Shown: one piece after another, positions 1 to 49,229 of the stretch
How positions within the stretch are numbered: the first letter of the stretch is position 1
Layout of the letters: the number at the start of each line of letters is the position of its first letter
From: a virus
Length of the DNA: 49,229 nucleotides
IMG/VR virus record: IMGVR_UViG_3300037168_000099
Span: 1 to 49,229 of that record
Direction: 5' to 3' (one strand)
Position numbers and translations under genes: made by a program
Notes under the pieces: generated by a model
Database searches by the model: none
Seen by the model: the letters and a program-made list of their open reading frames with translations, nothing else
Told to the model about the DNA's origin: nothing

Positions 1-375
1 GGGCAGTTGGAGTTTGTCGCGCCGATCGGTCAGACGTTCCACGCGGTTTGCAGCGGCTATATGCAGGTCGGAACCACGGGCATCGTATCTTTTGAAGTGG
101 TGGGATCAGCGGCGATCAGCAGTGTCGTCAGCGTTCTGACTTATCAAACGGCGTCGGCCAGCGCCTATTCAAACACGGCAGCAGCTACGGCTCTATCATC
201 AGCCATGGCTACGGCAAGTATCACGGCAGCCAGCAATTTGCAGTGGTCGCTGGACATTCACGGCGTCAACAGCACCAGCTCCAATTCATTCGCGGTTGAA
301 GCCCATGAGGCTTCCGGCACGTTGACGATACCGGCTGGGGCTACGTGCCTTAACCAGATGAACGGGCCGCAGTAG
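1..375 (+). CDS. Unknown protein, 3' part of a gene cut by the window edge
   Basis: The frame is open from base 1 to the TAG at 373-375, with no credible start and no ribosome site, so this is the C-terminal 124 residues of a longer protein. The gene that starts at 49200 ends the window after ten whole codons in the frame that continues here, giving a joined protein of about 134 residues. It is Ala/Ser/Thr-rich and looks beta-stranded, with no signal peptide or membrane segment. It lies just upstream of a repeat protein and the large terminase, so a virion or tail role is possible but not shown. I do not recognise the family. Confidence 0.7.
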   Translation, partial: GQLEFVAPIGQTFHAVCSGYMQVGTTGIVSFEVVGSAAISSVVSVLTYQTASASAYSNTAAATALSSAMATASITAASNLQWSLDIHGVNSTSSNSFAVEAHEASGTLTIPAGATCLNQMNGPQ

Positions 376-376
376 C

Positions 377-1294
377 GTGGCCCTCAATTCGGTCTACGAG
401 CCGCCGCTCAATGCCAAGAAGTGGTTCGACCCGCAGATCACGGTGCAGGGCTGGTTCGACGCGCAGTTGCTTGCTCAAAGCGGCAACATTTACAACGTCT
501 CGATTTCGGAAGCGGCGACTGCGGTTGACACGGTAGCCGCCAAAGCGATTTTCAAGCCGGCGATCAGTGAGGCTGCAAGCGCCGTCGACACTGTCTCGAC
601 CCGCGCCATTTTCAGGCCCGCCATTAGCGAAGTCGCCAACGCGGTCGACACGCCCAGCACCCGCGCCATTTTCCGCCCGGCGGTTTCCGAAGCCGCCAAC
701 GCGGTCGACACGCCCTCGACCCGCGCCATTTTCCGCCCCGCCATCAGCGAGGCCGCCAGCGCCGCTGACAACGTCACGTCCAGCGGCAAGTTCAGGCTGG
801 CGCTGATTGAGGCCGCCGCGGCGGCCGATAGCGTCACGGGCATAAAACGGTTCGTCGTCTCGACGATCGACGTCATGGCCGCGCTCGACGCCCTTGGCGT
901 CAGTGAGTACGCGACGTGGGAGCGGTCGCAATTCATTGCCTTGCAGACCGACTACGGCTCCTCGGCGGTCGGCCGCTTCCTCCAGATCGCCTTGCCCCCT
1001 GCGGTCGACCATACCCAGGCTATTTCTTTTTTCATCTCCGTAGGGTACCAGATAGTTCCCGGCCAGGTGTTCACGGCGACCCTGACCCGCCCCGATGGGA
1101 CCAGCATCAGTGTCAACTCGCTCCGCGTCCAGCCTCAATTCACCGACGTCTACACCGCGCTCGGGCGCTTCCACGGCGGCACCTATGTTTTCTGTTTCCT
1201 CAATGCGGGCGTACTCAACCAGATCGGCCAGTGGTCGATCAACGTCGTCACCGGCACCAGCGTGTCGGCGCCGGCCTATTTCACGGTGACCTGA
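377..1294 (+). CDS. Repeat-containing virion-associated protein, unknown function
   Basis: This 305-residue protein uses a GTG start one base after the previous stop. Its stop overlaps the terminase start (TGATG). Residues about 45-160 are near-perfect 20-residue tandem repeats of the form RAIFRPAISEAANAVDTPST, encoded by exact 60-bp units, flanked by degenerate copies on both sides. The C-terminal third (from about residue 175) has no repeats and looks like a beta-sandwich domain. Such a layout suits an elongated stalk with a terminal domain, for instance a minor capsid or fibre protein, but this is inference. I know no family with this repeat. Confidence 0.75.
   Translation: MALNSVYEPPLNAKKWFDPQITVQGWFDAQLLAQSGNIYNVSISEAATAVDTVAAKAIFKPAISEAASAVDTVSTRAIFRPAISEVANAVDTPSTRAIFRPAVSEAANAVDTPSTRAIFRPAISEAASAADNVTSSGKFRLALIEAAAAADSVTGIKRFVVSTIDVMAALDALGVSEYATWERSQFIALQTDYGSSAVGRFLQIALPPAVDHTQAISFFISVGYQIVPGQVFTATLTRPDGTSISVNSLRVQPQFTDVYTALGRFHGGTYVFCFLNAGVLNQIGQWSINVVTGTSVSAPAYFTVT
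541..840 (+). repeat. 60-bp tandem repeats inside the 377-1294 gene
   Basis: Units begin at about 541, 601, 661 and 721, each 60 bp, with a further decayed unit at 781. The units at 601, 661 and 721 each open with CCGCGCCATTTTC. The period is exactly 20 codons, so gain or loss of units keeps the reading frame. Outer copies are more diverged, as expected for central expansion. Confidence 0.9.
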
Positions 1295-3213
1295 TGGCAG
1301 GCTGGTCTCATCAAAAGCGGGTCGCGTTCGAGCAGGCGTTCTACGCCTTCCTCTCGCAATGCCACATAAATTCCAAAGACGATGCCTTCATATCGCTGGG
1401 GGACAACATCTACTACGGCCAGCGCTTGTTCATCACCGCGATCATGGACGGCCTGGAAAAGGACATTCATGATTTCTACTGTTTGAAGTCTCGCCAGCTT
1501 GGCATCACCACTATCTGCCGCGCGCTTTCCACGTTCTACCTGGGGGTTCACCGCGGACTGTCCGGCGCGCTGGTGTTCGATTCGAACGAGAACAAGAACC
1601 TGGCGCGTGCCGAGTTGACGACGATGATTGCCGATTTGCCGGATACGCTGAAGTTTCCGGCGGTCAAGAAGGGCGGCGATAACCGGGACGGGCTGACCCT
1701 GGTCAATAATTCCAAGATTTTGTTCAAGTCAGCGGGCGTCAAAAAGACGAAGACCAGCGGCACTCTCGGTCGATCGGCAGGTTTGTCGATGACCCACATG
1801 AGCGAACTTTGTTCTTACGACAACAAAGAAGGCTTGGTGTCGTTCAGGCGTTCGCTGTCGCAGTTCAATCCTGATCGTCTTTACATTTACGAGTCAACTG
1901 CGCGCGGTCCCAATCAGTGGAAGGACATGTGGGATATCGCGCGGGCCGATACGGACCACTGCGTCTGTGTTTTTATTGGGTGGTGGGCGCACGACAAGCA
2001 ACGGATCGAGCGGACCGACGAGAAGGACTGGCCGCTGTACGGTGTGCAACCTCCGACCAAGGAGGAGCAGGCCAAGATCGACGCGGTCAAGGAGCAGTAC
2101 AATTTTGAAATCCAGCAGGAGCAGTTGGCTTGGTACCGCAAGCTGGTCGATCCGGCTGCACGCATCGAAGGCGATGTTGATGCGGGGTTCGAAGGCGATT
2201 CCCTGCAGAAGCAGGAAGATCCGTGGACTGAGGATGAGGCGTTTCAGCAAACAGGCAGCACTTTTTTTGCCGGCCAGTCACTGAAGGAACAGACCGACAA
2301 GTTTGTGCAGCGTAAGTACACGCCGTACATGTTCATCGGTGGCCGAGAATTCTCGGATATGAAGGTTTACCGCGCCGAAACCACACGGAATATCGAGCTA
2401 AAGGTGTGGGAGCCGCCAGTAGCGGAAGCGGTTTACGTGGTAAGTATTGACCCGGCGTTCGGCGAGAATGAGAACAACGACCGGTCGGCGATCGAGGTGC
2501 TTCGTTGTTTCGCAGACGGTGTTGACCAGGTTGCCGAGTACGCTTTCCCGATGATTTCGACCAAACATCTGGCGCACGTCGCGGCAGGGATCATGGCGTG
2601 GTACGGTAACGAGCCGTTGAATGAGATTTACTACATCCTTGAAATCAACGGGCCGGGTGGCGCGGTGCTGCAGGAATTGAAGTCGCTGAAATTCCAGATC
2701 GAGAATGGCTACGCGCCGATGCAAGAGCAGGGCCTTCGCAATATCTTTGCGAACGTCAAGCAGTTCATGTACGCGCGCCCCGACTCGCTGACGGGAGGTG
2801 CCTCGGTATGGCATTGGAAAACTTCGCCTAATAACAAAGAGGCGATTATGGAGGAGCTTCGCGGGTTCGTTTCGAATGGCCAGTTTAGGATTCGTTCAAA
2901 CGATCTGGTCGAGGAGATGAAAAACGTCACGCGAGACGGTGCGTCAATTGGCGCCGAAGGCGGGCAAAAAGACGATCGCGTTGTTGCGGCAGCGATGGGG
3001 GCACACTACTGGGATTCTAAGATCCGCCGAAACCTGATCGTCCAGAAGCGGACCCGGGAGGCGGAAGCCGCCAAGAAGATGAAGTCTATTGTTGACCAGA
3101 CCGCCCTGTTCAATGCAAACATGCTATCGGCCTTCATGGGGCAGAAGGCCAAGGGGCGGCTGGACCAGCAGCGGCTGGCGGCCAAGCAGGCTTGGCGATA
3201 CGGACGGAGGTAG
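1294..3213 (+). CDS. terL: Terminase large subunit
   Basis: This is the DNA-packaging motor: an N-terminal ATPase and a C-terminal nuclease that translocate and cut phage DNA at the portal. The protein has 639 residues from the ATG at 1294. The frame stays open upstream to 916, but that part overlaps the previous gene and I reject it. Visible motifs are a deviant Walker A around residues 65-73 (KSRQLGITT), a Walker B-like HMSE with the catalytic Glu near residue 171, a nuclease acidic motif SIDPAFGENENNDRSA near residue 386, and a late acidic DDRVVAAA near residue 559. No small terminase subunit is recognisable next to it; the short unknown genes at 48943 and 49200 are the nearest candidates. 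Confidence 0.95.
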   Translation: MAGWSHQKRVAFEQAFYAFLSQCHINSKDDAFISLGDNIYYGQRLFITAIMDGLEKDIHDFYCLKSRQLGITTICRALSTFYLGVHRGLSGALVFDSNENKNLARAELTTMIADLPDTLKFPAVKKGGDNRDGLTLVNNSKILFKSAGVKKTKTSGTLGRSAGLSMTHMSELCSYDNKEGLVSFRRSLSQFNPDRLYIYESTARGPNQWKDMWDIARADTDHCVCVFIGWWAHDKQRIERTDEKDWPLYGVQPPTKEEQAKIDAVKEQYNFEIQQEQLAWYRKLVDPAARIEGDVDAGFEGDSLQKQEDPWTEDEAFQQTGSTFFAGQSLKEQTDKFVQRKYTPYMFIGGREFSDMKVYRAETTRNIELKVWEPPVAEAVYVVSIDPAFGENENNDRSAIEVLRCFADGVDQVAEYAFPMISTKHLAHVAAGIMAWYGNEPLNEIYYILEINGPGGAVLQELKSLKFQIENGYAPMQEQGLRNIFANVKQFMYARPDSLTGGASVWHWKTSPNNKEAIMEELRGFVSNGQFRIRSNDLVEEMKNVTRDGASIGAEGGQKDDRVVAAAMGAHYWDSKIRRNLIVQKRTREAEAAKKMKSIVDQTALFNANMLSAFMGQKAKGRLDQQRLAAKQAWRYGRR

Positions 3214-3217
3214 AATC

Positions 3218-3340
3218 GTGGTCGAACGTATGCCGGTTATTTGGGAAGGCCGAGTTTCTGCGGTTCCGGTTTTAGGCCCGAGCTGCATCATTCCGCCGGG
3301 GCATCCGATCTGGCAGTATCATCCGGCGCGGAGATCCTGA
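3218..3340 (+). CDS. Small proline-rich protein, 40 aa
   Basis: A GTG start at 3218 is preceded by a strong GGAGG seven bases upstream. The stop overlaps the next ATG by one base (TGATG), which suggests translational coupling between terminase and the zinc-ribbon gene. The peptide is rich in Pro and hydrophobic residues (GRVSAVPVLGPSCIIPPGHP). It has no recognised domain. The ribosome site and exact junctions are the main evidence that it is a gene. Confidence 0.6.
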   Translation: MVERMPVIWEGRVSAVPVLGPSCIIPPGHPIWQYHPARRS

Positions 3341-3924
3341 TGGCAGTGATCCTGAAGTGTCCGGTATGCCGGGGCAAATTTAAGTACGACGTCAGCGTCG
3401 GTTGGCCGGATTTTTGTCAGATTCCCGAGTGTGGCGCCGACATCAACAACCGCCGTGCCGATGATGAAATATGCATGCCGGCTTTCTTGTCGCAGAAATC
3501 CAAGAACAACGACAAGGTCGCCCGCGACATCATGGATGGCTCGGTGCAGCGCGCCGAGATGGCTGCTGCCATGGCCGGCACCTCGCCCGAGGAAATGTCG
3601 AGCCTGAAGATCACCGACCTGAACGACCGCAACGACACCCAGTTCGCCACCAAGGACATCGTCAATCCCGTCACCCAGCACATGGATGCGATGCAGCGCG
3701 CGGGAATGCCCGTCGGGTTTGGCGCAGGGAATTCGGACGCGATGGCGCGCGCCGCTCAGGCGCATGCGCCTATGGTGCTGCCCGACGGAAGGGTAATACA
3801 GAACAAGGATACTTACGCCGGCCTGCGCGAGCGCAACCGCCTGCAGCGGATAATGACCCCGGTCGGGCAGGCTCCCCTGCCGCTTCAGATCAGCAATAAT
3901 CCGAACTACAGGTCGCCGGTATGA
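3340..3924 (+). CDS. Zinc-ribbon protein between terminase and portal
   Basis: This 194-residue protein opens with two cysteine pairs (CPVC at about residues 7-10, then a Cys near 25 and another near 31), which look like a zinc ribbon. The rest appears helical and polar, with a C-terminal stretch LPDGRVIQNKDTYAGLRERNRL. The start at 3340 overlaps the preceding stop, and the end overlaps the portal ATG by four bases (ATGA). Its place between terminase and portal suggests a packaging or head-assembly accessory role, but no function can be assigned from sequence. Confidence 0.8.
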   Translation: MAVILKCPVCRGKFKYDVSVGWPDFCQIPECGADINNRRADDEICMPAFLSQKSKNNDKVARDIMDGSVQRAEMAAAMAGTSPEEMSSLKITDLNDRNDTQFATKDIVNPVTQHMDAMQRAGMPVGFGAGNSDAMARAAQAHAPMVLPDGRVIQNKDTYAGLRERNRLQRIMTPVGQAPLPLQISNNPNYRSPV

Positions 3925-5642
3925 TCCAGATTCCGACAGGCGAGAAAGAGCTCGTTCCCTTTGCGAACGAACTGATCGAGACCTGCCGGATCAGCCAGAG
4001 TGTGCGCGCCGCCTACTACCGGATTTTGAACACCGTCGCCGAGACCGGCACGGTGACCGGGCAAAAGGCGCTCATCAATACGATGAATTATCACCTCGAG
4101 CGCACGGCGTCGCACCTGTTTTCCCCTACCGACCTCAAATTCGCCTGCGATTTCGACAACGCTTACAAGTCGGACGTCATCAAGCGTGGCGAGGTGTTTG
4201 CAAAGCATCTGACCCGCCAGTGGGAGCACTCCTCGACCGACATGCTGTTCGGTCAGGGCGTGTACGAGGCGCTTAAGTATGGTCTTGTCGCCCTGAAACA
4301 GTGGCCGCGCAACGAGGGACCGGAGGACAAGCCGCGGATCGTTTACGAGAAGAAGGTGGTGATGCCGTGGAATCTCGGTTTCTACAAGGAAAGCGAGACC
4401 GACATTGCCAACCAGGAGGTCATCTGCGAGACCTCGCAGCTCACCGGCCCCGAGGTGTGGCAGCGCATCTGGCGTTTCCCCAAGGCCAAGGATCTGTACG
4501 AGAAGATCATGACGCACTCCAAGAAGGGTGCGGGTGGTTCGGGTCCCGACAGCTTCGTCCACAACGTTCTGTCGTCGTCGATCCTGCAAACCGGCGTTCA
4601 ATCATCGACGCGCCCGTTGCCGGGAGGCGTCGTGCAGATCGGCAACGATCCAAACTACCCGATGATGGGGCCGACCGACGGTGCCCCGACGGTGGAATTC
4701 CACGAACTGTGGATCAAGGGCGAGGAGGACTACGCGACGATCCAGATCGTCAATCCCGACATCCTGGTGACACGCTTCAAGACGTCCAACCTGATGGGCA
4801 TCGAGCGGGTGCAGCCTTACCGGATCATCCAGCCGAACCCGATGACCGGGTACATCTGGGGGCGGAGCGAGTTGATCGACCTGATGGAGCCGCAGGCTTT
4901 CCTGGCGCAGATGTGCGACGACCTGAAGCGGCTGATCGGCTTGCAGATCGACAAGATCATCGCTTTCAAGGGCGACAACACCATCACCGACGAGGGCTAC
5001 GCGCAGTTTCGGCAGTCCGGGTACCTGAACCTGGGAATGAACGGCGGCGCCGAGGATCTGACGCCCAAATTCCCGCCCGAACTGCTCAAGATCATCGAGT
5101 GGCTGATCCAGCAGGTCAACACGCTCGGCTCATTCCCCGAGATCATGCAGGGCAAGGGCGAGTCGGGCGTCCGTGCCGGCGCCCACGCCGAGACTTTGAT
5201 GAAAACGGCATCGCCGACCCTGCGCGATCGCGCCCTGCTGATCGAGCGCCAGTGCGCCGTGTGCGCGGACCTCACGGCGACGATGATGGAGGCCAAGGAG
5301 GATCGGAAATACTGGGTCGACCCCGAAAAGATGGAGGACAACTTCATGATTTCGGATTTGCCGGAGGATTGGCGCATCACGGTGGACAGCCACCGCTCGT
5401 CGCCGATCTTTGTTGATGACGCGCAGCAACTGATCTTCGCGCTCGGCAAGATGGGCGTCGTCGATGGGCTCTATCTGATCGACAACTCGTCGGTACCCGA
5501 CAAGGAAGCTGCCAAGGCGGCCTTCATCGAGCACAAGAAGTCGGGGCAGGCGATGCAGGAGAAACTGTTCGCCCAGCTATCGCCCGAGGGCAAGGACAAG
5601 GCGATCGAGAAGATGCTGGGTGGACACGGGCAGCATCACTAG
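3921..5642 (+). CDS. Portal (head-to-tail connector) protein
   Basis: This 573-residue protein is called the portal from its position after the terminase, its size and its composition. It has an N-terminal helical segment, a long alpha/beta core with many Trp/Pro-rich loops (around residues 280-320, WGRSELIDLMEPQ) and a long helical C-terminal half containing LGSFPEIMQGKGESGVRAGAHAE, a typical portal crown/stem helix pattern. Portals form the dodecameric ring through which DNA enters and leaves the capsid. The ATG overlaps the previous stop by four bases. Its stop shares a CTAG with the stop of the convergent minus-strand gene at 5639. Confidence 0.85.
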   Translation: MIQIPTGEKELVPFANELIETCRISQSVRAAYYRILNTVAETGTVTGQKALINTMNYHLERTASHLFSPTDLKFACDFDNAYKSDVIKRGEVFAKHLTRQWEHSSTDMLFGQGVYEALKYGLVALKQWPRNEGPEDKPRIVYEKKVVMPWNLGFYKESETDIANQEVICETSQLTGPEVWQRIWRFPKAKDLYEKIMTHSKKGAGGSGPDSFVHNVLSSSILQTGVQSSTRPLPGGVVQIGNDPNYPMMGPTDGAPTVEFHELWIKGEEDYATIQIVNPDILVTRFKTSNLMGIERVQPYRIIQPNPMTGYIWGRSELIDLMEPQAFLAQMCDDLKRLIGLQIDKIIAFKGDNTITDEGYAQFRQSGYLNLGMNGGAEDLTPKFPPELLKIIEWLIQQVNTLGSFPEIMQGKGESGVRAGAHAETLMKTASPTLRDRALLIERQCAVCADLTATMMEAKEDRKYWVDPEKMEDNFMISDLPEDWRITVDSHRSSPIFVDDAQQLIFALGKMGVVDGLYLIDNSSVPDKEAAKAAFIEHKKSGQAMQEKLFAQLSPEGKDKAIEKMLGGHGQHH

Positions 5643-5998
5643 CCTCTTCCAAACGGCGTCATGATCGGCGCCTGCTGACCCTGGATCGCCTGCCGAATCA
5701 CCGGGTCCGATTTCGCCGCAACCATGAACTTCGCCTTGACCCGTTCGTCGGCGAGCGCGCGCTGGATGCGGGCCTGTTCGATCTGGTCGAGGTCTTCGAG
5801 AAGTATGGCGTGGATGTTTTCAAACGGAATTGCGTAACTTTGCCCGAAGTCGTCAGTGCCGCTTAGTATGCCTTCGCCAGCCTGTTTGCCGTGGACCGAC
5901 ACGACGGTGCTGAGTAGCTCGACAGCTTTTTCCTCGGTTTTGAACAGCAGCGCCCACACCGTTCCGACAGGTCCGTGCGAGATCGACACGTTGAACAT
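5639..5998 (-). CDS. Unknown protein in a minus-strand island of the late operon
   Basis: This 119-residue protein is on the strand opposite to all flanking late genes. Its ATG is preceded by AAGGATG, five bases after the stop of the HTH gene, so the two probably form one small operon. The N-terminal half looks like a beta-rich domain (residues about 1-65) and the C-terminal half is charged and helical (EDLDQIEQARIQRALADERV). No family is recognised. The reversed orientation and the private promoter at 6213-6241 fit a moron-type cargo gene or a regulator partner. Confidence 0.75.
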   Translation of the reverse strand: MFNVSISHGPVGTVWALLFKTEEKAVELLSTVVSVHGKQAGEGILSGTDDFGQSYAIPFENIHAILLEDLDQIEQARIQRALADERVKAKFMVAAKSDPVIRQAIQGQQAPIMTPFGRG

Positions 5999-6003
5999 TC
6001 AGG

Positions 6004-6204
6004 TCATCCTTTTTTGGTCGGACCGTCGGCCCACTCGATGAATTGCTCTTTGGGGAATCGATACGGACCGTGATCGGTGAACCGCTTGAATGGCGGCCGG
6101 TTCTTCTTGCGCTTGATGTAGTTGTAGATCGTGTCGCGATGGACGCCGATGTAGGCGGCAGCCTCTTTCAGGGTGAACCAGTTGCGATCATGGCCGTTTT
6201 TCAT
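6004..6204 (-). CDS. Helix-turn-helix DNA-binding protein, excisionase-like
   Basis: This 66-residue protein carries a MerR/excisionase-type winged helix (HTH_17 family): WFTLKEAAAYIGVHRDTIYN followed by a basic recognition segment YIKRKKNRPPF and the wing FTDHGPYRFPKEQFIEW. Such proteins bind DNA in gene regulation or direct site-specific excision. No integrase is visible here, so a regulatory role is more likely. The ATG at 6204 is preferred over an upstream TTG. The -10 element of the proposed promoter lies only about nine bases before this ATG, so the transcript may be almost leaderless. Confidence 0.85.
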   Translation of the reverse strand: MKNGHDRNWFTLKEAAAYIGVHRDTIYNYIKRKKNRPPFKRFTDHGPYRFPKEQFIEWADGPTKKG

Positions 6205-6212
6205 GAGCAAAC

Positions 6213-6241
6213 CTTATAGTTCCGCAAATTACTAGACGCAA
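6213..6241 (-). promoter_or_regulatory. Sigma70-like promoter for the minus-strand island
   Basis: Read on the minus strand, TTGCGT (6241-6236) is followed after exactly 17 bases by TATAAG (6218-6213). The -10 matches five of six consensus bases. It lies directly before the HTH gene and explains how the island can be transcribed independently of the late operon. Confidence 0.6.
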
Positions 6242-6310
6242 CTGAAAAGTTCATGAGGCTTCCGTTCCGTTCGGTCTGGCCTTCCCTTGGGAACCCGTCG
6301 AGGTTGGCCG

Positions 6311-6326
6311 CGCACGATACTGTGCG
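6311..6326. repeat. Small inverted repeat between divergent genes
   Basis: CGCAC and GTGCG are separated by six bases, giving a perfect 5-bp stem. It lies between the minus-strand HTH gene and the plus-strand scaffold block and could be an operator or a short hairpin. The evidence is weak. Confidence 0.35.
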
Positions 6327-6349
6327 AATTGACAACCAGGAGAATGGCC

Positions 6350-6391
6350 ATGATCGTTCGCAACCGCGGTCGTAAGCATCGCCGGAAGTAA
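6350..6391 (+). CDS. Possible 13-aa highly basic micropeptide
   Basis: An ATG at 6350 is preceded by AGGAG at a good distance of seven bases and encodes MIVRNRGRKHRRK before a TAA. Eight of the 13 residues are Arg, Lys or His. An ATG six bases upstream is in frame but sits too close to the ribosome site. It lies nine bases before the next gene, so it could be a leader peptide coupling translation into the scaffold block or a tiny nucleic-acid-binding peptide. There is no homology evidence. Confidence 0.4.
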   Translation: MIVRNRGRKHRRK

Positions 6392-6400
6392 GCTTCCAAG

Positions 6401-6802
6401 ATGCCGATCCCAGCTCCTGCTCCCCCCGGCGCACCTCCATCGCAGCCCCCTTTCGGTCAATCCCCGGCAACGGGGCCGACGCCGAACAAGGGCTTCGAAG
6501 CGCAAGGGATGCAGCAGCTGGGCGTCGTCGTTAAGCACTTGGAGTCCCTGCTTCCGCAGCTCGGTGCTTCGTCCGAGGCGGGCCAAGAGGTTTTGAAAGC
6601 CCTGAAGGGATTGTCCAAGTTTGTCCCCAACGGCTCGGTCACCCCGGCCGCCCAGAAGAATTCCATCGAAGCCCAGCAGCGCAACATGGCGCAGAACAAC
6701 CAGCAAATGCAGGCGCTACAGGCCATGCGACAGAAGATGGCGCAGGGCGGCGGCGCACCGGGAGGCGGGCAACCGCAGCCCCAGCCAGGAGCAGCGGCAT
6801 GA
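6401..6802 (+). CDS. Proline/glutamine-rich head-assembly-region protein, unknown
   Basis: This 133-residue protein starts with a Pro/Ala-rich disordered segment. A helical core follows (residues about 30-75, FEAQGMQQLGVVVKHLESLLPQL), and the C-terminus is rich in Gln, Gly and Pro. Its end overlaps the next ATG by four bases. Small proteins of this kind lie between portal and capsid genes in many phages. An assembly-chaperone role is plausible but not shown, and I do not recognise the family. Confidence 0.75.
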   Translation: MPIPAPAPPGAPPSQPPFGQSPATGPTPNKGFEAQGMQQLGVVVKHLESLLPQLGASSEAGQEVLKALKGLSKFVPNGSVTPAAQKNSIEAQQRNMAQNNQQMQALQAMRQKMAQGGGAPGGGQPQPQPGAAA

Positions 6803-6975
6803 GCATTTTCGAGACCAAGGTGGAAATGCCGCCGAAAGAGAACAACCCCGAGGTCGTGTGCGTCCCGATGACGATGGCCGAGGTGCAGTTGCGCAATTTC
6901 ACGCCCGCGTCCGGTCCCGGCCGCGACATCGGCACCCAGAACCTCGCGCCCGTCTACCGCGGCAAGCACTACTGA
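6799..6975 (+). CDS. Small unknown protein, 58 aa
   Basis: The ATG overlaps the previous stop (ATGA), and the ORF ends at TGA 6973-6975. A GAGGAG just after the stop serves the next gene. The sequence MSIFETKVEMPPKENNPEVV is acidic and then becomes neutral, with no membrane segment. Tight packing between two likely coding genes is the main support. Confidence 0.7.
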   Translation: MSIFETKVEMPPKENNPEVVCVPMTMAEVQLRNFTPASGPGRDIGTQNLAPVYRGKHY

Positions 6976-6984
6976 GGAGCATCC

Positions 6985-7167
6985 ATGCCCAACATCTTCC
7001 AGAACCCCACCAAGGCGATCCCGACCTCCGATGAGCAGATCATCCGGGTCGATCTGGACCGTTCCGACATCGGCGGCCGGCCGTCGCACATGCCGGCCCA
7101 GCAGAAGGCGCCGGGGATGGGCATCAGCCACGTCCCGAACGCCGGATCTTCGCCGGGGAGCAAGTAA
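6985..7167 (+). CDS. Small unknown protein, 60 aa
   Basis: The ATG has a GAGGAG ribosome site six bases upstream. The product is polar and apparently disordered (PSHMPAQQKAPGMGISHVPN). It lies four bases before the scaffold-like gene in the capsid-assembly block. Its function is unknown. Confidence 0.65.
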   Translation: MPNIFQNPTKAIPTSDEQIIRVDLDRSDIGGRPSHMPAQQKAPGMGISHVPNAGSSPGSK

Positions 7168-7170
7168 GCG

Positions 7171-7761
7171 ATGCCGAAGATCGAGGTCGACGAGGCCGAG
7201 TACAACCGGATGCACGCGCTGGCGGTCGTCGCCAATCGCATGGTCCAGAATCCCGCCGCGCGCCGCCGCCTCGAGGAGGCGCACAAGATCGTCGAGCCCA
7301 ACGCTCCGACCCCCTTCCTCGACCAGGAGCGCCTGCGCGAGGAACCGATCAACGCTCTCAAGACCGAGATGCAGGCCAAGCTTGATGCGCTCCAGAAGGA
7401 GCGCGACGACGAGCGGCGCGAAGCCAGCATCCGCAGCACGCTCGACAAGCAGGAGCGCGCCTTCGCCAAGCTCAAGCGCGAGCACCGGTACACCGATGAG
7501 GGCGTCAAGGCGGTCCGTGAGCTGATGGAGGCCAAGGGCCTTCTCGACGTGGACGATGCCGTCGCTATTTTCGAGCGCTCCAATCCGCCGCAGATGCCCG
7601 CCACGCCGGCCGGCGGGATCACCGGATCCTCGTGGGGCTTCGCGGACACCGAGGAAAAGACGGACGCGCTGATCAAGGAGCTGATCGCCAACAAGGGCGA
7701 AGGCAACACCGTCGATCGGCTGGCCAATCAGGCGTTACAGGATTTCCGCGCAGGGCGCTGA
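7171..7761 (+). CDS. Scaffold-like protein
   Basis: This 196-residue protein is highly charged and predicted helical. Its central coiled-coil segment at residues about 65-110 (QAKLDALQKERDDERREASI) is followed by a Gly/Pro-rich linker and a short helical C-terminus. Position directly before the major capsid gene, size and composition all fit a capsid scaffolding protein, which guides shell assembly and then leaves. Scaffolds diverge quickly, so this call rests on context and composition only. GGGGAG lies about 11 bases before the ATG. Confidence 0.65.
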   Translation: MPKIEVDEAEYNRMHALAVVANRMVQNPAARRRLEEAHKIVEPNAPTPFLDQERLREEPINALKTEMQAKLDALQKERDDERREASIRSTLDKQERAFAKLKREHRYTDEGVKAVRELMEAKGLLDVDDAVAIFERSNPPQMPATPAGGITGSSWGFADTEEKTDALIKELIANKGEGNTVDRLANQALQDFRAGR

Positions 7762-7775
7762 TTTAGGAGTTTGAA

Positions 7776-8822
7776 ATGCCACTTCCCGGTCTTGGCGTAG
7801 CGCCTGCTGCAGGGTCACTTTATACAGAGTTGTCAAGTGTAACTCGTAGGGCATTCGTCCCAAAGTTGTTTGTCCAAATCTATTTTGGTTCACCAACTTT
7901 GTTTTACATGACCGGCAACGCCCAGCGCGCGGCAGGCGGCTTGAACCAGGTCACGATTCCATTGCAGGGCCAGTCGATGGTCCAAGGTCAATGGACCGGC
8001 TACGGCGGCGCGTTCAATAGCCCCGTCGTCACCCCCGGCGTCCAGAACGGCCAATGGAATCTGGCCTACTGGGTGGTCCCGGTCCCGCTCCCGTTCGGCG
8101 AGACGATCATCCAGGCCACCGATCGCGAGCTATCGCTGCTCAAGACCCGGATGAATGACGTCTACGCGGTCACCCGCCAGAACATGGCGCGGCTGTCGTT
8201 CACGAGCAACGCCGCCAACTCGCAGATGCCGGATTCGTTTTACAACGCGTTCGACGACGGCACCAACGTGCCGACCTACGGTGGCATCAACCGCAACGCC
8301 CCCGGCAACTCGGCCTTCAAGGGCCAATACATCAATCTCAACAGCGGCACCTACAGTCAGGGCCCCGCGGGCTTCACACGCGCGGGCATGGCCACCTTGC
8401 TGGCGGGCACCACCGACGCGGCCGGCGGCGAGTGCGTCACCTTCGTCGTGATGAACCCCGGCGACTACGCCACCCTCAACAACACCTTCATCGGCATCGA
8501 GCAGATTCATCAGGTCCCGCAGCTCGGCAATGTCATGTCGATGGATACGGCGGTGCGGTCGTCCTTCACGAACCTCGTCGTTTCCGGCGTTCCCATTTTC
8601 TCCGACCACTTCTGTCCCAAGGGCGAGATATTCGGCATCAACGTCAAGTACACCTCGATGTACATGTCCGAGGACGCCGCCTTCGACTTCAGCGGGTTCT
8701 ACTCGTTGGTGCCGCTGGGCCAGATGGGCCAGCAGGGCGTGGTCGTCGTCGGGTACGACATTCTTTCCGCCAAGTCGGTTTCCGGCTTCCACGGCTACAA
8801 CTTGCAGGGCGCTGCATTCTAA
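7776..8822 (+). CDS. Major capsid protein
   Basis: This 348-residue protein follows the scaffold-like gene and has a strong AGGAG ribosome site. The N-terminal region is polar and may be flexible. The middle contains IPLQGQSMVQGQWTGYGG and PFGETIIQATDRELSLLKTRMNDVY, an extended-loop and spine-helix pattern compatible with an HK97-type fold. The C-terminus (QGVVVVGYDILSAKSV) looks like an axial-domain strand. It would form the icosahedral shell. The fold is inferred, and the identity rests on gene order and size. Confidence 0.85.
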   Translation: MPLPGLGVAPAAGSLYTELSSVTRRAFVPKLFVQIYFGSPTLFYMTGNAQRAAGGLNQVTIPLQGQSMVQGQWTGYGGAFNSPVVTPGVQNGQWNLAYWVVPVPLPFGETIIQATDRELSLLKTRMNDVYAVTRQNMARLSFTSNAANSQMPDSFYNAFDDGTNVPTYGGINRNAPGNSAFKGQYINLNSGTYSQGPAGFTRAGMATLLAGTTDAAGGECVTFVVMNPGDYATLNNTFIGIEQIHQVPQLGNVMSMDTAVRSSFTNLVVSGVPIFSDHFCPKGEIFGINVKYTSMYMSEDAAFDFSGFYSLVPLGQMGQQGVVVVGYDILSAKSVSGFHGYNLQGAAF

Positions 8823-8834
8823 CAGGAGACTTGG

Positions 8835-10004
8835 ATGCCAGGTAATCTTTCAGGTCCCGGGGTAGGTCTTCCGATCCCGCAGAACCTCTACCCGTCGCAG
8901 CTTCAGAACGCGCCTGCCGATCCGTCGAGCAACCGGCTTGGACTGGCGCCGGGCGAGGTTTTCGTCATCCCCGCCGGTGACTGGATCATCAGCCTCGGGA
9001 TGTACAACGTCCTCCAGTTTCTGGATCCGGTTAACAACACGTGGGCGTTCGGTTCGGGCTCGGCGCTCAATCGCGGCGCAATTCTGGTGTCGGCCGACGG
9101 CTTTACCGTCCGCGTCGCCAACCTGACTGGCTGTGTGGTCAGCGCCTCGGTGGCCAACGCCGGCACCGGTTACGTGCAGGCAACCACCACCATTACCGCC
9201 GTCGGCACCTTCGCCGGTGCGGCTCCGACCCTGCTGCCGATCGTCGGTGGGGCGCTCAACATTTCCGGCGGCACGCTGGTCGCCAACGGTGCCGGCTATG
9301 GTGTGGCGCCGATTGTCATGATCCCGCCGCCCCCGCAGGCGCAGAACAACGCCAACGGCGTCGGCGGTATCCAGGCATCGGCGATCGCGGTGATCGCCAG
9401 CGGCACGGTGTCCTCGGTGTCGATCACCAACCCGGGCGCCGGCTACCCGACCGCTCCGGTCGCGGTGATCGTGCCCTCGCCGTTCGATCCCAACCTCTCG
9501 GTCGGCATCACCAATGCCACCGTGGCCTTCACGCTGGCTTCTGCCGGTCTGATCATGGGCGCGCTGGTCACCAACCACGGCTCGCCGCTCAACAACGGCT
9601 CGCTGGCGTCGATCACGCTGACGGTCGGTGGTGCGGGCAATTCCGGGTCGCTGACGGCCAACGTCATGCAGACAGTGGTGTCGTCCTCGCTGAGCACCGC
9701 AGGGGTCGGGTACACCACGGCCATGATGACGACGGCGGGCGGCGGACCGGTTGCGGGTGCGATCGCCAACTCGCCGGAAGCCAGCTTCCTTGCGTGGCTG
9801 CCGCGCCCGGCGAACATCGTCTACGGCGCGTCGGTCAGTGTGGGCACCCCGGCGACCGTTTACGATGGCGGGCTGTTCCTCTCGGCGCCGACGATCGTAC
9901 AAATTCCCACGCCTTTCCCGGCTGCTGGCGCGTTCACGCTGGCCACGCCGACGAACGTCATGGGCAGCAAGTTCGACATCGCCATCATCCAGCCGGGACC
10001 GTAA
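8835..10004 (+). CDS. Beta-repeat structural protein, probable capsid decoration protein
   Basis: This 389-residue protein is rich in Gly, Ala, Val and Thr. It contains at least four copies of a module with the core G-x-G-Y followed by a strand: ANAGTGYVQATTTITA, VANGAGYGVAPIVMI, TNPGAGYPTAPVAVIVP and STAGVGYTTAMM. The N-terminus (VFVIPAGDWIISLGMYNVLQFLDP) and C-terminus are non-repetitive. It lies directly after the major capsid gene with an AGGAG site, so a decoration or head-stabilising role is likely. The same module appears in the connector at 11051-11995. Confidence 0.75.
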   Translation: MPGNLSGPGVGLPIPQNLYPSQLQNAPADPSSNRLGLAPGEVFVIPAGDWIISLGMYNVLQFLDPVNNTWAFGSGSALNRGAILVSADGFTVRVANLTGCVVSASVANAGTGYVQATTTITAVGTFAGAAPTLLPIVGGALNISGGTLVANGAGYGVAPIVMIPPPPQAQNNANGVGGIQASAIAVIASGTVSSVSITNPGAGYPTAPVAVIVPSPFDPNLSVGITNATVAFTLASAGLIMGALVTNHGSPLNNGSLASITLTVGGAGNSGSLTANVMQTVVSSSLSTAGVGYTTAMMTTAGGGPVAGAIANSPEASFLAWLPRPANIVYGASVSVGTPATVYDGGLFLSAPTIVQIPTPFPAAGAFTLATPTNVMGSKFDIAIIQPGP

Positions 10005-10265
10005 ATGGCGACCTACAGCCAGTCCCTGACGGGGGTGAGCGCGAATGCGCGCTACAACGTCGCCAAGGTGATGACGGTACCGGATACCGACATCGCCGGC
10101 AACGCCGTCGCGATCGGCAACGCCAATGCGGTGGGTGCGCAGCAGGGTGCGATGATGCGCAACGACTACCTGCTGACCAAGGGCCCGGACGGGCTGTTCA
10201 GTTATCATGTGATCGACGCCGAACGGTCCATCCTGCCCAACTACATCGTCCTGCGGAAGGTGTAG
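10005..10265 (+). CDS. Small unknown structural-region protein
   Basis: This 86-residue protein starts immediately after the preceding stop (TAAATG). Its sequence includes AVAIGNANAVGAQQGAMMRNDY and ends in YIVLRKV. It has no membrane segment or signal peptide. Position between the decoration-like protein and the connectors suggests a virion component. The family is not recognised. Confidence 0.7.
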   Translation: MATYSQSLTGVSANARYNVAKVMTVPDTDIAGNAVAIGNANAVGAQQGAMMRNDYLLTKGPDGLFSYHVIDAERSILPNYIVLRKV

Positions 10266-10289
10266 GCTGCTCGGCAAAGGAGTTTTGCT

Positions 10290-11054
10290 TTGCTCACAGC
10301 CTACCTCGCACAGACTCGTCGCCTCCTGCAGCTTCCCGGTTCGCAGTCGACGGGGTTGTACGCCGATTCGGATCTGACTTACTTCGTCAACGTCGCTCGC
10401 GGCCAGATCGCCGGTGAGGGCGAGTGCATCCGGGTGATGGCGACCATCCCTACGGTGGCCGCGCAGAATGTCTACCGCTTCCAGGACGCTGCTCTTGGCG
10501 TCCCCGCGACCACCGGCGTGCAGGGTATCATCAACATCCGGAGCATGAGCTACCAGGTCGGTCAGGGCGCGCTGTGGATGACGCCGCGGCCATGGCCGTG
10601 GTTCTCGCTGTATGAATTGAACACGCCGGTGCCTTCTTCCGGTCCCCCGACCGTGTGGGCGCAGTTCGGCCAGGGCGCGGCGCCGAGCGGCGTCGCCAAC
10701 ACCTCGATCAATGGCGGCAGCTTCTATCTCTCGCCAATTCCCGATGACGTCTACACGCTGAACCTGAACTCGGTCTGCTATCCGCAGGCGCTGGCGCTGG
10801 ACACTGATGTGGAGGCGCTGCCGTATTTCTGGACCGACTGCGTGCCGTTCTTTGCCGCCTACTTTGCCCTGATGTCCGCGCAGACCAACGCCCGAATGGC
10901 GGAAGCCGCCAATATGTACAAGGGCCACTACGAAGAATTCATGGACCGCGCGCGCAAGCAGTCCAACGCTTCGACCAACCGCTGGCAGTATGACGGCGCC
11001 GGAGATCCCGCGCAGGGTCCGAAGATGGGGATTTCCAAGGCAGGTGGGCAGTGA
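10290..11054 (+). CDS. Head-tail connector (adaptor) protein, copy 1
   Basis: This 254-residue protein has a TTG start with AAAGGAG upstream. The N-terminal helices (LLQLPGSQSTGLYADSDLTY) and the C-terminal pattern GGSFYLSPIPDDVYTLNLNS, YFWTDCVPFFAAYFALM and a terminal helix are typical of the podoviral adaptor that docks on the portal. The next gene is a clear paralogue with the same blocks in the same order. The stop overlaps the GTG of that gene. Adaptors form a dodecamer under the portal and start tail assembly. Confidence 0.75.
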   Translation: MLTAYLAQTRRLLQLPGSQSTGLYADSDLTYFVNVARGQIAGEGECIRVMATIPTVAAQNVYRFQDAALGVPATTGVQGIINIRSMSYQVGQGALWMTPRPWPWFSLYELNTPVPSSGPPTVWAQFGQGAAPSGVANTSINGGSFYLSPIPDDVYTLNLNSVCYPQALALDTDVEALPYFWTDCVPFFAAYFALMSAQTNARMAEAANMYKGHYEEFMDRARKQSNASTNRWQYDGAGDPAQGPKMGISKAGGQ

Positions 11055-11995
11055 GCACCATCAATTGGCAATTCTACAGCAAGGCGGTGCAGCGCTTCCT
11101 GCGCGAGCAAAAGCAGGAATTCGAGAACCCTGCCGATCTGCTTGAGTACATCAACATCGCCCGCCGCGAGGTTGCCGGCCGCACCCAGTCGGTGCGCCGC
11201 CTGACGCCCATTTCCGGCCAGATTGTCGGTGCGCAGGTGACCGCGGGCGGCACCGGCTACGTGCATCCCATTGCCAACATCACGACGCCCGATTGGGCCA
11301 GCGGGGCGCCGCCAAACCCCAACGGGCGGCAGGCGGTCATCAACCTGACCCTCTCGGCAGGCGTGGTGACCGGCGCCGATGTCGCCGACGGCGGCGACGG
11401 CTATTTTCAGCCGGTCATCACGGTGGTTGATGCCAACGGTCCGGGCACCGGGGCGGTCGTGGTGCCGACGGTGTCGCCGATCAATGTGCTCAACGGCGGA
11501 CAGGAGGTCTACAATTTCAGCGACATCAATGTGGCGATCTGGCCGGGTGTCGATGTGGTGCACGCCGTCAAGTCGGTGTCGATCGTCTACGCTCAGTACC
11601 GCTACTCGGTGCCGATGTACGCCTTCTCGGTCTACCAGGCCATGGTGCGCAATTATTCGACGGCGACCTATCAGTACGTCCCGTCCTTTGGTGCGCAGTA
11701 CGGCCAGGGCGCCGGCGGGTCGTTTTATCTGTACCCCCCGCCCAACAGCACCTACCAGATGGAATTCGACTGCTTCTGCCTGCCGCAGGATATGCGGCTC
11801 GACAATTCCATCCCCGAGGTGATCCCGCAGCCGTGGACCGACGCCGTCAAGTACATGGCCGCGCAGCTTGCCTACATGGAGCTCGGCAATTTCAACGCCG
11901 CGCGCTACTACGAGGATCAGTTCGACAAGCGCACGCTCGGCTATTCGACGCAGGCCCGCCCGGGGCGTAGTACAAATCAATACGGGCGGTACTGA
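11051..11995 (+). CDS. Head-tail connector (adaptor) protein, copy 2, with inserted G-x-G-Y module
   Basis: This 314-residue protein has a GTG start that overlaps the previous stop by four bases. It shares with copy 1 an N-terminal block (LLEYINIARREVAGRTQSV against TYFVNVARGQIAGEGECI) and the C-terminal blocks GGSFYLYPPPNSTYQM and QPWTDAVKYMAAQLAYM. Between them is an extra segment with two modules, TAGGTGYVHPIANITT and ADGGDGYFQPVITVVD, of the type seen in the decoration-like protein. The pair probably arose by tandem duplication and may form two stacked rings or be a connector and a nozzle base. Confidence 0.75.
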   Translation: MSTINWQFYSKAVQRFLREQKQEFENPADLLEYINIARREVAGRTQSVRRLTPISGQIVGAQVTAGGTGYVHPIANITTPDWASGAPPNPNGRQAVINLTLSAGVVTGADVADGGDGYFQPVITVVDANGPGTGAVVVPTVSPINVLNGGQEVYNFSDINVAIWPGVDVVHAVKSVSIVYAQYRYSVPMYAFSVYQAMVRNYSTATYQYVPSFGAQYGQGAGGSFYLYPPPNSTYQMEFDCFCLPQDMRLDNSIPEVIPQPWTDAVKYMAAQLAYMELGNFNAARYYEDQFDKRTLGYSTQARPGRSTNQYGRY

Positions 11996-13605
11996 TGATC
12001 GAAGCCCAGCCCCCCGCCGGCGAACAGTCCAACCCGTACACCCCTGCCGGTCCGCCCGACCCGCTCGTCTTTGAGGACTTCGAGGGCATCAACACCGCGA
12101 CCACGCGCGCCGGTGTCGAGGACAAGAAAGCCTACTGGCTTGACGGTTTCATGCCGCTCGGCCCGAAGCGCAACCTGCGCACCATGTACGGCATCGGTCC
12201 CGCACTGTTCACGCTGACCGGCGGCAGTCGCGTGGTGTTCTTCGACTTCTTCAACATCGGTTCGACGCCCTACATGCTCGCCGTGACGTCGCTGGGTGGT
12301 ATCTACGCGGTCAACACCAATACTTCCAGCTCGAACCTGATCGCCGCCAACGGCACGATCTCCAATCCGGCACGCGCCGCGGTCGGCTTGACTCAATACG
12401 GCAGCAAATACGTCCTCATCGTCGCCCAGCAGACCAACGGCTATTTCATCTGGGACGGCACGACATTTTACGCTCCCGGTGCATCGTTCTCGGGCGGCAC
12501 GATACCGACCGCTATCGGCGGCACCGCGATTGAGACGTATCAAGGCCGCGTGTGGATCGCGAACGGCCCGACGATCACCTATTCGGCGCCCGGCTCGGTC
12601 TACGATTTCAGCTCTGCTGACGGCGGCGGCAGTTTCGCGTCCACCGATTCGTTCCTGCGTGTCTCGTACATTCAGCTGAAACAGACCAACGGCTTCCTCT
12701 ATCTGATCGGCGACTCGTCGGTCAATTATATCTCGGGCGTGCAGACGTCGGGCACTCCGCCTGTGACGACGTTCACCAACTCGAACGTCGATCCGGAAGT
12801 GGGCTCGCCGTGGCCCGCCACTGTCGATGTGTTCGATCGCAACATCCTGTTTGCCAACGCCTTCGGCGCGCATGTGTCCTACGGCGGGGCGGTGACGAAA
12901 ATCAGCGAAGTGCTGGACGGCGTCTACAACTCGGTTCCGAATTTCGGCAATATCACACCGTCGGCCGCCAAGGCGATCATCTTCGGCAAAAAATGCTGGA
13001 TCCTGCTCCTGCCGATTATTGACCCCGTGAGCGGGCAGCAGGTGAACAAGCTGCTGCTGTGGAACGGCAAGAATATCTGGTGGGCGTGCCAACAGGAAGT
13101 GGCGCTGTCGTATATTCAGCACCAGGAGATCAACTCGGTGCTGACTGCTTACGGAACATCGGGCGCGGCCGTCTATCCGCTTTTCGCCCAGCCTTCGACC
13201 GGGTTCAGCAAGACAGCACAGACGAAGTTGTGGGACGCGCCAGGTGGCTACCAGCTAATAAAATGGGTCAATCGCCTATGGGGCATCGTCAAATTCTATA
13301 GTGCGCTGGCGGCAAACATCAGTGTATCGATCGACAACGAGATCAGCTCCATAGCCAACGCTATCTCGATCGCTTCCAACCTCGCGACGTGGACTACTCC
13401 AAGTGGCGCGCTGTCGACGTGGACCACGCCGGCTGGCGCGGTTTCGACGTGGACGGCGGGTGGCGGATCGGCCTTCTCCGTGCTGGCGCCCGAGGCGGTT
13501 GCAGGGCAAGGTGTGCTGATCGGCTTCACCTTGACGACCAACGCTGCCGATATGACGCTGGTGACGATGATGATTCAGGCGAACATAGCTGCGTACCGAG
13601 GGTAG
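11995..13605 (+). CDS. Tail nozzle / DNA-stabilisation-like beta-propeller protein
   Basis: This 536-residue protein is made of repeated beta-strand blades, for example TPYMLAVTSLGGIYAVNTNT, YQGRVWIANGPTITYSAPGS and FLYLIGDSSVNYISGVQ, with Trp- and Gly-rich turns. Length, blades and position after the adaptors resemble tail nozzle proteins such as P22 gp10, which close the portal channel. The N-terminus has a GINTATTRAGVEDKKAYWLDG segment of the kind seen in such proteins. The ATG overlaps the previous stop. The homology is inferred by pattern only. Confidence 0.7.
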   Translation: MIEAQPPAGEQSNPYTPAGPPDPLVFEDFEGINTATTRAGVEDKKAYWLDGFMPLGPKRNLRTMYGIGPALFTLTGGSRVVFFDFFNIGSTPYMLAVTSLGGIYAVNTNTSSSNLIAANGTISNPARAAVGLTQYGSKYVLIVAQQTNGYFIWDGTTFYAPGASFSGGTIPTAIGGTAIETYQGRVWIANGPTITYSAPGSVYDFSSADGGGSFASTDSFLRVSYIQLKQTNGFLYLIGDSSVNYISGVQTSGTPPVTTFTNSNVDPEVGSPWPATVDVFDRNILFANAFGAHVSYGGAVTKISEVLDGVYNSVPNFGNITPSAAKAIIFGKKCWILLLPIIDPVSGQQVNKLLLWNGKNIWWACQQEVALSYIQHQEINSVLTAYGTSGAAVYPLFAQPSTGFSKTAQTKLWDAPGGYQLIKWVNRLWGIVKFYSALAANISVSIDNEISSIANAISIASNLATWTTPSGALSTWTTPAGAVSTWTAGGGSAFSVLAPEAVAGQGVLIGFTLTTNAADMTLVTMMIQANIAAYRG

Positions 13606-13608
13606 CGG

Positions 13609-14385
13609 ATGGCTTACAGCATTACCCAGTTCGAGAACAACCTGACCAACCCGCTGCAGGCGCTCGACAATAATTTCACGACGTTCGGCGCGCTGGTGCC
13701 GATCCCCTGCAGCGTTGCCGGTACGAACACGCTGACGCTGACCCAGAACGCCGCGTCCGTGGTGCCGACCCCGACGATCTCGGGCTACACGACCAACATG
13801 TTCTTCACCGGCGTCGCAGCCGCGACGAACACCGCCTCGGTGACCGCGACGGTGGGCGCCGCGGGCGCGCTGACGGTCTACAAGGACGGCCCGACCGGCC
13901 CGGTGGCGCTGTCCGGAGGCGAGATTGTCGCCGGCAACGCCATTTCGCTGATTTACGACGCCGCTCTGGCGTCCGGTGCGGGCGGGTTCCATCTGATATC
14001 GAACACCGCGCTGAATCAGACGCAGCTCAACCCGTCTTCGGTAAAAATCGGATCCGCCAGCGGCAATTCGACGATCACCAACCTGCTTTCCGGCTCGATC
14101 TCCCTGACGTTCACCGCCACGCCGGGCTGGTCGTCGCAGGATCAGACCTTCACACTGACCGGCCTGCCGCCGTCGATCCCCGCGCCCGGCGACTTCGTCC
14201 AGATCAGCCCGCCGTCGCTGCCGTCGGCCGGCGCGGCGTACTGGGGCATGTGCACCGCGATCGGCTCGCTGTCGTCCACCTCAAGCGTGGCGACCATGAA
14301 CGTGCGGCTGGTCAACTCGGCCTCGGCGTCGCTGGCGTCGACCGCGGGTGTTTACCGGTGGTGGGCTGAAAGGACCGTACCATGA
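13609..14385 (+). CDS. Tail-associated beta-rich protein, unknown
   Basis: This 258-residue protein begins MAYSITQFENNLTNPLQALDNNF, a helical head, and then becomes Thr/Ala/Gly-rich and probably beta-sandwich. It resembles fibre-anchoring or collar proteins by composition. It lies between the nozzle-like gene and a small helical protein, and its end overlaps the next ATG by four bases. The exact role is unknown. Confidence 0.65.
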   Translation: MAYSITQFENNLTNPLQALDNNFTTFGALVPIPCSVAGTNTLTLTQNAASVVPTPTISGYTTNMFFTGVAAATNTASVTATVGAAGALTVYKDGPTGPVALSGGEIVAGNAISLIYDAALASGAGGFHLISNTALNQTQLNPSSVKIGSASGNSTITNLLSGSISLTFTATPGWSSQDQTFTLTGLPPSIPAPGDFVQISPPSLPSAGAAYWGMCTAIGSLSSTSSVATMNVRLVNSASASLASTAGVYRWWAERTVP

Positions 14386-14723
14386 GCGGGCTGGCGTCGC
14401 TCTACAACGTCCCGTCGACCGACCAGGAACGGTCCCAGTGGTCGTTCGCGCACATGGCGCACCATCGCGACATCAATTTCAAGATTTACCAGCTGATCGA
14501 CGTGGCATTACCAGAATACCTGCTCGACCCGCTCGACCCGAACGATACCGGCACCTGGGAGTATCAACATCAGCTGATGCATGATAATCAGAACCAGCTG
14601 TTGGGCATTCAAGGGCAGGATCTGACCGGCGTGGACTGGAAAAACCAGCAGATTTTGGCGGCTTGGATCTTCTTAAATTCGAGCGAACATTATCAGGCTT
14701 CGTCGATATTGGAGATAGGGTAG
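14382..14723 (+). CDS. Small helical virion-region protein, unknown
   Basis: This 113-residue protein overlaps the previous stop (ATGA). It is rich in His, Gln and Asp (WSFAHMAHHRDINFKIYQL and WEYQHQLMHDNQNQLLGIQ) and ends in a helical segment. No membrane segment is seen. I recognise short proteins of this flavour from podovirus tail modules but cannot name a function. Confidence 0.65.
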   Translation: MSGLASLYNVPSTDQERSQWSFAHMAHHRDINFKIYQLIDVALPEYLLDPLDPNDTGTWEYQHQLMHDNQNQLLGIQGQDLTGVDWKNQQILAAWIFLNSSEHYQASSILEIG

Positions 14724-14725
14724 AC

Positions 14726-15190
14726 ATGGCGGATGTAGCAGTCAAGGAAGTCCCCCGCGAGCCGGCCACCGTGCGGCGGTTCGAGACCGCCGACCTCAAC
14801 ACGCACGGCCCGTGGCTGCTGAAGCGCTTTCAGGCGAAATTCCCGGCCTTCACCGAGCGCGAGATCGCCGGCTACCTGTCAGGCATGATCTACAACAACG
14901 AGCACCTGTTCCTTTATCAGGACAACGCGGTCACGCTCGCGCAGATGACGTTCTCGGCCGGTATCCGGCCCGAGCGAGTGGTGCAGGAGCGATTTGTCTG
15001 GGTGCGCGATCGCAAGGATCAGGATCAGTTGGAAGCCGCCGCCGACTTCTATACCGAGATCAAGACCTGGGCGAAGCGGCAGGACGCCCAGCGCATCATC
15101 GTCTGCGAGGATTCGGACATTCCCAAGCCGCTGATCATTGCCCGGATCGGACGCATCTTCGACACCGCGATCTGCCATGTGAGGATGTGA
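14726..15190 (+). CDS. Acetyltransferase-like (GNAT-fold) protein, copy 1
   Basis: This 154-residue protein has a beta/alpha order resembling GNAT domains: an N-terminal beta strand and helix (TVRRFETADLN, then LLKRFQAKFPAFTEREIAGYL), then a central strand DNAVTLAQMTF, a long helix with AAADFYTEIKTWAKRQD and a final strand-helix. A clear acetyl-CoA loop (R/Q-x-x-G-x-G/A) is not seen, so it may be catalytically inactive or a structural relative. It overlaps the next gene by one base. The frame continues upstream to 14663, but the ATG at 14726 follows the previous stop directly. Confidence 0.65.
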   Translation: MADVAVKEVPREPATVRRFETADLNTHGPWLLKRFQAKFPAFTEREIAGYLSGMIYNNEHLFLYQDNAVTLAQMTFSAGIRPERVVQERFVWVRDRKDQDQLEAAADFYTEIKTWAKRQDAQRIIVCEDSDIPKPLIIARIGRIFDTAICHVRM

Positions 15191-15642
15191 TGGACGCTGA
15201 TTCAGCGGAGATTTATCCCACTGACGATTCCCGACGGCAAATTATCCGACGGGCCGTGCCAGAAGATTTGTCGAGACTGCTCGACATCATGGATCCGTGC
15301 TACCCCGGACGGAGCATCCGCCGAGGCGCAAGGTGGATCGCTTGGCACATCAATAACCCGGATTCGATTGTGCTGCTGGGCCCCGCTTCTGTCAGCATCG
15401 GCTGTATCGCGACAAGATTTGGGTATGAGAAAGTAGCCCGGATGGAAGTTCTATGCACGACGAAAGGCAAAGCTACTGCAATCGAGCCCCTGCGGCATAT
15501 GCGGATTATGACTGCTTGGGCGCGAGAGCATAATCTGCCGCTTCACATCGCTTCGGACACCGGTGTCGATTTAGGGCCTATAGCGAGGCGCTTGGGCGGG
15601 CGCGAGATACCCACTACCCCGCGGTATTTGGTAGGGATTTGA
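15190..15642 (+). CDS. Acetyltransferase-like (GNAT-fold) protein, copy 2
   Basis: This 150-residue protein starts with IRRAVPEDLSRLLDIMDPC, a classical GNAT opening, then SIVLLGPASVSIGCIATRFGY, a strand MEVLCTTKGKATAIEPLRHM ahead of a long helix, and a C-terminal HIASDTGVDLGPIARRLGG. The order matches copy 1. GNAT-like genes are common in podoviral late operons and their targets are mostly unknown; acetylation of a host or virion protein is possible. TGATG coupling joins it to copy 1. The acetyl-CoA loop is also hard to see here. Confidence 0.7.
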   Translation: MDADSAEIYPTDDSRRQIIRRAVPEDLSRLLDIMDPCYPGRSIRRGARWIAWHINNPDSIVLLGPASVSIGCIATRFGYEKVARMEVLCTTKGKATAIEPLRHMRIMTAWAREHNLPLHIASDTGVDLGPIARRLGGREIPTTPRYLVGI

Positions 15643-15644
15643 TC

Positions 15645-17051
15645 ATGTGCGATGTTGGTTCTGGTGATGATTCTCCTTCTTTCGACGGGGGCGGCGGGTA
15701 CGTACCCGCCGCAGGCCCAGGGTTATCGTCGGACTACAACTATTCGTCGCCGATTGCCGGGATCGACCCATCAAGTTTTTCGGGCGCAGCGCCTGCAGCG
15801 GGCGATAGCGGCGGGTCGGCTGTGCCGGGGGTGGTCAATAGCGCGTTTGACATCAACAGTATCGGCTCCGGAGGGAACACACCGTTTGGCTTTGCCGGTT
15901 CCGGCTCGTCGGTTGCCGGTTCCGGCTCGTCGATTGCCGATATGGCAAACGCCGCGGTTTCCAGTGGGACCAGTAACGGCCTCGATTTTTCCTCCCTGTT
16001 TTCGGGCGGCAGCGCGGGCGGCGGCCCCGGCGTGCTCGACCCTTCGGTTTCAGCTCCGACACAACCCACTTCGATCGGCGGTGTGACCAGTTCGAATCCG
16101 CTCGACGCGTTTGCATTGGCGCCGGGTGGGGCGAACAATCCCGCGGTGCAGGGGGCTGCCGGGTCAGTTTCGCCGGGCGGCGCGAGCGCTGGCGCCCTCG
16201 CTGGCTCCGCAGGCGTCGGCGGCTTTGATCCAACTTCGCTTGACGCGCAAGCGGTTAATAATTCTGTCAACAACCCGGGGACCGGTTCTCCGACGAACAT
16301 CACGCCTTCGTCTTCGCAGTCCCCGACTATTGACACCCTGCTTGGTAAACCGCCAGCGGCCAATAGCGGCTCGGGCGGCACAAGTTCTGGAATCTCGTCG
16401 CTGCTTGGCAACAGCCCGCTGACCTCTATCGCTTCGATCGCTGGTCTTGGTTACAACATTTATCAGGGACAAAAACAGACGGCGAACCAGAATGCGTTGA
16501 CCGCCGCTGCGCAGCAGCAGGCAGCGACCGGGCAGCAAGCGTTCAACGCTGGCGCTCCGATCGCGACAGCAAACGCCAGCACCGGGCAACAGATCACAGC
16601 TCAGGGACAGGCCCTGCAGCAGTATTTGACGACTGGCCAGCTGCCGCCGAACTACCAAGCCCAAGTTGACCAGGCGATCAACTCGTACAAGCAGCAGGCG
16701 ATCTCGGCGGCGGTTGCGAAAGGGCAGCCGGGCGATCCAAACATGAACTCGTCGCTGGCTCAGACGCTGGCAGGCATCGACCAGCAGCGCGCGACGTTGA
16801 CCGCCAACCTCGCCACCACCCTGTTCAGCGCCGGCTCGGCCGACATCTCCGCCGGCGGCGCGCTGTCCTCATCGTCCGCGCAGTCCCTGCTCGGCGCCGG
16901 CCAGAACGCGTCCGGCCTGTCCGCGCAGCTCTATCAGACGCTGGTGCAGAACGACACCACGCAGGCGGCCAACACCGGCAAGGCGATCGCCTCGCTGGCG
17001 GCGGCGCTCAATAGCAAGGGCTCGAACACCGGGACCACGGCGACCTCGTAA
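15645..17051 (+). CDS. Internal virion (ejection) protein, Gly/Ser-rich
   Basis: This 468-residue protein has a long N-terminal low-complexity half full of Gly, Ser, Ala and Pro (repeats such as VAGSGSSIA). Its C-terminal half is helical and Gln/Ala-rich (QNALTAAAQQQAATGQQAFN, LAQTLAGIDQQRATLTANLA). This architecture and its place before two larger helical proteins fit a podoviral internal protein carried in the capsid and ejected with the DNA. The ATG at 15645 is preferred over TTG at 15639. Confidence 0.7.
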   Translation: MCDVGSGDDSPSFDGGGGYVPAAGPGLSSDYNYSSPIAGIDPSSFSGAAPAAGDSGGSAVPGVVNSAFDINSIGSGGNTPFGFAGSGSSVAGSGSSIADMANAAVSSGTSNGLDFSSLFSGGSAGGGPGVLDPSVSAPTQPTSIGGVTSSNPLDAFALAPGGANNPAVQGAAGSVSPGGASAGALAGSAGVGGFDPTSLDAQAVNNSVNNPGTGSPTNITPSSSQSPTIDTLLGKPPAANSGSGGTSSGISSLLGNSPLTSIASIAGLGYNIYQGQKQTANQNALTAAAQQQAATGQQAFNAGAPIATANASTGQQITAQGQALQQYLTTGQLPPNYQAQVDQAINSYKQQAISAAVAKGQPGDPNMNSSLAQTLAGIDQQRATLTANLATTLFSAGSADISAGGALSSSSAQSLLGAGQNASGLSAQLYQTLVQNDTTQAANTGKAIASLAAALNSKGSNTGTTATS

Positions 17052-18941
17052 ATGGCCGACACCCAGACCCAAGACCCGCCCTCCGCCAGTTCTCCGTTCG
17101 ACGCGGGAGCGGCGCCCGTCGCTAACCTCGCAGGCTCCAGTGCATGGGGCTCATCGATCGCCTCGCTTGCCGGTAGCGGGGATGACAGAGAGATGTCCGG
17201 GCTGATCTCGGGCCTGCGCGACCTGCAGCGCAAGAAGCTGCAGAAGGACGACGAGATGACCGTCCAGATGAACGCCACCATGGCCAAGGACAAGGAGATT
17301 CGCGAGAAGGCGTTCGCACAAGAAGGCGTCGACATCGCCGAGATGCCGCAAAAGTGGGATGCGGACAAGGAGCATAAGAAGTTCGAGACCAACCCGATCG
17401 AGGGCTTCGGCTCGCTCGGCGGCATGTTCGCCATGGTCGCTTCCGCGTTCACCAAGGCGCCGATGGAGAACGCCATCAACGGCATGGCCGGTGCGATCAC
17501 CGCGATCAAGGACGGCAAGGAGCAGGACTACCAGCGCGCGTTCACCGCGTTCAAGGAGAACGTCAAGCTCGCCGACCAGCGATTCAAGATGCAGCACGGA
17601 CTTTATACCGACGCGCTCAGCCTCGCCCAGACCGACATGGCGGCGATGGAAGCGAAGATGCGCAACGCCGCGGTGCGGTTTGGCGACCAGCACGTCCTGA
17701 TGCTGGCCGACCACGGCATGGTCAAGGAAATCTACGAGTTGCAGGAGGCCCGCGCCAAGGCGCACGAGCAGATGATGAAGTCGACGGAAGCTCTCACCGA
17801 GCACCGCATGCGGCAGGACGTCTACGACCTCATGACCAAGGAGATTCCGCAGGGCCTGCCGCCCGCGATCGCAGCGGCGCACAAGCTGGCGGCGTGGAAC
17901 AAGGCGCATGACGTCAAGGACACCACGACGCCGGAGCAGGCGGTCGCCGGCCGGCTCATCAACGAGAACCCGCAGGCGACGGGCCAGGAACTGGCCCAGA
18001 TATTCAGGGACAACGGCGTCCAGGTCGGTCGGCAGCCCGAGCGCGACCGCCTCATGGAGGAGCGCATCTACTACGAGGAGCAGGCTATCCGTGACCGCGA
18101 GGGGCGCGAGCCGACTGCTGCCGAGAGCGCCAAGATCCGGGAGAGTGCTGCGGCCATGGGGCGAGCGCCGACGGGCACTGGTCCGGGCGGCGTCACCAAC
18201 ATGGGCAAGGAGCAGGCGCTGGCGGTCGAGGAGGAGATGAAGAAGGACCCCAAGCTGTCGCGCGTGGAAGCCATCGAGAAGGTCAAGCGCGCGGCTTCCA
18301 CCCCGTCAGGCAACCGCCTCGACGATCTCTCGAGCAAGATCGACCAGACCGACAACATCATCCGGGGCTCCGAGAAGCAGCTGGACTTCCTGCACACCTT
18401 CAAGGGCGGTGCCGGCCTGATGGGCAAGATCATGCGCGGCGAGGAAATCGCGTCCAACATCGTCGGCGCCGGCACCCAGTCGGAGCGCGTGGAGTTCAGG
18501 CGGCGGGTGCACGAGTTGCAGGAGATGGTGCCGCGCATCATCACCGACAGTAATGGGCGCCCGTTGAAGTCCGCGCAGGACAAGGTCGACGACTTCGTTG
18601 CCGGTCTCAACGCGGGCGACACCGGACCCAACACCATCAGGGCCTATGAAGAACTCATCGCGGAGATGCAGAAGCGCCAGGCCGACTATCGCGCACGGCG
18701 GAGCGGCGGCTTCAGCCCCGATGCCGCATCGTCCGGGGCCGGCGCACCGGCGGCGACCGCGAAGACGGAAGGCAAGCGGCCTCTGTGGGAAAGCGCGCCG
18801 ATTGATTCTGGAGCAGGCGGAAAACAGTCCAGCGCTTCCGAGGCGCCGCCGGTCGAAGGTGCCCGGAAGGCGCCCGACGGTAGCTGGTACGTGAACGACC
18901 CTGACCGCCCCGGAAAATTTCTGAAGGTAATGGTATCATAG
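17052..18941 (+). CDS. Internal virion (ejection) protein, coiled-coil rich
   Basis: This 629-residue protein starts directly after the previous stop. It is mostly helical and highly charged, with long heptad-like stretches (residues about 55-100 and 165-260). One weakly hydrophobic Gly/Ala stretch at about residues 118-155 (SLGGMFAMVASAFTKAPMEN) could enter a membrane. The C-terminus is Ala/Ser-rich and ends in a compact Trp-containing segment (WYVNDPDRPGKFLKVMVS). Internal core proteins of short-tailed phages form the channel that carries DNA across the periplasm, and this is a likely member by context. Confidence 0.7.
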   Translation: MADTQTQDPPSASSPFDAGAAPVANLAGSSAWGSSIASLAGSGDDREMSGLISGLRDLQRKKLQKDDEMTVQMNATMAKDKEIREKAFAQEGVDIAEMPQKWDADKEHKKFETNPIEGFGSLGGMFAMVASAFTKAPMENAINGMAGAITAIKDGKEQDYQRAFTAFKENVKLADQRFKMQHGLYTDALSLAQTDMAAMEAKMRNAAVRFGDQHVLMLADHGMVKEIYELQEARAKAHEQMMKSTEALTEHRMRQDVYDLMTKEIPQGLPPAIAAAHKLAAWNKAHDVKDTTTPEQAVAGRLINENPQATGQELAQIFRDNGVQVGRQPERDRLMEERIYYEEQAIRDREGREPTAAESAKIRESAAAMGRAPTGTGPGGVTNMGKEQALAVEEEMKKDPKLSRVEAIEKVKRAASTPSGNRLDDLSSKIDQTDNIIRGSEKQLDFLHTFKGGAGLMGKIMRGEEIASNIVGAGTQSERVEFRRRVHELQEMVPRIITDSNGRPLKSAQDKVDDFVAGLNAGDTGPNTIRAYEELIAEMQKRQADYRARRSGGFSPDAASSGAGAPAATAKTEGKRPLWESAPIDSGAGGKQSSASEAPPVEGARKAPDGSWYVNDPDRPGKFLKVMVS

Positions 18942-18942
18942 T

Positions 18943-19995
18943 ATGGAAATGATCCCCGTCGACCATGATCCGTTTGCTCACGGGGTGAAACCTCTTCAGA
19001 TAGACCCGCTGATCGGCGCGGAATCCAAGCTGGGGCTGACGACGTTCGGTGCGGCGCCGATGCGACAACCGAAGCTGGAACGGGTCGAGCATGATCCTTT
19101 TACTAAGGAACCTGCGTCACCCGCCCTTACGAAGCTGGAGCGGGTCGAGCACGACCCTTTCAAAGAAGCACCGGCACCCGATCTTGCGAAGCTGGCGCAG
19201 TTTGAACGGCTGGAGAAAAAGGGAGCTCCGGAAAACATCACCCGCGTGATTACCGGGCTGTACCGCGACGAAAGCGGTCAAGTGCGCGTGATGGGATCGA
19301 AAGAAGAACCCAAATCAAAAATAGCGGCCGAGCAGCAGATGCCGCGCATCGAAACAAAACCGACACTTCAGGCAGAAACCAAAGTGCCTGAGATGAAGTA
19401 CCCGCCCAAGATCATCGCTCACGCGAGCGCTCAACCGGAGTTCGTTCGCCAGGTCGAGGGGTTCTACCAAAAGCTGCCAGAGTTTCCGCAGCGCGTTTTG
19501 CGTGACGGCGGCAGCGGCGTGTACATTGGGGAAAAGCTTACTGACCACAGCCCGTGGCTGGCAGGGCAGACCCCGCGAGGCTGGCCGGCAGGGACGTCGT
19601 GGGAAAATGCGGAAGGGCTGGCGCGCAACGGCGACGTTCATATCGCCAGGACTCGCCTGGATCGTTTTAGCCGGGAGTGGGTTCCCACGCACCGAGCAGA
19701 AGGCGTGTATAACCACGAGACGGGACACGCTTTCGACTTCCACAATGATTGGCTCAGCTCGCGAGATAGGTTTTTGAAGGAATACAAGCGGGACCGGGAC
19801 AAGATAGTGTTCGACAACGAGCACGCACAGGATTTAGCCTATTATTTGCAGCGAGAAGACGCGGGACCAAAAGAAGCGTTCGCGGAAGTTTTTGCGCAGA
19901 TAATCGGGCCGGGCAGCCAAGGTGAACTGGTGCTCCAGCATTTTCCGCGCGTCGAGGCTTACATGAGAGACCTGCTGAGCAGAGGGATCAAGTGA
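18943..19995 (+). CDS. Zinc metalloprotease of the ejection module (HExxH, lethal-factor-like)
   Basis: This 350-residue protein carries HETGH at residues 258-262, followed at residues 311-315 by EAFAE, which supplies a third Glu ligand. This is the gluzincin arrangement seen in ATLF (anthrax lethal-factor-like) domains. The N-terminus has three copies of a short motif: VDHDPF at 6-11 and LERVEHDPF at 45-53 and 65-73, the latter two exactly 20 residues apart. A long charged linker joins them to the protease. The next gene ends with VEHNPFAG. The protein probably travels in the virion or acts during ejection or head maturation; the substrate is unknown. There is no signal peptide. Confidence 0.75.
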   Translation: MEMIPVDHDPFAHGVKPLQIDPLIGAESKLGLTTFGAAPMRQPKLERVEHDPFTKEPASPALTKLERVEHDPFKEAPAPDLAKLAQFERLEKKGAPENITRVITGLYRDESGQVRVMGSKEEPKSKIAAEQQMPRIETKPTLQAETKVPEMKYPPKIIAHASAQPEFVRQVEGFYQKLPEFPQRVLRDGGSGVYIGEKLTDHSPWLAGQTPRGWPAGTSWENAEGLARNGDVHIARTRLDRFSREWVPTHRAEGVYNHETGHAFDFHNDWLSSRDRFLKEYKRDRDKIVFDNEHAQDLAYYLQREDAGPKEAFAEVFAQIIGPGSQGELVLQHFPRVEAYMRDLLSRGIK

Positions 19996-20237
19996 TGGCA
20001 GAAACGTGGTTCTTCAACATGGATGGCGATAACGTGCGACTTCGGTCGCAGGTCCAGGGCGACGGCATGATTGGCGATGCTTTCTCGGAGTGCGCGCCGG
20101 GCGGCTCGATCCTGAACCTGTCGTATGCAGATCTGGCAAGCCGCAAGAGCGGTAGGGTCACCATCACAGATGGCGTCGCGCGCATCGAGCCTCAACTACA
20201 GCCGGTCGAGCACAATCCGTTTGCAGGGACCAGATGA
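19995..20237 (+). CDS. Small protein sharing the V-E-H-N-P-F tag
   Basis: This 80-residue protein has TGATG coupling to the metalloprotease gene, and its end overlaps the next ATG. The N-terminal 65 residues look like a small beta domain (TWFFNMDGDNVRLRSQ, GRVTITDGVARIEP). The last ten residues carry VEHNPFAG, matching the motif repeated in the metalloprotease. This may mark it as a substrate, inhibitor or co-packaged partner of the protease. The family is not recognised. Confidence 0.7.
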   Translation: MAETWFFNMDGDNVRLRSQVQGDGMIGDAFSECAPGGSILNLSYADLASRKSGRVTITDGVARIEPQLQPVEHNPFAGTR

Positions 20238-23200
20238 GCGACACGGATTTCGATACGGAAGCAATGCGAACCGGTGATCCCGGCACGGCGCTTGCCATGG
20301 AGCAAGGCAAACAGGTGCTGCGCCCCGAATTGCCGAAGATTTCAGGCGATGAGGACTACTTGAAATTGCCGCATGGCAAAGCCTTCATCGGTCCGGACGG
20401 GCAGACCCATTACAAGCCGATCCGCGCCGGCAAGGAAGGCGACCAGGATTACATCGCCCTCGAGGAAGGTGAGCGCTTCGCCGACCCCCAGGGCAACATG
20501 CGCACCAAGCCCAAATACGAGGGTATCGATTTCTCGCCGCAGATGCTCTACGATATCGCTCATTCCGACAAAGGCCGCAAGAAAGCGCTAGAAAAATATT
20601 ACCCGGGCAAGGTCAAGGAAGACCCCAACGGCGGCTTCTACATCGAGGACGAGGACGGTAAGCTACGGAAGCCCAGCCGGGGGCTGAGCAAGTTTACCGC
20701 CGGTGCCGCATCGGAAGCTATCCCCATGGTGCTGTCGGGTGGTGGCGCCCTGCTGGGCGGTGCGGTCGGTACTTTGGCTGAACCTGGCGGGGGTACGTTT
20801 GTCGGGGGTGCGGCTGGCGGTTACGGCGGCGGCTACATGGGTCAGCGGATTAACGACATTTTCGCTCAGTTGGCAGGCGTCTATGACCCGGAAGGCGGTG
20901 AGGCCAACGCACGGATGTCTGGTTATGCTGGCGCATTAGGCGACGTTGGCGGCCGAGCGATCGCAGCGGCCGCGCCCGCAGTCAAGGAAATCGTGGGTGC
21001 GGGGAGCCGCGGTGCGGCCAAGACGACGGCCAAGTTCCTGGGCGCTAATCCGGAGAAGCTGGAAACCACGCTGCCGATCGCCGAGAAAGGCGAGCAGCCC
21101 GGCGCCGGCCCCTTTGGCCTATCCAAGCCGGGCACCGCGGTGTCGCCGTCGGCGATATTCGAATCCTCGCCGCATCTGACCAACGTCGCCGAGACCTTGC
21201 AGCAGAAGTTCGACGCCTCCGACACCTACCTGCAAAATGCCGAGAAGTTCATGGACAAGCGCGCCAAGGACATCCTGGCGCACAAGGACATCGGCAGCAT
21301 CGTGGAGGACTCGCTGGTGCACCCCAAGGCGGCGGTGTCGACCGAGGAGGCGGGCTCGCTGCTCAAGGAGTCGGCGCGGCTGCGCGCAGTCAACCAGTCG
21401 GTCGAGGCCGACCGGCAGTTGGCGGAAGCGCTCGCCAACCGGCGTGCGGCGGTCGAGGCCAAGCACGCGCCTGACATCGAGGCGCATCGCGCCCGCAACG
21501 AGAGCGTGATCAAGACCGCCACGCAGGCCAAGACGGCAGCCGACAACCTCGTCAACGAGGGCTTCCAGGCGATCGAGAAGCAGGCCAACGACGCCATCCG
21601 GGTGGCCCAGGTCGGACATAACGCCGGCGACCTTTGGCGCACGGTGGCGGAGAGCTTTGTCGGCCTGCGCAAGAGCATCGGCGTGCGGGCGAGCAAAATG
21701 TACGAAGACGCCGAGACGGCATCGGGCGGGCTGGTGCCGCCGGGAGCTAACGGACTATCGGTGCCCGCATGGCGTCTGCTGGATGAACTGCCCGAGGGCT
21801 TTGAGTCGTTGCACCCCTCGATCGTCAAGAAGCTGCGCGACATGGCGGGGCTCAAGGACCCTAAGACCGGTGAATGGGTCAAGGAGCCAGTCGATGCAAC
21901 GTGGGTGCAGTTGCACAATCTGCGCTCCCAGATTCGGCAGGACATCAAATGGAATGACCTTCCATCTGACATCAAGAACGGTACGCTCAAGCACCTCGAC
22001 GGCAAGATCAGTGAAGTGCTGCACCCGCTTGAAGCAGGCGCGCATCCGAATATCAAGGAAGCCTCCCAGCTCCTCAAGTTGGCCGACGCCTTCTACCGCG
22101 AGAACATGGGGCCGCTGAACAACCAGCAGATCAAGTCGCTGGTCAAGGCGCTCGACAGCGGCCTGCAGGCCGATCCCAAGGCGCTGCTGAAAGCGACTAT
22201 CCGCGAGGGCAAGACCGAAGTCGCCGAGACCATCAAGAAAACCGTCGGCCCGCAAACCTGGGACGCCATGCGCGCGGCCGACGTGCAGGACATGCTGCAA
22301 TCCTCGCGCATGACCGACGGCAGTATTGACGCCATGAAATTCGCCAAGCAGGTCGAGGACCGCTTCCAGAACGGCGTGCTCGGCGTGCTGCACGGGCCGG
22401 CCGGCGAGGCCCGCCTGCGGCAGCAGGCCAACTACATCCAGCAACTGCGTGGCAAGATGCCGATCACCCCGCGCCCGGGCGACACCGCCAACGACATCAT
22501 CCTGCGCGCTCGTGCCGCGGCGGCGGACGCCGAGAACCTGGCCAAGACCGACCCGCTCAAGGCCATGAACAACGAGATGCGCAAGGTGGAAGCGGCGGTC
22601 AAGCGGGAGCTGGCGGCCGGCCGCAAGCCCGACCCCCTCGCCTTTCTCAACGAGAGCACCGTTGGCGCCAACAAAGCGGTCGACCGCATCCTCGGCGACC
22701 CTGACCTCATCGTGGCGGCCTCCCGCGCCTTCCCGGGCGGCGAGAAGTCGGCCGAATTCCAGCTGCTGCGGCAGGTCTGGACCCAGCGCTTCCTGAGTGA
22801 GACGCTGGAGCCCGGCGAGCGGCTGGCGGCGACCTCCAAGGAGATTCAGGAGCTGATGTTCCCGGGCGTCACGCTCGACGACATGCACATGCTGGCCAAG
22901 GAGATGAAGCTCTTGATGTCCGGCGCCACCGTGCGCGGCGGGGACAACATGGGTGGCTCGATGATGGCGCAGGCGGCGGTCGAGAACCCGGCTGGCCGGA
23001 TCTCGGGGCTGGGCAAACTGGCGGGCCCGGCCAAGCTGATCCCGGGCAGCAACTTCGCCATGCGCGCCGGGCTAACCGCCTACTATAACACCGTGCGCGG
23101 GCTCCTGACCTCCCCCTCCACATTGCGCTGGCTGCGGAAAGGGCTAACATCCCGGGATCCGGAGGCCAAGGCCGCCGCGCGCGCCGAGTTGCGGGCTGCC

Positions 23201-23278
23201 CTGCAGCGGGGCGGGGCGCAAGGGGCCATGATCGGGCAGGGCATTAACCAGTGGGCGGGCGGCGAGAACCAGCAATGA
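20234..23278 (+). CDS. Large internal virion (ejection) protein with glycine-zipper segment
   Basis: At 1014 residues this is the largest protein in the genome. Residues about 1-150 are polar, with small repeated strands. Residues about 160-205 form a glycine-zipper hydrophobic stretch (MVLSGGGALLGGAVGTLAEP, GGAAGGYGGGYMGQ) able to insert in a membrane. The remainder is helical with long coiled coils (residues about 340-450 and 640-760). Large internal proteins of podoviruses (compare T7 gp16 by position and size only) form the trans-envelope ejection channel. I see no lysozyme or protease motif. Confidence 0.75.
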   Translation: MSDTDFDTEAMRTGDPGTALAMEQGKQVLRPELPKISGDEDYLKLPHGKAFIGPDGQTHYKPIRAGKEGDQDYIALEEGERFADPQGNMRTKPKYEGIDFSPQMLYDIAHSDKGRKKALEKYYPGKVKEDPNGGFYIEDEDGKLRKPSRGLSKFTAGAASEAIPMVLSGGGALLGGAVGTLAEPGGGTFVGGAAGGYGGGYMGQRINDIFAQLAGVYDPEGGEANARMSGYAGALGDVGGRAIAAAAPAVKEIVGAGSRGAAKTTAKFLGANPEKLETTLPIAEKGEQPGAGPFGLSKPGTAVSPSAIFESSPHLTNVAETLQQKFDASDTYLQNAEKFMDKRAKDILAHKDIGSIVEDSLVHPKAAVSTEEAGSLLKESARLRAVNQSVEADRQLAEALANRRAAVEAKHAPDIEAHRARNESVIKTATQAKTAADNLVNEGFQAIEKQANDAIRVAQVGHNAGDLWRTVAESFVGLRKSIGVRASKMYEDAETASGGLVPPGANGLSVPAWRLLDELPEGFESLHPSIVKKLRDMAGLKDPKTGEWVKEPVDATWVQLHNLRSQIRQDIKWNDLPSDIKNGTLKHLDGKISEVLHPLEAGAHPNIKEASQLLKLADAFYRENMGPLNNQQIKSLVKALDSGLQADPKALLKATIREGKTEVAETIKKTVGPQTWDAMRAADVQDMLQSSRMTDGSIDAMKFAKQVEDRFQNGVLGVLHGPAGEARLRQQANYIQQLRGKMPITPRPGDTANDIILRARAAAADAENLAKTDPLKAMNNEMRKVEAAVKRELAAGRKPDPLAFLNESTVGANKAVDRILGDPDLIVAASRAFPGGEKSAEFQLLRQVWTQRFLSETLEPGERLAATSKEIQELMFPGVTLDDMHMLAKEMKLLMSGATVRGGDNMGGSMMAQAAVENPAGRISGLGKLAGPAKLIPGSNFAMRAGLTAYYNTVRGLLTSPSTLRWLRKGLTSRDPEAKAAARAELRAALQRGGAQGAMIGQGINQWAGGENQQ

Positions 23279-23487
23279 GCGACTTTCTGGACGAATACGA
23301 GGGCCTGGCCGCCGAGCTCGCCAAAGAGGCGCGGGCGGCTTCGGTCGCTTTCGGCGACAAGATCGACGCCCTGAAGGCGCTGACCCCCTTCTACGTCTAC
23401 AAGATGAAGAACATGAAGCCGGTCGACGACAGCGCCGACATGACGTTCGACCGCTTCCAGCGCGACATCCACGCCACGGAGAACTGA
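23275..23487 (+). CDS. Small helical protein, 70 aa
   Basis: The ATG overlaps the stop of the large ejection protein by four bases. The protein is acidic and helical (FLDEYEGLAAELAKEARAAS) with a conserved-looking centre FYVYKMKNMK. It lies between ejection and membrane-protein genes, so it may be a late assembly factor. Its function is unknown. Confidence 0.65.
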   Translation: MSDFLDEYEGLAAELAKEARAASVAFGDKIDALKALTPFYVYKMKNMKPVDDSADMTFDRFQRDIHATEN

Positions 23488-23488
23488 C

Positions 23489-23773
23489 ATGGCCAAGGAA
23501 AACCCCGGATTCGAGATTGTTGGCGGCACCGAGGTCGAACAGCCTCCGGCGCCGGCCGCCAACGGCCTCCACATCGCCATGCTGACGATCGCCCTCAAGG
23601 CGCTCAGCCAGCGCGCGCTGACCGCAGCAACCGACCTGTTCACCCTGATCACCGTCGCCGGTGCCTTTTACCTCTGGTACCTGACGCCCGACCCCAACGA
23701 CAAGCAGATCATTTCGCTGTCGATTTATGCGGCGTTCACGCTGGCGGCCAACTGGATCGTGAGGCGGAAGTGA
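23489..23773 (+). CDS. Two-helix membrane protein, holin-like candidate
   Basis: This 94-residue protein has a soluble N-terminus and two predicted membrane segments (residues about 52-66 LFTLITVAGAFYLWY and 74-90 IISLSIYAAFTLAANWI) separated by a short charged turn, ending WIVRRK. The size fits a class II holin. Its place before the fibre gene, far from the endolysin, makes an ejection-associated membrane protein equally possible. Its end overlaps the ATG of the fibre gene by one base. Confidence 0.6.
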   Translation: MAKENPGFEIVGGTEVEQPPAPAANGLHIAMLTIALKALSQRALTAATDLFTLITVAGAFYLWYLTPDPNDKQIISLSIYAAFTLAANWIVRRK

Positions 23774-25758
23774 TGAAGAAGGTACTGCTTGGCGCGGCAG
23801 CGCTGCTATGGGCCGTCCCGGCGCTGGCGCAGGTCCAGCAATCCGGCACTGTCACCGCTCGGCACCCCGCCTACTGGGTGACCTCGGGCGCGATCGGGGA
23901 TCCCGGCGGGGCTACCGACAGCGCGCTGTCCAGCCTCGGCGTCACCAACGAGGGCGGGCCCGGGCTCTGCGTCTCCAGCCAGCGGGCATCGGCCGCCGGC
24001 CGCCAGCAGTTGTGCCTGAGCACGGGGACCTCGACCGGCGCCACCATCTCACTGACCAATCTCGGCACCGCGCCCTCGGCGCCGCTCAGTTTTGTCATCG
24101 ACGGGACGACCTATCCGTTCCCCGGCTCGCTGGCCAACATCACCATCGGGACCACGCCAGTTATCAGTGGCACAACCGGACTGTGCCTGTACGTGACGGG
24201 CGGCGTCGTGGGACAGCAGAACTGCACGCTGTCGGCCATCACCTCTTTGACTGGCGATGTCACGGCAACCGGGCCCGGACCGTCCATCGCGACGCTTGCC
24301 GCTTCCGGTGTTGCCGCCGGCACTTACGGATCAACAACTTTAGTCCCTATCATCACCGTGGATGCCAAGGGGCGAATCACCGCTGTCACCACTACTGCTC
24401 CCGGCATCACGGTCGGCAGCACGGTCGTCAGTTCCGGCATTACCAACGGGTTGCTGTACGCCAACGGCAGCGTGCTAGGTAACCTGGCTACCGGCAATAG
24501 CGGGGTGCTGGTTACCAGTGCCGGCGGCGCACCTTCCATTGCGACGACACTTCCTTCCGGGTTGTCGATCCCGTCCCCCACTTTTACGGGAACTGAGACC
24601 TTCCCCGATGCCGCAACGTGGACTTCCAGCGGCATCAGTAAAGCGGCAGCTCTTAGTGTCGGCAGCGCTACGCTTCCCGCGGGCGGTAATGTCAGCATTA
24701 GCGGCGCGTACCAGATCAACGGCACTCAGATTTCCGCGACGAGTGCTTTGAGCGATGGAAAGACTGGCACAGGAGCCCTTGCCGGATCGATAGGGCCTAC
24801 GATTAGCGGCAATTGGGCAGGAAATGCCACATTTTCAGGAAACATCGTTCACAGCGGACAGTTAAGCGCGACGGGCACCTCGGCGCCTGCTTCGGCGGGC
24901 GGCCAAGTCTACGTTATGGGCACGATCGCGGTACCCACGTTATCCAATACCGGACAGGGCGCTATCTACGACACGGTGGTTGGCGGGTTGATGCTACAAG
25001 GAGACGGATCGACCTCGGACTTCACGCTGGCCAACAAGGCGGGCACTACGGTCTTTACGGTGCCGACCGGGACGGCCAAGCTGAATTTCCCCGGGCTTGT
25101 GTCCGGCACTTGTTCCAGCGGCCTCGCGCTTGATTCCGGAGGAAACCTGGTCGAGGACTCATGCCCTGGTGCGGCGGCGGCCATCCAAGTCGGTACTACC
25201 ACAGTCAACAGCGGCACCAACAACTTCGTGCTGACTGCGGGCGCTGGTACTTTGGCCAACGTCACGGAAGCCAGTCTCCTGACTGCTGGCACCGGCATCA
25301 CGATCACCGGGACGACGACCGCGACGATCGCGGTAACCGCGCCCGTTTCAGTTTCGGCCACGATCGCGGTACCGAGTCAAACGACCAGCACGACCTTCGT
25401 TCAGATGGGGCTCGGAACCTCTTGTAAATTTACGCCTACCCAGACCGGTACCGTTCTAATATTCATAAATGGCACGCTAACGAACAATACGATCAGCGAC
25501 GTCACCAGGGCGGAGTTGACCTACGGTACCGGAACGGCACCTTCGAACGGCGCCGCTCAGACCGGGACGGCCATCGCGGTAACGAACAACTTTTCTGCGC
25601 TGGCGGCAAACGCTCAGACCCCGTCTACCTTGGCTTATGTAATTTCGGGTCTAAGCCTAAGCACGGCGTATTGGTTCGACGCTGCGGTAGATGTTAACGC
25701 CGGGACCGGAGGTTACAGCGGCACCAACGTAGGATGCTCTGCGTTCGAACTTCCGTAG
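23773..25758 (+). CDS. Tail fibre-like protein with a signal peptide
   Basis: This 661-residue protein opens with a textbook signal peptide, MKKVLLGAAALLWAVPALAQ, with a likely cut after ALA-Q. The rest is Gly/Thr/Ser/Val-rich and repetitive, with fibre-type stretches such as ITSLTGDVTATGPGPSIATL and TPAT-like turns, and a compact C-terminal domain from about residue 545. It is followed by an esterase gene, as in receptor-binding modules. A Sec signal on a virion protein is unusual; it may instead be secreted or moved to the envelope. The GTG at 23770 is less likely than the ATG at 23773. Confidence 0.75.
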   Translation: MKKVLLGAAALLWAVPALAQVQQSGTVTARHPAYWVTSGAIGDPGGATDSALSSLGVTNEGGPGLCVSSQRASAAGRQQLCLSTGTSTGATISLTNLGTAPSAPLSFVIDGTTYPFPGSLANITIGTTPVISGTTGLCLYVTGGVVGQQNCTLSAITSLTGDVTATGPGPSIATLAASGVAAGTYGSTTLVPIITVDAKGRITAVTTTAPGITVGSTVVSSGITNGLLYANGSVLGNLATGNSGVLVTSAGGAPSIATTLPSGLSIPSPTFTGTETFPDAATWTSSGISKAAALSVGSATLPAGGNVSISGAYQINGTQISATSALSDGKTGTGALAGSIGPTISGNWAGNATFSGNIVHSGQLSATGTSAPASAGGQVYVMGTIAVPTLSNTGQGAIYDTVVGGLMLQGDGSTSDFTLANKAGTTVFTVPTGTAKLNFPGLVSGTCSSGLALDSGGNLVEDSCPGAAAAIQVGTTTVNSGTNNFVLTAGAGTLANVTEASLLTAGTGITITGTTTATIAVTAPVSVSATIAVPSQTTSTTFVQMGLGTSCKFTPTQTGTVLIFINGTLTNNTISDVTRAELTYGTGTAPSNGAAQTGTAIAVTNNFSALAANAQTPSTLAYVISGLSLSTAYWFDAAVDVNAGTGGYSGTNVGCSAFELP

Positions 25759-25767
25759 GGAGAAGAA

Positions 25768-26811
25768 ATGACTAATGTTTTGCAAACCGTAACTGTGTGG
25801 TCCTCGTTAGGCGGTCCATCACTTCCTGCATCAACTGGACAGATACTTGATCAAGTCTCAGCGCAGGCCGTGATCTCCGCCAACATCGCATCCGCTCCGA
25901 GCGAGGGCCTTATAGTCAACGCTGACAATTCAATTACCGATCCCGTTAGCGGCATCACGATATTGCAGTGGTTCGTTACCGCCGATCCGTTCTACGACGT
26001 TCCGCTGCATCCTTTATGCGGCGGGTCCCCTCCAGTTCCTGCCACTATCGCACCGCAGACATGGGGCGCCGGCACGCTCAAGATTTTCTCGGTTGGTCAA
26101 TCGCATGCCACCAATGCGGGTCGCTTTCGTGCTACGGCGCGCGGGATTGGATCGTGGGAGGGCTGCTATGCTGCCGGCCACTACTACGCCATGAGCGACC
26201 CGGTGCCGTTTGCGGACGGGACGGACGGCAGTATCTGGCCACACTTCGCAGATGCGGCGATCGGCGCGCTCCTGCCGAACGGCAGTAATTGTAACCGGGT
26301 TGTCGTCGGCGGCTATCCTCGTGGCGGCGCATCGGTCGTTGATTTCATGACCGGAGGTGTCTACAGCGCGGCCATGGTTGCGGAGGCGGCCTCGTATCTA
26401 AGCATCGTCGGGCAGCCTACATTTACCCACGTCTGTCAGGGTCCAGCGGACGTCGGCATGCCGGCTACAACTTGGGTCAATAATTGGCTTGCGGTAATCG
26501 GCATCTTGCGCGGCATTGGCATGACGTCGCCTATCATGGTCGATACAGACACGATCTGCAATTTCCGTGACTCGACCACTCCGGCACCAAATACGGCGTC
26601 GAATCGAACGGCTGCGGACCTGATCGCGATCGAGGTCAATCGCCAGATTATGAGATCAGCCCAGGCAACGCTCGGCAGCTACAATGCCAACTTCCGACCC
26701 GGCGCCAATATCGACCTAATAGATTGGCGTCTGCGGGCCTACTGTGATGGCTGTCACTTCGGAGAGCTGGGCATGGTGGCCCATGCACAGGCGCTGGTTG
26801 CTGCGATATAG
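25768..26811 (+). CDS. SGNH-type hydrolase, probable carbohydrate esterase
   Basis: This 347-residue protein contains FSVGQSHATNAG (residues about 109-120), a GQS block I with the nucleophile Ser as in sialate O-acetylesterase-type SGNH enzymes. Further along are VVVGGYPRGGASVVDF, which could supply the Gly block, and near the C-terminus DGCHFGELGM, a D-x-x-H block V with the catalytic Asp and His. Phage enzymes of this kind remove acetyl groups from host surface polysaccharide during adsorption. It directly follows the fibre gene. There is no signal peptide. The substrate is inferred. Confidence 0.7.
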   Translation: MTNVLQTVTVWSSLGGPSLPASTGQILDQVSAQAVISANIASAPSEGLIVNADNSITDPVSGITILQWFVTADPFYDVPLHPLCGGSPPVPATIAPQTWGAGTLKIFSVGQSHATNAGRFRATARGIGSWEGCYAAGHYYAMSDPVPFADGTDGSIWPHFADAAIGALLPNGSNCNRVVVGGYPRGGASVVDFMTGGVYSAAMVAEAASYLSIVGQPTFTHVCQGPADVGMPATTWVNNWLAVIGILRGIGMTSPIMVDTDTICNFRDSTTPAPNTASNRTAADLIAIEVNRQIMRSAQATLGSYNANFRPGANIDLIDWRLRAYCDGCHFGELGMVAHAQALVAAI

Positions 26812-26823
26812 AAAGAAACCAAA

Positions 26824-27459
26824 ATGGCCTTTATCAACACCCTCTACAATCTCTGGCCCGACGGCGACCACCGCATCCCCGGCCTGCGCGACGGCATCGC
26901 CAAGGCGGCGAGCACCGTGTTTCCAAAATACGGGATCACGTCCAGTCTTCTGGTCGCCCATGTGATGGCGCAGGGCTCGCTCGAATGCGGGGCTGGTGAG
27001 GAGGTCGAGGAAAACCTCAGCTACTCGGCACAGCGCATGACGCAGGTCTGGCCGTCCCGCTTTCCGACGATCAACAGCGCCATCCCTTTTGCCCACAACC
27101 CGCGCCTACTAGCCAACAAGGTCTACAACGGGCGAATGGGCAACGCCGTCAACTCCAACGACGGCTGGAACTACCGCGGGCGCGGCTTCACGCAGACCAC
27201 CGGACTGGAAGGCTATGTCAAGCTGCAGGCCTTCCTCGCCAAGGGTGGGGTCAATCTCGACCTGCTCCATCATCCCGAACTGGTCAACGATCCCGAGCAC
27301 TTCCTCGAGTGCGGCGTCGCCGACTTCGTCCTGTGCGGCTGTCTGCCGTTCGCCCAGGCCGACAACGTCGTCGAGGTAACCCTTCACCTCAATGGCGGTT
27401 ACACTGATCTCGCCGATCGGATCACTTGGCTTCGGAAGTGGAAAGCCGCCTTGCACTGA
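26824..27459 (+). CDS. Endolysin, GH19 chitinase-like muramidase
   Basis: This 211-residue protein has the GH19 signature LANKVYNGRMGN followed by WNYRGRGFTQTTGLEGY (residues about 96-131). The upstream helix has the catalytic Glu in the segment AHVMAQGSLECGAGEEVEEN (E54 and E62/E63), where family members usually show HESG; here it is LECG. GH19 endolysins cut the glycan strands of peptidoglycan. There is no signal peptide, so release would need a holin, for which the next gene is the best candidate. The length is normal for single-domain phage enzymes. Confidence 0.9.
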   Translation: MAFINTLYNLWPDGDHRIPGLRDGIAKAASTVFPKYGITSSLLVAHVMAQGSLECGAGEEVEENLSYSAQRMTQVWPSRFPTINSAIPFAHNPRLLANKVYNGRMGNAVNSNDGWNYRGRGFTQTTGLEGYVKLQAFLAKGGVNLDLLHHPELVNDPEHFLECGVADFVLCGCLPFAQADNVVEVTLHLNGGYTDLADRITWLRKWKAALH

Positions 27460-27503
27460 GTTTGTAATCATGGCAGGTTCCGCCACAATCAGGAGTATCG
27501 CCC

Positions 27504-27956
27504 ATGAATCTCCCCACCCAGCACCAGATCGTCGTCGCCGGCACCCACGTAGCCACTGCCGCGGCGACCGCGATCGCCACGCTCGGAATGGTGCACGTCC
27601 TCAGTCCCGCCGACGTCACCAACGCCACGGCGGCCATCGGGCAGATCACCGACGGCGTCGGCAAGATCATGGCCGGCATCGGCACCCTCGTGGCCGTGGG
27701 CTCCGGCGTCTACGCCACCATCATGGCCAGCCCCTTTGCCAGCCTGTTCCGGGCTTCGGCGACGATCGCCTCGGACCCCGCCAAGCTGGCCCAGCTAAAG
27801 GCCACGCCCACCGCCCAGCAGGCCACGCTGGTGGCCGTGACCGACCGCCTGCCTGACGTGTCCGGTGTCGGCACCACCGGCACCCCGGCAGGCCAGGCGC
27901 TGGCCAACGCCGTTCCCAGTCCCACCGTGCAACCCACAGCCCCCAAGGTCGCCTGA
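27504..27956 (+). CDS. Putative holin
   Basis: This 150-residue protein has AGGAG upstream and two hydrophobic segments (residues about 15-33 VATAAATAIATLGMVHVLS and 62-82 LVAVGSGVYATIMASPFASL) separated by a short polar loop. A long Ala/Pro/Thr-rich tail follows. Position straight after the endolysin and two membrane segments support a holin that lets the GH19 enzyme reach the wall. A membrane-anchored lysis regulator is the alternative. Confidence 0.65.
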   Translation: MNLPTQHQIVVAGTHVATAAATAIATLGMVHVLSPADVTNATAAIGQITDGVGKIMAGIGTLVAVGSGVYATIMASPFASLFRASATIASDPAKLAQLKATPTAQQATLVAVTDRLPDVSGVGTTGTPAGQALANAVPSPTVQPTAPKVA

Positions 27957-27957
27957 C

Positions 27958-28053
27958 ATGAAGAAAATCCTGCTTGCCGTCTCCCTCGCGCTCGGCCTCA
28001 GTGGCTGTGCCGCCCTGCAGAATATCGGCACCGCCATCAGCCTCGGCGAATGA
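27958..28053 (+). CDS. 31-aa lipoprotein in the lysis block
   Basis: MKKILLAVSLALGLSGCAAL is a complete lipoprotein signal with lipobox LSGC (Cys at residue 17). The mature peptide would be only 15 residues (CAALQNIGTAISLGE). The gene sits two bases after the holin stop, where Rz1-type outer-membrane spanins are found, but it is shorter than known spanin partners, so an entericidin-like or holin-accessory lipopeptide is also possible. Confidence 0.65.
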   Translation: MKKILLAVSLALGLSGCAALQNIGTAISLGE

Positions 28054-28065
28054 AGTGGTAAAACC

Positions 28066-28296
28066 ATGAGCGTCCTCGACTTCGGCCTCGGTCTTGCCGG
28101 CCTCCCCGAGAAAACCATTCAGGATCTCGACAAGAACCTGCCCGCCCTCGAGCGCATCGCTGCTGCCGCCAAGCAGGCCGAGCCGATGATTAACCAGCTT
28201 CTCCCCATCGTCACCAAGGCGTATCCCGACATCGTTGCCGTCACGCCACTCATCCAGGAACTCATTGCGTTCGCGAAACAGAAGGAAACCGAATAA
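28066..28296 (+). CDS. Small helical protein of the lysis block
   Basis: This 76-residue protein is largely amphipathic helices (LPALERIAAAAKQAEPMINQ, then VTPLIQELIAFAKQ). It has no signal peptide and no long membrane segment. Its stop overlaps the next ATG by one base. Amphipathic small proteins here could act as lysis accessories, but this is a guess. Confidence 0.6.
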   Translation: MSVLDFGLGLAGLPEKTIQDLDKNLPALERIAAAAKQAEPMINQLLPIVTKAYPDIVAVTPLIQELIAFAKQKETE

Positions 28297-28709
28297 TGGC
28301 CATCAGCCTCCTCACCCTCGAAAACTGGATCAGCGAAACCGAGACCGATGTGCTGGTGGTGATCGCCGACATCAAGCAAGGCATTGCTGTCCTCAAATCC
28401 GACGTCGACGCCGCGCTGACATGGATTGCAAACAATGCACCGGCCATCGCCTCGGACATCCAGGAAGTGCTGGGCATTGTCACCACGATCGGCATTGGCG
28501 CCAATCCGGAAGTGGCTGCCGCGGTCGTAGCGGCCAATGCCGCGGTATCCGCACTGAACGCTTTCGCCAGTGCCAAGAACTCCGGCGCTTCAAACACGGC
28601 CTCGGTGCTGGCCGGTTATACGGCCGTCCAGCAGGCCCAAGCCGCTGTCGCCAGCGCCAAGGCGGCCGTGGTTTCAGCGCCAACCGCAGCAACCCCCGCA
28701 ACCGCGTAA
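28296..28709 (+). CDS. Alanine-rich helical protein of the lysis block
   Basis: This 137-residue protein has an N-terminal coiled-coil-like segment (ENWISETETDVLVVIADIKQ), a hydrophobic middle (VLGIVTTIGIGANPEVAAAV) that could be membrane-associated, and an Ala/Thr-rich tail. It is coupled to the previous gene by a one-base overlap. Its function is unknown. Confidence 0.6.
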   Translation: MAISLLTLENWISETETDVLVVIADIKQGIAVLKSDVDAALTWIANNAPAIASDIQEVLGIVTTIGIGANPEVAAAVVAANAAVSALNAFASAKNSGASNTASVLAGYTAVQQAQAAVASAKAAVVSAPTAATPATA

Positions 28710-28721
28710 AAGGAACACATC

Positions 28722-29054
28722 ATGAGTTTCAATTGGTCTTCCGTAGGATCCACCCTCTCCGGCCTTACCAGCGCGTTGTCGGCGGCCGGCGTCTCCTCAT
28801 CCTCGATGGGAAGCATTCTCAATGAAATAGGCCTGTCCTCGAATCCCAATCAATCCGCCGAGATCGCGATTTGCGGCCAAATACTGACCGCAATGGGGAA
28901 TCCTCAATTGACGGAAGCGCTCGCCATGAAGCTGGCGACTGAACAGGGCATCCCGCCGTCGGCAGCAGCGCTCGCCATGACCCTGGGCCAACCCGGGGTG
29001 AACACCGCGCAGGTCGTTATCGAAATCGAGCAGTTGATAAAACAGGGGGGTTGA
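28722..29054 (+). CDS. Small unknown protein, 110 aa
   Basis: This 110-residue protein starts with a Ser-rich segment (MSFNWSSVGSTLSGLTSALS), followed by short helices ending in VVIEIEQLIKQGG. AAAGGA lies before the ATG. No domain is recognised. It belongs to the late or lysis transcription unit by spacing. Confidence 0.6.
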   Translation: MSFNWSSVGSTLSGLTSALSAAGVSSSSMGSILNEIGLSSNPNQSAEIAICGQILTAMGNPQLTEALAMKLATEQGIPPSAAALAMTLGQPGVNTAQVVIEIEQLIKQGG

Positions 29055-29086
29055 TTGCGGGCACTTAAAGTAGTCGGGAATGCCGA

Positions 29087-29386
29087 ATGTCGATCGAACC
29101 TACTATCAGGGTTGGAGATATAGCGACCCTGATAGCCTTCATCGTCGGAGGCCTGGGTTTTGTCTGGAGTATGCGAGGCGATTTGAAAATGCTTGCGCGT
29201 GACATAAAGTTGCAAGGCACAAAGATCGAAAAGCTGGAAGCGGTCATCACCGCACAGGCTGTTCAAGGGCAACGCATGGATGATCTCGACCGTCGCATCG
29301 AGGAGATGCGGCACGGGCGTGGATTCATACAATGCGGCGTCGACGGGCTTTACGGCGAGTACGGCAAAGCCAAATTTCCCAAATAA
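29087..29386 (+). CDS. Membrane-anchored coiled-coil protein, inner-membrane spanin candidate
   Basis: This 99-residue protein has one N-terminal membrane segment (residues about 13-28, ATLIAFIVGGLGFVWS) followed by a charged coiled coil (LKMLARDIKLQGTKIEKLEA to RRIEEM). This topology resembles i-spanins or small phage membrane proteins that accompany lysis. No Rz1 is nested in it. The 31-residue lipoprotein at 27958 could be the outer-membrane partner, though the two genes are not adjacent. Confidence 0.6.
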   Translation: MSIEPTIRVGDIATLIAFIVGGLGFVWSMRGDLKMLARDIKLQGTKIEKLEAVITAQAVQGQRMDDLDRRIEEMRHGRGFIQCGVDGLYGEYGKAKFPK

Positions 29387-29400
29387 CCACAGGAGTTGAA

Positions 29401-30081
29401 ATGCTGCGCATCACCAGCATCACCAGCATCATCGCGCTTGTGTTCTTGTTGGCCGCTCCGGCGGAAGCCCGGCACCGCCAGAGTTCGCCTGCGCCCTGTA
29501 TCGAAACCGGTACCCTGATGGCGCCGGCCTGCATGGGGCAAGCGGGCAATCCATTTTCCGGCGCGCGGTCGATGCGAATCACCATGAAGCGGGAGCGACC
29601 GCAACGACTGAAGCGGCGCGTCGTGACCGTCCTGCCGAGCATCGGCCTCGTCAGAGCATCAAGCGGCGCGGTTGCGCGGGTCGCGGCTCACGCCACGGAA
29701 GCCTTTCAGTGCATCGTCAACAGGCTGGAACAGCGCGGGTACCCGGTCCGGTTCATGGGCGGCCTGTCGAGCGGCCACATGCGCAACAGCCTGCACCATG
29801 TCGGCCTGGCGCTCGACGTCAATCAGGTCGCGCGCAACGTGACGAAGCCGCGGATGCCGGGCAACGAGATCGAACTGGCCAATTCGTGCGGACTGGTAAG
29901 CGGTGCGCAGTGGCGAAATGCCGATTCTGGACATTTCCAGCTTGGCGGGTACACCGGCCGAACCGGTGCGGTCGTCACTTCGCGGGCAAGTGTTCCAGAA
30001 AGGCGGCAAGGGCGACGCATTGTCCGGGCGTCATTGCAGCGATTTGCCTCGCAAGCCGGACACCGTGCGGCTGGACCATGA
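29401..30081 (+). CDS. Secreted M15-type peptidoglycan peptidase
   Basis: This 226-residue protein starts at 29401 after AGGAG. It has a signal peptide (residues 1-22, IIALVFLLAAPAEA), a basic linker and an M15 (VanY/D-Ala-D-Ala carboxypeptidase-like) zinc domain: SLHHVGLALD gives H132 and D139, and DSGHF gives H178. Such enzymes cut peptide stems of the wall. The signal peptide would put it in the periplasm without the holin. The last 35 residues are basic and overlap the convergent repressor gene by 107 bp. It complements the GH19 endolysin, which cuts glycan. Confidence 0.8.
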   Translation: MLRITSITSIIALVFLLAAPAEARHRQSSPAPCIETGTLMAPACMGQAGNPFSGARSMRITMKRERPQRLKRRVVTVLPSIGLVRASSGAVARVAAHATEAFQCIVNRLEQRGYPVRFMGGLSSGHMRNSLHHVGLALDVNQVARNVTKPRMPGNEIELANSCGLVSGAQWRNADSGHFQLGGYTGRTGAVVTSRASVPERRQGRRIVRASLQRFASQAGHRAAGP

Positions 30082-30352
30082 ACGCCAGGATCTCGCTGAC
30101 GTCACCCGAGGTTTCTACGACGTTCCCGCCGAGAAGGTCGTCGGTGCTGACTTCCAGTATCCTGGAAATCTGCTTCAGCCGGGCGGCGCCGACCCGGTTG
30201 ACACCCTGCTCGTATTTTTGGACCTGCTGGAAGCTGATCCCCAACTGGTCGCCAAGGGCATCCTGGCTCAGTCCCTTGGCGCGGCGCTGGATCTTGATGC
30301 GCTGACCGATCTTCACGTCCTCGGCGGTGTGTGCCCGCGGTGATTTCGCCAT
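29975..30352 (-). CDS. XRE-family transcriptional repressor
   Basis: This 125-residue protein has an N-terminal HTH (residues about 15-70): IGQRIKIQRRAKGLSQDALG, then ISFQQVQKYEQGVNRVGAAR, the typical alphaproteobacterial XRE signature. A C-terminal helical part could dimerise. It is the last gene of the minus-strand replication operon, with TGATG coupling to the ssDNA-binding gene. It overlaps the convergent peptidase gene by 107 bp, so transcription of one may interfere with the other. It could switch early to late expression. Confidence 0.85.
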   Translation of the reverse strand: MAKSPRAHTAEDVKIGQRIKIQRRAKGLSQDALGDQLGISFQQVQKYEQGVNRVGAARLKQISRILEVSTDDLLGGNVVETSGDVSEILAFMVQPHGVRLARQIAAMTPGQCVALAAFLEHLPAK

Positions 30353-31689
30353 CAGGTCTGTCCTCCGAAGAAGTTATCCAGCATCCCCTTGACCTCCGGG
30401 CTGGCGGCGGCGTCCTGGCCGGGCCCAATGCCGAATTCGAGCTGCTGCGGATTAGCCCCCTGCGCCTGGGAGCCCGCATTCGCGACACCCCCACCGAACG
30501 GAGTACCGCCCGCGGCATTGGGGGCGCTGTGCGTAAAAGGGCCGGTCTGCGGCACCTCCTGCCCCGGATGCGGGAACGGAGCCTGCTGGGGCCCGCCCGG
30601 CGCGCCGCCGTTGGCCGCGGCAATCTCGGCGGCGGTGCGGCGCTTCCGGCGACCCTGTTGAGGTTCAGTAGGCGCAGTTACGGCAGATGCCTGTGGTGTT
30701 GGCTGCGTCGAGGGGAATACCGCAGCCGGGGCATTCGGCTGGTTCGCGAAAGGGCCGGGCTGTTGCACCTGCTGGCTACCCTGCGCGGGCCGTTGCTGCC
30801 CACTCGGCTGCTGAAATGCGCCGCCCTGCTGAGTCTGTTGCGGCACATTCGGAACAAATTGTTGTGCCTGCGCCACAGCGGGGGCAGGGCCCTGGACGAA
30901 AGGGATCTGGCCCTGCGTCATGGGCTGCTGGTGCGTCGGAGCGTAAGCCGCCTGCGGAGCGTTGATCTGCTGCGCGGGCGCCGCGATCTGGTGCGCCGGC
31001 TTGGCGATGTCGCCCCGGCCGACGATGGTGTCAGTGAGTTTGGCGACGTAGGCCTCCTGCCGGAGCCTGGCGACCGCCTCGTCGATGTAGCTGACCGGCC
31101 GGAAGCCCAGCACGCCCTGCGACACGAACCACATGCGGGTGACGAGATTGGCCACCAGCGCGCCGTTGCCTTTGCACAAGGCGGTGTACTCACGGAGCGG
31201 CCCGTGGCTGGCCGGCGGCACCGCCAGCAAGAATACGGTCTGGAAACCGGGAACCAAAAGCGCGATCTTGTACTTCTCCGTGCACCACGGAACCTTGTTG
31301 CCGTTGGCATTGATCTTGGTCCACTCGGCACGCGGGCAGGCGGCACAGGTCGGGGCCTGCGGAATACTGGATCCGATCGACGGCCCGATACCGTTATCTG
31401 AATAGCATACGGGACGCTTGCCTTCTTGCTTCTTGTCGTAGTTGCCTTCGTAGTAAATACGGCTTTTGACATCGGCGACATCGACGATGCAGGCGTCGAG
31501 GTACACGCCGATTTGCGGGTCATGCGTGGGGACCATGATCTCGTCGCCGGCCGCGTCGACAAGCGTGAAGCGCCCGTCGCCGATATTGACGTGCGGCGGC
31601 ATTGCCGCGCCGAGATTGCCCAACATCGTCGAGCCGAGGTCGGGGACTTGATACTGCTGGAGGTAGGCCGGGAGGTTGTTCTGGGTCAA
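30352..31689 (-). CDS. Probable single-stranded DNA-binding protein with long disordered tail
   Basis: This 445-residue protein has a TTG start with AGGAG eight bases upstream. Residues 1-215 appear to be an OB-type beta domain containing cysteines C94, C115 and C118 (CAACPRAEW) and C132, as in zinc-containing phage ssDNA-binding proteins. The rest is a Gln/Pro/Ala-rich disordered tail, with a basic patch QGRRKRRTAAEIAAANGG at about residue 345 and an end (SPEVKGMLDNFFGG) like the acidic tips that recruit partners. Position among polymerase and helicase genes supports the call. The identity is inferred, not proven. Confidence 0.65.
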   Translation of the reverse strand: MTQNNLPAYLQQYQVPDLGSTMLGNLGAAMPPHVNIGDGRFTLVDAAGDEIMVPTHDPQIGVYLDACIVDVADVKSRIYYEGNYDKKQEGKRPVCYSDNGIGPSIGSSIPQAPTCAACPRAEWTKINANGNKVPWCTEKYKIALLVPGFQTVFLLAVPPASHGPLREYTALCKGNGALVANLVTRMWFVSQGVLGFRPVSYIDEAVARLRQEAYVAKLTDTIVGRGDIAKPAHQIAAPAQQINAPQAAYAPTHQQPMTQGQIPFVQGPAPAVAQAQQFVPNVPQQTQQGGAFQQPSGQQRPAQGSQQVQQPGPFANQPNAPAAVFPSTQPTPQASAVTAPTEPQQGRRKRRTAAEIAAANGGAPGGPQQAPFPHPGQEVPQTGPFTHSAPNAAGGTPFGGGVANAGSQAQGANPQQLEFGIGPGQDAAASPEVKGMLDNFFGGQT

Positions 31690-31692
31690 TGG

Positions 31693-31711
31693 GTTAGCTC
31701 CTGTTGATGTT
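31693..31711. repeat. 19-bp direct repeat, copy A
   Basis: GTTAGCTCCTGTTGATGTT is identical to 32099-32117. On the minus strand it carries the AGGAG that serves the TTG start at 31689. Together with copy B it brackets the lipoprotein gene. Confidence 0.85.
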
Positions 31712-31723
31712 ACGATTTGGATA

Positions 31724-32098
31724 TTAGCGCAATTCCACCGACGGGAGAATCGAAGTCGGCTTGAACGTTACGCGGTAGAAATACACGCCGACTTTGGCTT
31801 CATCGATCTGCTCGGAAAAATAAGTGACATTGTCACTGAGTCCGAGAAAATGTTTCTTGTAGGCATCGTTGCCAGTCTTGCAAGTGACAACCAGCTTCTT
31901 ATCGCTCGGCTCCTGCGAACACAGGCCCTCGATCGTCAGCATGTAGTCGCCGGTGATGCCATTGTAGAACACGATGCGACGGTTGATCCTAAAATTATCC
32001 GCGGCCTGCGACAAGTTCTGTGATGCGATCTGTGCATCGTTGGCGCACGAGGCTAAGCCGATCGCCGCGACAGTCACGAACACAATGTACTTCAGCAT
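31724..32098 (-). CDS. Small lipoprotein, candidate superinfection-exclusion factor
   Basis: This 124-residue protein has a lipoprotein signal with lipobox LASC (Cys at about residue 18). The mature part is beta-rich, with paired cysteines (LCSQEPSDKKLVVTC) and the segment RIVFYNGITGDYMLTIEG. Small beta-sandwich lipoproteins of this form occur in many temperate and lytic phage genomes, and envelope lipoproteins often block superinfection, so that role is plausible but not shown. The gene is precisely bracketed by 19-bp direct repeats and looks like an inserted cassette in a replication operon. Confidence 0.75.
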   Translation of the reverse strand: MLKYIVFVTVAAIGLASCANDAQIASQNLSQAADNFRINRRIVFYNGITGDYMLTIEGLCSQEPSDKKLVVTCKTGNDAYKKHFLGLSDNVTYFSEQIDEAKVGVYFYRVTFKPTSILPSVELR

Positions 32099-32117
32099 GT
32101 TAGCTCCTGTTGATGTT
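32099..32117. repeat. 19-bp direct repeat, copy B
   Basis: Identical to 31693-31711. On the minus strand this copy encodes the last codons and stop of the 32100-32558 gene (NINRS-stop) and also carries the AGGAG for the lipoprotein ATG at 32098. Confidence 0.85.
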
Positions 32118-32558
32118 GAGGCGAGAATATTTGCTCAGGGAGATGCCGGGCGGCAGTTGGCCGTTGTTGTCGTCCATGAACTGGCGCACCGCCTTGATGC
32201 CGATGGACAGCTTGATCTCGTCGCCGTACTGCTCCCAGTGGTCGGCCGCGAAGTCGAACAGCGCCTCCGGCTGCTCGATCTTGACCGACTCCAGCCGGGA
32301 GATGTAGGCGGTGCCGGCATCGGTCTTGGTGGAGTCGGCGCCGCGGGCGACGAGGCGCGCGAAGATGTCGTCCTCGATCTGCTTGATGCGCTCCTTCAGC
32401 GGCTTGGCCCACTCGTTGAACTTGGCCAGCCCAGCCTTGATCTGGTCCTCCAGCTTGTGGTTCTCGGCGATCAGGTCGTTGTCGGTGACGGCGCTGATGT
32501 GGCCGATGGCGGGCGCCGGTGATTCGGCAGGCTGTTCGGTTCGGTTGGTGCGGGGCAT
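32100..32558 (-). CDS. Coiled-coil protein of the replication operon, unknown
   Basis: This 152-residue protein has a strong N-terminal coiled coil (residues about 27-70: LIAENHKLEDQIKAGLAKFN to RIKQIEDDIFARL) and then a compact domain (STKTDAGTAYISRLESVKIEQ). Similar coiled-coil proteins in phage replication clusters act as nuclease inhibitors or recombination accessories, but I cannot place this one in a named family. The ATG is coupled to the preceding small gene by a one-base overlap (TGATG). Confidence 0.7.
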   Translation of the reverse strand: MPRTNRTEQPAESPAPAIGHISAVTDNDLIAENHKLEDQIKAGLAKFNEWAKPLKERIKQIEDDIFARLVARGADSTKTDAGTAYISRLESVKIEQPEALFDFAADHWEQYGDEIKLSIGIKAVRQFMDDNNGQLPPGISLSKYSRLNINRS

Positions 32559-32740
32559 CAGGTTCCTTCGTACATTGCTAAATGAAACTTTAATCGTTCC
32601 ACAACTTTGTCGATCGTAGCGCCCGGAATGCTAAGTATCATGTTGGCTACCAGTTGGCACATAAGCTCCATAGCCAACGGTCCGTCCGCAGGTAACGCGT
32701 TCAAAATAATTTCTTGGATATCCGCCTCTATAGTGCCCAT
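32558..32740 (-). CDS. Small helical protein, 60 aa
   Basis: The ATG at 32740 has an AAGGAGA ribosome site seven bases upstream and a well-formed promoter just before it (32765-32793). The product is acidic and helical (MGTIEADIQEIILNALPADG). Its function is unknown. It is the first gene of the distal segment of the replication operon. Confidence 0.65.
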   Translation of the reverse strand: MGTIEADIQEIILNALPADGPLAMELMCQLVANMILSIPGATIDKVVERLKFHLAMYEGT

Positions 32741-32764
32741 CCCTTGTCTCCTTACGGCTGCTTG

Positions 32765-32793
32765 TTTCTACAAAGCATATTTAGCGTTGTCAA
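32765..32793 (-). promoter_or_regulatory. Sigma70-like promoter inside the replication operon
   Basis: On the minus strand a perfect TTGACA (32793-32788) is followed after 17 bases by TAGAAA (32770-32765), about 25 bases before the ATG at 32740. It lies just after the helicase stop at 32795. It should drive the small, coiled-coil, lipoprotein, ssDNA-binding and repressor genes separately from the polymerase part. Confidence 0.65.
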
Positions 32794-32794
32794 C

Positions 32795-34519
32795 CTAAAA
32801 ATCTCCCCTCCTGATAGCATCAAGCATTATGCCCTGCATAGAGGTATTGCTTTCCAGCCGGTCGAATATCTCGTCTTCCAGCTTGTTGGACACGATCTGG
32901 AAGCAGTTGGTCGGGTATTTCTGCCCCGGCCGCCGCAGGCGGGCATTGCCCTGCACCCACAGTTCGGCCTTGTCGGTGGCGCCGAACCAGATGCAGGTAT
33001 CCGCTTCCACGAACTCGTTGATTCCGTGGGCGGTCACGCCGGGGTCGACGACGATAGCCTTGAAGTCCGGCTCGTTGACGTAAGCCTGAATGATCTTCTG
33101 GCGCTCGCCGCGCTTACTGACCTCGCCGTTAATGAAGTCGCAGGTGTACGGCAAATCTGCCTTCTTCCACACCGCGCGCAGGTACTTCACGACAATGTGT
33201 ACTACGGAGGTGATGGGGACGAAAATGACGACCTTGCGCTCGGTGCTCTCAATGATCTCCTCCAGCTCCTTGTAGCGCGGCGAGGCGTCGACCAGGTGAG
33301 CAAAGTGGTCGCCATCGTAGACCGCCCCCAGCGACAGCTGGATCAGCTTCTGGCGGGCCGCCGACTCGTTCATGGCGGTGATGGCCTGCCCGGACTTGAC
33401 GATCATCTGAAGCTCGTTCTTGAGCTTCTTCATGTGCTCCTTCTGCTCGGCCGTGAGGTCGACCCGCCGGCGCTGGGTGGTCATCGGCGGGCCATTCCAG
33501 ACGTCGGACAGGGCGAAGCGGACCGCGGGCGACAGCAGCCGCTTGGCCTGAGCGTAGCCGTCCTTCTGCGGCACCCATTTGAACTCGCTGACCTTTATCA
33601 TGGTCTCGGCCTGGAACCGCTTGAAGGACTTGCCGTAGGCGTCGTTGGACAGCTTGGCCATCCCATAGGCGTCGGTCGGGCGGTTGGGCGTCGGCGAGCC
33701 CGTCAGCTGCCAGAGCCAGCGCTTCTTGCCGAAAATGAGCGTGGCGCAGGCGTGCCGGGCGGTGTCGACCGCCTTGAAGCTCGATGCTTCGTCGATGATG
33801 ACCATCTTGATGTCGTCGCGCGCGGCCAGCGCCTTGGAGAAGCCGTCAAGCTCGACCCGCTTCTGGTGCGGCTTCCGGGGATCCACCTTGCGGCGGATGT
33901 GCGCGCCGACCTTCAGGCCGTCGGGGTTGATGATGTAGCAGTCGACGTCTTTTTCCAATTGCTTCGTCCGCTTGTCGCCGTCGCCGATCAGCAATGCATA
34001 GGAGCGGCGGGACAGAAAGTTGCGGAAGATGGCTGCCGCCCAGACGGTGTCGATCAGGGTCAGGGGGGCGATGATCAGCGCGCGGAATCGATCGGTCGGG
34101 TCGTCCAGACCGGTGTTCATGCAGTTTTCACACGGCCCGTGACCGCAATATGCGCAAGGCTTTCGGCTGTTCTCATGCTGCTGCATCAAGAAGTCCATGG
34201 CCCAGAGCGTGCTTATGGTTTTCATAGTTCCGGGGTCGCCCAGATTAAAGCAGCGCGGGTGCAGCGCCTGGAAGTTTGCATATATTTTCTGGTGCGGCAG
34301 CGGCGTCTTGCCGGGCTCGATTGGCCAGTCGTAGTTCTGCATCGGCGCCGGGGTCGGCCAGTTATACCACGCCAGCACCTGGAGATTGGCGAGGGTGTTC
34401 GGGACGGCAAAGTAGGAGCCATTCAAGGGTTTCAGGTCGGGGATGTATTGCGGGAGGATGCCGGGCTGGCCGGGGTAGACGATCAGGTTTCGCGCGTCGT
34501 CAAGCCAAAACTCAGACAT
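32795..34519 (-). CDS. SNF2-family helicase (superfamily 2 ATPase)
   Basis: This 574-residue protein has motif I GDPGTMKT (about residues 94-101), motif II VIIDEAS (about 240-246, DEAS box), motif III LTGSPTPN (about 272-279) and motif VI QGNARLRRPGQK near the C-terminus. Between motifs I and Ia a CAYCGHGPCENC knuckle (C-x2-C-x4-C-x2-C, about 122-133) may bind zinc. SNF2-type helicases remodel or unwind DNA in phage replication and recombination. The ATG at 34519, which overlaps the nuclease stop by eight bases, is preferred over one at 34561. Confidence 0.9.
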   Translation of the reverse strand: MSEFWLDDARNLIVYPGQPGILPQYIPDLKPLNGSYFAVPNTLANLQVLAWYNWPTPAPMQNYDWPIEPGKTPLPHQKIYANFQALHPRCFNLGDPGTMKTISTLWAMDFLMQQHENSRKPCAYCGHGPCENCMNTGLDDPTDRFRALIIAPLTLIDTVWAAAIFRNFLSRRSYALLIGDGDKRTKQLEKDVDCYIINPDGLKVGAHIRRKVDPRKPHQKRVELDGFSKALAARDDIKMVIIDEASSFKAVDTARHACATLIFGKKRWLWQLTGSPTPNRPTDAYGMAKLSNDAYGKSFKRFQAETMIKVSEFKWVPQKDGYAQAKRLLSPAVRFALSDVWNGPPMTTQRRRVDLTAEQKEHMKKLKNELQMIVKSGQAITAMNESAARQKLIQLSLGAVYDGDHFAHLVDASPRYKELEEIIESTERKVVIFVPITSVVHIVVKYLRAVWKKADLPYTCDFINGEVSKRGERQKIIQAYVNEPDFKAIVVDPGVTAHGINEFVEADTCIWFGATDKAELWVQGNARLRRPGQKYPTNCFQIVSNKLEDEIFDRLESNTSMQGIMLDAIRRGDF

Positions 34520-34922
34520 CGCCGCCCATCGGACATCCGCCCATGGAGCAGGTTTCGCCATCCTTGAACATGCGTTTACATGACGGGCATTTGTTGATGT
34601 TGCTATAGGGCCCGACCGCGATTCCGCGGACAGCTAGCCAGTCTCTCAGCACCTGAATCACCACCTCGGCGGTGCCGGCAACCGCGTGGCCGCCGGCCTC
34701 CCGCACTTCCTTCATGCGCCGGTACTGGATCGCCGTCGGTTCCTTGCCTGGGCGCTTGACCTCGATGTTCCAGAATGCCCCGCACAGGCAGACCACCTTG
34801 TCCCCGGCGCCCGACGCGCCGTAGCCGCCAGTGCGCGGGTTTATCCACCACGCGACCGTCGGGCCGAGGCCTTTCAGGAAGGTTTCGATTTCCTGCTTTT
34901 CGTAGAATTCCGGACCTTTCAT
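34512..34922 (-). CDS. VRR-NUC domain nuclease with C-terminal zinc knuckle
   Basis: This 136-residue protein has the VRR-NUC order: YGASGAGDKVVC with catalytic Asp (D41), NIEVKRPGKEPTAIQ with E54-x-K56 and Q66, and a following helix. These PD-(D/E)XK enzymes often resolve branched DNA and are commonly found next to SNF2 helicases in phages, as here. The C-terminus adds four cysteines (C112, C115, C125, C130) that look zinc-binding. The ATG overlaps the preceding stop by four bases. Confidence 0.85.
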   Translation of the reverse strand: MKGPEFYEKQEIETFLKGLGPTVAWWINPRTGGYGASGAGDKVVCLCGAFWNIEVKRPGKEPTAIQYRRMKEVREAGGHAVAGTAEVVIQVLRDWLAVRGIAVGPYSNINKCPSCKRMFKDGETCSMGGCPMGGDV

Positions 34923-35659
34923 ACTGGCCCCCCACTATTTTTTCTTGGGTTGTTCTCGCAATCGAAAACACCACACCATCCACAAAGCGGGTTCTTGGTC
35001 TTGGGCCAGTCACCCGACTCCATGCAGTCCTCGATCACTCCGACCTTGTTGTTGATCTTGGCCCAGGTGGCATTGAAGTCGCTCAGGTCATGCGGCTCGC
35101 CGATCCGGTTTTCCTTGAGCCAAGCGTAGTGCCCGAACACCTTGGTGATCGCCGGGATGGCGGCCTTCAGCGTCAGCGCCTGGATCTCCAACTCGAACGG
35201 GTCCTCGTACTTGGAATTCCCGGTCTTGAAGTCCGAGATGAACACCGCGCTGCCGTGCAGCATGGTGACGTCGATCTTGCACCGAAGCCAGACGTCCTTG
35301 TCCCAGAAACCGGTCGGCTTGCACTCGCTGGTGATGCCGGTCTGCTTCTCCGGCTTCGCCTTCCGCTCGACATAAGCCGCCACGATCGGCTCCCAGTGCA
35401 GCATCTTCTGCGGCAGCGGCTTGCCGCCGATGCGGAGCTCCATCGCCTTGTGGACCTCGTTGCCCCATTCGATTTCCGGCGTCTTGTCGAACAGGAGGTC
35501 TCGCTTGACGTACTGCCGGTAGCACTTGTACAGGCAGGTGTCGGCGGTCTTCAGCAGGGTGTAACTGTAGACGATCGGCTTGATCTGCGCCGGGAGGTTG
35601 GGCATGTTGTTGTCCTTGTCTCGGCGCAAATAATCGGGGATATCGAGGGGGTCGCTCAC
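34919..35659 (-). CDS. Cas4/RecB-like PD-(D/E)XK exonuclease with possible Fe-S cluster
   Basis: This 246-residue protein (GTG start) shows the RecB-type motifs: WGNEVHKAME with H70, RCKIDV with D130, ISDFKTGN with D143-x-K145 and a downstream Q160 (motif QxxxY-like). Cysteines C42/C46 in the first helix and C226-x2-C229-x4-C234 at the C-terminus match the one-plus-three layout that holds the iron-sulfur cluster in Cas4 and AddB. A role as recombination exonuclease next to helicase and VRR nuclease is likely. No CRISPR array is present. Confidence 0.8.
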   Translation of the reverse strand: MSDPLDIPDYLRRDKDNNMPNLPAQIKPIVYSYTLLKTADTCLYKCYRQYVKRDLLFDKTPEIEWGNEVHKAMELRIGGKPLPQKMLHWEPIVAAYVERKAKPEKQTGITSECKPTGFWDKDVWLRCKIDVTMLHGSAVFISDFKTGNSKYEDPFELEIQALTLKAAIPAITKVFGHYAWLKENRIGEPHDLSDFNATWAKINNKVGVIEDCMESGDWPKTKNPLCGWCGVFDCENNPRKNSGGPV

Positions 35660-35661
35660 GG

Positions 35662-36018
35662 CTACGCCAGCTGCCCCACGCGCGCGAGGATGCGCTTCTT
35701 GACGTCGGCGTCGTAGTTGGCGAGCCGGTCGAGGATCGCCAGCACCGTCTCGGCTTCGCCGGGCTTGGGGGGGACCTGCGCAGCCTTGTAGCGTGTCATG
35801 GCCTCCTGCGCATTGGTGACTGACGCCTGTCGAAACGCCTTGGTGCGCCGGTCAACCTTCTTGTGGCGCTTCACGGCGCGGGGCGGCTTAGCCGCGGTCG
35901 CGCGCGGCGCGCTCGGCTTCCGAGAGCTGATACGCTGGGATTTCCTTCGGGCTTTCTTGGGCGCCGGCGCCTCCGGAACGGTCGTCGGGATGTCGAAGTC
36001 GGGCAGGGTCTCGGTCAT
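35662..36018 (-). CDS. Basic protein with disordered N-terminus, unknown
   Basis: The ATG has AAGGAGA upstream. The product has 118 residues: residues about 18-60 are Lys/Arg/Pro/Ala-rich (KKARRKSQRISSRKPSAPRA) and could bind nucleic acid, and the C-terminal 40 residues form helices (ETVLAILDRLANYDADVKKR). The first 131 bp overlap the upstream gene in another frame. Its function is unknown. Confidence 0.7.
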   Translation of the reverse strand: MTETLPDFDIPTTVPEAPAPKKARRKSQRISSRKPSAPRATAAKPPRAVKRHKKVDRRTKAFRQASVTNAQEAMTRYKAAQVPPKPGEAETVLAILDRLANYDADVKKRILARVGQLA

Positions 36019-36148
36019 CGGGGTTCTCCTTGGGCAAGCGCTTCTGCAGCGCGGATATCAGGGCTTCAAGCTCCTGAACTTGGGTGAGCGGGTTGATAAC
36101 CGCCCGCACATTGATGTTCGGTTCGTCGTCGGTGAGGGTCCAGGTCAC
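35888..36148 (-). CDS. Small protein overlapping the next gene out of frame
   Basis: A GTG start at 36148 overlaps the HD gene stop (GTGTGA), which suggests coupling. The first 43 residues (NPLTQVQELEALISALQKRL) form a leucine-rich helix with coding character. The other half lies inside the 35662-36018 gene in a different frame and is Arg/Asp/Pro-rich. Either the overlap is genuine or the last half is passive. The family is unknown. Confidence 0.55.
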   Translation of the reverse strand: MTWTLTDDEPNINVRAVINPLTQVQELEALISALQKRLPKENPDDRDPARLRHPDDRSGGAGAQESPKEIPAYQLSEAERAARDRG

Positions 36149-36672
36149 ACAAACTCCTTAAACCGTCGCAGGAACTCTTCCTCTGCTCGTGTCGACGTCC
36201 AAAACTGTAAAGTGACGCCAAGCTTAGGTTCAGGAAGACACCAATCTTTGGGCGGATCAGCCATCGCCTGAACACTCTCATCTGCCAGCATAGCGTCGTC
36301 CATTCGCTTCACGAACGGAGGCATAGGCCATTCAAGCTCGAACCGATCGGCGATGGCGCGCTCTATAGCTTTCTCGCATTCCAAATAGTTCCCTAAATAC
36401 CGCTTGATCGGCCTTATCACGTCAGAAAGATACGCTTCGCTTGCGTCGTGCAGCAGAGCAGCACGCGCCAGTCCAAGCGGTGCTGCATCGGCCATGAGAA
36501 CGCAGTGCTCTGCTACGCTGTAGAAACGCACGCAGTGACCACCGTACCGGCAGAGCAGGGACAGCGCGTGCGCTATATCCTCGATGAAAACTTCTTCCGG
36601 GCGCGGATCGAGCGGCCAAAATTGCCGGCCTGAAAAAGTCTGCATCCAATCGCCTGTGCGTGCGTTCACCAC
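36145..36672 (-). CDS. HD-domain nucleotidase (YfbR-like)
   Basis: This 175-residue protein has a GTG start with AAAGGA upstream. The HD motifs are H35, YSVAEHCVLM with H56, LLHDASEA with H75-D76 and E79, and a C-terminal Asp pair (D125-D126). The pattern SVAEH, then LLHDASE, then DVIRPIK matches YfbR-type 5'-deoxynucleotidases, which free deoxynucleosides from dNMPs. In a phage it may tune nucleotide pools during replication. It overlaps the polymerase end by 7 bp. Confidence 0.85.
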   Translation of the reverse strand: MVNARTGDWMQTFSGRQFWPLDPRPEEVFIEDIAHALSLLCRYGGHCVRFYSVAEHCVLMADAAPLGLARAALLHDASEAYLSDVIRPIKRYLGNYLECEKAIERAIADRFELEWPMPPFVKRMDDAMLADESVQAMADPPKDWCLPEPKLGVTLQFWTSTRAEEEFLRRFKEFV

Positions 36673-38567
36673 ATAATCCTTTCCGCCGGCCCGTCACCCT
36701 TGAACTCGGAAGCCAGCGGGCATCCCGGCAACCATGGCAATTCCCGGTTCATCTCGCGCAGGATGACCGCCTTGTGCTCCTCCAGCCGGCCGTCCCCTTT
36801 GGGGATCAGCAGCCACAGCGAGTCGTGCTTGGTGTTCTTGCAGCGGTACCCCAGCTTCTTCAACCGAATCATCGCCTGAGACACGACGACGCGCGCCAGG
36901 GCCTGAATCAAGTTCTCGACCAGCTTCGCGCCGTACATCTTGACCCACCCCTTGCGGGTTTTCAAGCGCCAATAGCGATCGCCATCGTCCGGGTCACTAT
37001 AAAATTCGAGCGTGTCGTAGATAAGCTGGATACCGTTGGGCAGCACGATCCGTTTAGTGCCCTTGGCCACGTCGCACTTGAAACCGAGCGGTCCCATCTC
37101 GCCCGCGCCGCAACGCACATCCATGTTATTGGCAGACATCACGCTCAGCATCGTTTCGGCCAACCGCCAAAACTTCACGACCTCGGGATGCGTCGACCGA
37201 TAAGCGTCGCGCGCCTCCACGCCTTCCGCCGGCGACAGGATGATCTCGCCGAAGGACTTGACCCGCACCGTGCTCCGGATCTTATTGCCGCCGCTGCCGT
37301 AACCTGCCTGCAGTTCCACGATCTTGCCGAGCTGGCGCTCCAGCGGATGATCTTTTTTGTTGATCGGCTTCTTGTAGAAGGCGCTGGCGACGCCGACGTA
37401 GGGATCGGCGCCGGTGCGGAATTCCTCGACCTTATCCCACTGGCCGGCGCAGAAGTTCAGCAGCCGGCACTCAATCTGGCTGCAGTCCGGCTCGGCGATC
37501 AGGTATCCATCAGGTGCGACAACGCCTGAATTAATCTCGGATCCATTGGTCCAGTTCTGAAAATTCGTGTCGTCCCCGCCCGACCAGCGGCTCGTATGAG
37601 CCCCACAGTAGTGCAAGTAAACGCACAGAGGTCCCCGGCTTGCCATCCAGCCCATCGTCGCCGAGCGGGTCTGCAGCAGCGATGATTTCGTTCCCAGGCG
37701 AGCTTCCGCAAGAGCGCGCACCTCTGGATCTTCGTCAAACTTAAGCTCCTCCATGAACGGATCGTCTTTGGCGAACGCAAACTTGGTGTTGCCCTTCTCG
37801 GTGATCTTGGTTTCGGGTTCCACGCCGCGGGCGCGCAGCAGGCTGGCGAACGTGTCGTCCGATCCCAGGTCCTTGGCGGTCAGGTTCAGCTTGTCCAACA
37901 TCGCCTGCTTGCGGGTCGCTTCTTCCGTCCACACCTTGGCGAATACCGCGCCGTCGCCGATCAACTCCGGCTGCGTGAACATCTTGATAGTGGAGTCGAC
38001 CACCTCGAACTCCTCGGGCGGGAAGTCCCGGGCCAGAATGCCGAACAGCTTCCAGATCGACTCCACTTCATCGATCGCGCCGGCCGCCACCTGGCGCTGG
38101 ACGTCGACCGTCATTTCGTTCCAGTGCTTGCCTTTGAACAGGTGGTAGGGGGTAATTTTTTCAGGCAGGCCGAAGTTCTTACGAACGGAGTCGAGGGAGA
38201 CAGATATGTGATTGCCAAGCAGGAGGCGCGCCATGGACAGCGTGCATCCGGACATTCCAGGACGCACACCATACCAGTGGTTAAGTACAAGGTGGTCGAA
38301 CTGAGCGTGGTGACTAATAAGAAAGACATCGGACCAGTCCGTTTCCTTGGCGATGTAGCGGAATTCGCGGTCGTCGTACCACTGCGGCAGCGTCTTGGCA
38401 TCCCACTTGACGGCGATACCGTGCATCTCGAACCGCTTGTCCCGGCAATAGGACTCAGTGTTCATCGAGCGGATCCAGTACGGGTCGGGCGAGCCATCCG
38501 GCTTGAAGCAACCCGCTAGGTTCTCCGGGTCGTAGTACGATTCGAGGTCGGCGACGACGGGGCGCAT
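36666..38567 (-). CDS. Family A DNA polymerase with 3'-5' exonuclease
   Basis: This 633-residue replicative polymerase has exonuclease residues D7-x-E9, D91 (HHAQFDH) and D166, then motif A EPDCSQIECRLL (D361), motif B RQLGKIVELQAGYG (R411, K415, Y423) and motif C KHDSLWLL (H581-D582-S583). The position equivalent to E. coli Pol I 762 is Leu (L419), and motif C is HDS where HDE is usual. There is no 5'-3' exonuclease domain. It will copy the phage genome with the primase-helicase at 40082. Start and stop are coupled to neighbours by short overlaps. Confidence 0.95.
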   Translation of the reverse strand: MRPVVADLESYYDPENLAGCFKPDGSPDPYWIRSMNTESYCRDKRFEMHGIAVKWDAKTLPQWYDDREFRYIAKETDWSDVFLISHHAQFDHLVLNHWYGVRPGMSGCTLSMARLLLGNHISVSLDSVRKNFGLPEKITPYHLFKGKHWNEMTVDVQRQVAAGAIDEVESIWKLFGILARDFPPEEFEVVDSTIKMFTQPELIGDGAVFAKVWTEEATRKQAMLDKLNLTAKDLGSDDTFASLLRARGVEPETKITEKGNTKFAFAKDDPFMEELKFDEDPEVRALAEARLGTKSSLLQTRSATMGWMASRGPLCVYLHYCGAHTSRWSGGDDTNFQNWTNGSEINSGVVAPDGYLIAEPDCSQIECRLLNFCAGQWDKVEEFRTGADPYVGVASAFYKKPINKKDHPLERQLGKIVELQAGYGSGGNKIRSTVRVKSFGEIILSPAEGVEARDAYRSTHPEVVKFWRLAETMLSVMSANNMDVRCGAGEMGPLGFKCDVAKGTKRIVLPNGIQLIYDTLEFYSDPDDGDRYWRLKTRKGWVKMYGAKLVENLIQALARVVVSQAMIRLKKLGYRCKNTKHDSLWLLIPKGDGRLEEHKAVILREMNRELPWLPGCPLASEFKGDGPAERIMW

Positions 38568-38884
38568 TACCGGTTCGCCCTCATCAACTCGTCGATAATA
38601 GGCAACAGCGTGGCGTCGTCGTCCGAAATGGTCTCGTCGGCGAAGGCCAGCATGGGGATCCGGAGGATGGTGTTGGGGTGCGTCGGGTGGTCGGGCTCGG
38701 TGCGCCAGACCAGTATCCGGCGCCTGGAAGTGTCGTGGGCCCCAAGGGAGCGGAATTGCAGTTCGTCCTCGGCCAGGTACCGGACAGCGCGCTGGGCGTC
38801 CCGCATCGGCTTCGGGCCCTCGGGCATGCGGATGCGGGCGCGGCGGTCCGGGTGCTGGCGGAAGAACTGCTCGTCCGGGTTCAT
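38567..38884 (-). CDS. Unknown protein upstream of the polymerase
   Basis: This 105-residue protein is Arg-, Asp- and Pro-rich (RQHPDRRARIRMPEGPKPMR) with a beta-strand segment RRRILVWRTEPDHPTHPNTI and an acidic helical end. Both ends overlap neighbours (TAATG, ATGA), so it is part of the coupled operon. It could be a small polymerase accessory. It is not recognised. Confidence 0.7.
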   Translation of the reverse strand: MNPDEQFFRQHPDRRARIRMPEGPKPMRDAQRAVRYLAEDELQFRSLGAHDTSRRRILVWRTEPDHPTHPNTILRIPMLAFADETISDDDATLLPIIDELMRANR

Positions 38885-39300
38885 GTTGTTACCCCCAGCA
38901 ATTCCAGCGCTCGTTCCAGCACAGTCTTACCCCACTTCCTCAGGGCCTTGACCTTGTCATCTCCCGTCACCGAACTGGAATAGGTGGCGAGCTGGGCCAG
39001 CAGCACCGCCAGTTCCTCGGCGCGCGCCGCCGCGATTTTCCGGCGTGCTTGGGCGGTCTCGTTGACGACGCCAACCAGTGCCCTCATGTCGTCCTCGCCT
39101 TCCGCGCAGGCCCGGCGTCCCTGCTCAGTGATCGTCAGGTTGTACACCCCGGACGGATCTTGCGGCGACACGTTGCGCTGCAGGTAGCCCTTGGTCAGCA
39201 GCGACTGCGCCGGCGCTTCCCAGCGGCCGATCGGCATCATCCGCTCGCCCTCGGCGGCGATCAGGAGGACGGCCAATTCATCTTGCGTGAGATCAGCCAC
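38881..39300 (-). CDS. Winged-helix-like protein with coiled-coil C-terminus
   Basis: This 139-residue protein has a GTG start that overlaps the preceding gene by eight bases. Residues about 1-65 (LTQDELAVLLIAAEGERMMP, then LLTKGYLQRN and YNLTITEQGRRA) have a winged-helix outline like MarR/PadR-type domains. The remainder is a helical, charged segment suited to dimer formation. It is probably an early regulator. It has no family name from sequence alone. Confidence 0.65.
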   Translation of the reverse strand: MADLTQDELAVLLIAAEGERMMPIGRWEAPAQSLLTKGYLQRNVSPQDPSGVYNLTITEQGRRACAEGEDDMRALVGVVNETAQARRKIAAARAEELAVLLAQLATYSSSVTGDDKVKALRKWGKTVLERALELLGVTT

Positions 39301-39592
39301 TGATTGCCTCCACCCGCCAATGCGAATCGGGGCCGGTGCGGCAAACCAGCTTCAGGCCGTGCTTCGCCAGCTTCGGCTGCATCTTGACTTTCATGACGCT
39401 GACTATATTGCGGTTCGGACCGCCATCTTTCTGGCTATACATCAATTCAAATATGCCATCCCGGGTAATGCCGCCCCGCCCGGCGCGCTGTATGATTTGA
39501 AAAAGCCGACGCTCCTGACGCGTCATGTCGAACATTATTTCCGAATCGGGCAACGGATGCCCGCAGCATTCACAAGTCCGGACCTTCACCAT
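39293..39592 (-). CDS. Winged-helix regulator with N-terminal zinc knuckle
   Basis: The ATG at 39592 overlaps the preceding stop by seven bases; the longer start at 39637 is rejected. The protein has 99 residues: a CECCGHPLPDSE knuckle, then a wHTH (QERRLFQIIQRAGRGGITRD, IVSVMKVKMQPKLAKHGLKL) ending in a wing SHWRVE. Phages of alphaproteobacteria often carry this combination near their regulatory genes. It probably controls early transcription. Confidence 0.7.
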   Translation of the reverse strand: MVKVRTCECCGHPLPDSEIMFDMTRQERRLFQIIQRAGRGGITRDGIFELMYSQKDGGPNRNIVSVMKVKMQPKLAKHGLKLVCRTGPDSHWRVEAISG

Positions 39593-39807
39593 TCGAACGT
39601 CCTCCCGCTGCGCAGCTCGGCATCGATCCCGGCGCACACCAGCCGATACCGCTGCATCACGAATTCGGAATGCTGCACGCCCGGGCGCTGGAAACCGGCC
39701 TCGAACTTATAGATCATCGACAGCGTGTAGCCGGACATCTCGGCCAGCTGCTCGCGGGTCAGTTTGCGTCGCTCTCGCCACGCTCGGGCGCGTTCGTGGG
39801 GTTTCAT
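39586..39807 (-). CDS. Small XRE-type regulator, first gene of the replication operon
   Basis: This 73-residue protein has the ATG at 39807 with AAGGGAAA upstream; the frame runs on to 40020, but that part is not credible. It has an HTH: RAWRERRKLTREQLAEMSGY, then TLSMIYKFEAGFQRPG. It is the promoter-proximal gene of the minus-strand operon, so it likely regulates that promoter or the divergent primase gene. Its sequence is typical of a Cro/C1-like minimal regulator. Confidence 0.75.
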   Translation of the reverse strand: MKPHERARAWRERRKLTREQLAEMSGYTLSMIYKFEAGFQRPGVQHSEFVMQRYRLVCAGIDAELRSGRTFEW

Positions 39808-39831
39808 GCTGTTTCCCTTGCCGATGCGTAA

Positions 39832-39859
39832 TGCATAGCATACCCGCGCCGCTTGTAAA
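39832..39859 (-). promoter_or_regulatory. Likely promoter of the replication operon
   Basis: On the minus strand TTTACA (39859-39854) is followed after 16 bases by TATGCA (39837-39832). The AATGCATAG element at 39830-39838 overlaps the -10. Start of transcription near 39825 would leave a short leader with the AAGGGAAA site before the ATG at 39807. The -10 is poor (three of six bases). Confidence 0.4.
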
Positions 39860-39964
39860 TAGCAGAGTCGTAAAAAATTTGTTTTGATCGCGCGGCCCGT
39901 CAAATTGCGCTTGACAGCAAAGGCTTGCCGGAAGCAGTCTGCGCGCCTTGCGCCCGTTTCACCC

Positions 39965-40001
39965 AAGAAAAAGGCCGCCGGCGGGGGGATCGCCAGCGGC
40001 C
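39965..40001 (-). terminator. Hairpin with T-tract, minus-strand terminator candidate
   Basis: GGCCGC (39973-39978) pairs with GCGGCC (39996-40001). An inner GGCG pairs with CGCC around a seven-base loop, with one C-A mismatch between the stems. On the minus strand the hairpin is followed by TTTTTCTT (39972-39965). It could stop antisense transcripts from the right before they enter the replication operon. It also sits in the leader of the plus-strand primase gene. Confidence 0.5.
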
Positions 40002-40081
40002 CGGTCGAGGGGGCGCCCAAGGGGATTAAACGCCATGGCCTTCATAGCATCGGCGACCGCGCGCGGCAAGAAGCTGGCGAC

Positions 40082-42382
40082 GTGAACGTAAAGCTTGAAG
40101 CGGCGTTGGCATATGGCCGCATGGGCTGGCGGATTTTCCCCTGCCACTCGGTCGTGCAGACCGCGACGGGCCCGGCGTGCAGCTGCGGCAAAGCCTCCTG
40201 CAAATCGCCAGCTAAACATCCGAGAACAAAAAGAGGACTGCTCGATGCGACCGACGACGAATCAACCATCCGCCGGTACTGGACCCGCTGGCCCGACGCC
40301 AACATCGCACTCGCGACCGGATCCGGTCTCGCCGTGTTCGACATCGACGGGCCGGAAGGTGCGGAGGAATTCAAGCAGCTGGTGGCGACTCACGGGCCTG
40401 TGCCTGCGACGCTGGCGGCTGCCACGGGACGCGGTCTCCATCTTGTATTTGCAACGCAACCTGGAAGCCCTAGCGTTCGGTCTTCGGCAATGGGTAAGGT
40501 CCACGTTCGAGGCGAAGGGGGCTACATCATCGTCGCCCCCTCCGACCACATCACCGGGCGAAAATATCAATGGGTGAACAGGCTTGCGCCGGCACCTTTA
40601 CCTGGTTGGTTAAGACAATGGGGGGCCGGGTATAATGTTACTGCGAATGCCGTACAAGCCGTGCAGAATAGTCCCTTTGAAGCTCTCGGTGCGCTACCGG
40701 CCTATTTGCAAATACGTCAGCAGAGCCAACCCGATGTCACGAAAAGTGCAAGCGACGCATTACGTACAGTATGGAGTCCGGCCGAAGAGGCGCGGCTGAT
40801 CTCGGCGCTGGCGGCGATTCCGGCTAACCAGTACGACTCCTGGTACCAGATAGGCATGGCGCTGCATGGACTTGGCTGGGACCGCTCAGATGGAACTTCA
40901 ATAGGCTTTGACATCTGGGACCAGTGGAGCCAGACCTGCCCCGAGAAATACGCCCTCGGCGCCTGCGAAGCCAAGTGGCGATCGTTTGACCGGTCGGCGC
41001 GCGGGGAACTGACGCTCGGGACGATCTACCACCTGGCGCAACGCTCGGGGTGGAATGGAGGGGCCCCCGCGCCAATGGGCTGGGGTGAAGTGCAGGCCCC
41101 TCCGGTAAGCGCCGACCCACCTGCCGGCAACAGCGGGCACCTTAACGGCCACGCCAACGGGCATCAAGTGCTCCCGGTCGCCTTTGGCGGCCTCAAGCCC
41201 ATCACCTTCCCCGACACCAACGACAAGGGCCTGCCCCGGGCCACCATGACCAACGCCAAGGTCGCGGTCGCCGCGCTCGGGCTGGATTGCCGGTACGACC
41301 TGTTCCATAACCGGATGCTGGTCGGCGGCGAAGTCATTAACAAGTGGCATTCCAAGGAGTTGTCCGATCACGTGGTGACCATGCTGCGCAACATGATCCG
41401 TTACCGCTTCGGCTTCGATCCCGGCAAGCAGCATACTCAGGATGCCAGCGAGTCACTCGCCCTCGAGTTCCGGTTTGACCCGGTGCTGGACTACCTGGAC
41501 GGCCTGCGCTGGGACGGCCGGCCACGGCTCGACCGCTGGATGGTCGACTATCTCGGCGCCGACGACACCGAGCTGAACCGGGCGATCGGGCGCCTGTCGC
41601 TGCTCGCCGCGGTCCGCCGCGCGCGCCAGCCCGGAACCAAATTCGATCAAATTATTGTGCTCGAAGGGCGGCAGGGACAGGGCAAGAGCGAGGCGATCGA
41701 GATCCTGGCAGGCAAGGAAAACTTCTCCGATCAAAGCATCCTCGGCGTCGACGACCGCAAGCAGCAGGAGTTAACCGAAGGCGTGTGGCTGTATGAGATC
41801 GGCGAGCTCAACGGCATTCGCCGCACCGACATCGAGCACATCAAGGCTTTTGCCTCCCGCAAGGTTGACCGTGCCAGGCCGGCCTATGGGCGCTACACGG
41901 TCAGCCAGCCCCGCCGAACCGTGTTCTTTGCCAGCTGCAACAGAGACGATTACCTGCAGGACGACACCGGCAACCGCCGCTTTTGGCCGGTAGCGGTCCG
42001 GTTTGCCGACCACGATGGCTTGCGGCGCGACCGCGACCAGCTATGGGCCGAGGCCAGCGCCCGCGAAGCCCGCGGCGAGTCGCACGTGCTCGAACAACGG
42101 CTATGGGCGGTGGCCGGCGAGGAGCAGGAGAAGCGGGTGGCGGCCGACAGCTGGGTGGAACTAATCCACCGCTACCTCAACATGCCCGACAAGCACCGGG
42201 ACGATGTCAGCATCGCCGACGTGCTGTGCGACAACCAGTTTATCGCCATGCGCCCGGACGCCATCGGCAAGTCCGAGGAGATCAAGGCCGGGCGGGTGAT
42301 GGCCGCGCTGAAGTTCGAGCGCTACCAGAAGCGCCTGGCCGACGGCACGCGGGTTTACCGCTACCGTCGGCCAAGGGACTGA
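40082..42382 (+). CDS. Primase-polymerase fused to VapE/VirE-type helicase
   Basis: This 766-residue protein runs from the GTG at 40082; the frame is open from TTG 39884, but the extra N-terminus is basic and overlaps a hairpin. Domains are Prim-Pol (residues about 1-190, LAVFDIDGPEG with the catalytic pair D87 and D89, and cysteines C33, C35 and C40 of a possible zinc knuckle), PriCT-2-like (about 235-320, YQIGMALHGLGWDRSDG), and VapE ATPase with Walker A EGRQGQGKS (about 528-535) and the NRRFWPV block. It would both prime and unwind DNA at the origin. It is transcribed away from the minus-strand replication operon. Confidence 0.9.
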   Translation: MNVKLEAALAYGRMGWRIFPCHSVVQTATGPACSCGKASCKSPAKHPRTKRGLLDATDDESTIRRYWTRWPDANIALATGSGLAVFDIDGPEGAEEFKQLVATHGPVPATLAAATGRGLHLVFATQPGSPSVRSSAMGKVHVRGEGGYIIVAPSDHITGRKYQWVNRLAPAPLPGWLRQWGAGYNVTANAVQAVQNSPFEALGALPAYLQIRQQSQPDVTKSASDALRTVWSPAEEARLISALAAIPANQYDSWYQIGMALHGLGWDRSDGTSIGFDIWDQWSQTCPEKYALGACEAKWRSFDRSARGELTLGTIYHLAQRSGWNGGAPAPMGWGEVQAPPVSADPPAGNSGHLNGHANGHQVLPVAFGGLKPITFPDTNDKGLPRATMTNAKVAVAALGLDCRYDLFHNRMLVGGEVINKWHSKELSDHVVTMLRNMIRYRFGFDPGKQHTQDASESLALEFRFDPVLDYLDGLRWDGRPRLDRWMVDYLGADDTELNRAIGRLSLLAAVRRARQPGTKFDQIIVLEGRQGQGKSEAIEILAGKENFSDQSILGVDDRKQQELTEGVWLYEIGELNGIRRTDIEHIKAFASRKVDRARPAYGRYTVSQPRRTVFFASCNRDDYLQDDTGNRRFWPVAVRFADHDGLRRDRDQLWAEASAREARGESHVLEQRLWAVAGEEQEKRVAADSWVELIHRYLNMPDKHRDDVSIADVLCDNQFIAMRPDAIGKSEEIKAGRVMAALKFERYQKRLADGTRVYRYRRPRD

Positions 42383-42448
42383 GAAGGGATCAGGGCGCCG
42401 AGGTGACCGGGGGCAGGCTGACCGGAGCGGGGGTCGGCGTCAGCGTAA

Positions 42449-42625
42449 TCAGCCCTCGTCGCGAAATTCACGCTGCTGGGCTATCGCAACCGGCGTTTTC
42501 GTTGGCCGGCGAACACGCCGCCAGATCGCAACGGCGATGAGATAGGCGACATAAATCGCGCCGGACACTGCCAAGACCACGACCGTGCCGGCGACGATCG
42601 GCGAGACGATGACTAGACCCTGCAT
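42449..42625 (-). CDS. Single-span membrane protein, 58 aa
   Basis: The ATG at 42625 has GGAG six bases upstream. The frame also opens at 42688, but that ATG abuts a hairpin and has no ribosome site. Residues about 4-34 are hydrophobic (VIVSPIVAGTVVVLAVSGAI, then YVAYLIAVAIW), followed by a basic tail RRVRRPTKTP. The topology suggests a small inner-membrane protein with the tail in the cytoplasm. It is the last gene of the minus-strand accessory block. Confidence 0.65.
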   Translation of the reverse strand: MQGLVIVSPIVAGTVVVLAVSGAIYVAYLIAVAIWRRVRRPTKTPVAIAQQREFRDEG

Positions 42626-42688
42626 TTCATTCTCCAATGCTTTGCCGAGGTCGTCGCTGTGGCGCTCGGCGGGTTCTTTCCACGGCAT

Positions 42689-42722
42689 TAGGGGGTTCTC
42701 GGGTGTGAGCGAGAACCCCCTA
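42689..42722. repeat. Perfect 12-bp inverted repeat between two minus-strand genes
   Basis: TAGGGGGTTCTC (42689-42700) is matched by GAGAACCCCCTA (42711-42722) around a ten-base spacer. On the minus strand it lies between the methyltransferase stop (42743) and the membrane-protein start. No U-tract follows on the minus strand; on the plus strand TTTT lies about eight bases on. It could be a transcription terminator, an RNA-processing hairpin or an operator. Confidence 0.6.
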
Positions 42723-42742
42723 GCACGGCTTTTGTTCCCTGG

Positions 42743-43246
42743 CTATAGCCGCAAGAACTGCCCTTTGATGCTGCAGGCTTCGAGGATATCGGCATCGGCC
42801 GAGCCGTAGGCGACCAGCACCGAGGGGGCGCCGGCATTGGCGCCGGCTTGTTGCCCATCGACGTAGTGAAAATAGAGCCGTCCGCGCAGGAACAGCACCG
42901 CGGCGGCGCGGTTCCACACGGTTTCGAAAAACAAATCGGTCTCAGTGCGGGCGAAGATCAGCGCCGTTCCCTGGTTGTGCAGCGCCATGCGTTTCATCCA
43001 CGGGCCGACGATCGGCGGGGGACCGTAAGGCGGATTCAAGAACACGCGACCGCGCCACGGCTGCAGCAAGCCGTTGTCGGTGGACGTGTAGTGCCTGGCA
43101 GCCGTCGGCCACGGGCGCACGATCGGCGCGCACGGGTCGAGATCGAACGGGCCAAGCGCCGCCAACACGCTCGGCGGCGTCAGCCATTCGTCGTTCTTCA
43201 TGGCGGCCGACTGATGGCCGCCCATGCCGGCAACGCGCCTGCTCAT
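42743..43246 (-). CDS. DNA N6-adenine methyltransferase (phage Dam family)
   Basis: This 167-residue protein has the phage Dam signature: GGHQSA, DEWLTPPSVLAALGPFDLDP with the SAM-binding DPC, HYTSTDNGLLQPWRGRVFLN and the catalytic NPPYG. Such enzymes methylate adenine, often in GATC, and protect phage DNA from restriction or mark it for replication. The longer start at 43246 is kept because GGHQSA is typical of the family. It overlaps the preceding 44-residue gene by four bases. Confidence 0.9.
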   Translation of the reverse strand: MSRRVAGMGGHQSAAMKNDEWLTPPSVLAALGPFDLDPCAPIVRPWPTAARHYTSTDNGLLQPWRGRVFLNPPYGPPPIVGPWMKRMALHNQGTALIFARTETDLFFETVWNRAAAVLFLRGRLYFHYVDGQQAGANAGAPSVLVAYGSADADILEACSIKGQFLRL

Positions 43247-43377
43247 TCGAGCATGTCGGCGATAAACTGCATCGCGGCCGGGATGTGGCTATAGTCGCGC
43301 AACAGAGCCACGATCGCGCGGTGGTCGTAATAACCAACAGCCATGAAGAACCTGTTTTTTGGGATGTAAACGCGCAT
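43243..43377 (-). CDS. Small unknown protein, 44 aa
   Basis: The ATG has AAGGGGA eight bases upstream. The product begins MRVYIPKNRFFMAVGYYDHR and ends in a helical HIPAAMQFIADMLE. The stop overlaps the methyltransferase ATG (ATGA). Size, ribosome site and junctions support a real gene. No domain is known. Confidence 0.6.
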   Translation of the reverse strand: MRVYIPKNRFFMAVGYYDHRAIVALLRDYSHIPAAMQFIADMLE

Positions 43378-43380
43378 CTG

Positions 43381-43470
43381 TCATTTCCCCTTGATGGTCG
43401 GCGGGCTGATCTTCCATAGCAGCCAGCCGAGGAAGACGCCTGCCAGGATGTGGGCGAGGAAGCTGGTCAC
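43381..43470 (-). CDS. 29-aa membrane peptide
   Basis: A GTG at 43470 overlaps the upstream stop (GTGA), implying translational coupling. The peptide is a single hydrophobic helix (MTSFLAHILAGVFLGWLLW) with a short polar end KISPPTIKGK. Such mini-membrane proteins often modulate host membrane enzymes or other phage proteins. Its function is unknown. Confidence 0.55.
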   Translation of the reverse strand: MTSFLAHILAGVFLGWLLWKISPPTIKGK

Positions 43471-43721
43471 GAGGCGGGCTTGCCGGCGAGCGGGTCGAAC
43501 GCCTGGCGCTGCTTGCACAGTTCGAGCGCCTTTGCCGCCTCGAGCGCGTTAACCTCGTCAGCTTTGCGGCGCGCGGCTTCGAAGCTGAAGCAATACCAGG
43601 TCCGCCCCGAAAGGGTCTGGTATTCCTGGCTGCCCGCCGGGTTGGCTTCCTTCCAAAGACGCCAACGCCCGCCGGGTAAGCCCGATCCAGGGCGCCAAAT
43701 GTAATGTTCGGGGTACATCAT
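43467..43721 (-). CDS. Small unknown protein, 84 aa
   Basis: The start at 43721 overlaps the upstream stop (ATGATG), with GGGAG upstream. The longer frame to 43835 is rejected. The protein has an aromatic N-terminal part (MYPEHYIWRPGSGLPGGRWR) and then a helix (FSFEAARRKADEVNALEAAK). Trp-rich small proteins with this outline are common in phage accessory blocks. The role is unknown. Confidence 0.6.
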   Translation of the reverse strand: MMYPEHYIWRPGSGLPGGRWRLWKEANPAGSQEYQTLSGRTWYCFSFEAARRKADEVNALEAAKALELCKQRQAFDPLAGKPAS

Positions 43722-43945
43722 GCTAGATTCTCCCTTCCTGCTGTTGCAAAGGCGTGTCGTATGAGGTCTGTGGCTTCCTGGCGCGTCCGGAAGGTCCGGG
43801 AGCCCCAAGACACCCGGGAGCCGATCCGCCAGCACCCGGAAGCGTCGTAGGCGACCAGCGGGGGTTCATGGCCGGGACTAACGACCAGTTCGAACATGCT
43901 GGGGGAGTGGCAGAGGTATTGCATTCCGGAGAGGGTGATTTTCAC
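43718..43945 (-). CDS. Small unknown protein, 75 aa
   Basis: This 75-residue protein has a beta-rich first part (MFELVVSPGHEPPLVAYDAS), then RTFRTRQEATDLIRHAFATA, a helix. It overlaps the next gene by four bases. It could be a single-domain DNA mimic or regulator, but nothing specific supports this. Confidence 0.55.
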   Translation of the reverse strand: MKITLSGMQYLCHSPSMFELVVSPGHEPPLVAYDASGCWRIGSRVSWGSRTFRTRQEATDLIRHAFATAGRENLA

Positions 43946-43954
43946 AGTCCGCCC

Positions 43955-44443
43955 CTATCGGTAAACGGCAATGCCGCGGGTATAGCACGAGTCGGCCGTG
44001 CTGCCGTCCGGGATGTCGCCCGGCCGCAGAATGTACAGCGCGCAGCCGCGCGGATCGCCTTGGACGTAGTAGCCAAAGCCTGGATAGTTGGTGATGATCG
44101 CCCGCAGGCGCTTGAGGGCACCGCGCTCTCGATCGGGTAGGGATCCATGGGTGACGTAATCCTTGCCGTGGCCGTGCAGGTAGTGGTGGTGTTCCATGAA
44201 CGGCTTGCCGTCGTCATCGTGCTCAAAGGTTTTGCGCTTGCCGGTCAGTGTCGGGATATGATCCTTAAGGCGCTTTACCTTGCGCCCGCGCACGATCGAC
44301 CAAGACCCGTAGCTGTTGCCATCGCCGCATTCGAGCTCGTGCCAGCGGTGCAGGGTCATCGATATGCGGCGCAAGGCGATTGCGTCATGATAGGAGATGC
44401 CGGCGGATTGCAGGGCATCGATGCAGGTTTGTTTGTGGAGCAT
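43955..44443 (-). CDS. Unknown accessory protein, 162 aa
   Basis: The ATG is preceded by AAGGGAA. It has a recognisable layout from other phages: LRRISMTLHRWHELECGDGN, then GKPFMEHHHYLHGHGKDYV, then GYYVQGDPRGCALYILRPGD. The His-rich loop and conserved aromatic residues suggest a metal- or nucleotide-binding fold, but the function is not known to me. It is part of the early accessory operon. Confidence 0.7.
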   Translation of the reverse strand: MLHKQTCIDALQSAGISYHDAIALRRISMTLHRWHELECGDGNSYGSWSIVRGRKVKRLKDHIPTLTGKRKTFEHDDDGKPFMEHHHYLHGHGKDYVTHGSLPDRERGALKRLRAIITNYPGFGYYVQGDPRGCALYILRPGDIPDGSTADSCYTRGIAVYR

Positions 44444-44485
44444 TTGCCTAGTTCCCTTGTGTTTGCGCGTTGGCGCGGTTGGTGG

Positions 44486-44788
44486 TTACTCGAATGAAGC
44501 GACGATGTGGTCGATGTGGCGCGCGGTCCCGCCGCAATCCAGGATGTATTGCACCTGGTCGCGGACGCGGTCGACCTGCCGTGCGGCCATGCGGTCGAGA
44601 AGCGCGCGGCAGGAATAGCCGTTCGGGTGCGTAGCAAGCAAAGTCTCGCCTGCATCGCTTTTGTAAAACAGCCCGTGCGTATCGAGCTCCGCAATAACGC
44701 GGACCTGCAAAACGCCGTGCGGCGTTGCGACGGGCTTCAGGATGCGCGAGTCGTTTGATGGCAGGATTGATCCGCCGACGTGTCGCAT
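44486..44788 (-). CDS. Unknown accessory protein, 100 aa
   Basis: The ATG at 44788 lies two bases after the preceding stop. The first half is beta-rich (TPHGVLQVRVIAELDTHGLF) and the second half is a helix (LLDRMAARQVDRVRDQVQYI). The longer frame to 44959 is rejected because it overlaps the neighbour. There is no known domain. Confidence 0.6.
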   Translation of the reverse strand: MRHVGGSILPSNDSRILKPVATPHGVLQVRVIAELDTHGLFYKSDAGETLLATHPNGYSCRALLDRMAARQVDRVRDQVQYILDCGGTARHIDHIVASFE

Positions 44789-44790
44789 TG

Positions 44791-45099
44791 TCAAAGCCTC
44801 TCGTTTGAGGGTTGGTAGGTGTACTTGCCGGCGCCGCTCAGTTCGTCCTGGCTCGGCGCTGTTGCATTGATGGCGCGGAGCGCACAAGCGAGCAATGGCC
44901 CGGTGAACGCCGCGCAAATGGCATCGCGCGGGCTGGCGCCCTTGGCGATATCCTCGCACAAGTCATCAATACGTTTGAAGTATTGGGCGAGCGCATAGGG
45001 GTTATAGTGCTTACCGCGCGACTGGCGGATGTCGTATTGCGTCAAGGCGTGCACAAGCGCGTTGCGCACGGTCCCGCCGAACATTCGGAATTCTGGCAT
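44791..45099 (-). CDS. Unknown accessory protein, 102 aa
   Basis: AAGGGAG precedes the ATG. The protein is helical, with a motif MFGGTVRNALVHALTQYDIR and a hydrophobic middle AICAAFTGPLLACALRAINA. A structured hairpin lies in its leader (45133-45163). Its function is unknown. Confidence 0.65.
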   Translation of the reverse strand: MPEFRMFGGTVRNALVHALTQYDIRQSRGKHYNPYALAQYFKRIDDLCEDIAKGASPRDAICAAFTGPLLACALRAINATAPSQDELSGAGKYTYQPSNERL

Positions 45100-45132
45100 T
45101 GCTTAGACTCCCTTGGTTAGCTTCTACCGCCC

Positions 45133-45163
45133 TATGCCCGGTATCCTTTCGGAGCCGGGCATA
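45133..45163 (-). promoter_or_regulatory. Leader hairpin with a GNRA-type tetraloop
   Basis: A perfect 9-bp stem TATGCCCGG / CCGGGCATA encloses, on the minus strand, CTCCGAAAGGATA: an inner three-base-pair TCC/GGA stem capped by GAAA. GNRA tetraloops are typical of folded RNA, so this is likely an RNA element in the leader of the 44791-45099 gene rather than a plain DNA operator. No U-tract follows, so it is not an intrinsic terminator. Confidence 0.55.
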
Positions 45164-45196
45164 AGCGCGTCGTTTGGGTTTGGTTGCTGGTGCCTC

Positions 45197-45787
45197 CTAT
45201 TCGTTGCCGATGGGTCTCGCCCAAAGCGAGAAATTGATATCGAATTGTCCGGTTGAGTCGATGGAAAACAGGAACTCATGGTCCGGGTGCTCCGCTTGCG
45301 CGGCTTTCAAGATCTTGGCCGGGTTGTCTGTCTGCCCAGGATGAAAGCCGGACTCGAAAGCATCATCGTTGAGCTTGCGAAAGCCGTGCTTTGTCCAATC
45401 GACATCGAAGGTATCGGCGCGACGCGCGTCGTCGAGCAGGTATTCAATATAGGTGTCGACTTCGTCGCCGGCTTCGATTTCATCGGCGCCGATAACCTCA
45501 CCGTCCTCCGTTATGAAATAAGAGCGCTTCCACCCATAGGAGTCGGGCGAGCTGCGATACGCCTTCCCGGTTTCGTGGCTGATAATCCATTCATCCGACC
45601 ATTCCAGGGCATACCCGTGGTTTTCGAGCCACGAATAGACCGGCTTGGAAACGTGATTCCAATTGGCGAATATGATACCGCGTTCCGGGTCGGAATAACC
45701 CGGTTCACCGTAGGAACTGCACCAATCGACGTCTTGGTTACAGCGCTTGTACAGTAATGCTTCGATAGCTTGAGCGGGTATGTTCAT
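45197..45787 (-). CDS. Unknown accessory protein, 196 aa
   Basis: AGGAG lies before the ATG at 45787. The protein is acidic and Trp/Tyr-rich (NWNHVSKPVYSWLENHGYAL, SDEWIISHETGKAYRSSPDS), with a central strand-helix and an acidic patch DEIEAGDEVDTYIEYLLDDA. Its high negative charge would fit a DNA-mimic or inhibitor, but this is only a suggestion. No family is recognised. Confidence 0.65.
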   Translation of the reverse strand: MNIPAQAIEALLYKRCNQDVDWCSSYGEPGYSDPERGIIFANWNHVSKPVYSWLENHGYALEWSDEWIISHETGKAYRSSPDSYGWKRSYFITEDGEVIGADEIEAGDEVDTYIEYLLDDARRADTFDVDWTKHGFRKLNDDAFESGFHPGQTDNPAKILKAAQAEHPDHEFLFSIDSTGQFDINFSLWARPIGNE

Positions 45788-45798
45788 GGCTGTTGCTC

Positions 45799-45981
45799 CT
45801 ATTCCGGCAGGTTAGCGAATGCTGCACGGAGCGCCTGGATCTCCGCGTAGCGTTCGGGGAAAGTGATTCGCAGGGTCGACCAATCCATGCCGAACTGCAG
45901 TCCGCCGGCCATGTCCCGGAAACACTGGCGCAGGATTGCGTTGTAGCGGCGCAAGGCGCCTCGTTTGGTTCGGACGGTCAT
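45799..45981 (-). CDS. Small unknown protein, 60 aa
   Basis: The ATG has AAGGGAG nearby. The product is basic and helical (TKRGALRRYNAILRQCFRDM), then FPERYAEIQALRAAFANL. Its size and outline suit a small DNA- or protein-binding factor. It is followed after 11 bases by the 196-residue gene. Confidence 0.6.
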   Translation of the reverse strand: MTVRTKRGALRRYNAILRQCFRDMAGGLQFGMDWSTLRITFPERYAEIQALRAAFANLPE

Positions 45982-46009
45982 TGGTTGTTCTCCCTTGTGG
46001 ACTCATCAG

Positions 46010-46044
46010 CTGCAGCTCGACTGCAGGACCGCGCCAGGCGCGGT
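46010..46044. repeat. Two small hairpins in an intergenic gap
   Basis: CTGCAG-CTCGA-CTGCAG (46010-46026) and ACCGCGC-CAG-GCGCGGT (46028-46044) can form stems of six and seven base pairs. They fill the 69-bp gap between the genes at 46051 and 45981. They may be RNA-stability or regulatory elements; no T-tract is present. Confidence 0.45.
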
Positions 46045-46050
46045 TTCGTC

Positions 46051-46419
46051 CTATTCAGTTTCCTCCCCTTCTGTTTCACGCTCATCCGGCCAATCAAACC
46101 CGTCGGTTTCCTCGTTGTACTCCATGCCGTGCGGGATAAGCCAGCAATCGCCGTTTTGATAGACGCTGTACTTGACGCCATTGTCATCGGTTACGGTCGC
46201 GGTTTGCTCCACATCGGACCACGTGTCCCAATACGCCTCATTGCAGACGCAAACGCCGTTCTCATCCTCATAATCCGGGCCGCGTTCCAAAATCGCCCAG
46301 TCCTCATCCGATACGCCGCTGACACTCTTGGCGCGGTCGCTGAATGATTTGGCGAAGTCTCGCGGGATGTAAACGCCGCGCGCGTCCGAAAGCCAAAGTA
46401 GCATGCCGGGTCTGGGCAT
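46051..46419 (-). CDS. Unknown accessory protein, 122 aa, first gene of the block
   Basis: GAGGGG lies just before the ATG at 46419. The protein starts MLLWLSDARGVYIPRDFAKS and later has CVCNEAYWDTWSDVEQTA and YSVYQNGDCWLIPHGMEYNE, then a very acidic tail. Proteins with the same LWLSDARGIYIPRDFA opening occur in many phages, usually as the first gene of an early block; their function is unknown. Confidence 0.7.
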   Translation of the reverse strand: MPRPGMLLWLSDARGVYIPRDFAKSFSDRAKSVSGVSDEDWAILERGPDYEDENGVCVCNEAYWDTWSDVEQTATVTDDNGVKYSVYQNGDCWLIPHGMEYNEETDGFDWPDERETEGEETE

Positions 46420-46447
46420 CTGAGTCCCCTCTCGTTTCGATCCGTCT

Positions 46448-46475
46448 ATTATGCATTTTATAACGGATGGTGCAA
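46448..46475 (-). promoter_or_regulatory. Likely promoter and operator of the accessory block
   Basis: On the minus strand TTGCAC (46475-46470) is followed after 16 bases by CATAAT (46453-46448), which matches the -10 consensus at five of six positions. It lies about 28 bases before the 46419 start. The inverted arms ATCCGT (46440-46445) and ACGGAT (46463-46468) flank the -10 and could be an operator; an ATGCAT core lies between them. Confidence 0.5.
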
Positions 46476-46484
46476 GAGGGATTT

Positions 46485-46813
46485 TATCACGTTTTTGTGA
46501 TTATAAGCGGCCTGGTCGGTGCCGATTTGCGACATGGTGCCACGGTGACAGCATGGTGACGCAAGCTAGCCTACTCTTGCAACCATTGTCACCATGTCAC
46601 CATATGTCATCATATAAATGTATAGAGAGGTAAGAGGGAATAGAGGAGTAGAGACATATAGCGTATATAATGCATAGAGTATTCCCTAGGTATGGGGACA
46701 TTGTATGGTGACATGGTGCCAATGGTGACATTGTTGATATCGTTAAGCTTTTCGGTTTGGCATATGGTGACAGACATGGTGACATGGTGCCAATATCACG
46801 CGTTTGTGACTAT
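46485..46813. repeat. Iteron-like array, candidate replication origin
   Basis: Thirteen copies of a 9-bp motif related to ATGGTGACA lie here. Direct copies start at 46534, 46542, 46553, 46692, 46705, 46713, 46722, 46764, 46776 and 46784; inverted copies (TGTCACCAT type) start at 46587, 46595 and 46605. A 19-bp compound unit ATGGTGACATGGTGCCAAT occurs exactly at 46705 and 46776. The clusters flank an AT-rich, purine-rich stretch (46614-46690). Two 20-bp elements, TATCACGTTTTTGTGATTAT (46485-46504) and TATCACGCGTTTGTGACTAT (46794-46813), bracket the array. Iterons beside an AT-rich stretch in a non-coding divergent region fit an origin; multi-site operator control is the alternative. Confidence 0.7.
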
Positions 46814-46856
46814 GAATTGCGTAAAAACAAGCGTAGAATTGTGAAAGTTACAGTAA

Positions 46857-46891
46857 TTGGTATCCCAATATAGGGAGTATTGGGATACCAA
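46857..46891. repeat. Perfect 14-bp inverted repeat
   Basis: TTGGTATCCCAATA (46857-46870) and its exact complement TATTGGGATACCAA (46878-46891) are separated by TAGGGAG. The element lies between the iteron array and the first plus-strand gene. No T-tract follows on either strand. It may be an operator, a cruciform, or a primase loading site. Confidence 0.7.
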
Positions 46892-46922
46892 AAGTGGTAA
46901 AATCCATAAAATGGAGGTTAAA

Positions 46923-46940
46923 ATGGCTATTAAAGCGTAA
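46923..46940 (+). CDS. Possible five-codon minigene (leader peptide)
   Basis: A perfect GGAGG (46913-46917) five bases before ATG leads into MAIKA and a TAA stop. The next gene starts 49 bases further on with its own GGAGG. Minigenes of this size can drain peptidyl-tRNA or regulate downstream translation. There is no protein homology; the ribosome site is the evidence. Confidence 0.4.
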   Translation: MAIKA

Positions 46941-46988
46941 GGTGCAATCGAGCGAATCAACGGTTTGGATCAAATGGAGGGATTAGAG

Positions 46989-47162
46989 ATGCAAGCGAGA
47001 ACGCCGGATGAATGCGCGAATCACATGATAGTGCGCTACGGTACCAGCAACGCTCCCAAGCACGTCGCGGACGCGATACAAAACAATCGCGACAATTCGC
47101 AGGCGCTGTTGTACTGGCAAGCCGTCGACCGCGCGCTGATTCTGCTATTGCGGGACGTTTAG
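46989..47162 (+). CDS. Small unknown protein, 57 aa, first plus-strand gene after the origin
   Basis: GGAGG lies eight bases before the ATG at 46989; the frame is open from 46965, but that start lacks a good site. The protein is helical (DECANHMIVRYGTSNAPKHV, then NNRDNSQALLYWQAVDRALI). It lies next to the iterons and might be an initiator accessory or regulator. Its function is unknown. Confidence 0.6.
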   Translation: MQARTPDECANHMIVRYGTSNAPKHVADAIQNNRDNSQALLYWQAVDRALILLLRDV

Positions 47163-47319
47163 CTAAGGTTTAGGGCGAGCTCGCCACTTCGCCAGATTGA
47201 GCGCTCCGGCTTTCAGGCCGGGACGTTCTTTCTCCTATCAAATGTTTGTGATGGGATTGACTATCGGTATGAAATGCATAATTGTGTGTTTGGTTTTAAC
47301 GCGCACAAGGGGAAACGAA

Positions 47320-47595
47320 ATGGCTACACACTATTTTGAAACGACCGGTGAAGCTTACGACGCAACACAGTGTCGCGACGACGTTGCGAGTGGTGACGTT
47401 CTTGTCGTCGAGTCTGAATTCGTGGTTGGCGTTGCTGATACTTGGCCGGTTGCGGTGACGCTCGCTTGCGGGCATCTGCACAGCCCCAGTGCAGGTTTTT
47501 CTTTGGCGGAATGCTTGGCCGGTCGCGCCGCAGCTGGCGGAATCGAAGCGGCGCTGGCCCTTGCTGCAAGCCTTGGCTATCCATGCCGCGCTTGA
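47320..47595 (+). CDS. Unknown early protein, 91 aa
   Basis: AAGGGGAAA precedes the ATG at 47320; the frame is open from 47197, but that part lacks coding character. The product starts MATHYFETTGEAYDATQCRD and contains DVLVVESEFVVGVADTWPVA, an outline I recall from many phages of alphaproteobacteria, function unknown. It overlaps the next gene by 13 bp. An AATGCATAA element lies upstream (47273-47281). Confidence 0.7.
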   Translation: MATHYFETTGEAYDATQCRDDVASGDVLVVESEFVVGVADTWPVAVTLACGHLHSPSAGFSLAECLAGRAAAGGIEAALALAASLGYPCRA

Positions 47596-47789
47596 AAGTC
47601 CCTCGCATTACCTGTTGCTGGTGCGGGACCCGAATTGAACCGAACGCGCCGCGTATGCGCCTGCATGAATCGGCGGATACGCGGTGCATTACAAAATGCT
47701 TGGCAACGTTCCATCCGGAGTGTGGGGACGCTTTGCTTGATTATTGCGAGCGCAGGGTTAAACGCAAAGCGGTTACCGGCGATTTTTAG
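47583..47789 (+). CDS. Small zinc-finger protein, 68 aa
   Basis: The ATG at 47583 overlaps the previous gene. Cysteines in TCCWCG and RCITKC, then HPECGD and a late Cys, form a likely zinc-binding fold. The C-terminus is basic (RRVKRKAVTGDF). It may bind nucleic acid or a host protein. It overlaps the convergent minus-strand gene by 17 bp. Confidence 0.6.
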   Translation: MPRLKVPRITCCWCGTRIEPNAPRMRLHESADTRCITKCLATFHPECGDALLDYCERRVKRKAVTGDF

Positions 47790-48087
47790 TCGCGTGATAC
47801 CTGCGGAGATTGAGAGCGCCAGCCGAGAGGCCTAGGCGCTCTTTTTCGTTGCGCGCCTCGTTGGCGACCTTGGCGAGCTCGTTGGCGCGGGCTTGGATCT
47901 TGTCGGCTAATAGCTGCAGTGCCCATCGGGGAGGCTGGCGCCGTCCGGCACGCCAATTCAGCACTGCGGCGCGTTTAGCTCTGCCGTCCAGCAAGCGCAC
48001 GATTGCGCGGCCGCCAGCGCCAGGATGTAGCGCGTCGACGGCGCAAGAAAACACGGTTACAGGTTTCGAATCCAAATTTGGTTCCAT
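47773..48087 (-). CDS. Putative helix-turn-helix regulator on the minus strand
   Basis: This 104-residue protein has the core AGGRAIVRLLDGRAKRAAVL, then NWRAGRRQPPRWALQLLADK, an HTH outline common in phages (often annotated as a small regulator). It is the only minus-strand gene in this part and lies opposite the late-operon start. Its ATG has no clear ribosome site. It may repress the plus-strand operon that starts past 48294, and repeated GTCGAC/AGGTCG sites lie upstream. Confidence 0.6.
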   Translation of the reverse strand: MEPNLDSKPVTVFSCAVDALHPGAGGRAIVRLLDGRAKRAAVLNWRAGRRQPPRWALQLLADKIQARANELAKVANEARNEKERLGLSAGALNLRRYHATKNRR

Positions 48088-48128
48088 ACCGGGAGAGGCT
48101 TTCTATCGTCCTGGGAACCAATAGCAGA

Positions 48129-48199
48129 CCAGGTCGCACCAGGTCGACCGCAAGCCCGCATCTAGTCGACCTCAACCCGCCAACCCCTCTCGACCTCGA
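48129..48199. promoter_or_regulatory. Cluster of AGGTCG/GTCGAC sites, possible operators
   Basis: CCAGGTCG occurs at 48129 and 48139, AGTCGACCT at 48164 and TCGACCTCGAG at 48189, all in about 70 bp just upstream of the minus-strand HTH gene and the plus-strand operon. The arms are partly palindromic. An AT-rich stretch follows at 48215-48275, where promoter elements may lie. Roughly 48088-48293 holds no other gene. Confidence 0.4.
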
Positions 48200-48545
48200 G
48201 CGACCGACCGCTTACAACTCAAGAGTAATAACCATAAACCATAGCGAATATTTTTGTTTGCGAGCGCTATCAATAGGTTAGGAGGCGCACCTCATGTACC
48301 CATTGCTTTGGCTCGATCCAGGCGCGGCCGGCTGCGGTATAGGGGTAGTCAAATCCCCGAGGTCGACGGCCCGCGAGGGAAAAGATTCTTGGGCACGCAT
48401 CCCCATCCCTCCCCAGAAAAAATTCCAAAAACCGCCTTACCCGGTAACCAGCCACCACCAACCCCATTGCAATAAGCCACGCCTTATGCCATCCAGAACA
48501 GCGTCAGGACCCCGCCCATCAGTTAAAACCGGAGTTTCAGCAAAA

Positions 48546-48794
48546 ATGACCAACGTTTACGAAGGCACCCCCGACGCCCGCCAGTCCGCCGACGTCGCGC
48601 ACCCGGTCTCCAGCTTCCGCCCCACATACCGTGCGCTCACGCCCGACGAGAAGGCTCTGCACGACGACCTCAAAGCCAAGGCCGTCGAGCTCGAAGCCCT
48701 GTTCGCCAAGGTCAAGCCCGGCCGTTACAACGCCCTGGCGGTCACCAGCCTGGAGCAGGCGATCATGTGGATCGTCAAGGAGCTGACGTCGTGA
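48546..48794 (+). CDS. Acb2/Tad1-like small protein, candidate anti-defence cyclic-nucleotide sponge
   Basis: The 82-residue part from ATG 48546 has YRALTPDEKALHDDLKAKAV, ELEALFAKVKPGRYNALAVT and SLEQAIMWIVKELT. The helical hairpin with a G-R-x-x-x-L-A-x-T-x-L-E-x-A-x-M-W signature is what I know from the Acb2/Tad1 hairpin family, whose studied members bind the signalling nucleotides of CBASS or Thoeris. The frame is open to an ATG at 48294 with a perfect GGAGG, adding 84 Pro/Arg-rich residues; the true start is uncertain. It is coupled to the next gene (GTGA). Confidence 0.65.
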   Translation: MTNVYEGTPDARQSADVAHPVSSFRPTYRALTPDEKALHDDLKAKAVELEALFAKVKPGRYNALAVTSLEQAIMWIVKELTS

Positions 48795-48946
48795 ATGCAG
48801 CGATCGTCATCGCGAGCATCTACTTCGCCATCCCGCTAGGAAGTATCTGGATTTCCGGGCGGCAGCTCACTTGGCAAGGCTGGCTGCTGTTCATGACGTT
48901 GTGGCCGATAGCGTTGCTGTTTATGGGACCGGAGGAATTGCCGTGA
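48791..48946 (+). CDS. Small two-span membrane protein, 51 aa
   Basis: The GTG overlaps the preceding stop by four bases. It has two hydrophobic segments (AIVIASIYFAIPLGSIWI and WLLFMTLWPIALLFMG) with a short polar turn. Its end overlaps the next GTG. Possible roles are envelope modification or defence evasion. The family is unknown. Confidence 0.6.
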   Translation: MNAAIVIASIYFAIPLGSIWISGRQLTWQGWLLFMTLWPIALLFMGPEELP

Positions 48947-49203
48947 AAACCCGCCTGCACGTCGCCGCCCCTGAGCACGAGGTCGCCTACCAGGACATCG
49001 TCGCCCTGGTGCGCAAACACGGCGAGCACCTCAGTGCGGTCGAGATGCTCGCCATAGCGGCCAACATGCTGGGCAAGCTGTGCGCGATGCAGGATCAGCG
49101 CAGCCTGACGCCGGCGATGGTCATGGAGATCGTCGCGCAAAATGTCGAGGAAGGTAACCGGCAGGCGGTTGCCAATATCCAGCAGAGCAGGGGAAGCGCA
49201 TGA
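48943..49203 (+). CDS. Small helical protein, 86 aa, possible terminase-region factor
   Basis: A GTG start has GGAGG seven bases upstream. The product is fully helical (EVAYQDIVALVRKHGEHLSA, MLAIAANMLGKLCAMQDQRS, MVMEIVAQNVEEGNRQAVAN). It is close to the terminase, so a small terminase role can be imagined, but there is no DNA-binding signature. The end overlaps the next ATG (ATGA). Confidence 0.65.
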   Translation: MKTRLHVAAPEHEVAYQDIVALVRKHGEHLSAVEMLAIAANMLGKLCAMQDQRSLTPAMVMEIVAQNVEEGNRQAVANIQQSRGSA

Positions 49204-49229
49204 CCAGAAAGCCCAAAGGCCCCCGCCCA
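49200..49229 (+). CDS. 5' end of a gene cut by the window edge, continued at base 1
   Basis: The ATG overlaps the previous stop by four bases and gives MTRKPKGPRP, then the window ends on a codon boundary. The frame resumes at base 1 without a stop (GQLEFVAPIGQ), so 49200-49229 plus 1-375 probably form one gene of 134 residues in a circular or terminally redundant genome. Confidence 0.6.
   Translation, partial: MTRKPKGPRP

Follow-up and report, generated by a model that had tools for sequence, protein, structure and literature searches.

The repeat array at positions 46485 to 46813 of the viral record IMGVR_UViG_3300037168_000099 (49,229 bases; this whole stretch of DNA is called the window below) most probably represents a phage replication origin similar to ori1 of P4 and to the PICI origins, with the Prim-Pol/VapE primase-helicase of the same genome as the likely initiator. 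This reading is based on sequence comparisons and on a predicted protein fold. The first-pass annotation of this DNA had proposed an origin made up of iterons and an AT-rich stretch for unwinding, initiated by this protein or by a small gene at 46989. Its core is upheld by the conservation of the array, by a family-wide association of such arrays with primase-helicase genes, and by the co-variation of the iterons with the C-terminal domain of the encoded proteins in RecA-type relatives, while the small gene as initiator, the edge elements as parts of the origin, and a turning point of the GC skew were not supported.

The array contains 13 sites of the ATGGTGACA type (at most one mismatch) between 46534 and 46792, ten of them on the plus strand and three on the minus strand, as had been counted in the annotation. 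Nine further sites are scattered over the rest of the 49-kb window, and the total of 22 compares with a mean of 7.3 in shuffled sequences. The most frequent 8-mer of the segment 46441–46840 occurs in 13 copies, as compared to not more than six in 1000 dinucleotide shuffles, and in two unbiased scans, no other repeat cluster of the window was as dense as the array. The exact repetition of a 19-bp compound unit (ATGGTGACATGGTGCCAAT; 46705–46723 and 46776–46794) and the AT-rich setting had also been described correctly, the array region being the most AT-rich part of the window. The elements of the array are arranged as follows:

46485–46504: left edge palindrome TATCAC-N6-GTGATT, operator-like
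46534–46561, plus strand: left direct iterons ATGGTGCCA, ACGGTGACA, and ATGGTGACG, from the site scan
46587–46613, minus strand: three inverted iterons (ATGGTGACA twice, ATGATGACA once), from the site scan
46605–46704: central AT-rich (37% GC) and purine-rich (64%) stretch, candidate unwinding element, overlapping the last inverted iteron and the site at 46692
46692–46792, plus strand: right set, with seven direct iterons and both copies of the 19-bp compound unit
46731–46760, plus strand: core amid the right iterons, GTTGATATC..., containing GTTGATAT
46794–46813: right edge palindrome TATCAC-N6-GTGACT, operator-like

The two edge elements are identical at 17 of 20 positions, as claimed before, and this match exceeds those of all 200 shuffles (maximum 15). 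TCAC-N6-GTGA occurs in exactly two exact copies in the window, which are those at the edges, and a near match is located at 47236. In the related loci L005, L006, L011, L014, and L015, the same palindrome additionally precedes the conserved small gene (47773–48087 in the window) by 210–285 bp, which suggests that the edge palindromes are repressor operators rather than iterons and does not support their assignment to the origin. A second palindrome, ATACAWTGTAT, is absent from the window, but L005, L006, and L011–L015 have it at several sites around their arrays. The operator-like flanks, the position between divergent genes, and the conserved small gene nearby would also agree with a regulatory array, in which the 9-bp sites are transcription-factor operators that silence or activate divergent early promoters while replication starts elsewhere. 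This explanation is unlikely, because the edges already carry palindromes, another type of site, as candidate operators and because the equivalent arrays of distant relatives are located directly behind the primase-helicase gene and have a sequence that tracks its C-terminal domain (see below).

Divergent transcription around the putative origin was found for the main ORFs, but not for the conserved small gene, which points back to the left:

47773–48087, minus strand: conserved small gene of unassigned function, possible regulator, found close to the array in every close relative with good coverage

No family match was found for this gene, and a search with it gave no further relatives. For the small gene at 46989, neither conservation nor a relative was found, which does not support it as an alternative initiator. 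Relatives of the small genes at 46051, 46965, and 47320 were likewise absent from the loci that were collected, and a neighbouring 60-aa gene was sought in cultured phages and not found. A turning point of the GC skew at the array was not borne out, with the cumulative minimum at 28994 and the maximum at 6193, and a promoter scan gave no excess over shuffles. Just to the right of the array, at 46857–46891, there is a perfect inverted repeat with 14-bp arms around a 7-nt loop (TTGGTATCCCAATA / TATTGGGATACCAA).

Direct-repeat arrays are also typical of plasmid centromeres, and the array could be a partition site for the stable inheritance of a plasmid prophage. This possibility is extremely improbable, as there is no ParA/ParB-like match among the scanned proteins near the array, and two iteron sets flanking an AT-rich centre, together with the tie to a primase-helicase, suit an origin better. 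The record itself is probably incomplete, because close relatives are 62–65 kb long, and no end repeats were found in it. Searches of the window for DNA-level similarity to known phages and for Rfam and tRNA matches gave no hits, and scanning viral contigs for an exact 17-mer yielded three contigs of low GC content, none of which has an array of the window's motif.

The protein proposed to initiate replication at the array is encoded together with its predicted iteron-reading domain at the following positions:

39884–42382, plus strand: Prim-Pol/PriCT_2/VapE primase-helicase, proposed initiator
42083–42379, plus strand: C-terminal winged-helix domain (residues 734–832), proposed iteron reader, as predicted and from co-variation in relatives

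Residues 519–705 match 7pds_A by sequence (E=1e-36), and a VapE domain was found; 7pds is presumably a SaPI protein. The last 99 residues are predicted (AF2) to form a winged helix consisting of helix, helix, and β-hairpin, with a pLDDT of about 90 over approximately the last 60 residues. Solved winged-helix structures match this C-terminus at moderate Z, among them 7pds_B (PriRep1 with dsDNA; Z 6.5), whose C-terminal part aligns with it but does not stand out from generic winged helices with comparable Z. Because of the predicted fold and the matches to 7pds_B and 7pds_A, the VapE winged helix is the natural candidate for the reader of ATGGTGACA, as judged from the relatives. Unusually, 4152 bp separate vapE from the start of the array, which is located between divergent transcription units; no array was found directly behind vapE (42383–42700), and no second array was found in the window. 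The window also encodes a PolA-type polymerase and a SNF2-type helicase. Behind vapE, at 42743–43246 on the minus strand, a match to a DNA methyltransferase family (phrog_111) was found. A possible counter-defence protein has a close relative in L005 at 17866–18108.

As close relatives, the loci L005, L006, and L011–L015 were considered, whose primase-helicases are 58–64% identical to that of the window. A search for the array in these relatives, which had been recommended in the annotation, showed that it recurs with the same layout and at the same place, with a changed iteron (GGTGACA, GGGACA). The iterons are (C)CGGTGAC in L011, GTGGTGAC in L013 and L015, and AGTGGGAC in L005. In L005, L011, L013, and L015, the array is located 3.2–3.7 kb behind the primase-helicase gene and near the orthologue of the gene at 47773–48087; for the clade including the window, the distance from vapE is thus 3.2–4.2 kb, rather than the array following directly behind the gene. 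GTTGATAT between the right-hand iterons is common to the window, L005, L011, and L015. L012 is a near copy of L013 and ends before the small-gene orthologue, and in L006 and L014 the corresponding place is occupied by an AT-rich region whose iterons are only weakly recognisable and whose repeats are too weak for the detector. L005 and L011 differ in their iterons, whereas their recognition helices are almost the same. Compared to the window, the protein encoded at 9914–12193 in L005 is 34% identical in the Prim-Pol domain and 84% in the helicase domain, a divergence that is likely due to domain exchange.

In more distant relatives, such arrays are found at the primase-helicase gene itself. In L016, L017, L019, L032–L036, and L040, the distance from the stop codon of this gene to the beginning of the array ranges from −145 to +46 bp, and the domain make-up of the encoded proteins varies, with Prim-Pol or Toprim and with VapE or the RecA-like AAA_25. 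A further 80 viral loci were gathered by means of the RecA-type protein, of which 77 were usable, and 65% of these have at least six copies of one 8-mer within 250 bp behind the gene. The same criterion applied to 1.6% of 1735 other windows and to 1.1% of 94 low-ORF windows used as controls. In roughly a third of the RecA-type loci, such an array is missing behind the gene. Nine cultivated phages encoding a VapE or Prim-Pol relative were covered, of which five (PS3, APSE-1, Jess A, LWP01, and YeP5) have an array, and none was found behind the gene in BD26P5, H40/1, and BU2-2. Pseudomonas phage LPPA36 (L143) has 11 CTGTCCCA sites around 5280, a few hundred bases behind its VapE gene. In VapE plasmids, the array is clear in five of six, including the 9.9-kb pPSEST02, and weak in the sixth. 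In a positive control of the detector, P4 crr took the top rank, followed by ori1, which shared its place with two other windows. Tandem repeats of L014, L046, L058, and L059, whose units follow one another at one constant distance divisible by three, were set aside as probably coding. Beside the iterons, L005, L019, L045, and L144 have a TAACCCATTGATWT-like core in common, possibly a host-factor site; such cores of several distant arrays match the IHF consensus. An IHF site in the window was left aside, as its core has no TAACCCATTGATWT-like match.

Groups of similar primase domains allow the iterons to be related to individual parts of the protein. In L032, L033/L034, and L036/L040, the primase part is about 70–95% identical, while the last ~75 residues are 16–30% identical between the groups, and the iterons are the same within a group and different between groups. 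In 41 non-redundant loci, iteron sharing tracks C-terminal identity with other domains held constant (partial Mantel 0.354; 0 of 999 permutations), and its partial correlation with the primase part is −0.16; since the sequences are related by descent, these figures are indications and not exact probabilities. These are indications that in RecA-type relatives the iteron follows the C-terminal ~75 residues and not the primase domain. Conversely, the iterons could be template-recognition sites of the Prim-Pol domain, with the primase and not the C-terminal winged helix setting their sequence. The polymerase of NrS-1 requires an 8-nt template sequence (PMC7102993), and L005 pairs a divergent Prim-Pol domain with a divergent iteron. 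The group-specific iterons of L032–L040 despite the high primase identity and the negative correlation with the primase part render this explanation very unlikely, as does the fact that the NrS-1 genome has two copies of its site only (PMC7102993).

Assuming that the C-terminal winged helix is the reader, a few of its residues may determine the iteron. Loci with RD[T/S]R without a following QH have GTTGCA (24 loci), RDTRxQH is found with GGTGCA (4 loci), RDQR with GTAGCA (6 loci), and RDNR with GGAGCA (2 loci, which are near copies). This pattern fits 36 of 36 loci in four classes, near copies included, and needs an independent set, because it was first noticed and then counted in one data set. 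Sequence-profile homology between VapE-type and RecA-type C-termini was not significant and was at about the level of shuffled controls. With a slight preference, it is suggested that a recognition code is common to a broad class of phage and plasmid primase-helicases, by which a few winged-helix residues (those of RD-x-R and the one following Q) determine the iteron sequence, and that the window phages are a variant in which the origin has been moved from the initiator gene into the divergent control region. By such a code, the origin of an uncultivated phage would be predictable from protein sequence.

In the mechanism proposed for the window, copies of the Prim-Pol/PriCT_2/VapE protein would dock on the ATGGTGACA iterons through the C-terminal winged helix. 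The left set (three direct and three inverted iterons) and the right set (seven direct iterons) flank the AT-rich, purine-rich stretch, which would be melted by ring assembly on both sets. The helicase may then load itself at the melted stretch, the Prim-Pol domain would prime, and the PolA-type polymerase of the phage would subsequently extend. The TCAC-N6-GTGA palindromes at the edges would serve as operators by which a repressor controls the divergent promoters around the origin. Beyond the window, the results suggest that numerous tailed phages, as well as plasmids that encode VapE, have the same origin type and that it is linked to the C-terminal domain of the primase-helicase. If true, origins could be located directly in uncultivated phages, and a protein-DNA recognition code would be available for testing.

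The statement in the annotation that no phage origin with this motif is known was too strong, because the type-1 repeats of P4 ori1 (GGTGAACAG) are very similar to ATGGTGACA, and the resemblance includes the layout. P4 ori1 consists of three repeats in one direction and one inverted repeat, an AT-rich stretch, and two more repeats. Like the array of the window, it is located between divergent transcription units and away from the gene for its initiator alpha, and alpha and the window protein are both initiators of the primase-helicase class, a likeness at class level. P4 additionally has crr directly behind alpha, whereas the window has no such array behind vapE. In PICI origins, one of which has been plasmid-tested, two iteron sets flank an AT-rich region immediately 3' of rep (PMC6092414). 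The window resembles this SaPI/PICI pri-rep-ori arrangement in its two iteron sets around an AT-rich region and in its VapE-type helicase (7pds match), but its array is located 4.15 kb from vapE and belongs to a full-size tailed phage. The SCCmec helicase Cch2 was shown to bind short direct repeats through its C-terminal domain, and iteron binding by such a domain is cited for SaPI Rep as well (PMC7581432); Cch2 differs from the window protein in belonging to another helicase family and in having 5-nt iterons. NrS-1 also combines Prim-Pol and an AAA+ helicase in one phage protein and has a sequence-specific start, but at two single 8-nt sites and without an array (PMC7102993). Because the window array is not in the PICI position directly behind rep and P4 crr has no counterpart in the window, the array is regarded as a variant of these origins.

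Follow-up and report, generated by a model that had tools for sequence, protein, structure and literature searches.

Positions 48546-48794 of the window (the whole stretch of DNA analysed, 49,229 nucleotides) represent, with a probability of about 0.68, the gene for a compact 82-residue Acb2-type protein, working most likely as its relatives do, as a nucleotide sponge. It is an ordinary 82-residue member of the known Acb2/Tad1 'sponge' family and not a new type, and the 84-residue extension that a first-pass annotation had proposed in front of it is very probably untranslated. The start at 48546 corrects a likely start-codon error, by which a false 'new domain' would otherwise enter annotation. 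What is said below of oligomerisation, of the ligand and its binding, and of a role against host defence is carried over from the family by analogy.

Locus and neighbouring genes

The source record of 49,229 bases is the whole virus record, and matches to terminase, DNA polymerase, primase-helicase and peptidase point to a phage. Near its right end, a single open frame of 166 codons with an ATG start covers 48294-48794 on the plus strand; it is open as first annotated and contains the motif RxxxLAxTxLExAxMW. An in-frame ATG at 48546 gives an 82-residue C-terminal core. The features of this region are the following.

47773..48087, minus strand: 104-aa gene lying upstream in divergent orientation; L007 and L026 have relatives
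48280..48285, plus strand: AGGAGG, 8 nt before ATG 48294
48294..48545, plus strand: in-frame upstream stretch (proposed 84-residue extension), probably an untranslated leader or control region
48531..48534, plus strand: GGAG, candidate ribosome site of ATG 48546, spacing 11 nt
48546..48794, plus strand: acb2-like gene for the compact Acb2/Tad1-hairpin protein (82 codons and a stop), most likely the real gene
48642..48704, plus strand: first predicted hairpin helix (helix 1), residues 33-53 (AlphaFold2, 62 sequences, block pLDDT 95-98)
48723..48788, plus strand: predicted helix 2 with R60-x3-LA-x-T67-x-LE-x3-MW, residues 60-81 (AlphaFold2 model and alignment)
48791..48946, plus strand: next gene, 51-residue hydrophobic small protein, GTG start overlapping the acb2-like stop (GTGA)
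48943..49203, plus strand: 86-residue ORF downstream of the 51-residue gene; L033 has a relative directly upstream of its acb2-like gene

The acb2-like gene comes after the divergent minus-strand gene and is the first of several small genes in a row at the record's end; Pfam and PHROG searches recognised no structural gene next to it. The 51-residue protein had no PHROG match, and the divergent 104-aa gene gave no family over the cut-off in the Pfam and PHROG searches. Conservation of the neighbours was absent among the compared loci, the 86-residue protein being found only in L033 and the divergent gene in L026 and in L007, whose DNA is the closest among the relatives (80% identity). In L007, an RNA ligase-like gene (2410-2958; phrog_548, E 1.2e-31) immediately precedes the acb2-like gene. 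Four AGGTCGA words, two per strand and accompanied by related direct and inverted repeats, were detected at 48128-48212 and 48358-48367, between the divergent genes and with one word inside the proposed extension; their arrangement is operator-like, and the window holds 17 AGGTCGA words compared to 6.1 expected. A promoter scan found none, and megablast of 36000-49229 against phages led to no match.

Start site of the gene

The strong ribosome site noticed at first pass before ATG 48294 is indeed present as AGGAGG with a spacing of 8 nt; on its two strands together, the window has just one other AGGAGG-N4-10-ATG arrangement. This good spacing, and a frame that is open through to the core, favour a 166-residue form from ATG 48294, as the real or an alternative product, in which case the sponge would carry a new Pro/Arg-rich extension at its N-terminus. 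The codon statistics argue against this form. GC by codon position was 0.57/0.58/0.54 in 48294-48545, reflecting no codon-position signal, compared to 0.65/0.43/0.90 in the core, and a codon model from 30 window ORFs (leave-one-out) gave a score of -0.39 for the extension and +0.49 for the core. A score as low as that of the extension occurred in 6/375 coding windows of equal length and was matched or exceeded by 800/1875 wrong-frame windows, as is typical of wrong frames, while the core score was reached by 0/1875 wrong-frame windows. Coding potential had first been trained on a set with shadow ORFs and then on 30 ORFs with GC3>GC1>GC2, leading to the same answer. The 84-codon open stretch is not beyond chance: among random 84-codon stretches generated by a dinucleotide Markov model of 48088-48545, 7.2% were open in a given frame, and the extension region also holds overlapping open frames of 65 and 73 codons.

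Relatives were collected as 81 loci, found with patterns containing LEQ[SA][IV]MW or KPGRYN[SA]L. The start-site count covered 57 of them, leaving aside 4 that had no usable start and 20 that were distant; over the compared DNA, 7 of the 57 duplicate another one. The upstream frame was counted in 56, one being cut by the contig end. All 57 start at or near the same place as ATG 48546, and in 55 a Shine-Dalgarno-like word is located 4-12 nt before the conserved start, compared to 8.2% of all window ATGs, which disfavours ATG 48294. No upstream open frame of 84 codons or more was detected in the 56 uncut relatives (longest 67, median 12), and 50 of these have no in-frame upstream ATG at all. Similarly, DNA similarity to the relatives sets in with the core or up to 8 bases ahead of it; the sole DNA match further upstream is to L007 at 47893-47991, within the divergent gene. 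The 11-nt GGAG spacing seen at ATG 48546 recurs in 7/57 relatives, several of them near-copies of one another. In the predicted RNA fold, the region of GGAG at 48531..48534 is little structured and the GAGG of the AGGAGG at 48280 pairs with CCUC just before ATG 48294, the latter a further point against the 166-residue form; overall, the predicted leader fold does not exceed shuffled sequences in stability (z 0.12).

A search with extension residues 1-84 found no relatives in viral_contigs, and Pfam on the 166-residue frame gave no match outside the hairpin. The extension as a new domain was therefore rejected, from the missing codon signature, relatives in viral_contigs and Pfam hit outside the hairpin; equally, a hidden gene in another frame behind AGGAGG was considered and dropped, as no frame there has a clear coding signal. 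The 166-residue form is thus highly improbable, and the new extension proposed at first pass is not borne out. The strong AGGAGG at 48280 is unexplained, and some initiation at ATG 48294 is conceivable.

Family membership and predicted fold

The first-pass assignment of the C-terminal 82 residues to the Acb2/Tad1 family is supported by Pfam, by profile-profile comparison, by the PDB sequence profile and by the predicted fold. The core scored 53.5 bits (E = 2.8e-14) with Pfam PF24729 Acb2_Tad1_hairpin, above the curated cut-off of 27 bits, a resemblance far beyond chance; DUF7681 is presumably an older name of this family. As controls in the same library, T4 Vs.4 (Acb2) and PaMx33 Acb2 reached 71.4 and 66.1 bits, and searching the whole T4 and PaMx33 records led to exactly one PF24729 match per genome, in the acb2 gene. 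In core numbering, the motif reads R60-YNA-L64-A65-V-T67-S-L69-E70-Q-A72-I-M74-W75. For the profile comparisons, 18 of the 81 loci (near-copies, cut or partial matches, removed by hand) and 2 identical proteins were left out, and the remaining 61 together with the window protein gave an alignment of 62 sequences. Comparison of this alignment with T4 plus PaMx33 Acb2 by hhalign led to a probability of 95.7 and an E-value of 8.4e-9. When its profile was run against all PDB sequences, 13 rows at E up to 1 were obtained, of which the best 9 were Acb2 (2), Tad1 (6) and 'Acb2 homolog 43' (1), with E 0.0044 to 0.094. The best PHROG match of the core was PHROG 1454 (E 1.1e-6). No matches resulted from a single-sequence PDB search with the core or from NCBIfam and PADLOC.

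AlphaFold2 on the 62 sequences predicted, with a mean pLDDT of 87.3, the hairpin that is expected of the family, formed by two helices at residues 33-53 and 60-81 and with no strand of three residues or more. The monomer model hence describes a free-standing protein of two antiparallel helices with a short N-terminal part and without the Tad1 beta-sheet, which are the features of Acb2. It replaced an earlier 13-sequence model (pLDDT 68.8), for which Acb2 had also been at rank 1 in Foldseek with a best E of 2.5. Foldseek with the 62-sequence model against 350,542 PDB chains listed Acb2, CbTad1 or T4 Vs.4 at all of ranks 1-18, with Acb2 at ranks 1-5; the best row had E 0.19 and a probability of 0.99 and none was at E 0.001 or below, weak values that are to be expected of such a small domain. 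Against predicted viral proteins, 18/22 top rows were named Acb2/Tad1 hairpin domain proteins. VIA-align gave Z 6.3-6.8 to Acb2, Vs.4 and Acb2 homolog 43 at 1.6-2.3 A, and unrelated helical hairpins reached up to 7.3, so that VIA-align alone is not decisive.

The same data bear on whether the protein could be Tad1 proper, dedicated to cADPR isomers. Helix 2 (RYNALAVTSLEQAIMW) resembles that of Tad1 (SRENACALTHVEEALMW), and a single-sequence search with residues 23-82 listed only Tad1 chains, at E 1.2 or worse. Against this stand the missing N-terminal beta-sheet domain, the length of 82 residues compared to 123-138 in Tad1 chains, and a model free of any strand of three or more residues, making Tad1 proper very unlikely.

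Putative binding residues and ligand

Residue K43 corresponds to K23 of T4 and K26 of PaMx33, the latter of which we take to be a ligand contact residue, and is kept in 61/62 aligned sequences. Y28 (Y8 in T4 Acb2) is conserved in 61/62 and T67 (T68 in T4) in 62/62. One report describes that Y8A in T4 Acb2 abolished or disrupted CDN binding and that F82 stacks on the ligand (PMC12657218); in another, T68M lowered the binding affinity of T4 Acb2 (PMC12657230). The binding pocket expected at first pass is therefore kept in part, with Y28 and T67 at the positions of T4 Y8 and T68, while F82 aligns with T81 and the C-terminal tail is absent. As PaMx33 Acb2, a proven member, has Ala at the F82 position, F82 is not family-defining. 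Y28, K43 and T67 lie outside the collection patterns; the invariance of R60, L64, L69, E70, M74 and W75 is partly a result of selection, since the search patterns contained LEQ[SA][IV]MW or KPGRYN[SA]L. Judged from the sequence, a cADPR isomer or a trinucleotide would be as likely a ligand as a cyclic dinucleotide, because helix 2 is as Tad1-like as Acb2-like and the F82 aromatic and the C-terminal tail are missing.

Proposed function

The protein has an N-terminal segment of 26-30 residues and, behind it, a single short helical hairpin by prediction. By analogy with the family, several copies would most likely assemble, as in Acb2, which is a hexamer. The assembled protein would then bind cyclic nucleotide immune signals, and by this capture CBASS- or Thoeris-type effectors would not be activated during infection. 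One relative adjoins a phage integrase in Bradyrhizobium centrolobii. In this genome, genes for an oligonucleotide cyclase and a 4TM effector also stand side by side as a CBASS-like pair; this agrees with a role in countering CBASS, as an anecdote from a single genome. In Sinorhizobium phage Aussie, a PF24729 hairpin protein (L019 2944-3180; 68 bits) is encoded between head-tail adaptor and stopper genes, a position that is odd for an anti-defence gene and could hint at another role.

Such a protein might have kept the hairpin fold for another job, e.g. in the virion or in gene regulation, with no binding of immune signals. Besides the position in Aussie, the wide distribution of compact members and the loss of F82 and the C-terminal tail are in line with this. 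We nevertheless consider it rather unlikely, from Y28, K43 and T67 being kept across the 62 sequences, from the window copy lying among small ORFs with no recognised structural gene beside it, and from the solved structure of a compact homolog bound to 3'cADPR (9ptq). The sponge reading is hence preferred.

Other features of the record

Elsewhere in the window, an iteron-like cluster at 46534-46792 contains 13 of the 22 sites of the ATGGTGACA type (one mismatch allowed) within 260 bp, in both orientations and in low-GC DNA, with 7.3 such sites expected for the whole window; it is perhaps a replication origin or a regulator site. A phage Dam-type DNA N6-adenine methyltransferase is encoded at 42743-43246 on the minus strand (PF05869, E 1.9e-11; phrog_111) and possibly protects the phage DNA from restriction. 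Tandem repeats of 60/120 bp are located at 557-817, near the left end of the window.

Comparison with known systems

Of the 62 aligned sequences, 47 form a compact Acb2 subfamily. In these 47 closest sequences, D10, R12, F24, R25, Y28 and R29 show no variation and E6, G7, Q13 and R23 very little (position 23 is S in the window protein). More distant relatives have the short hairpin and lack the EGxPDxRQ segment. It is possible, and we hold it only tentatively, that this subfamily sequesters a different signal with a rebuilt ligand site, for instance a cADPR isomer, like Acb2 homolog 43, or one with which no sponge has yet been connected. E6-G-x-P-D10-x-R12-Q13 and F24-R-P-x-Y28-R would then replace the missing F82 and C-terminal tail. 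In literature searches by PDB code and family names, no report dealing with the compact subfamily turned up. Compactness itself is not new, as the compact 9ptq is already in the PDB with 3'cADPR; the study behind it is presumably Hadary et al. 2025.

The window protein resembles Acb2 of the Pseudomonas phages PaMx33 and PaP2 and T4 Vs.4 as a small free-standing protein with the PF24729 hairpin, and these are its top Foldseek PDB rows. It shares Y, K and T at the positions aligned with Y8, K23 and T68 of T4 Acb2. Unlike T4 and PaMx33 Acb2, it has a hairpin turn that is about 24 residues shorter and a longer N-terminal segment in which EGxPDxRQ and RFRPxYR are conserved, and unlike T4 Acb2 it is devoid of F82 and of the C-terminal tail. 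With Acb2 homolog 43 (PDB 9ptq, with 3'cADPR; chain sequence of 76 residues, structure of 69) it has the compact hairpin in common, 57 residues aligning at 2.3 A, but only 16% identity over the aligned part. The R-x3-A-x-T-x2-E-x2-MW helix is shared with Tad1 (CbTad1, PDB 7uav, 8smd, 8kbf), which differs in having an N-terminal beta-sheet domain. Among PHROGs, the protein is most like PHROG 1454 (81 positions), for which PHROGs records no function. If immune signals are bound, these proteins would add a well-populated branch of compact sponges to a family whose characterised members come mainly from T4-like and Pseudomonas phages.
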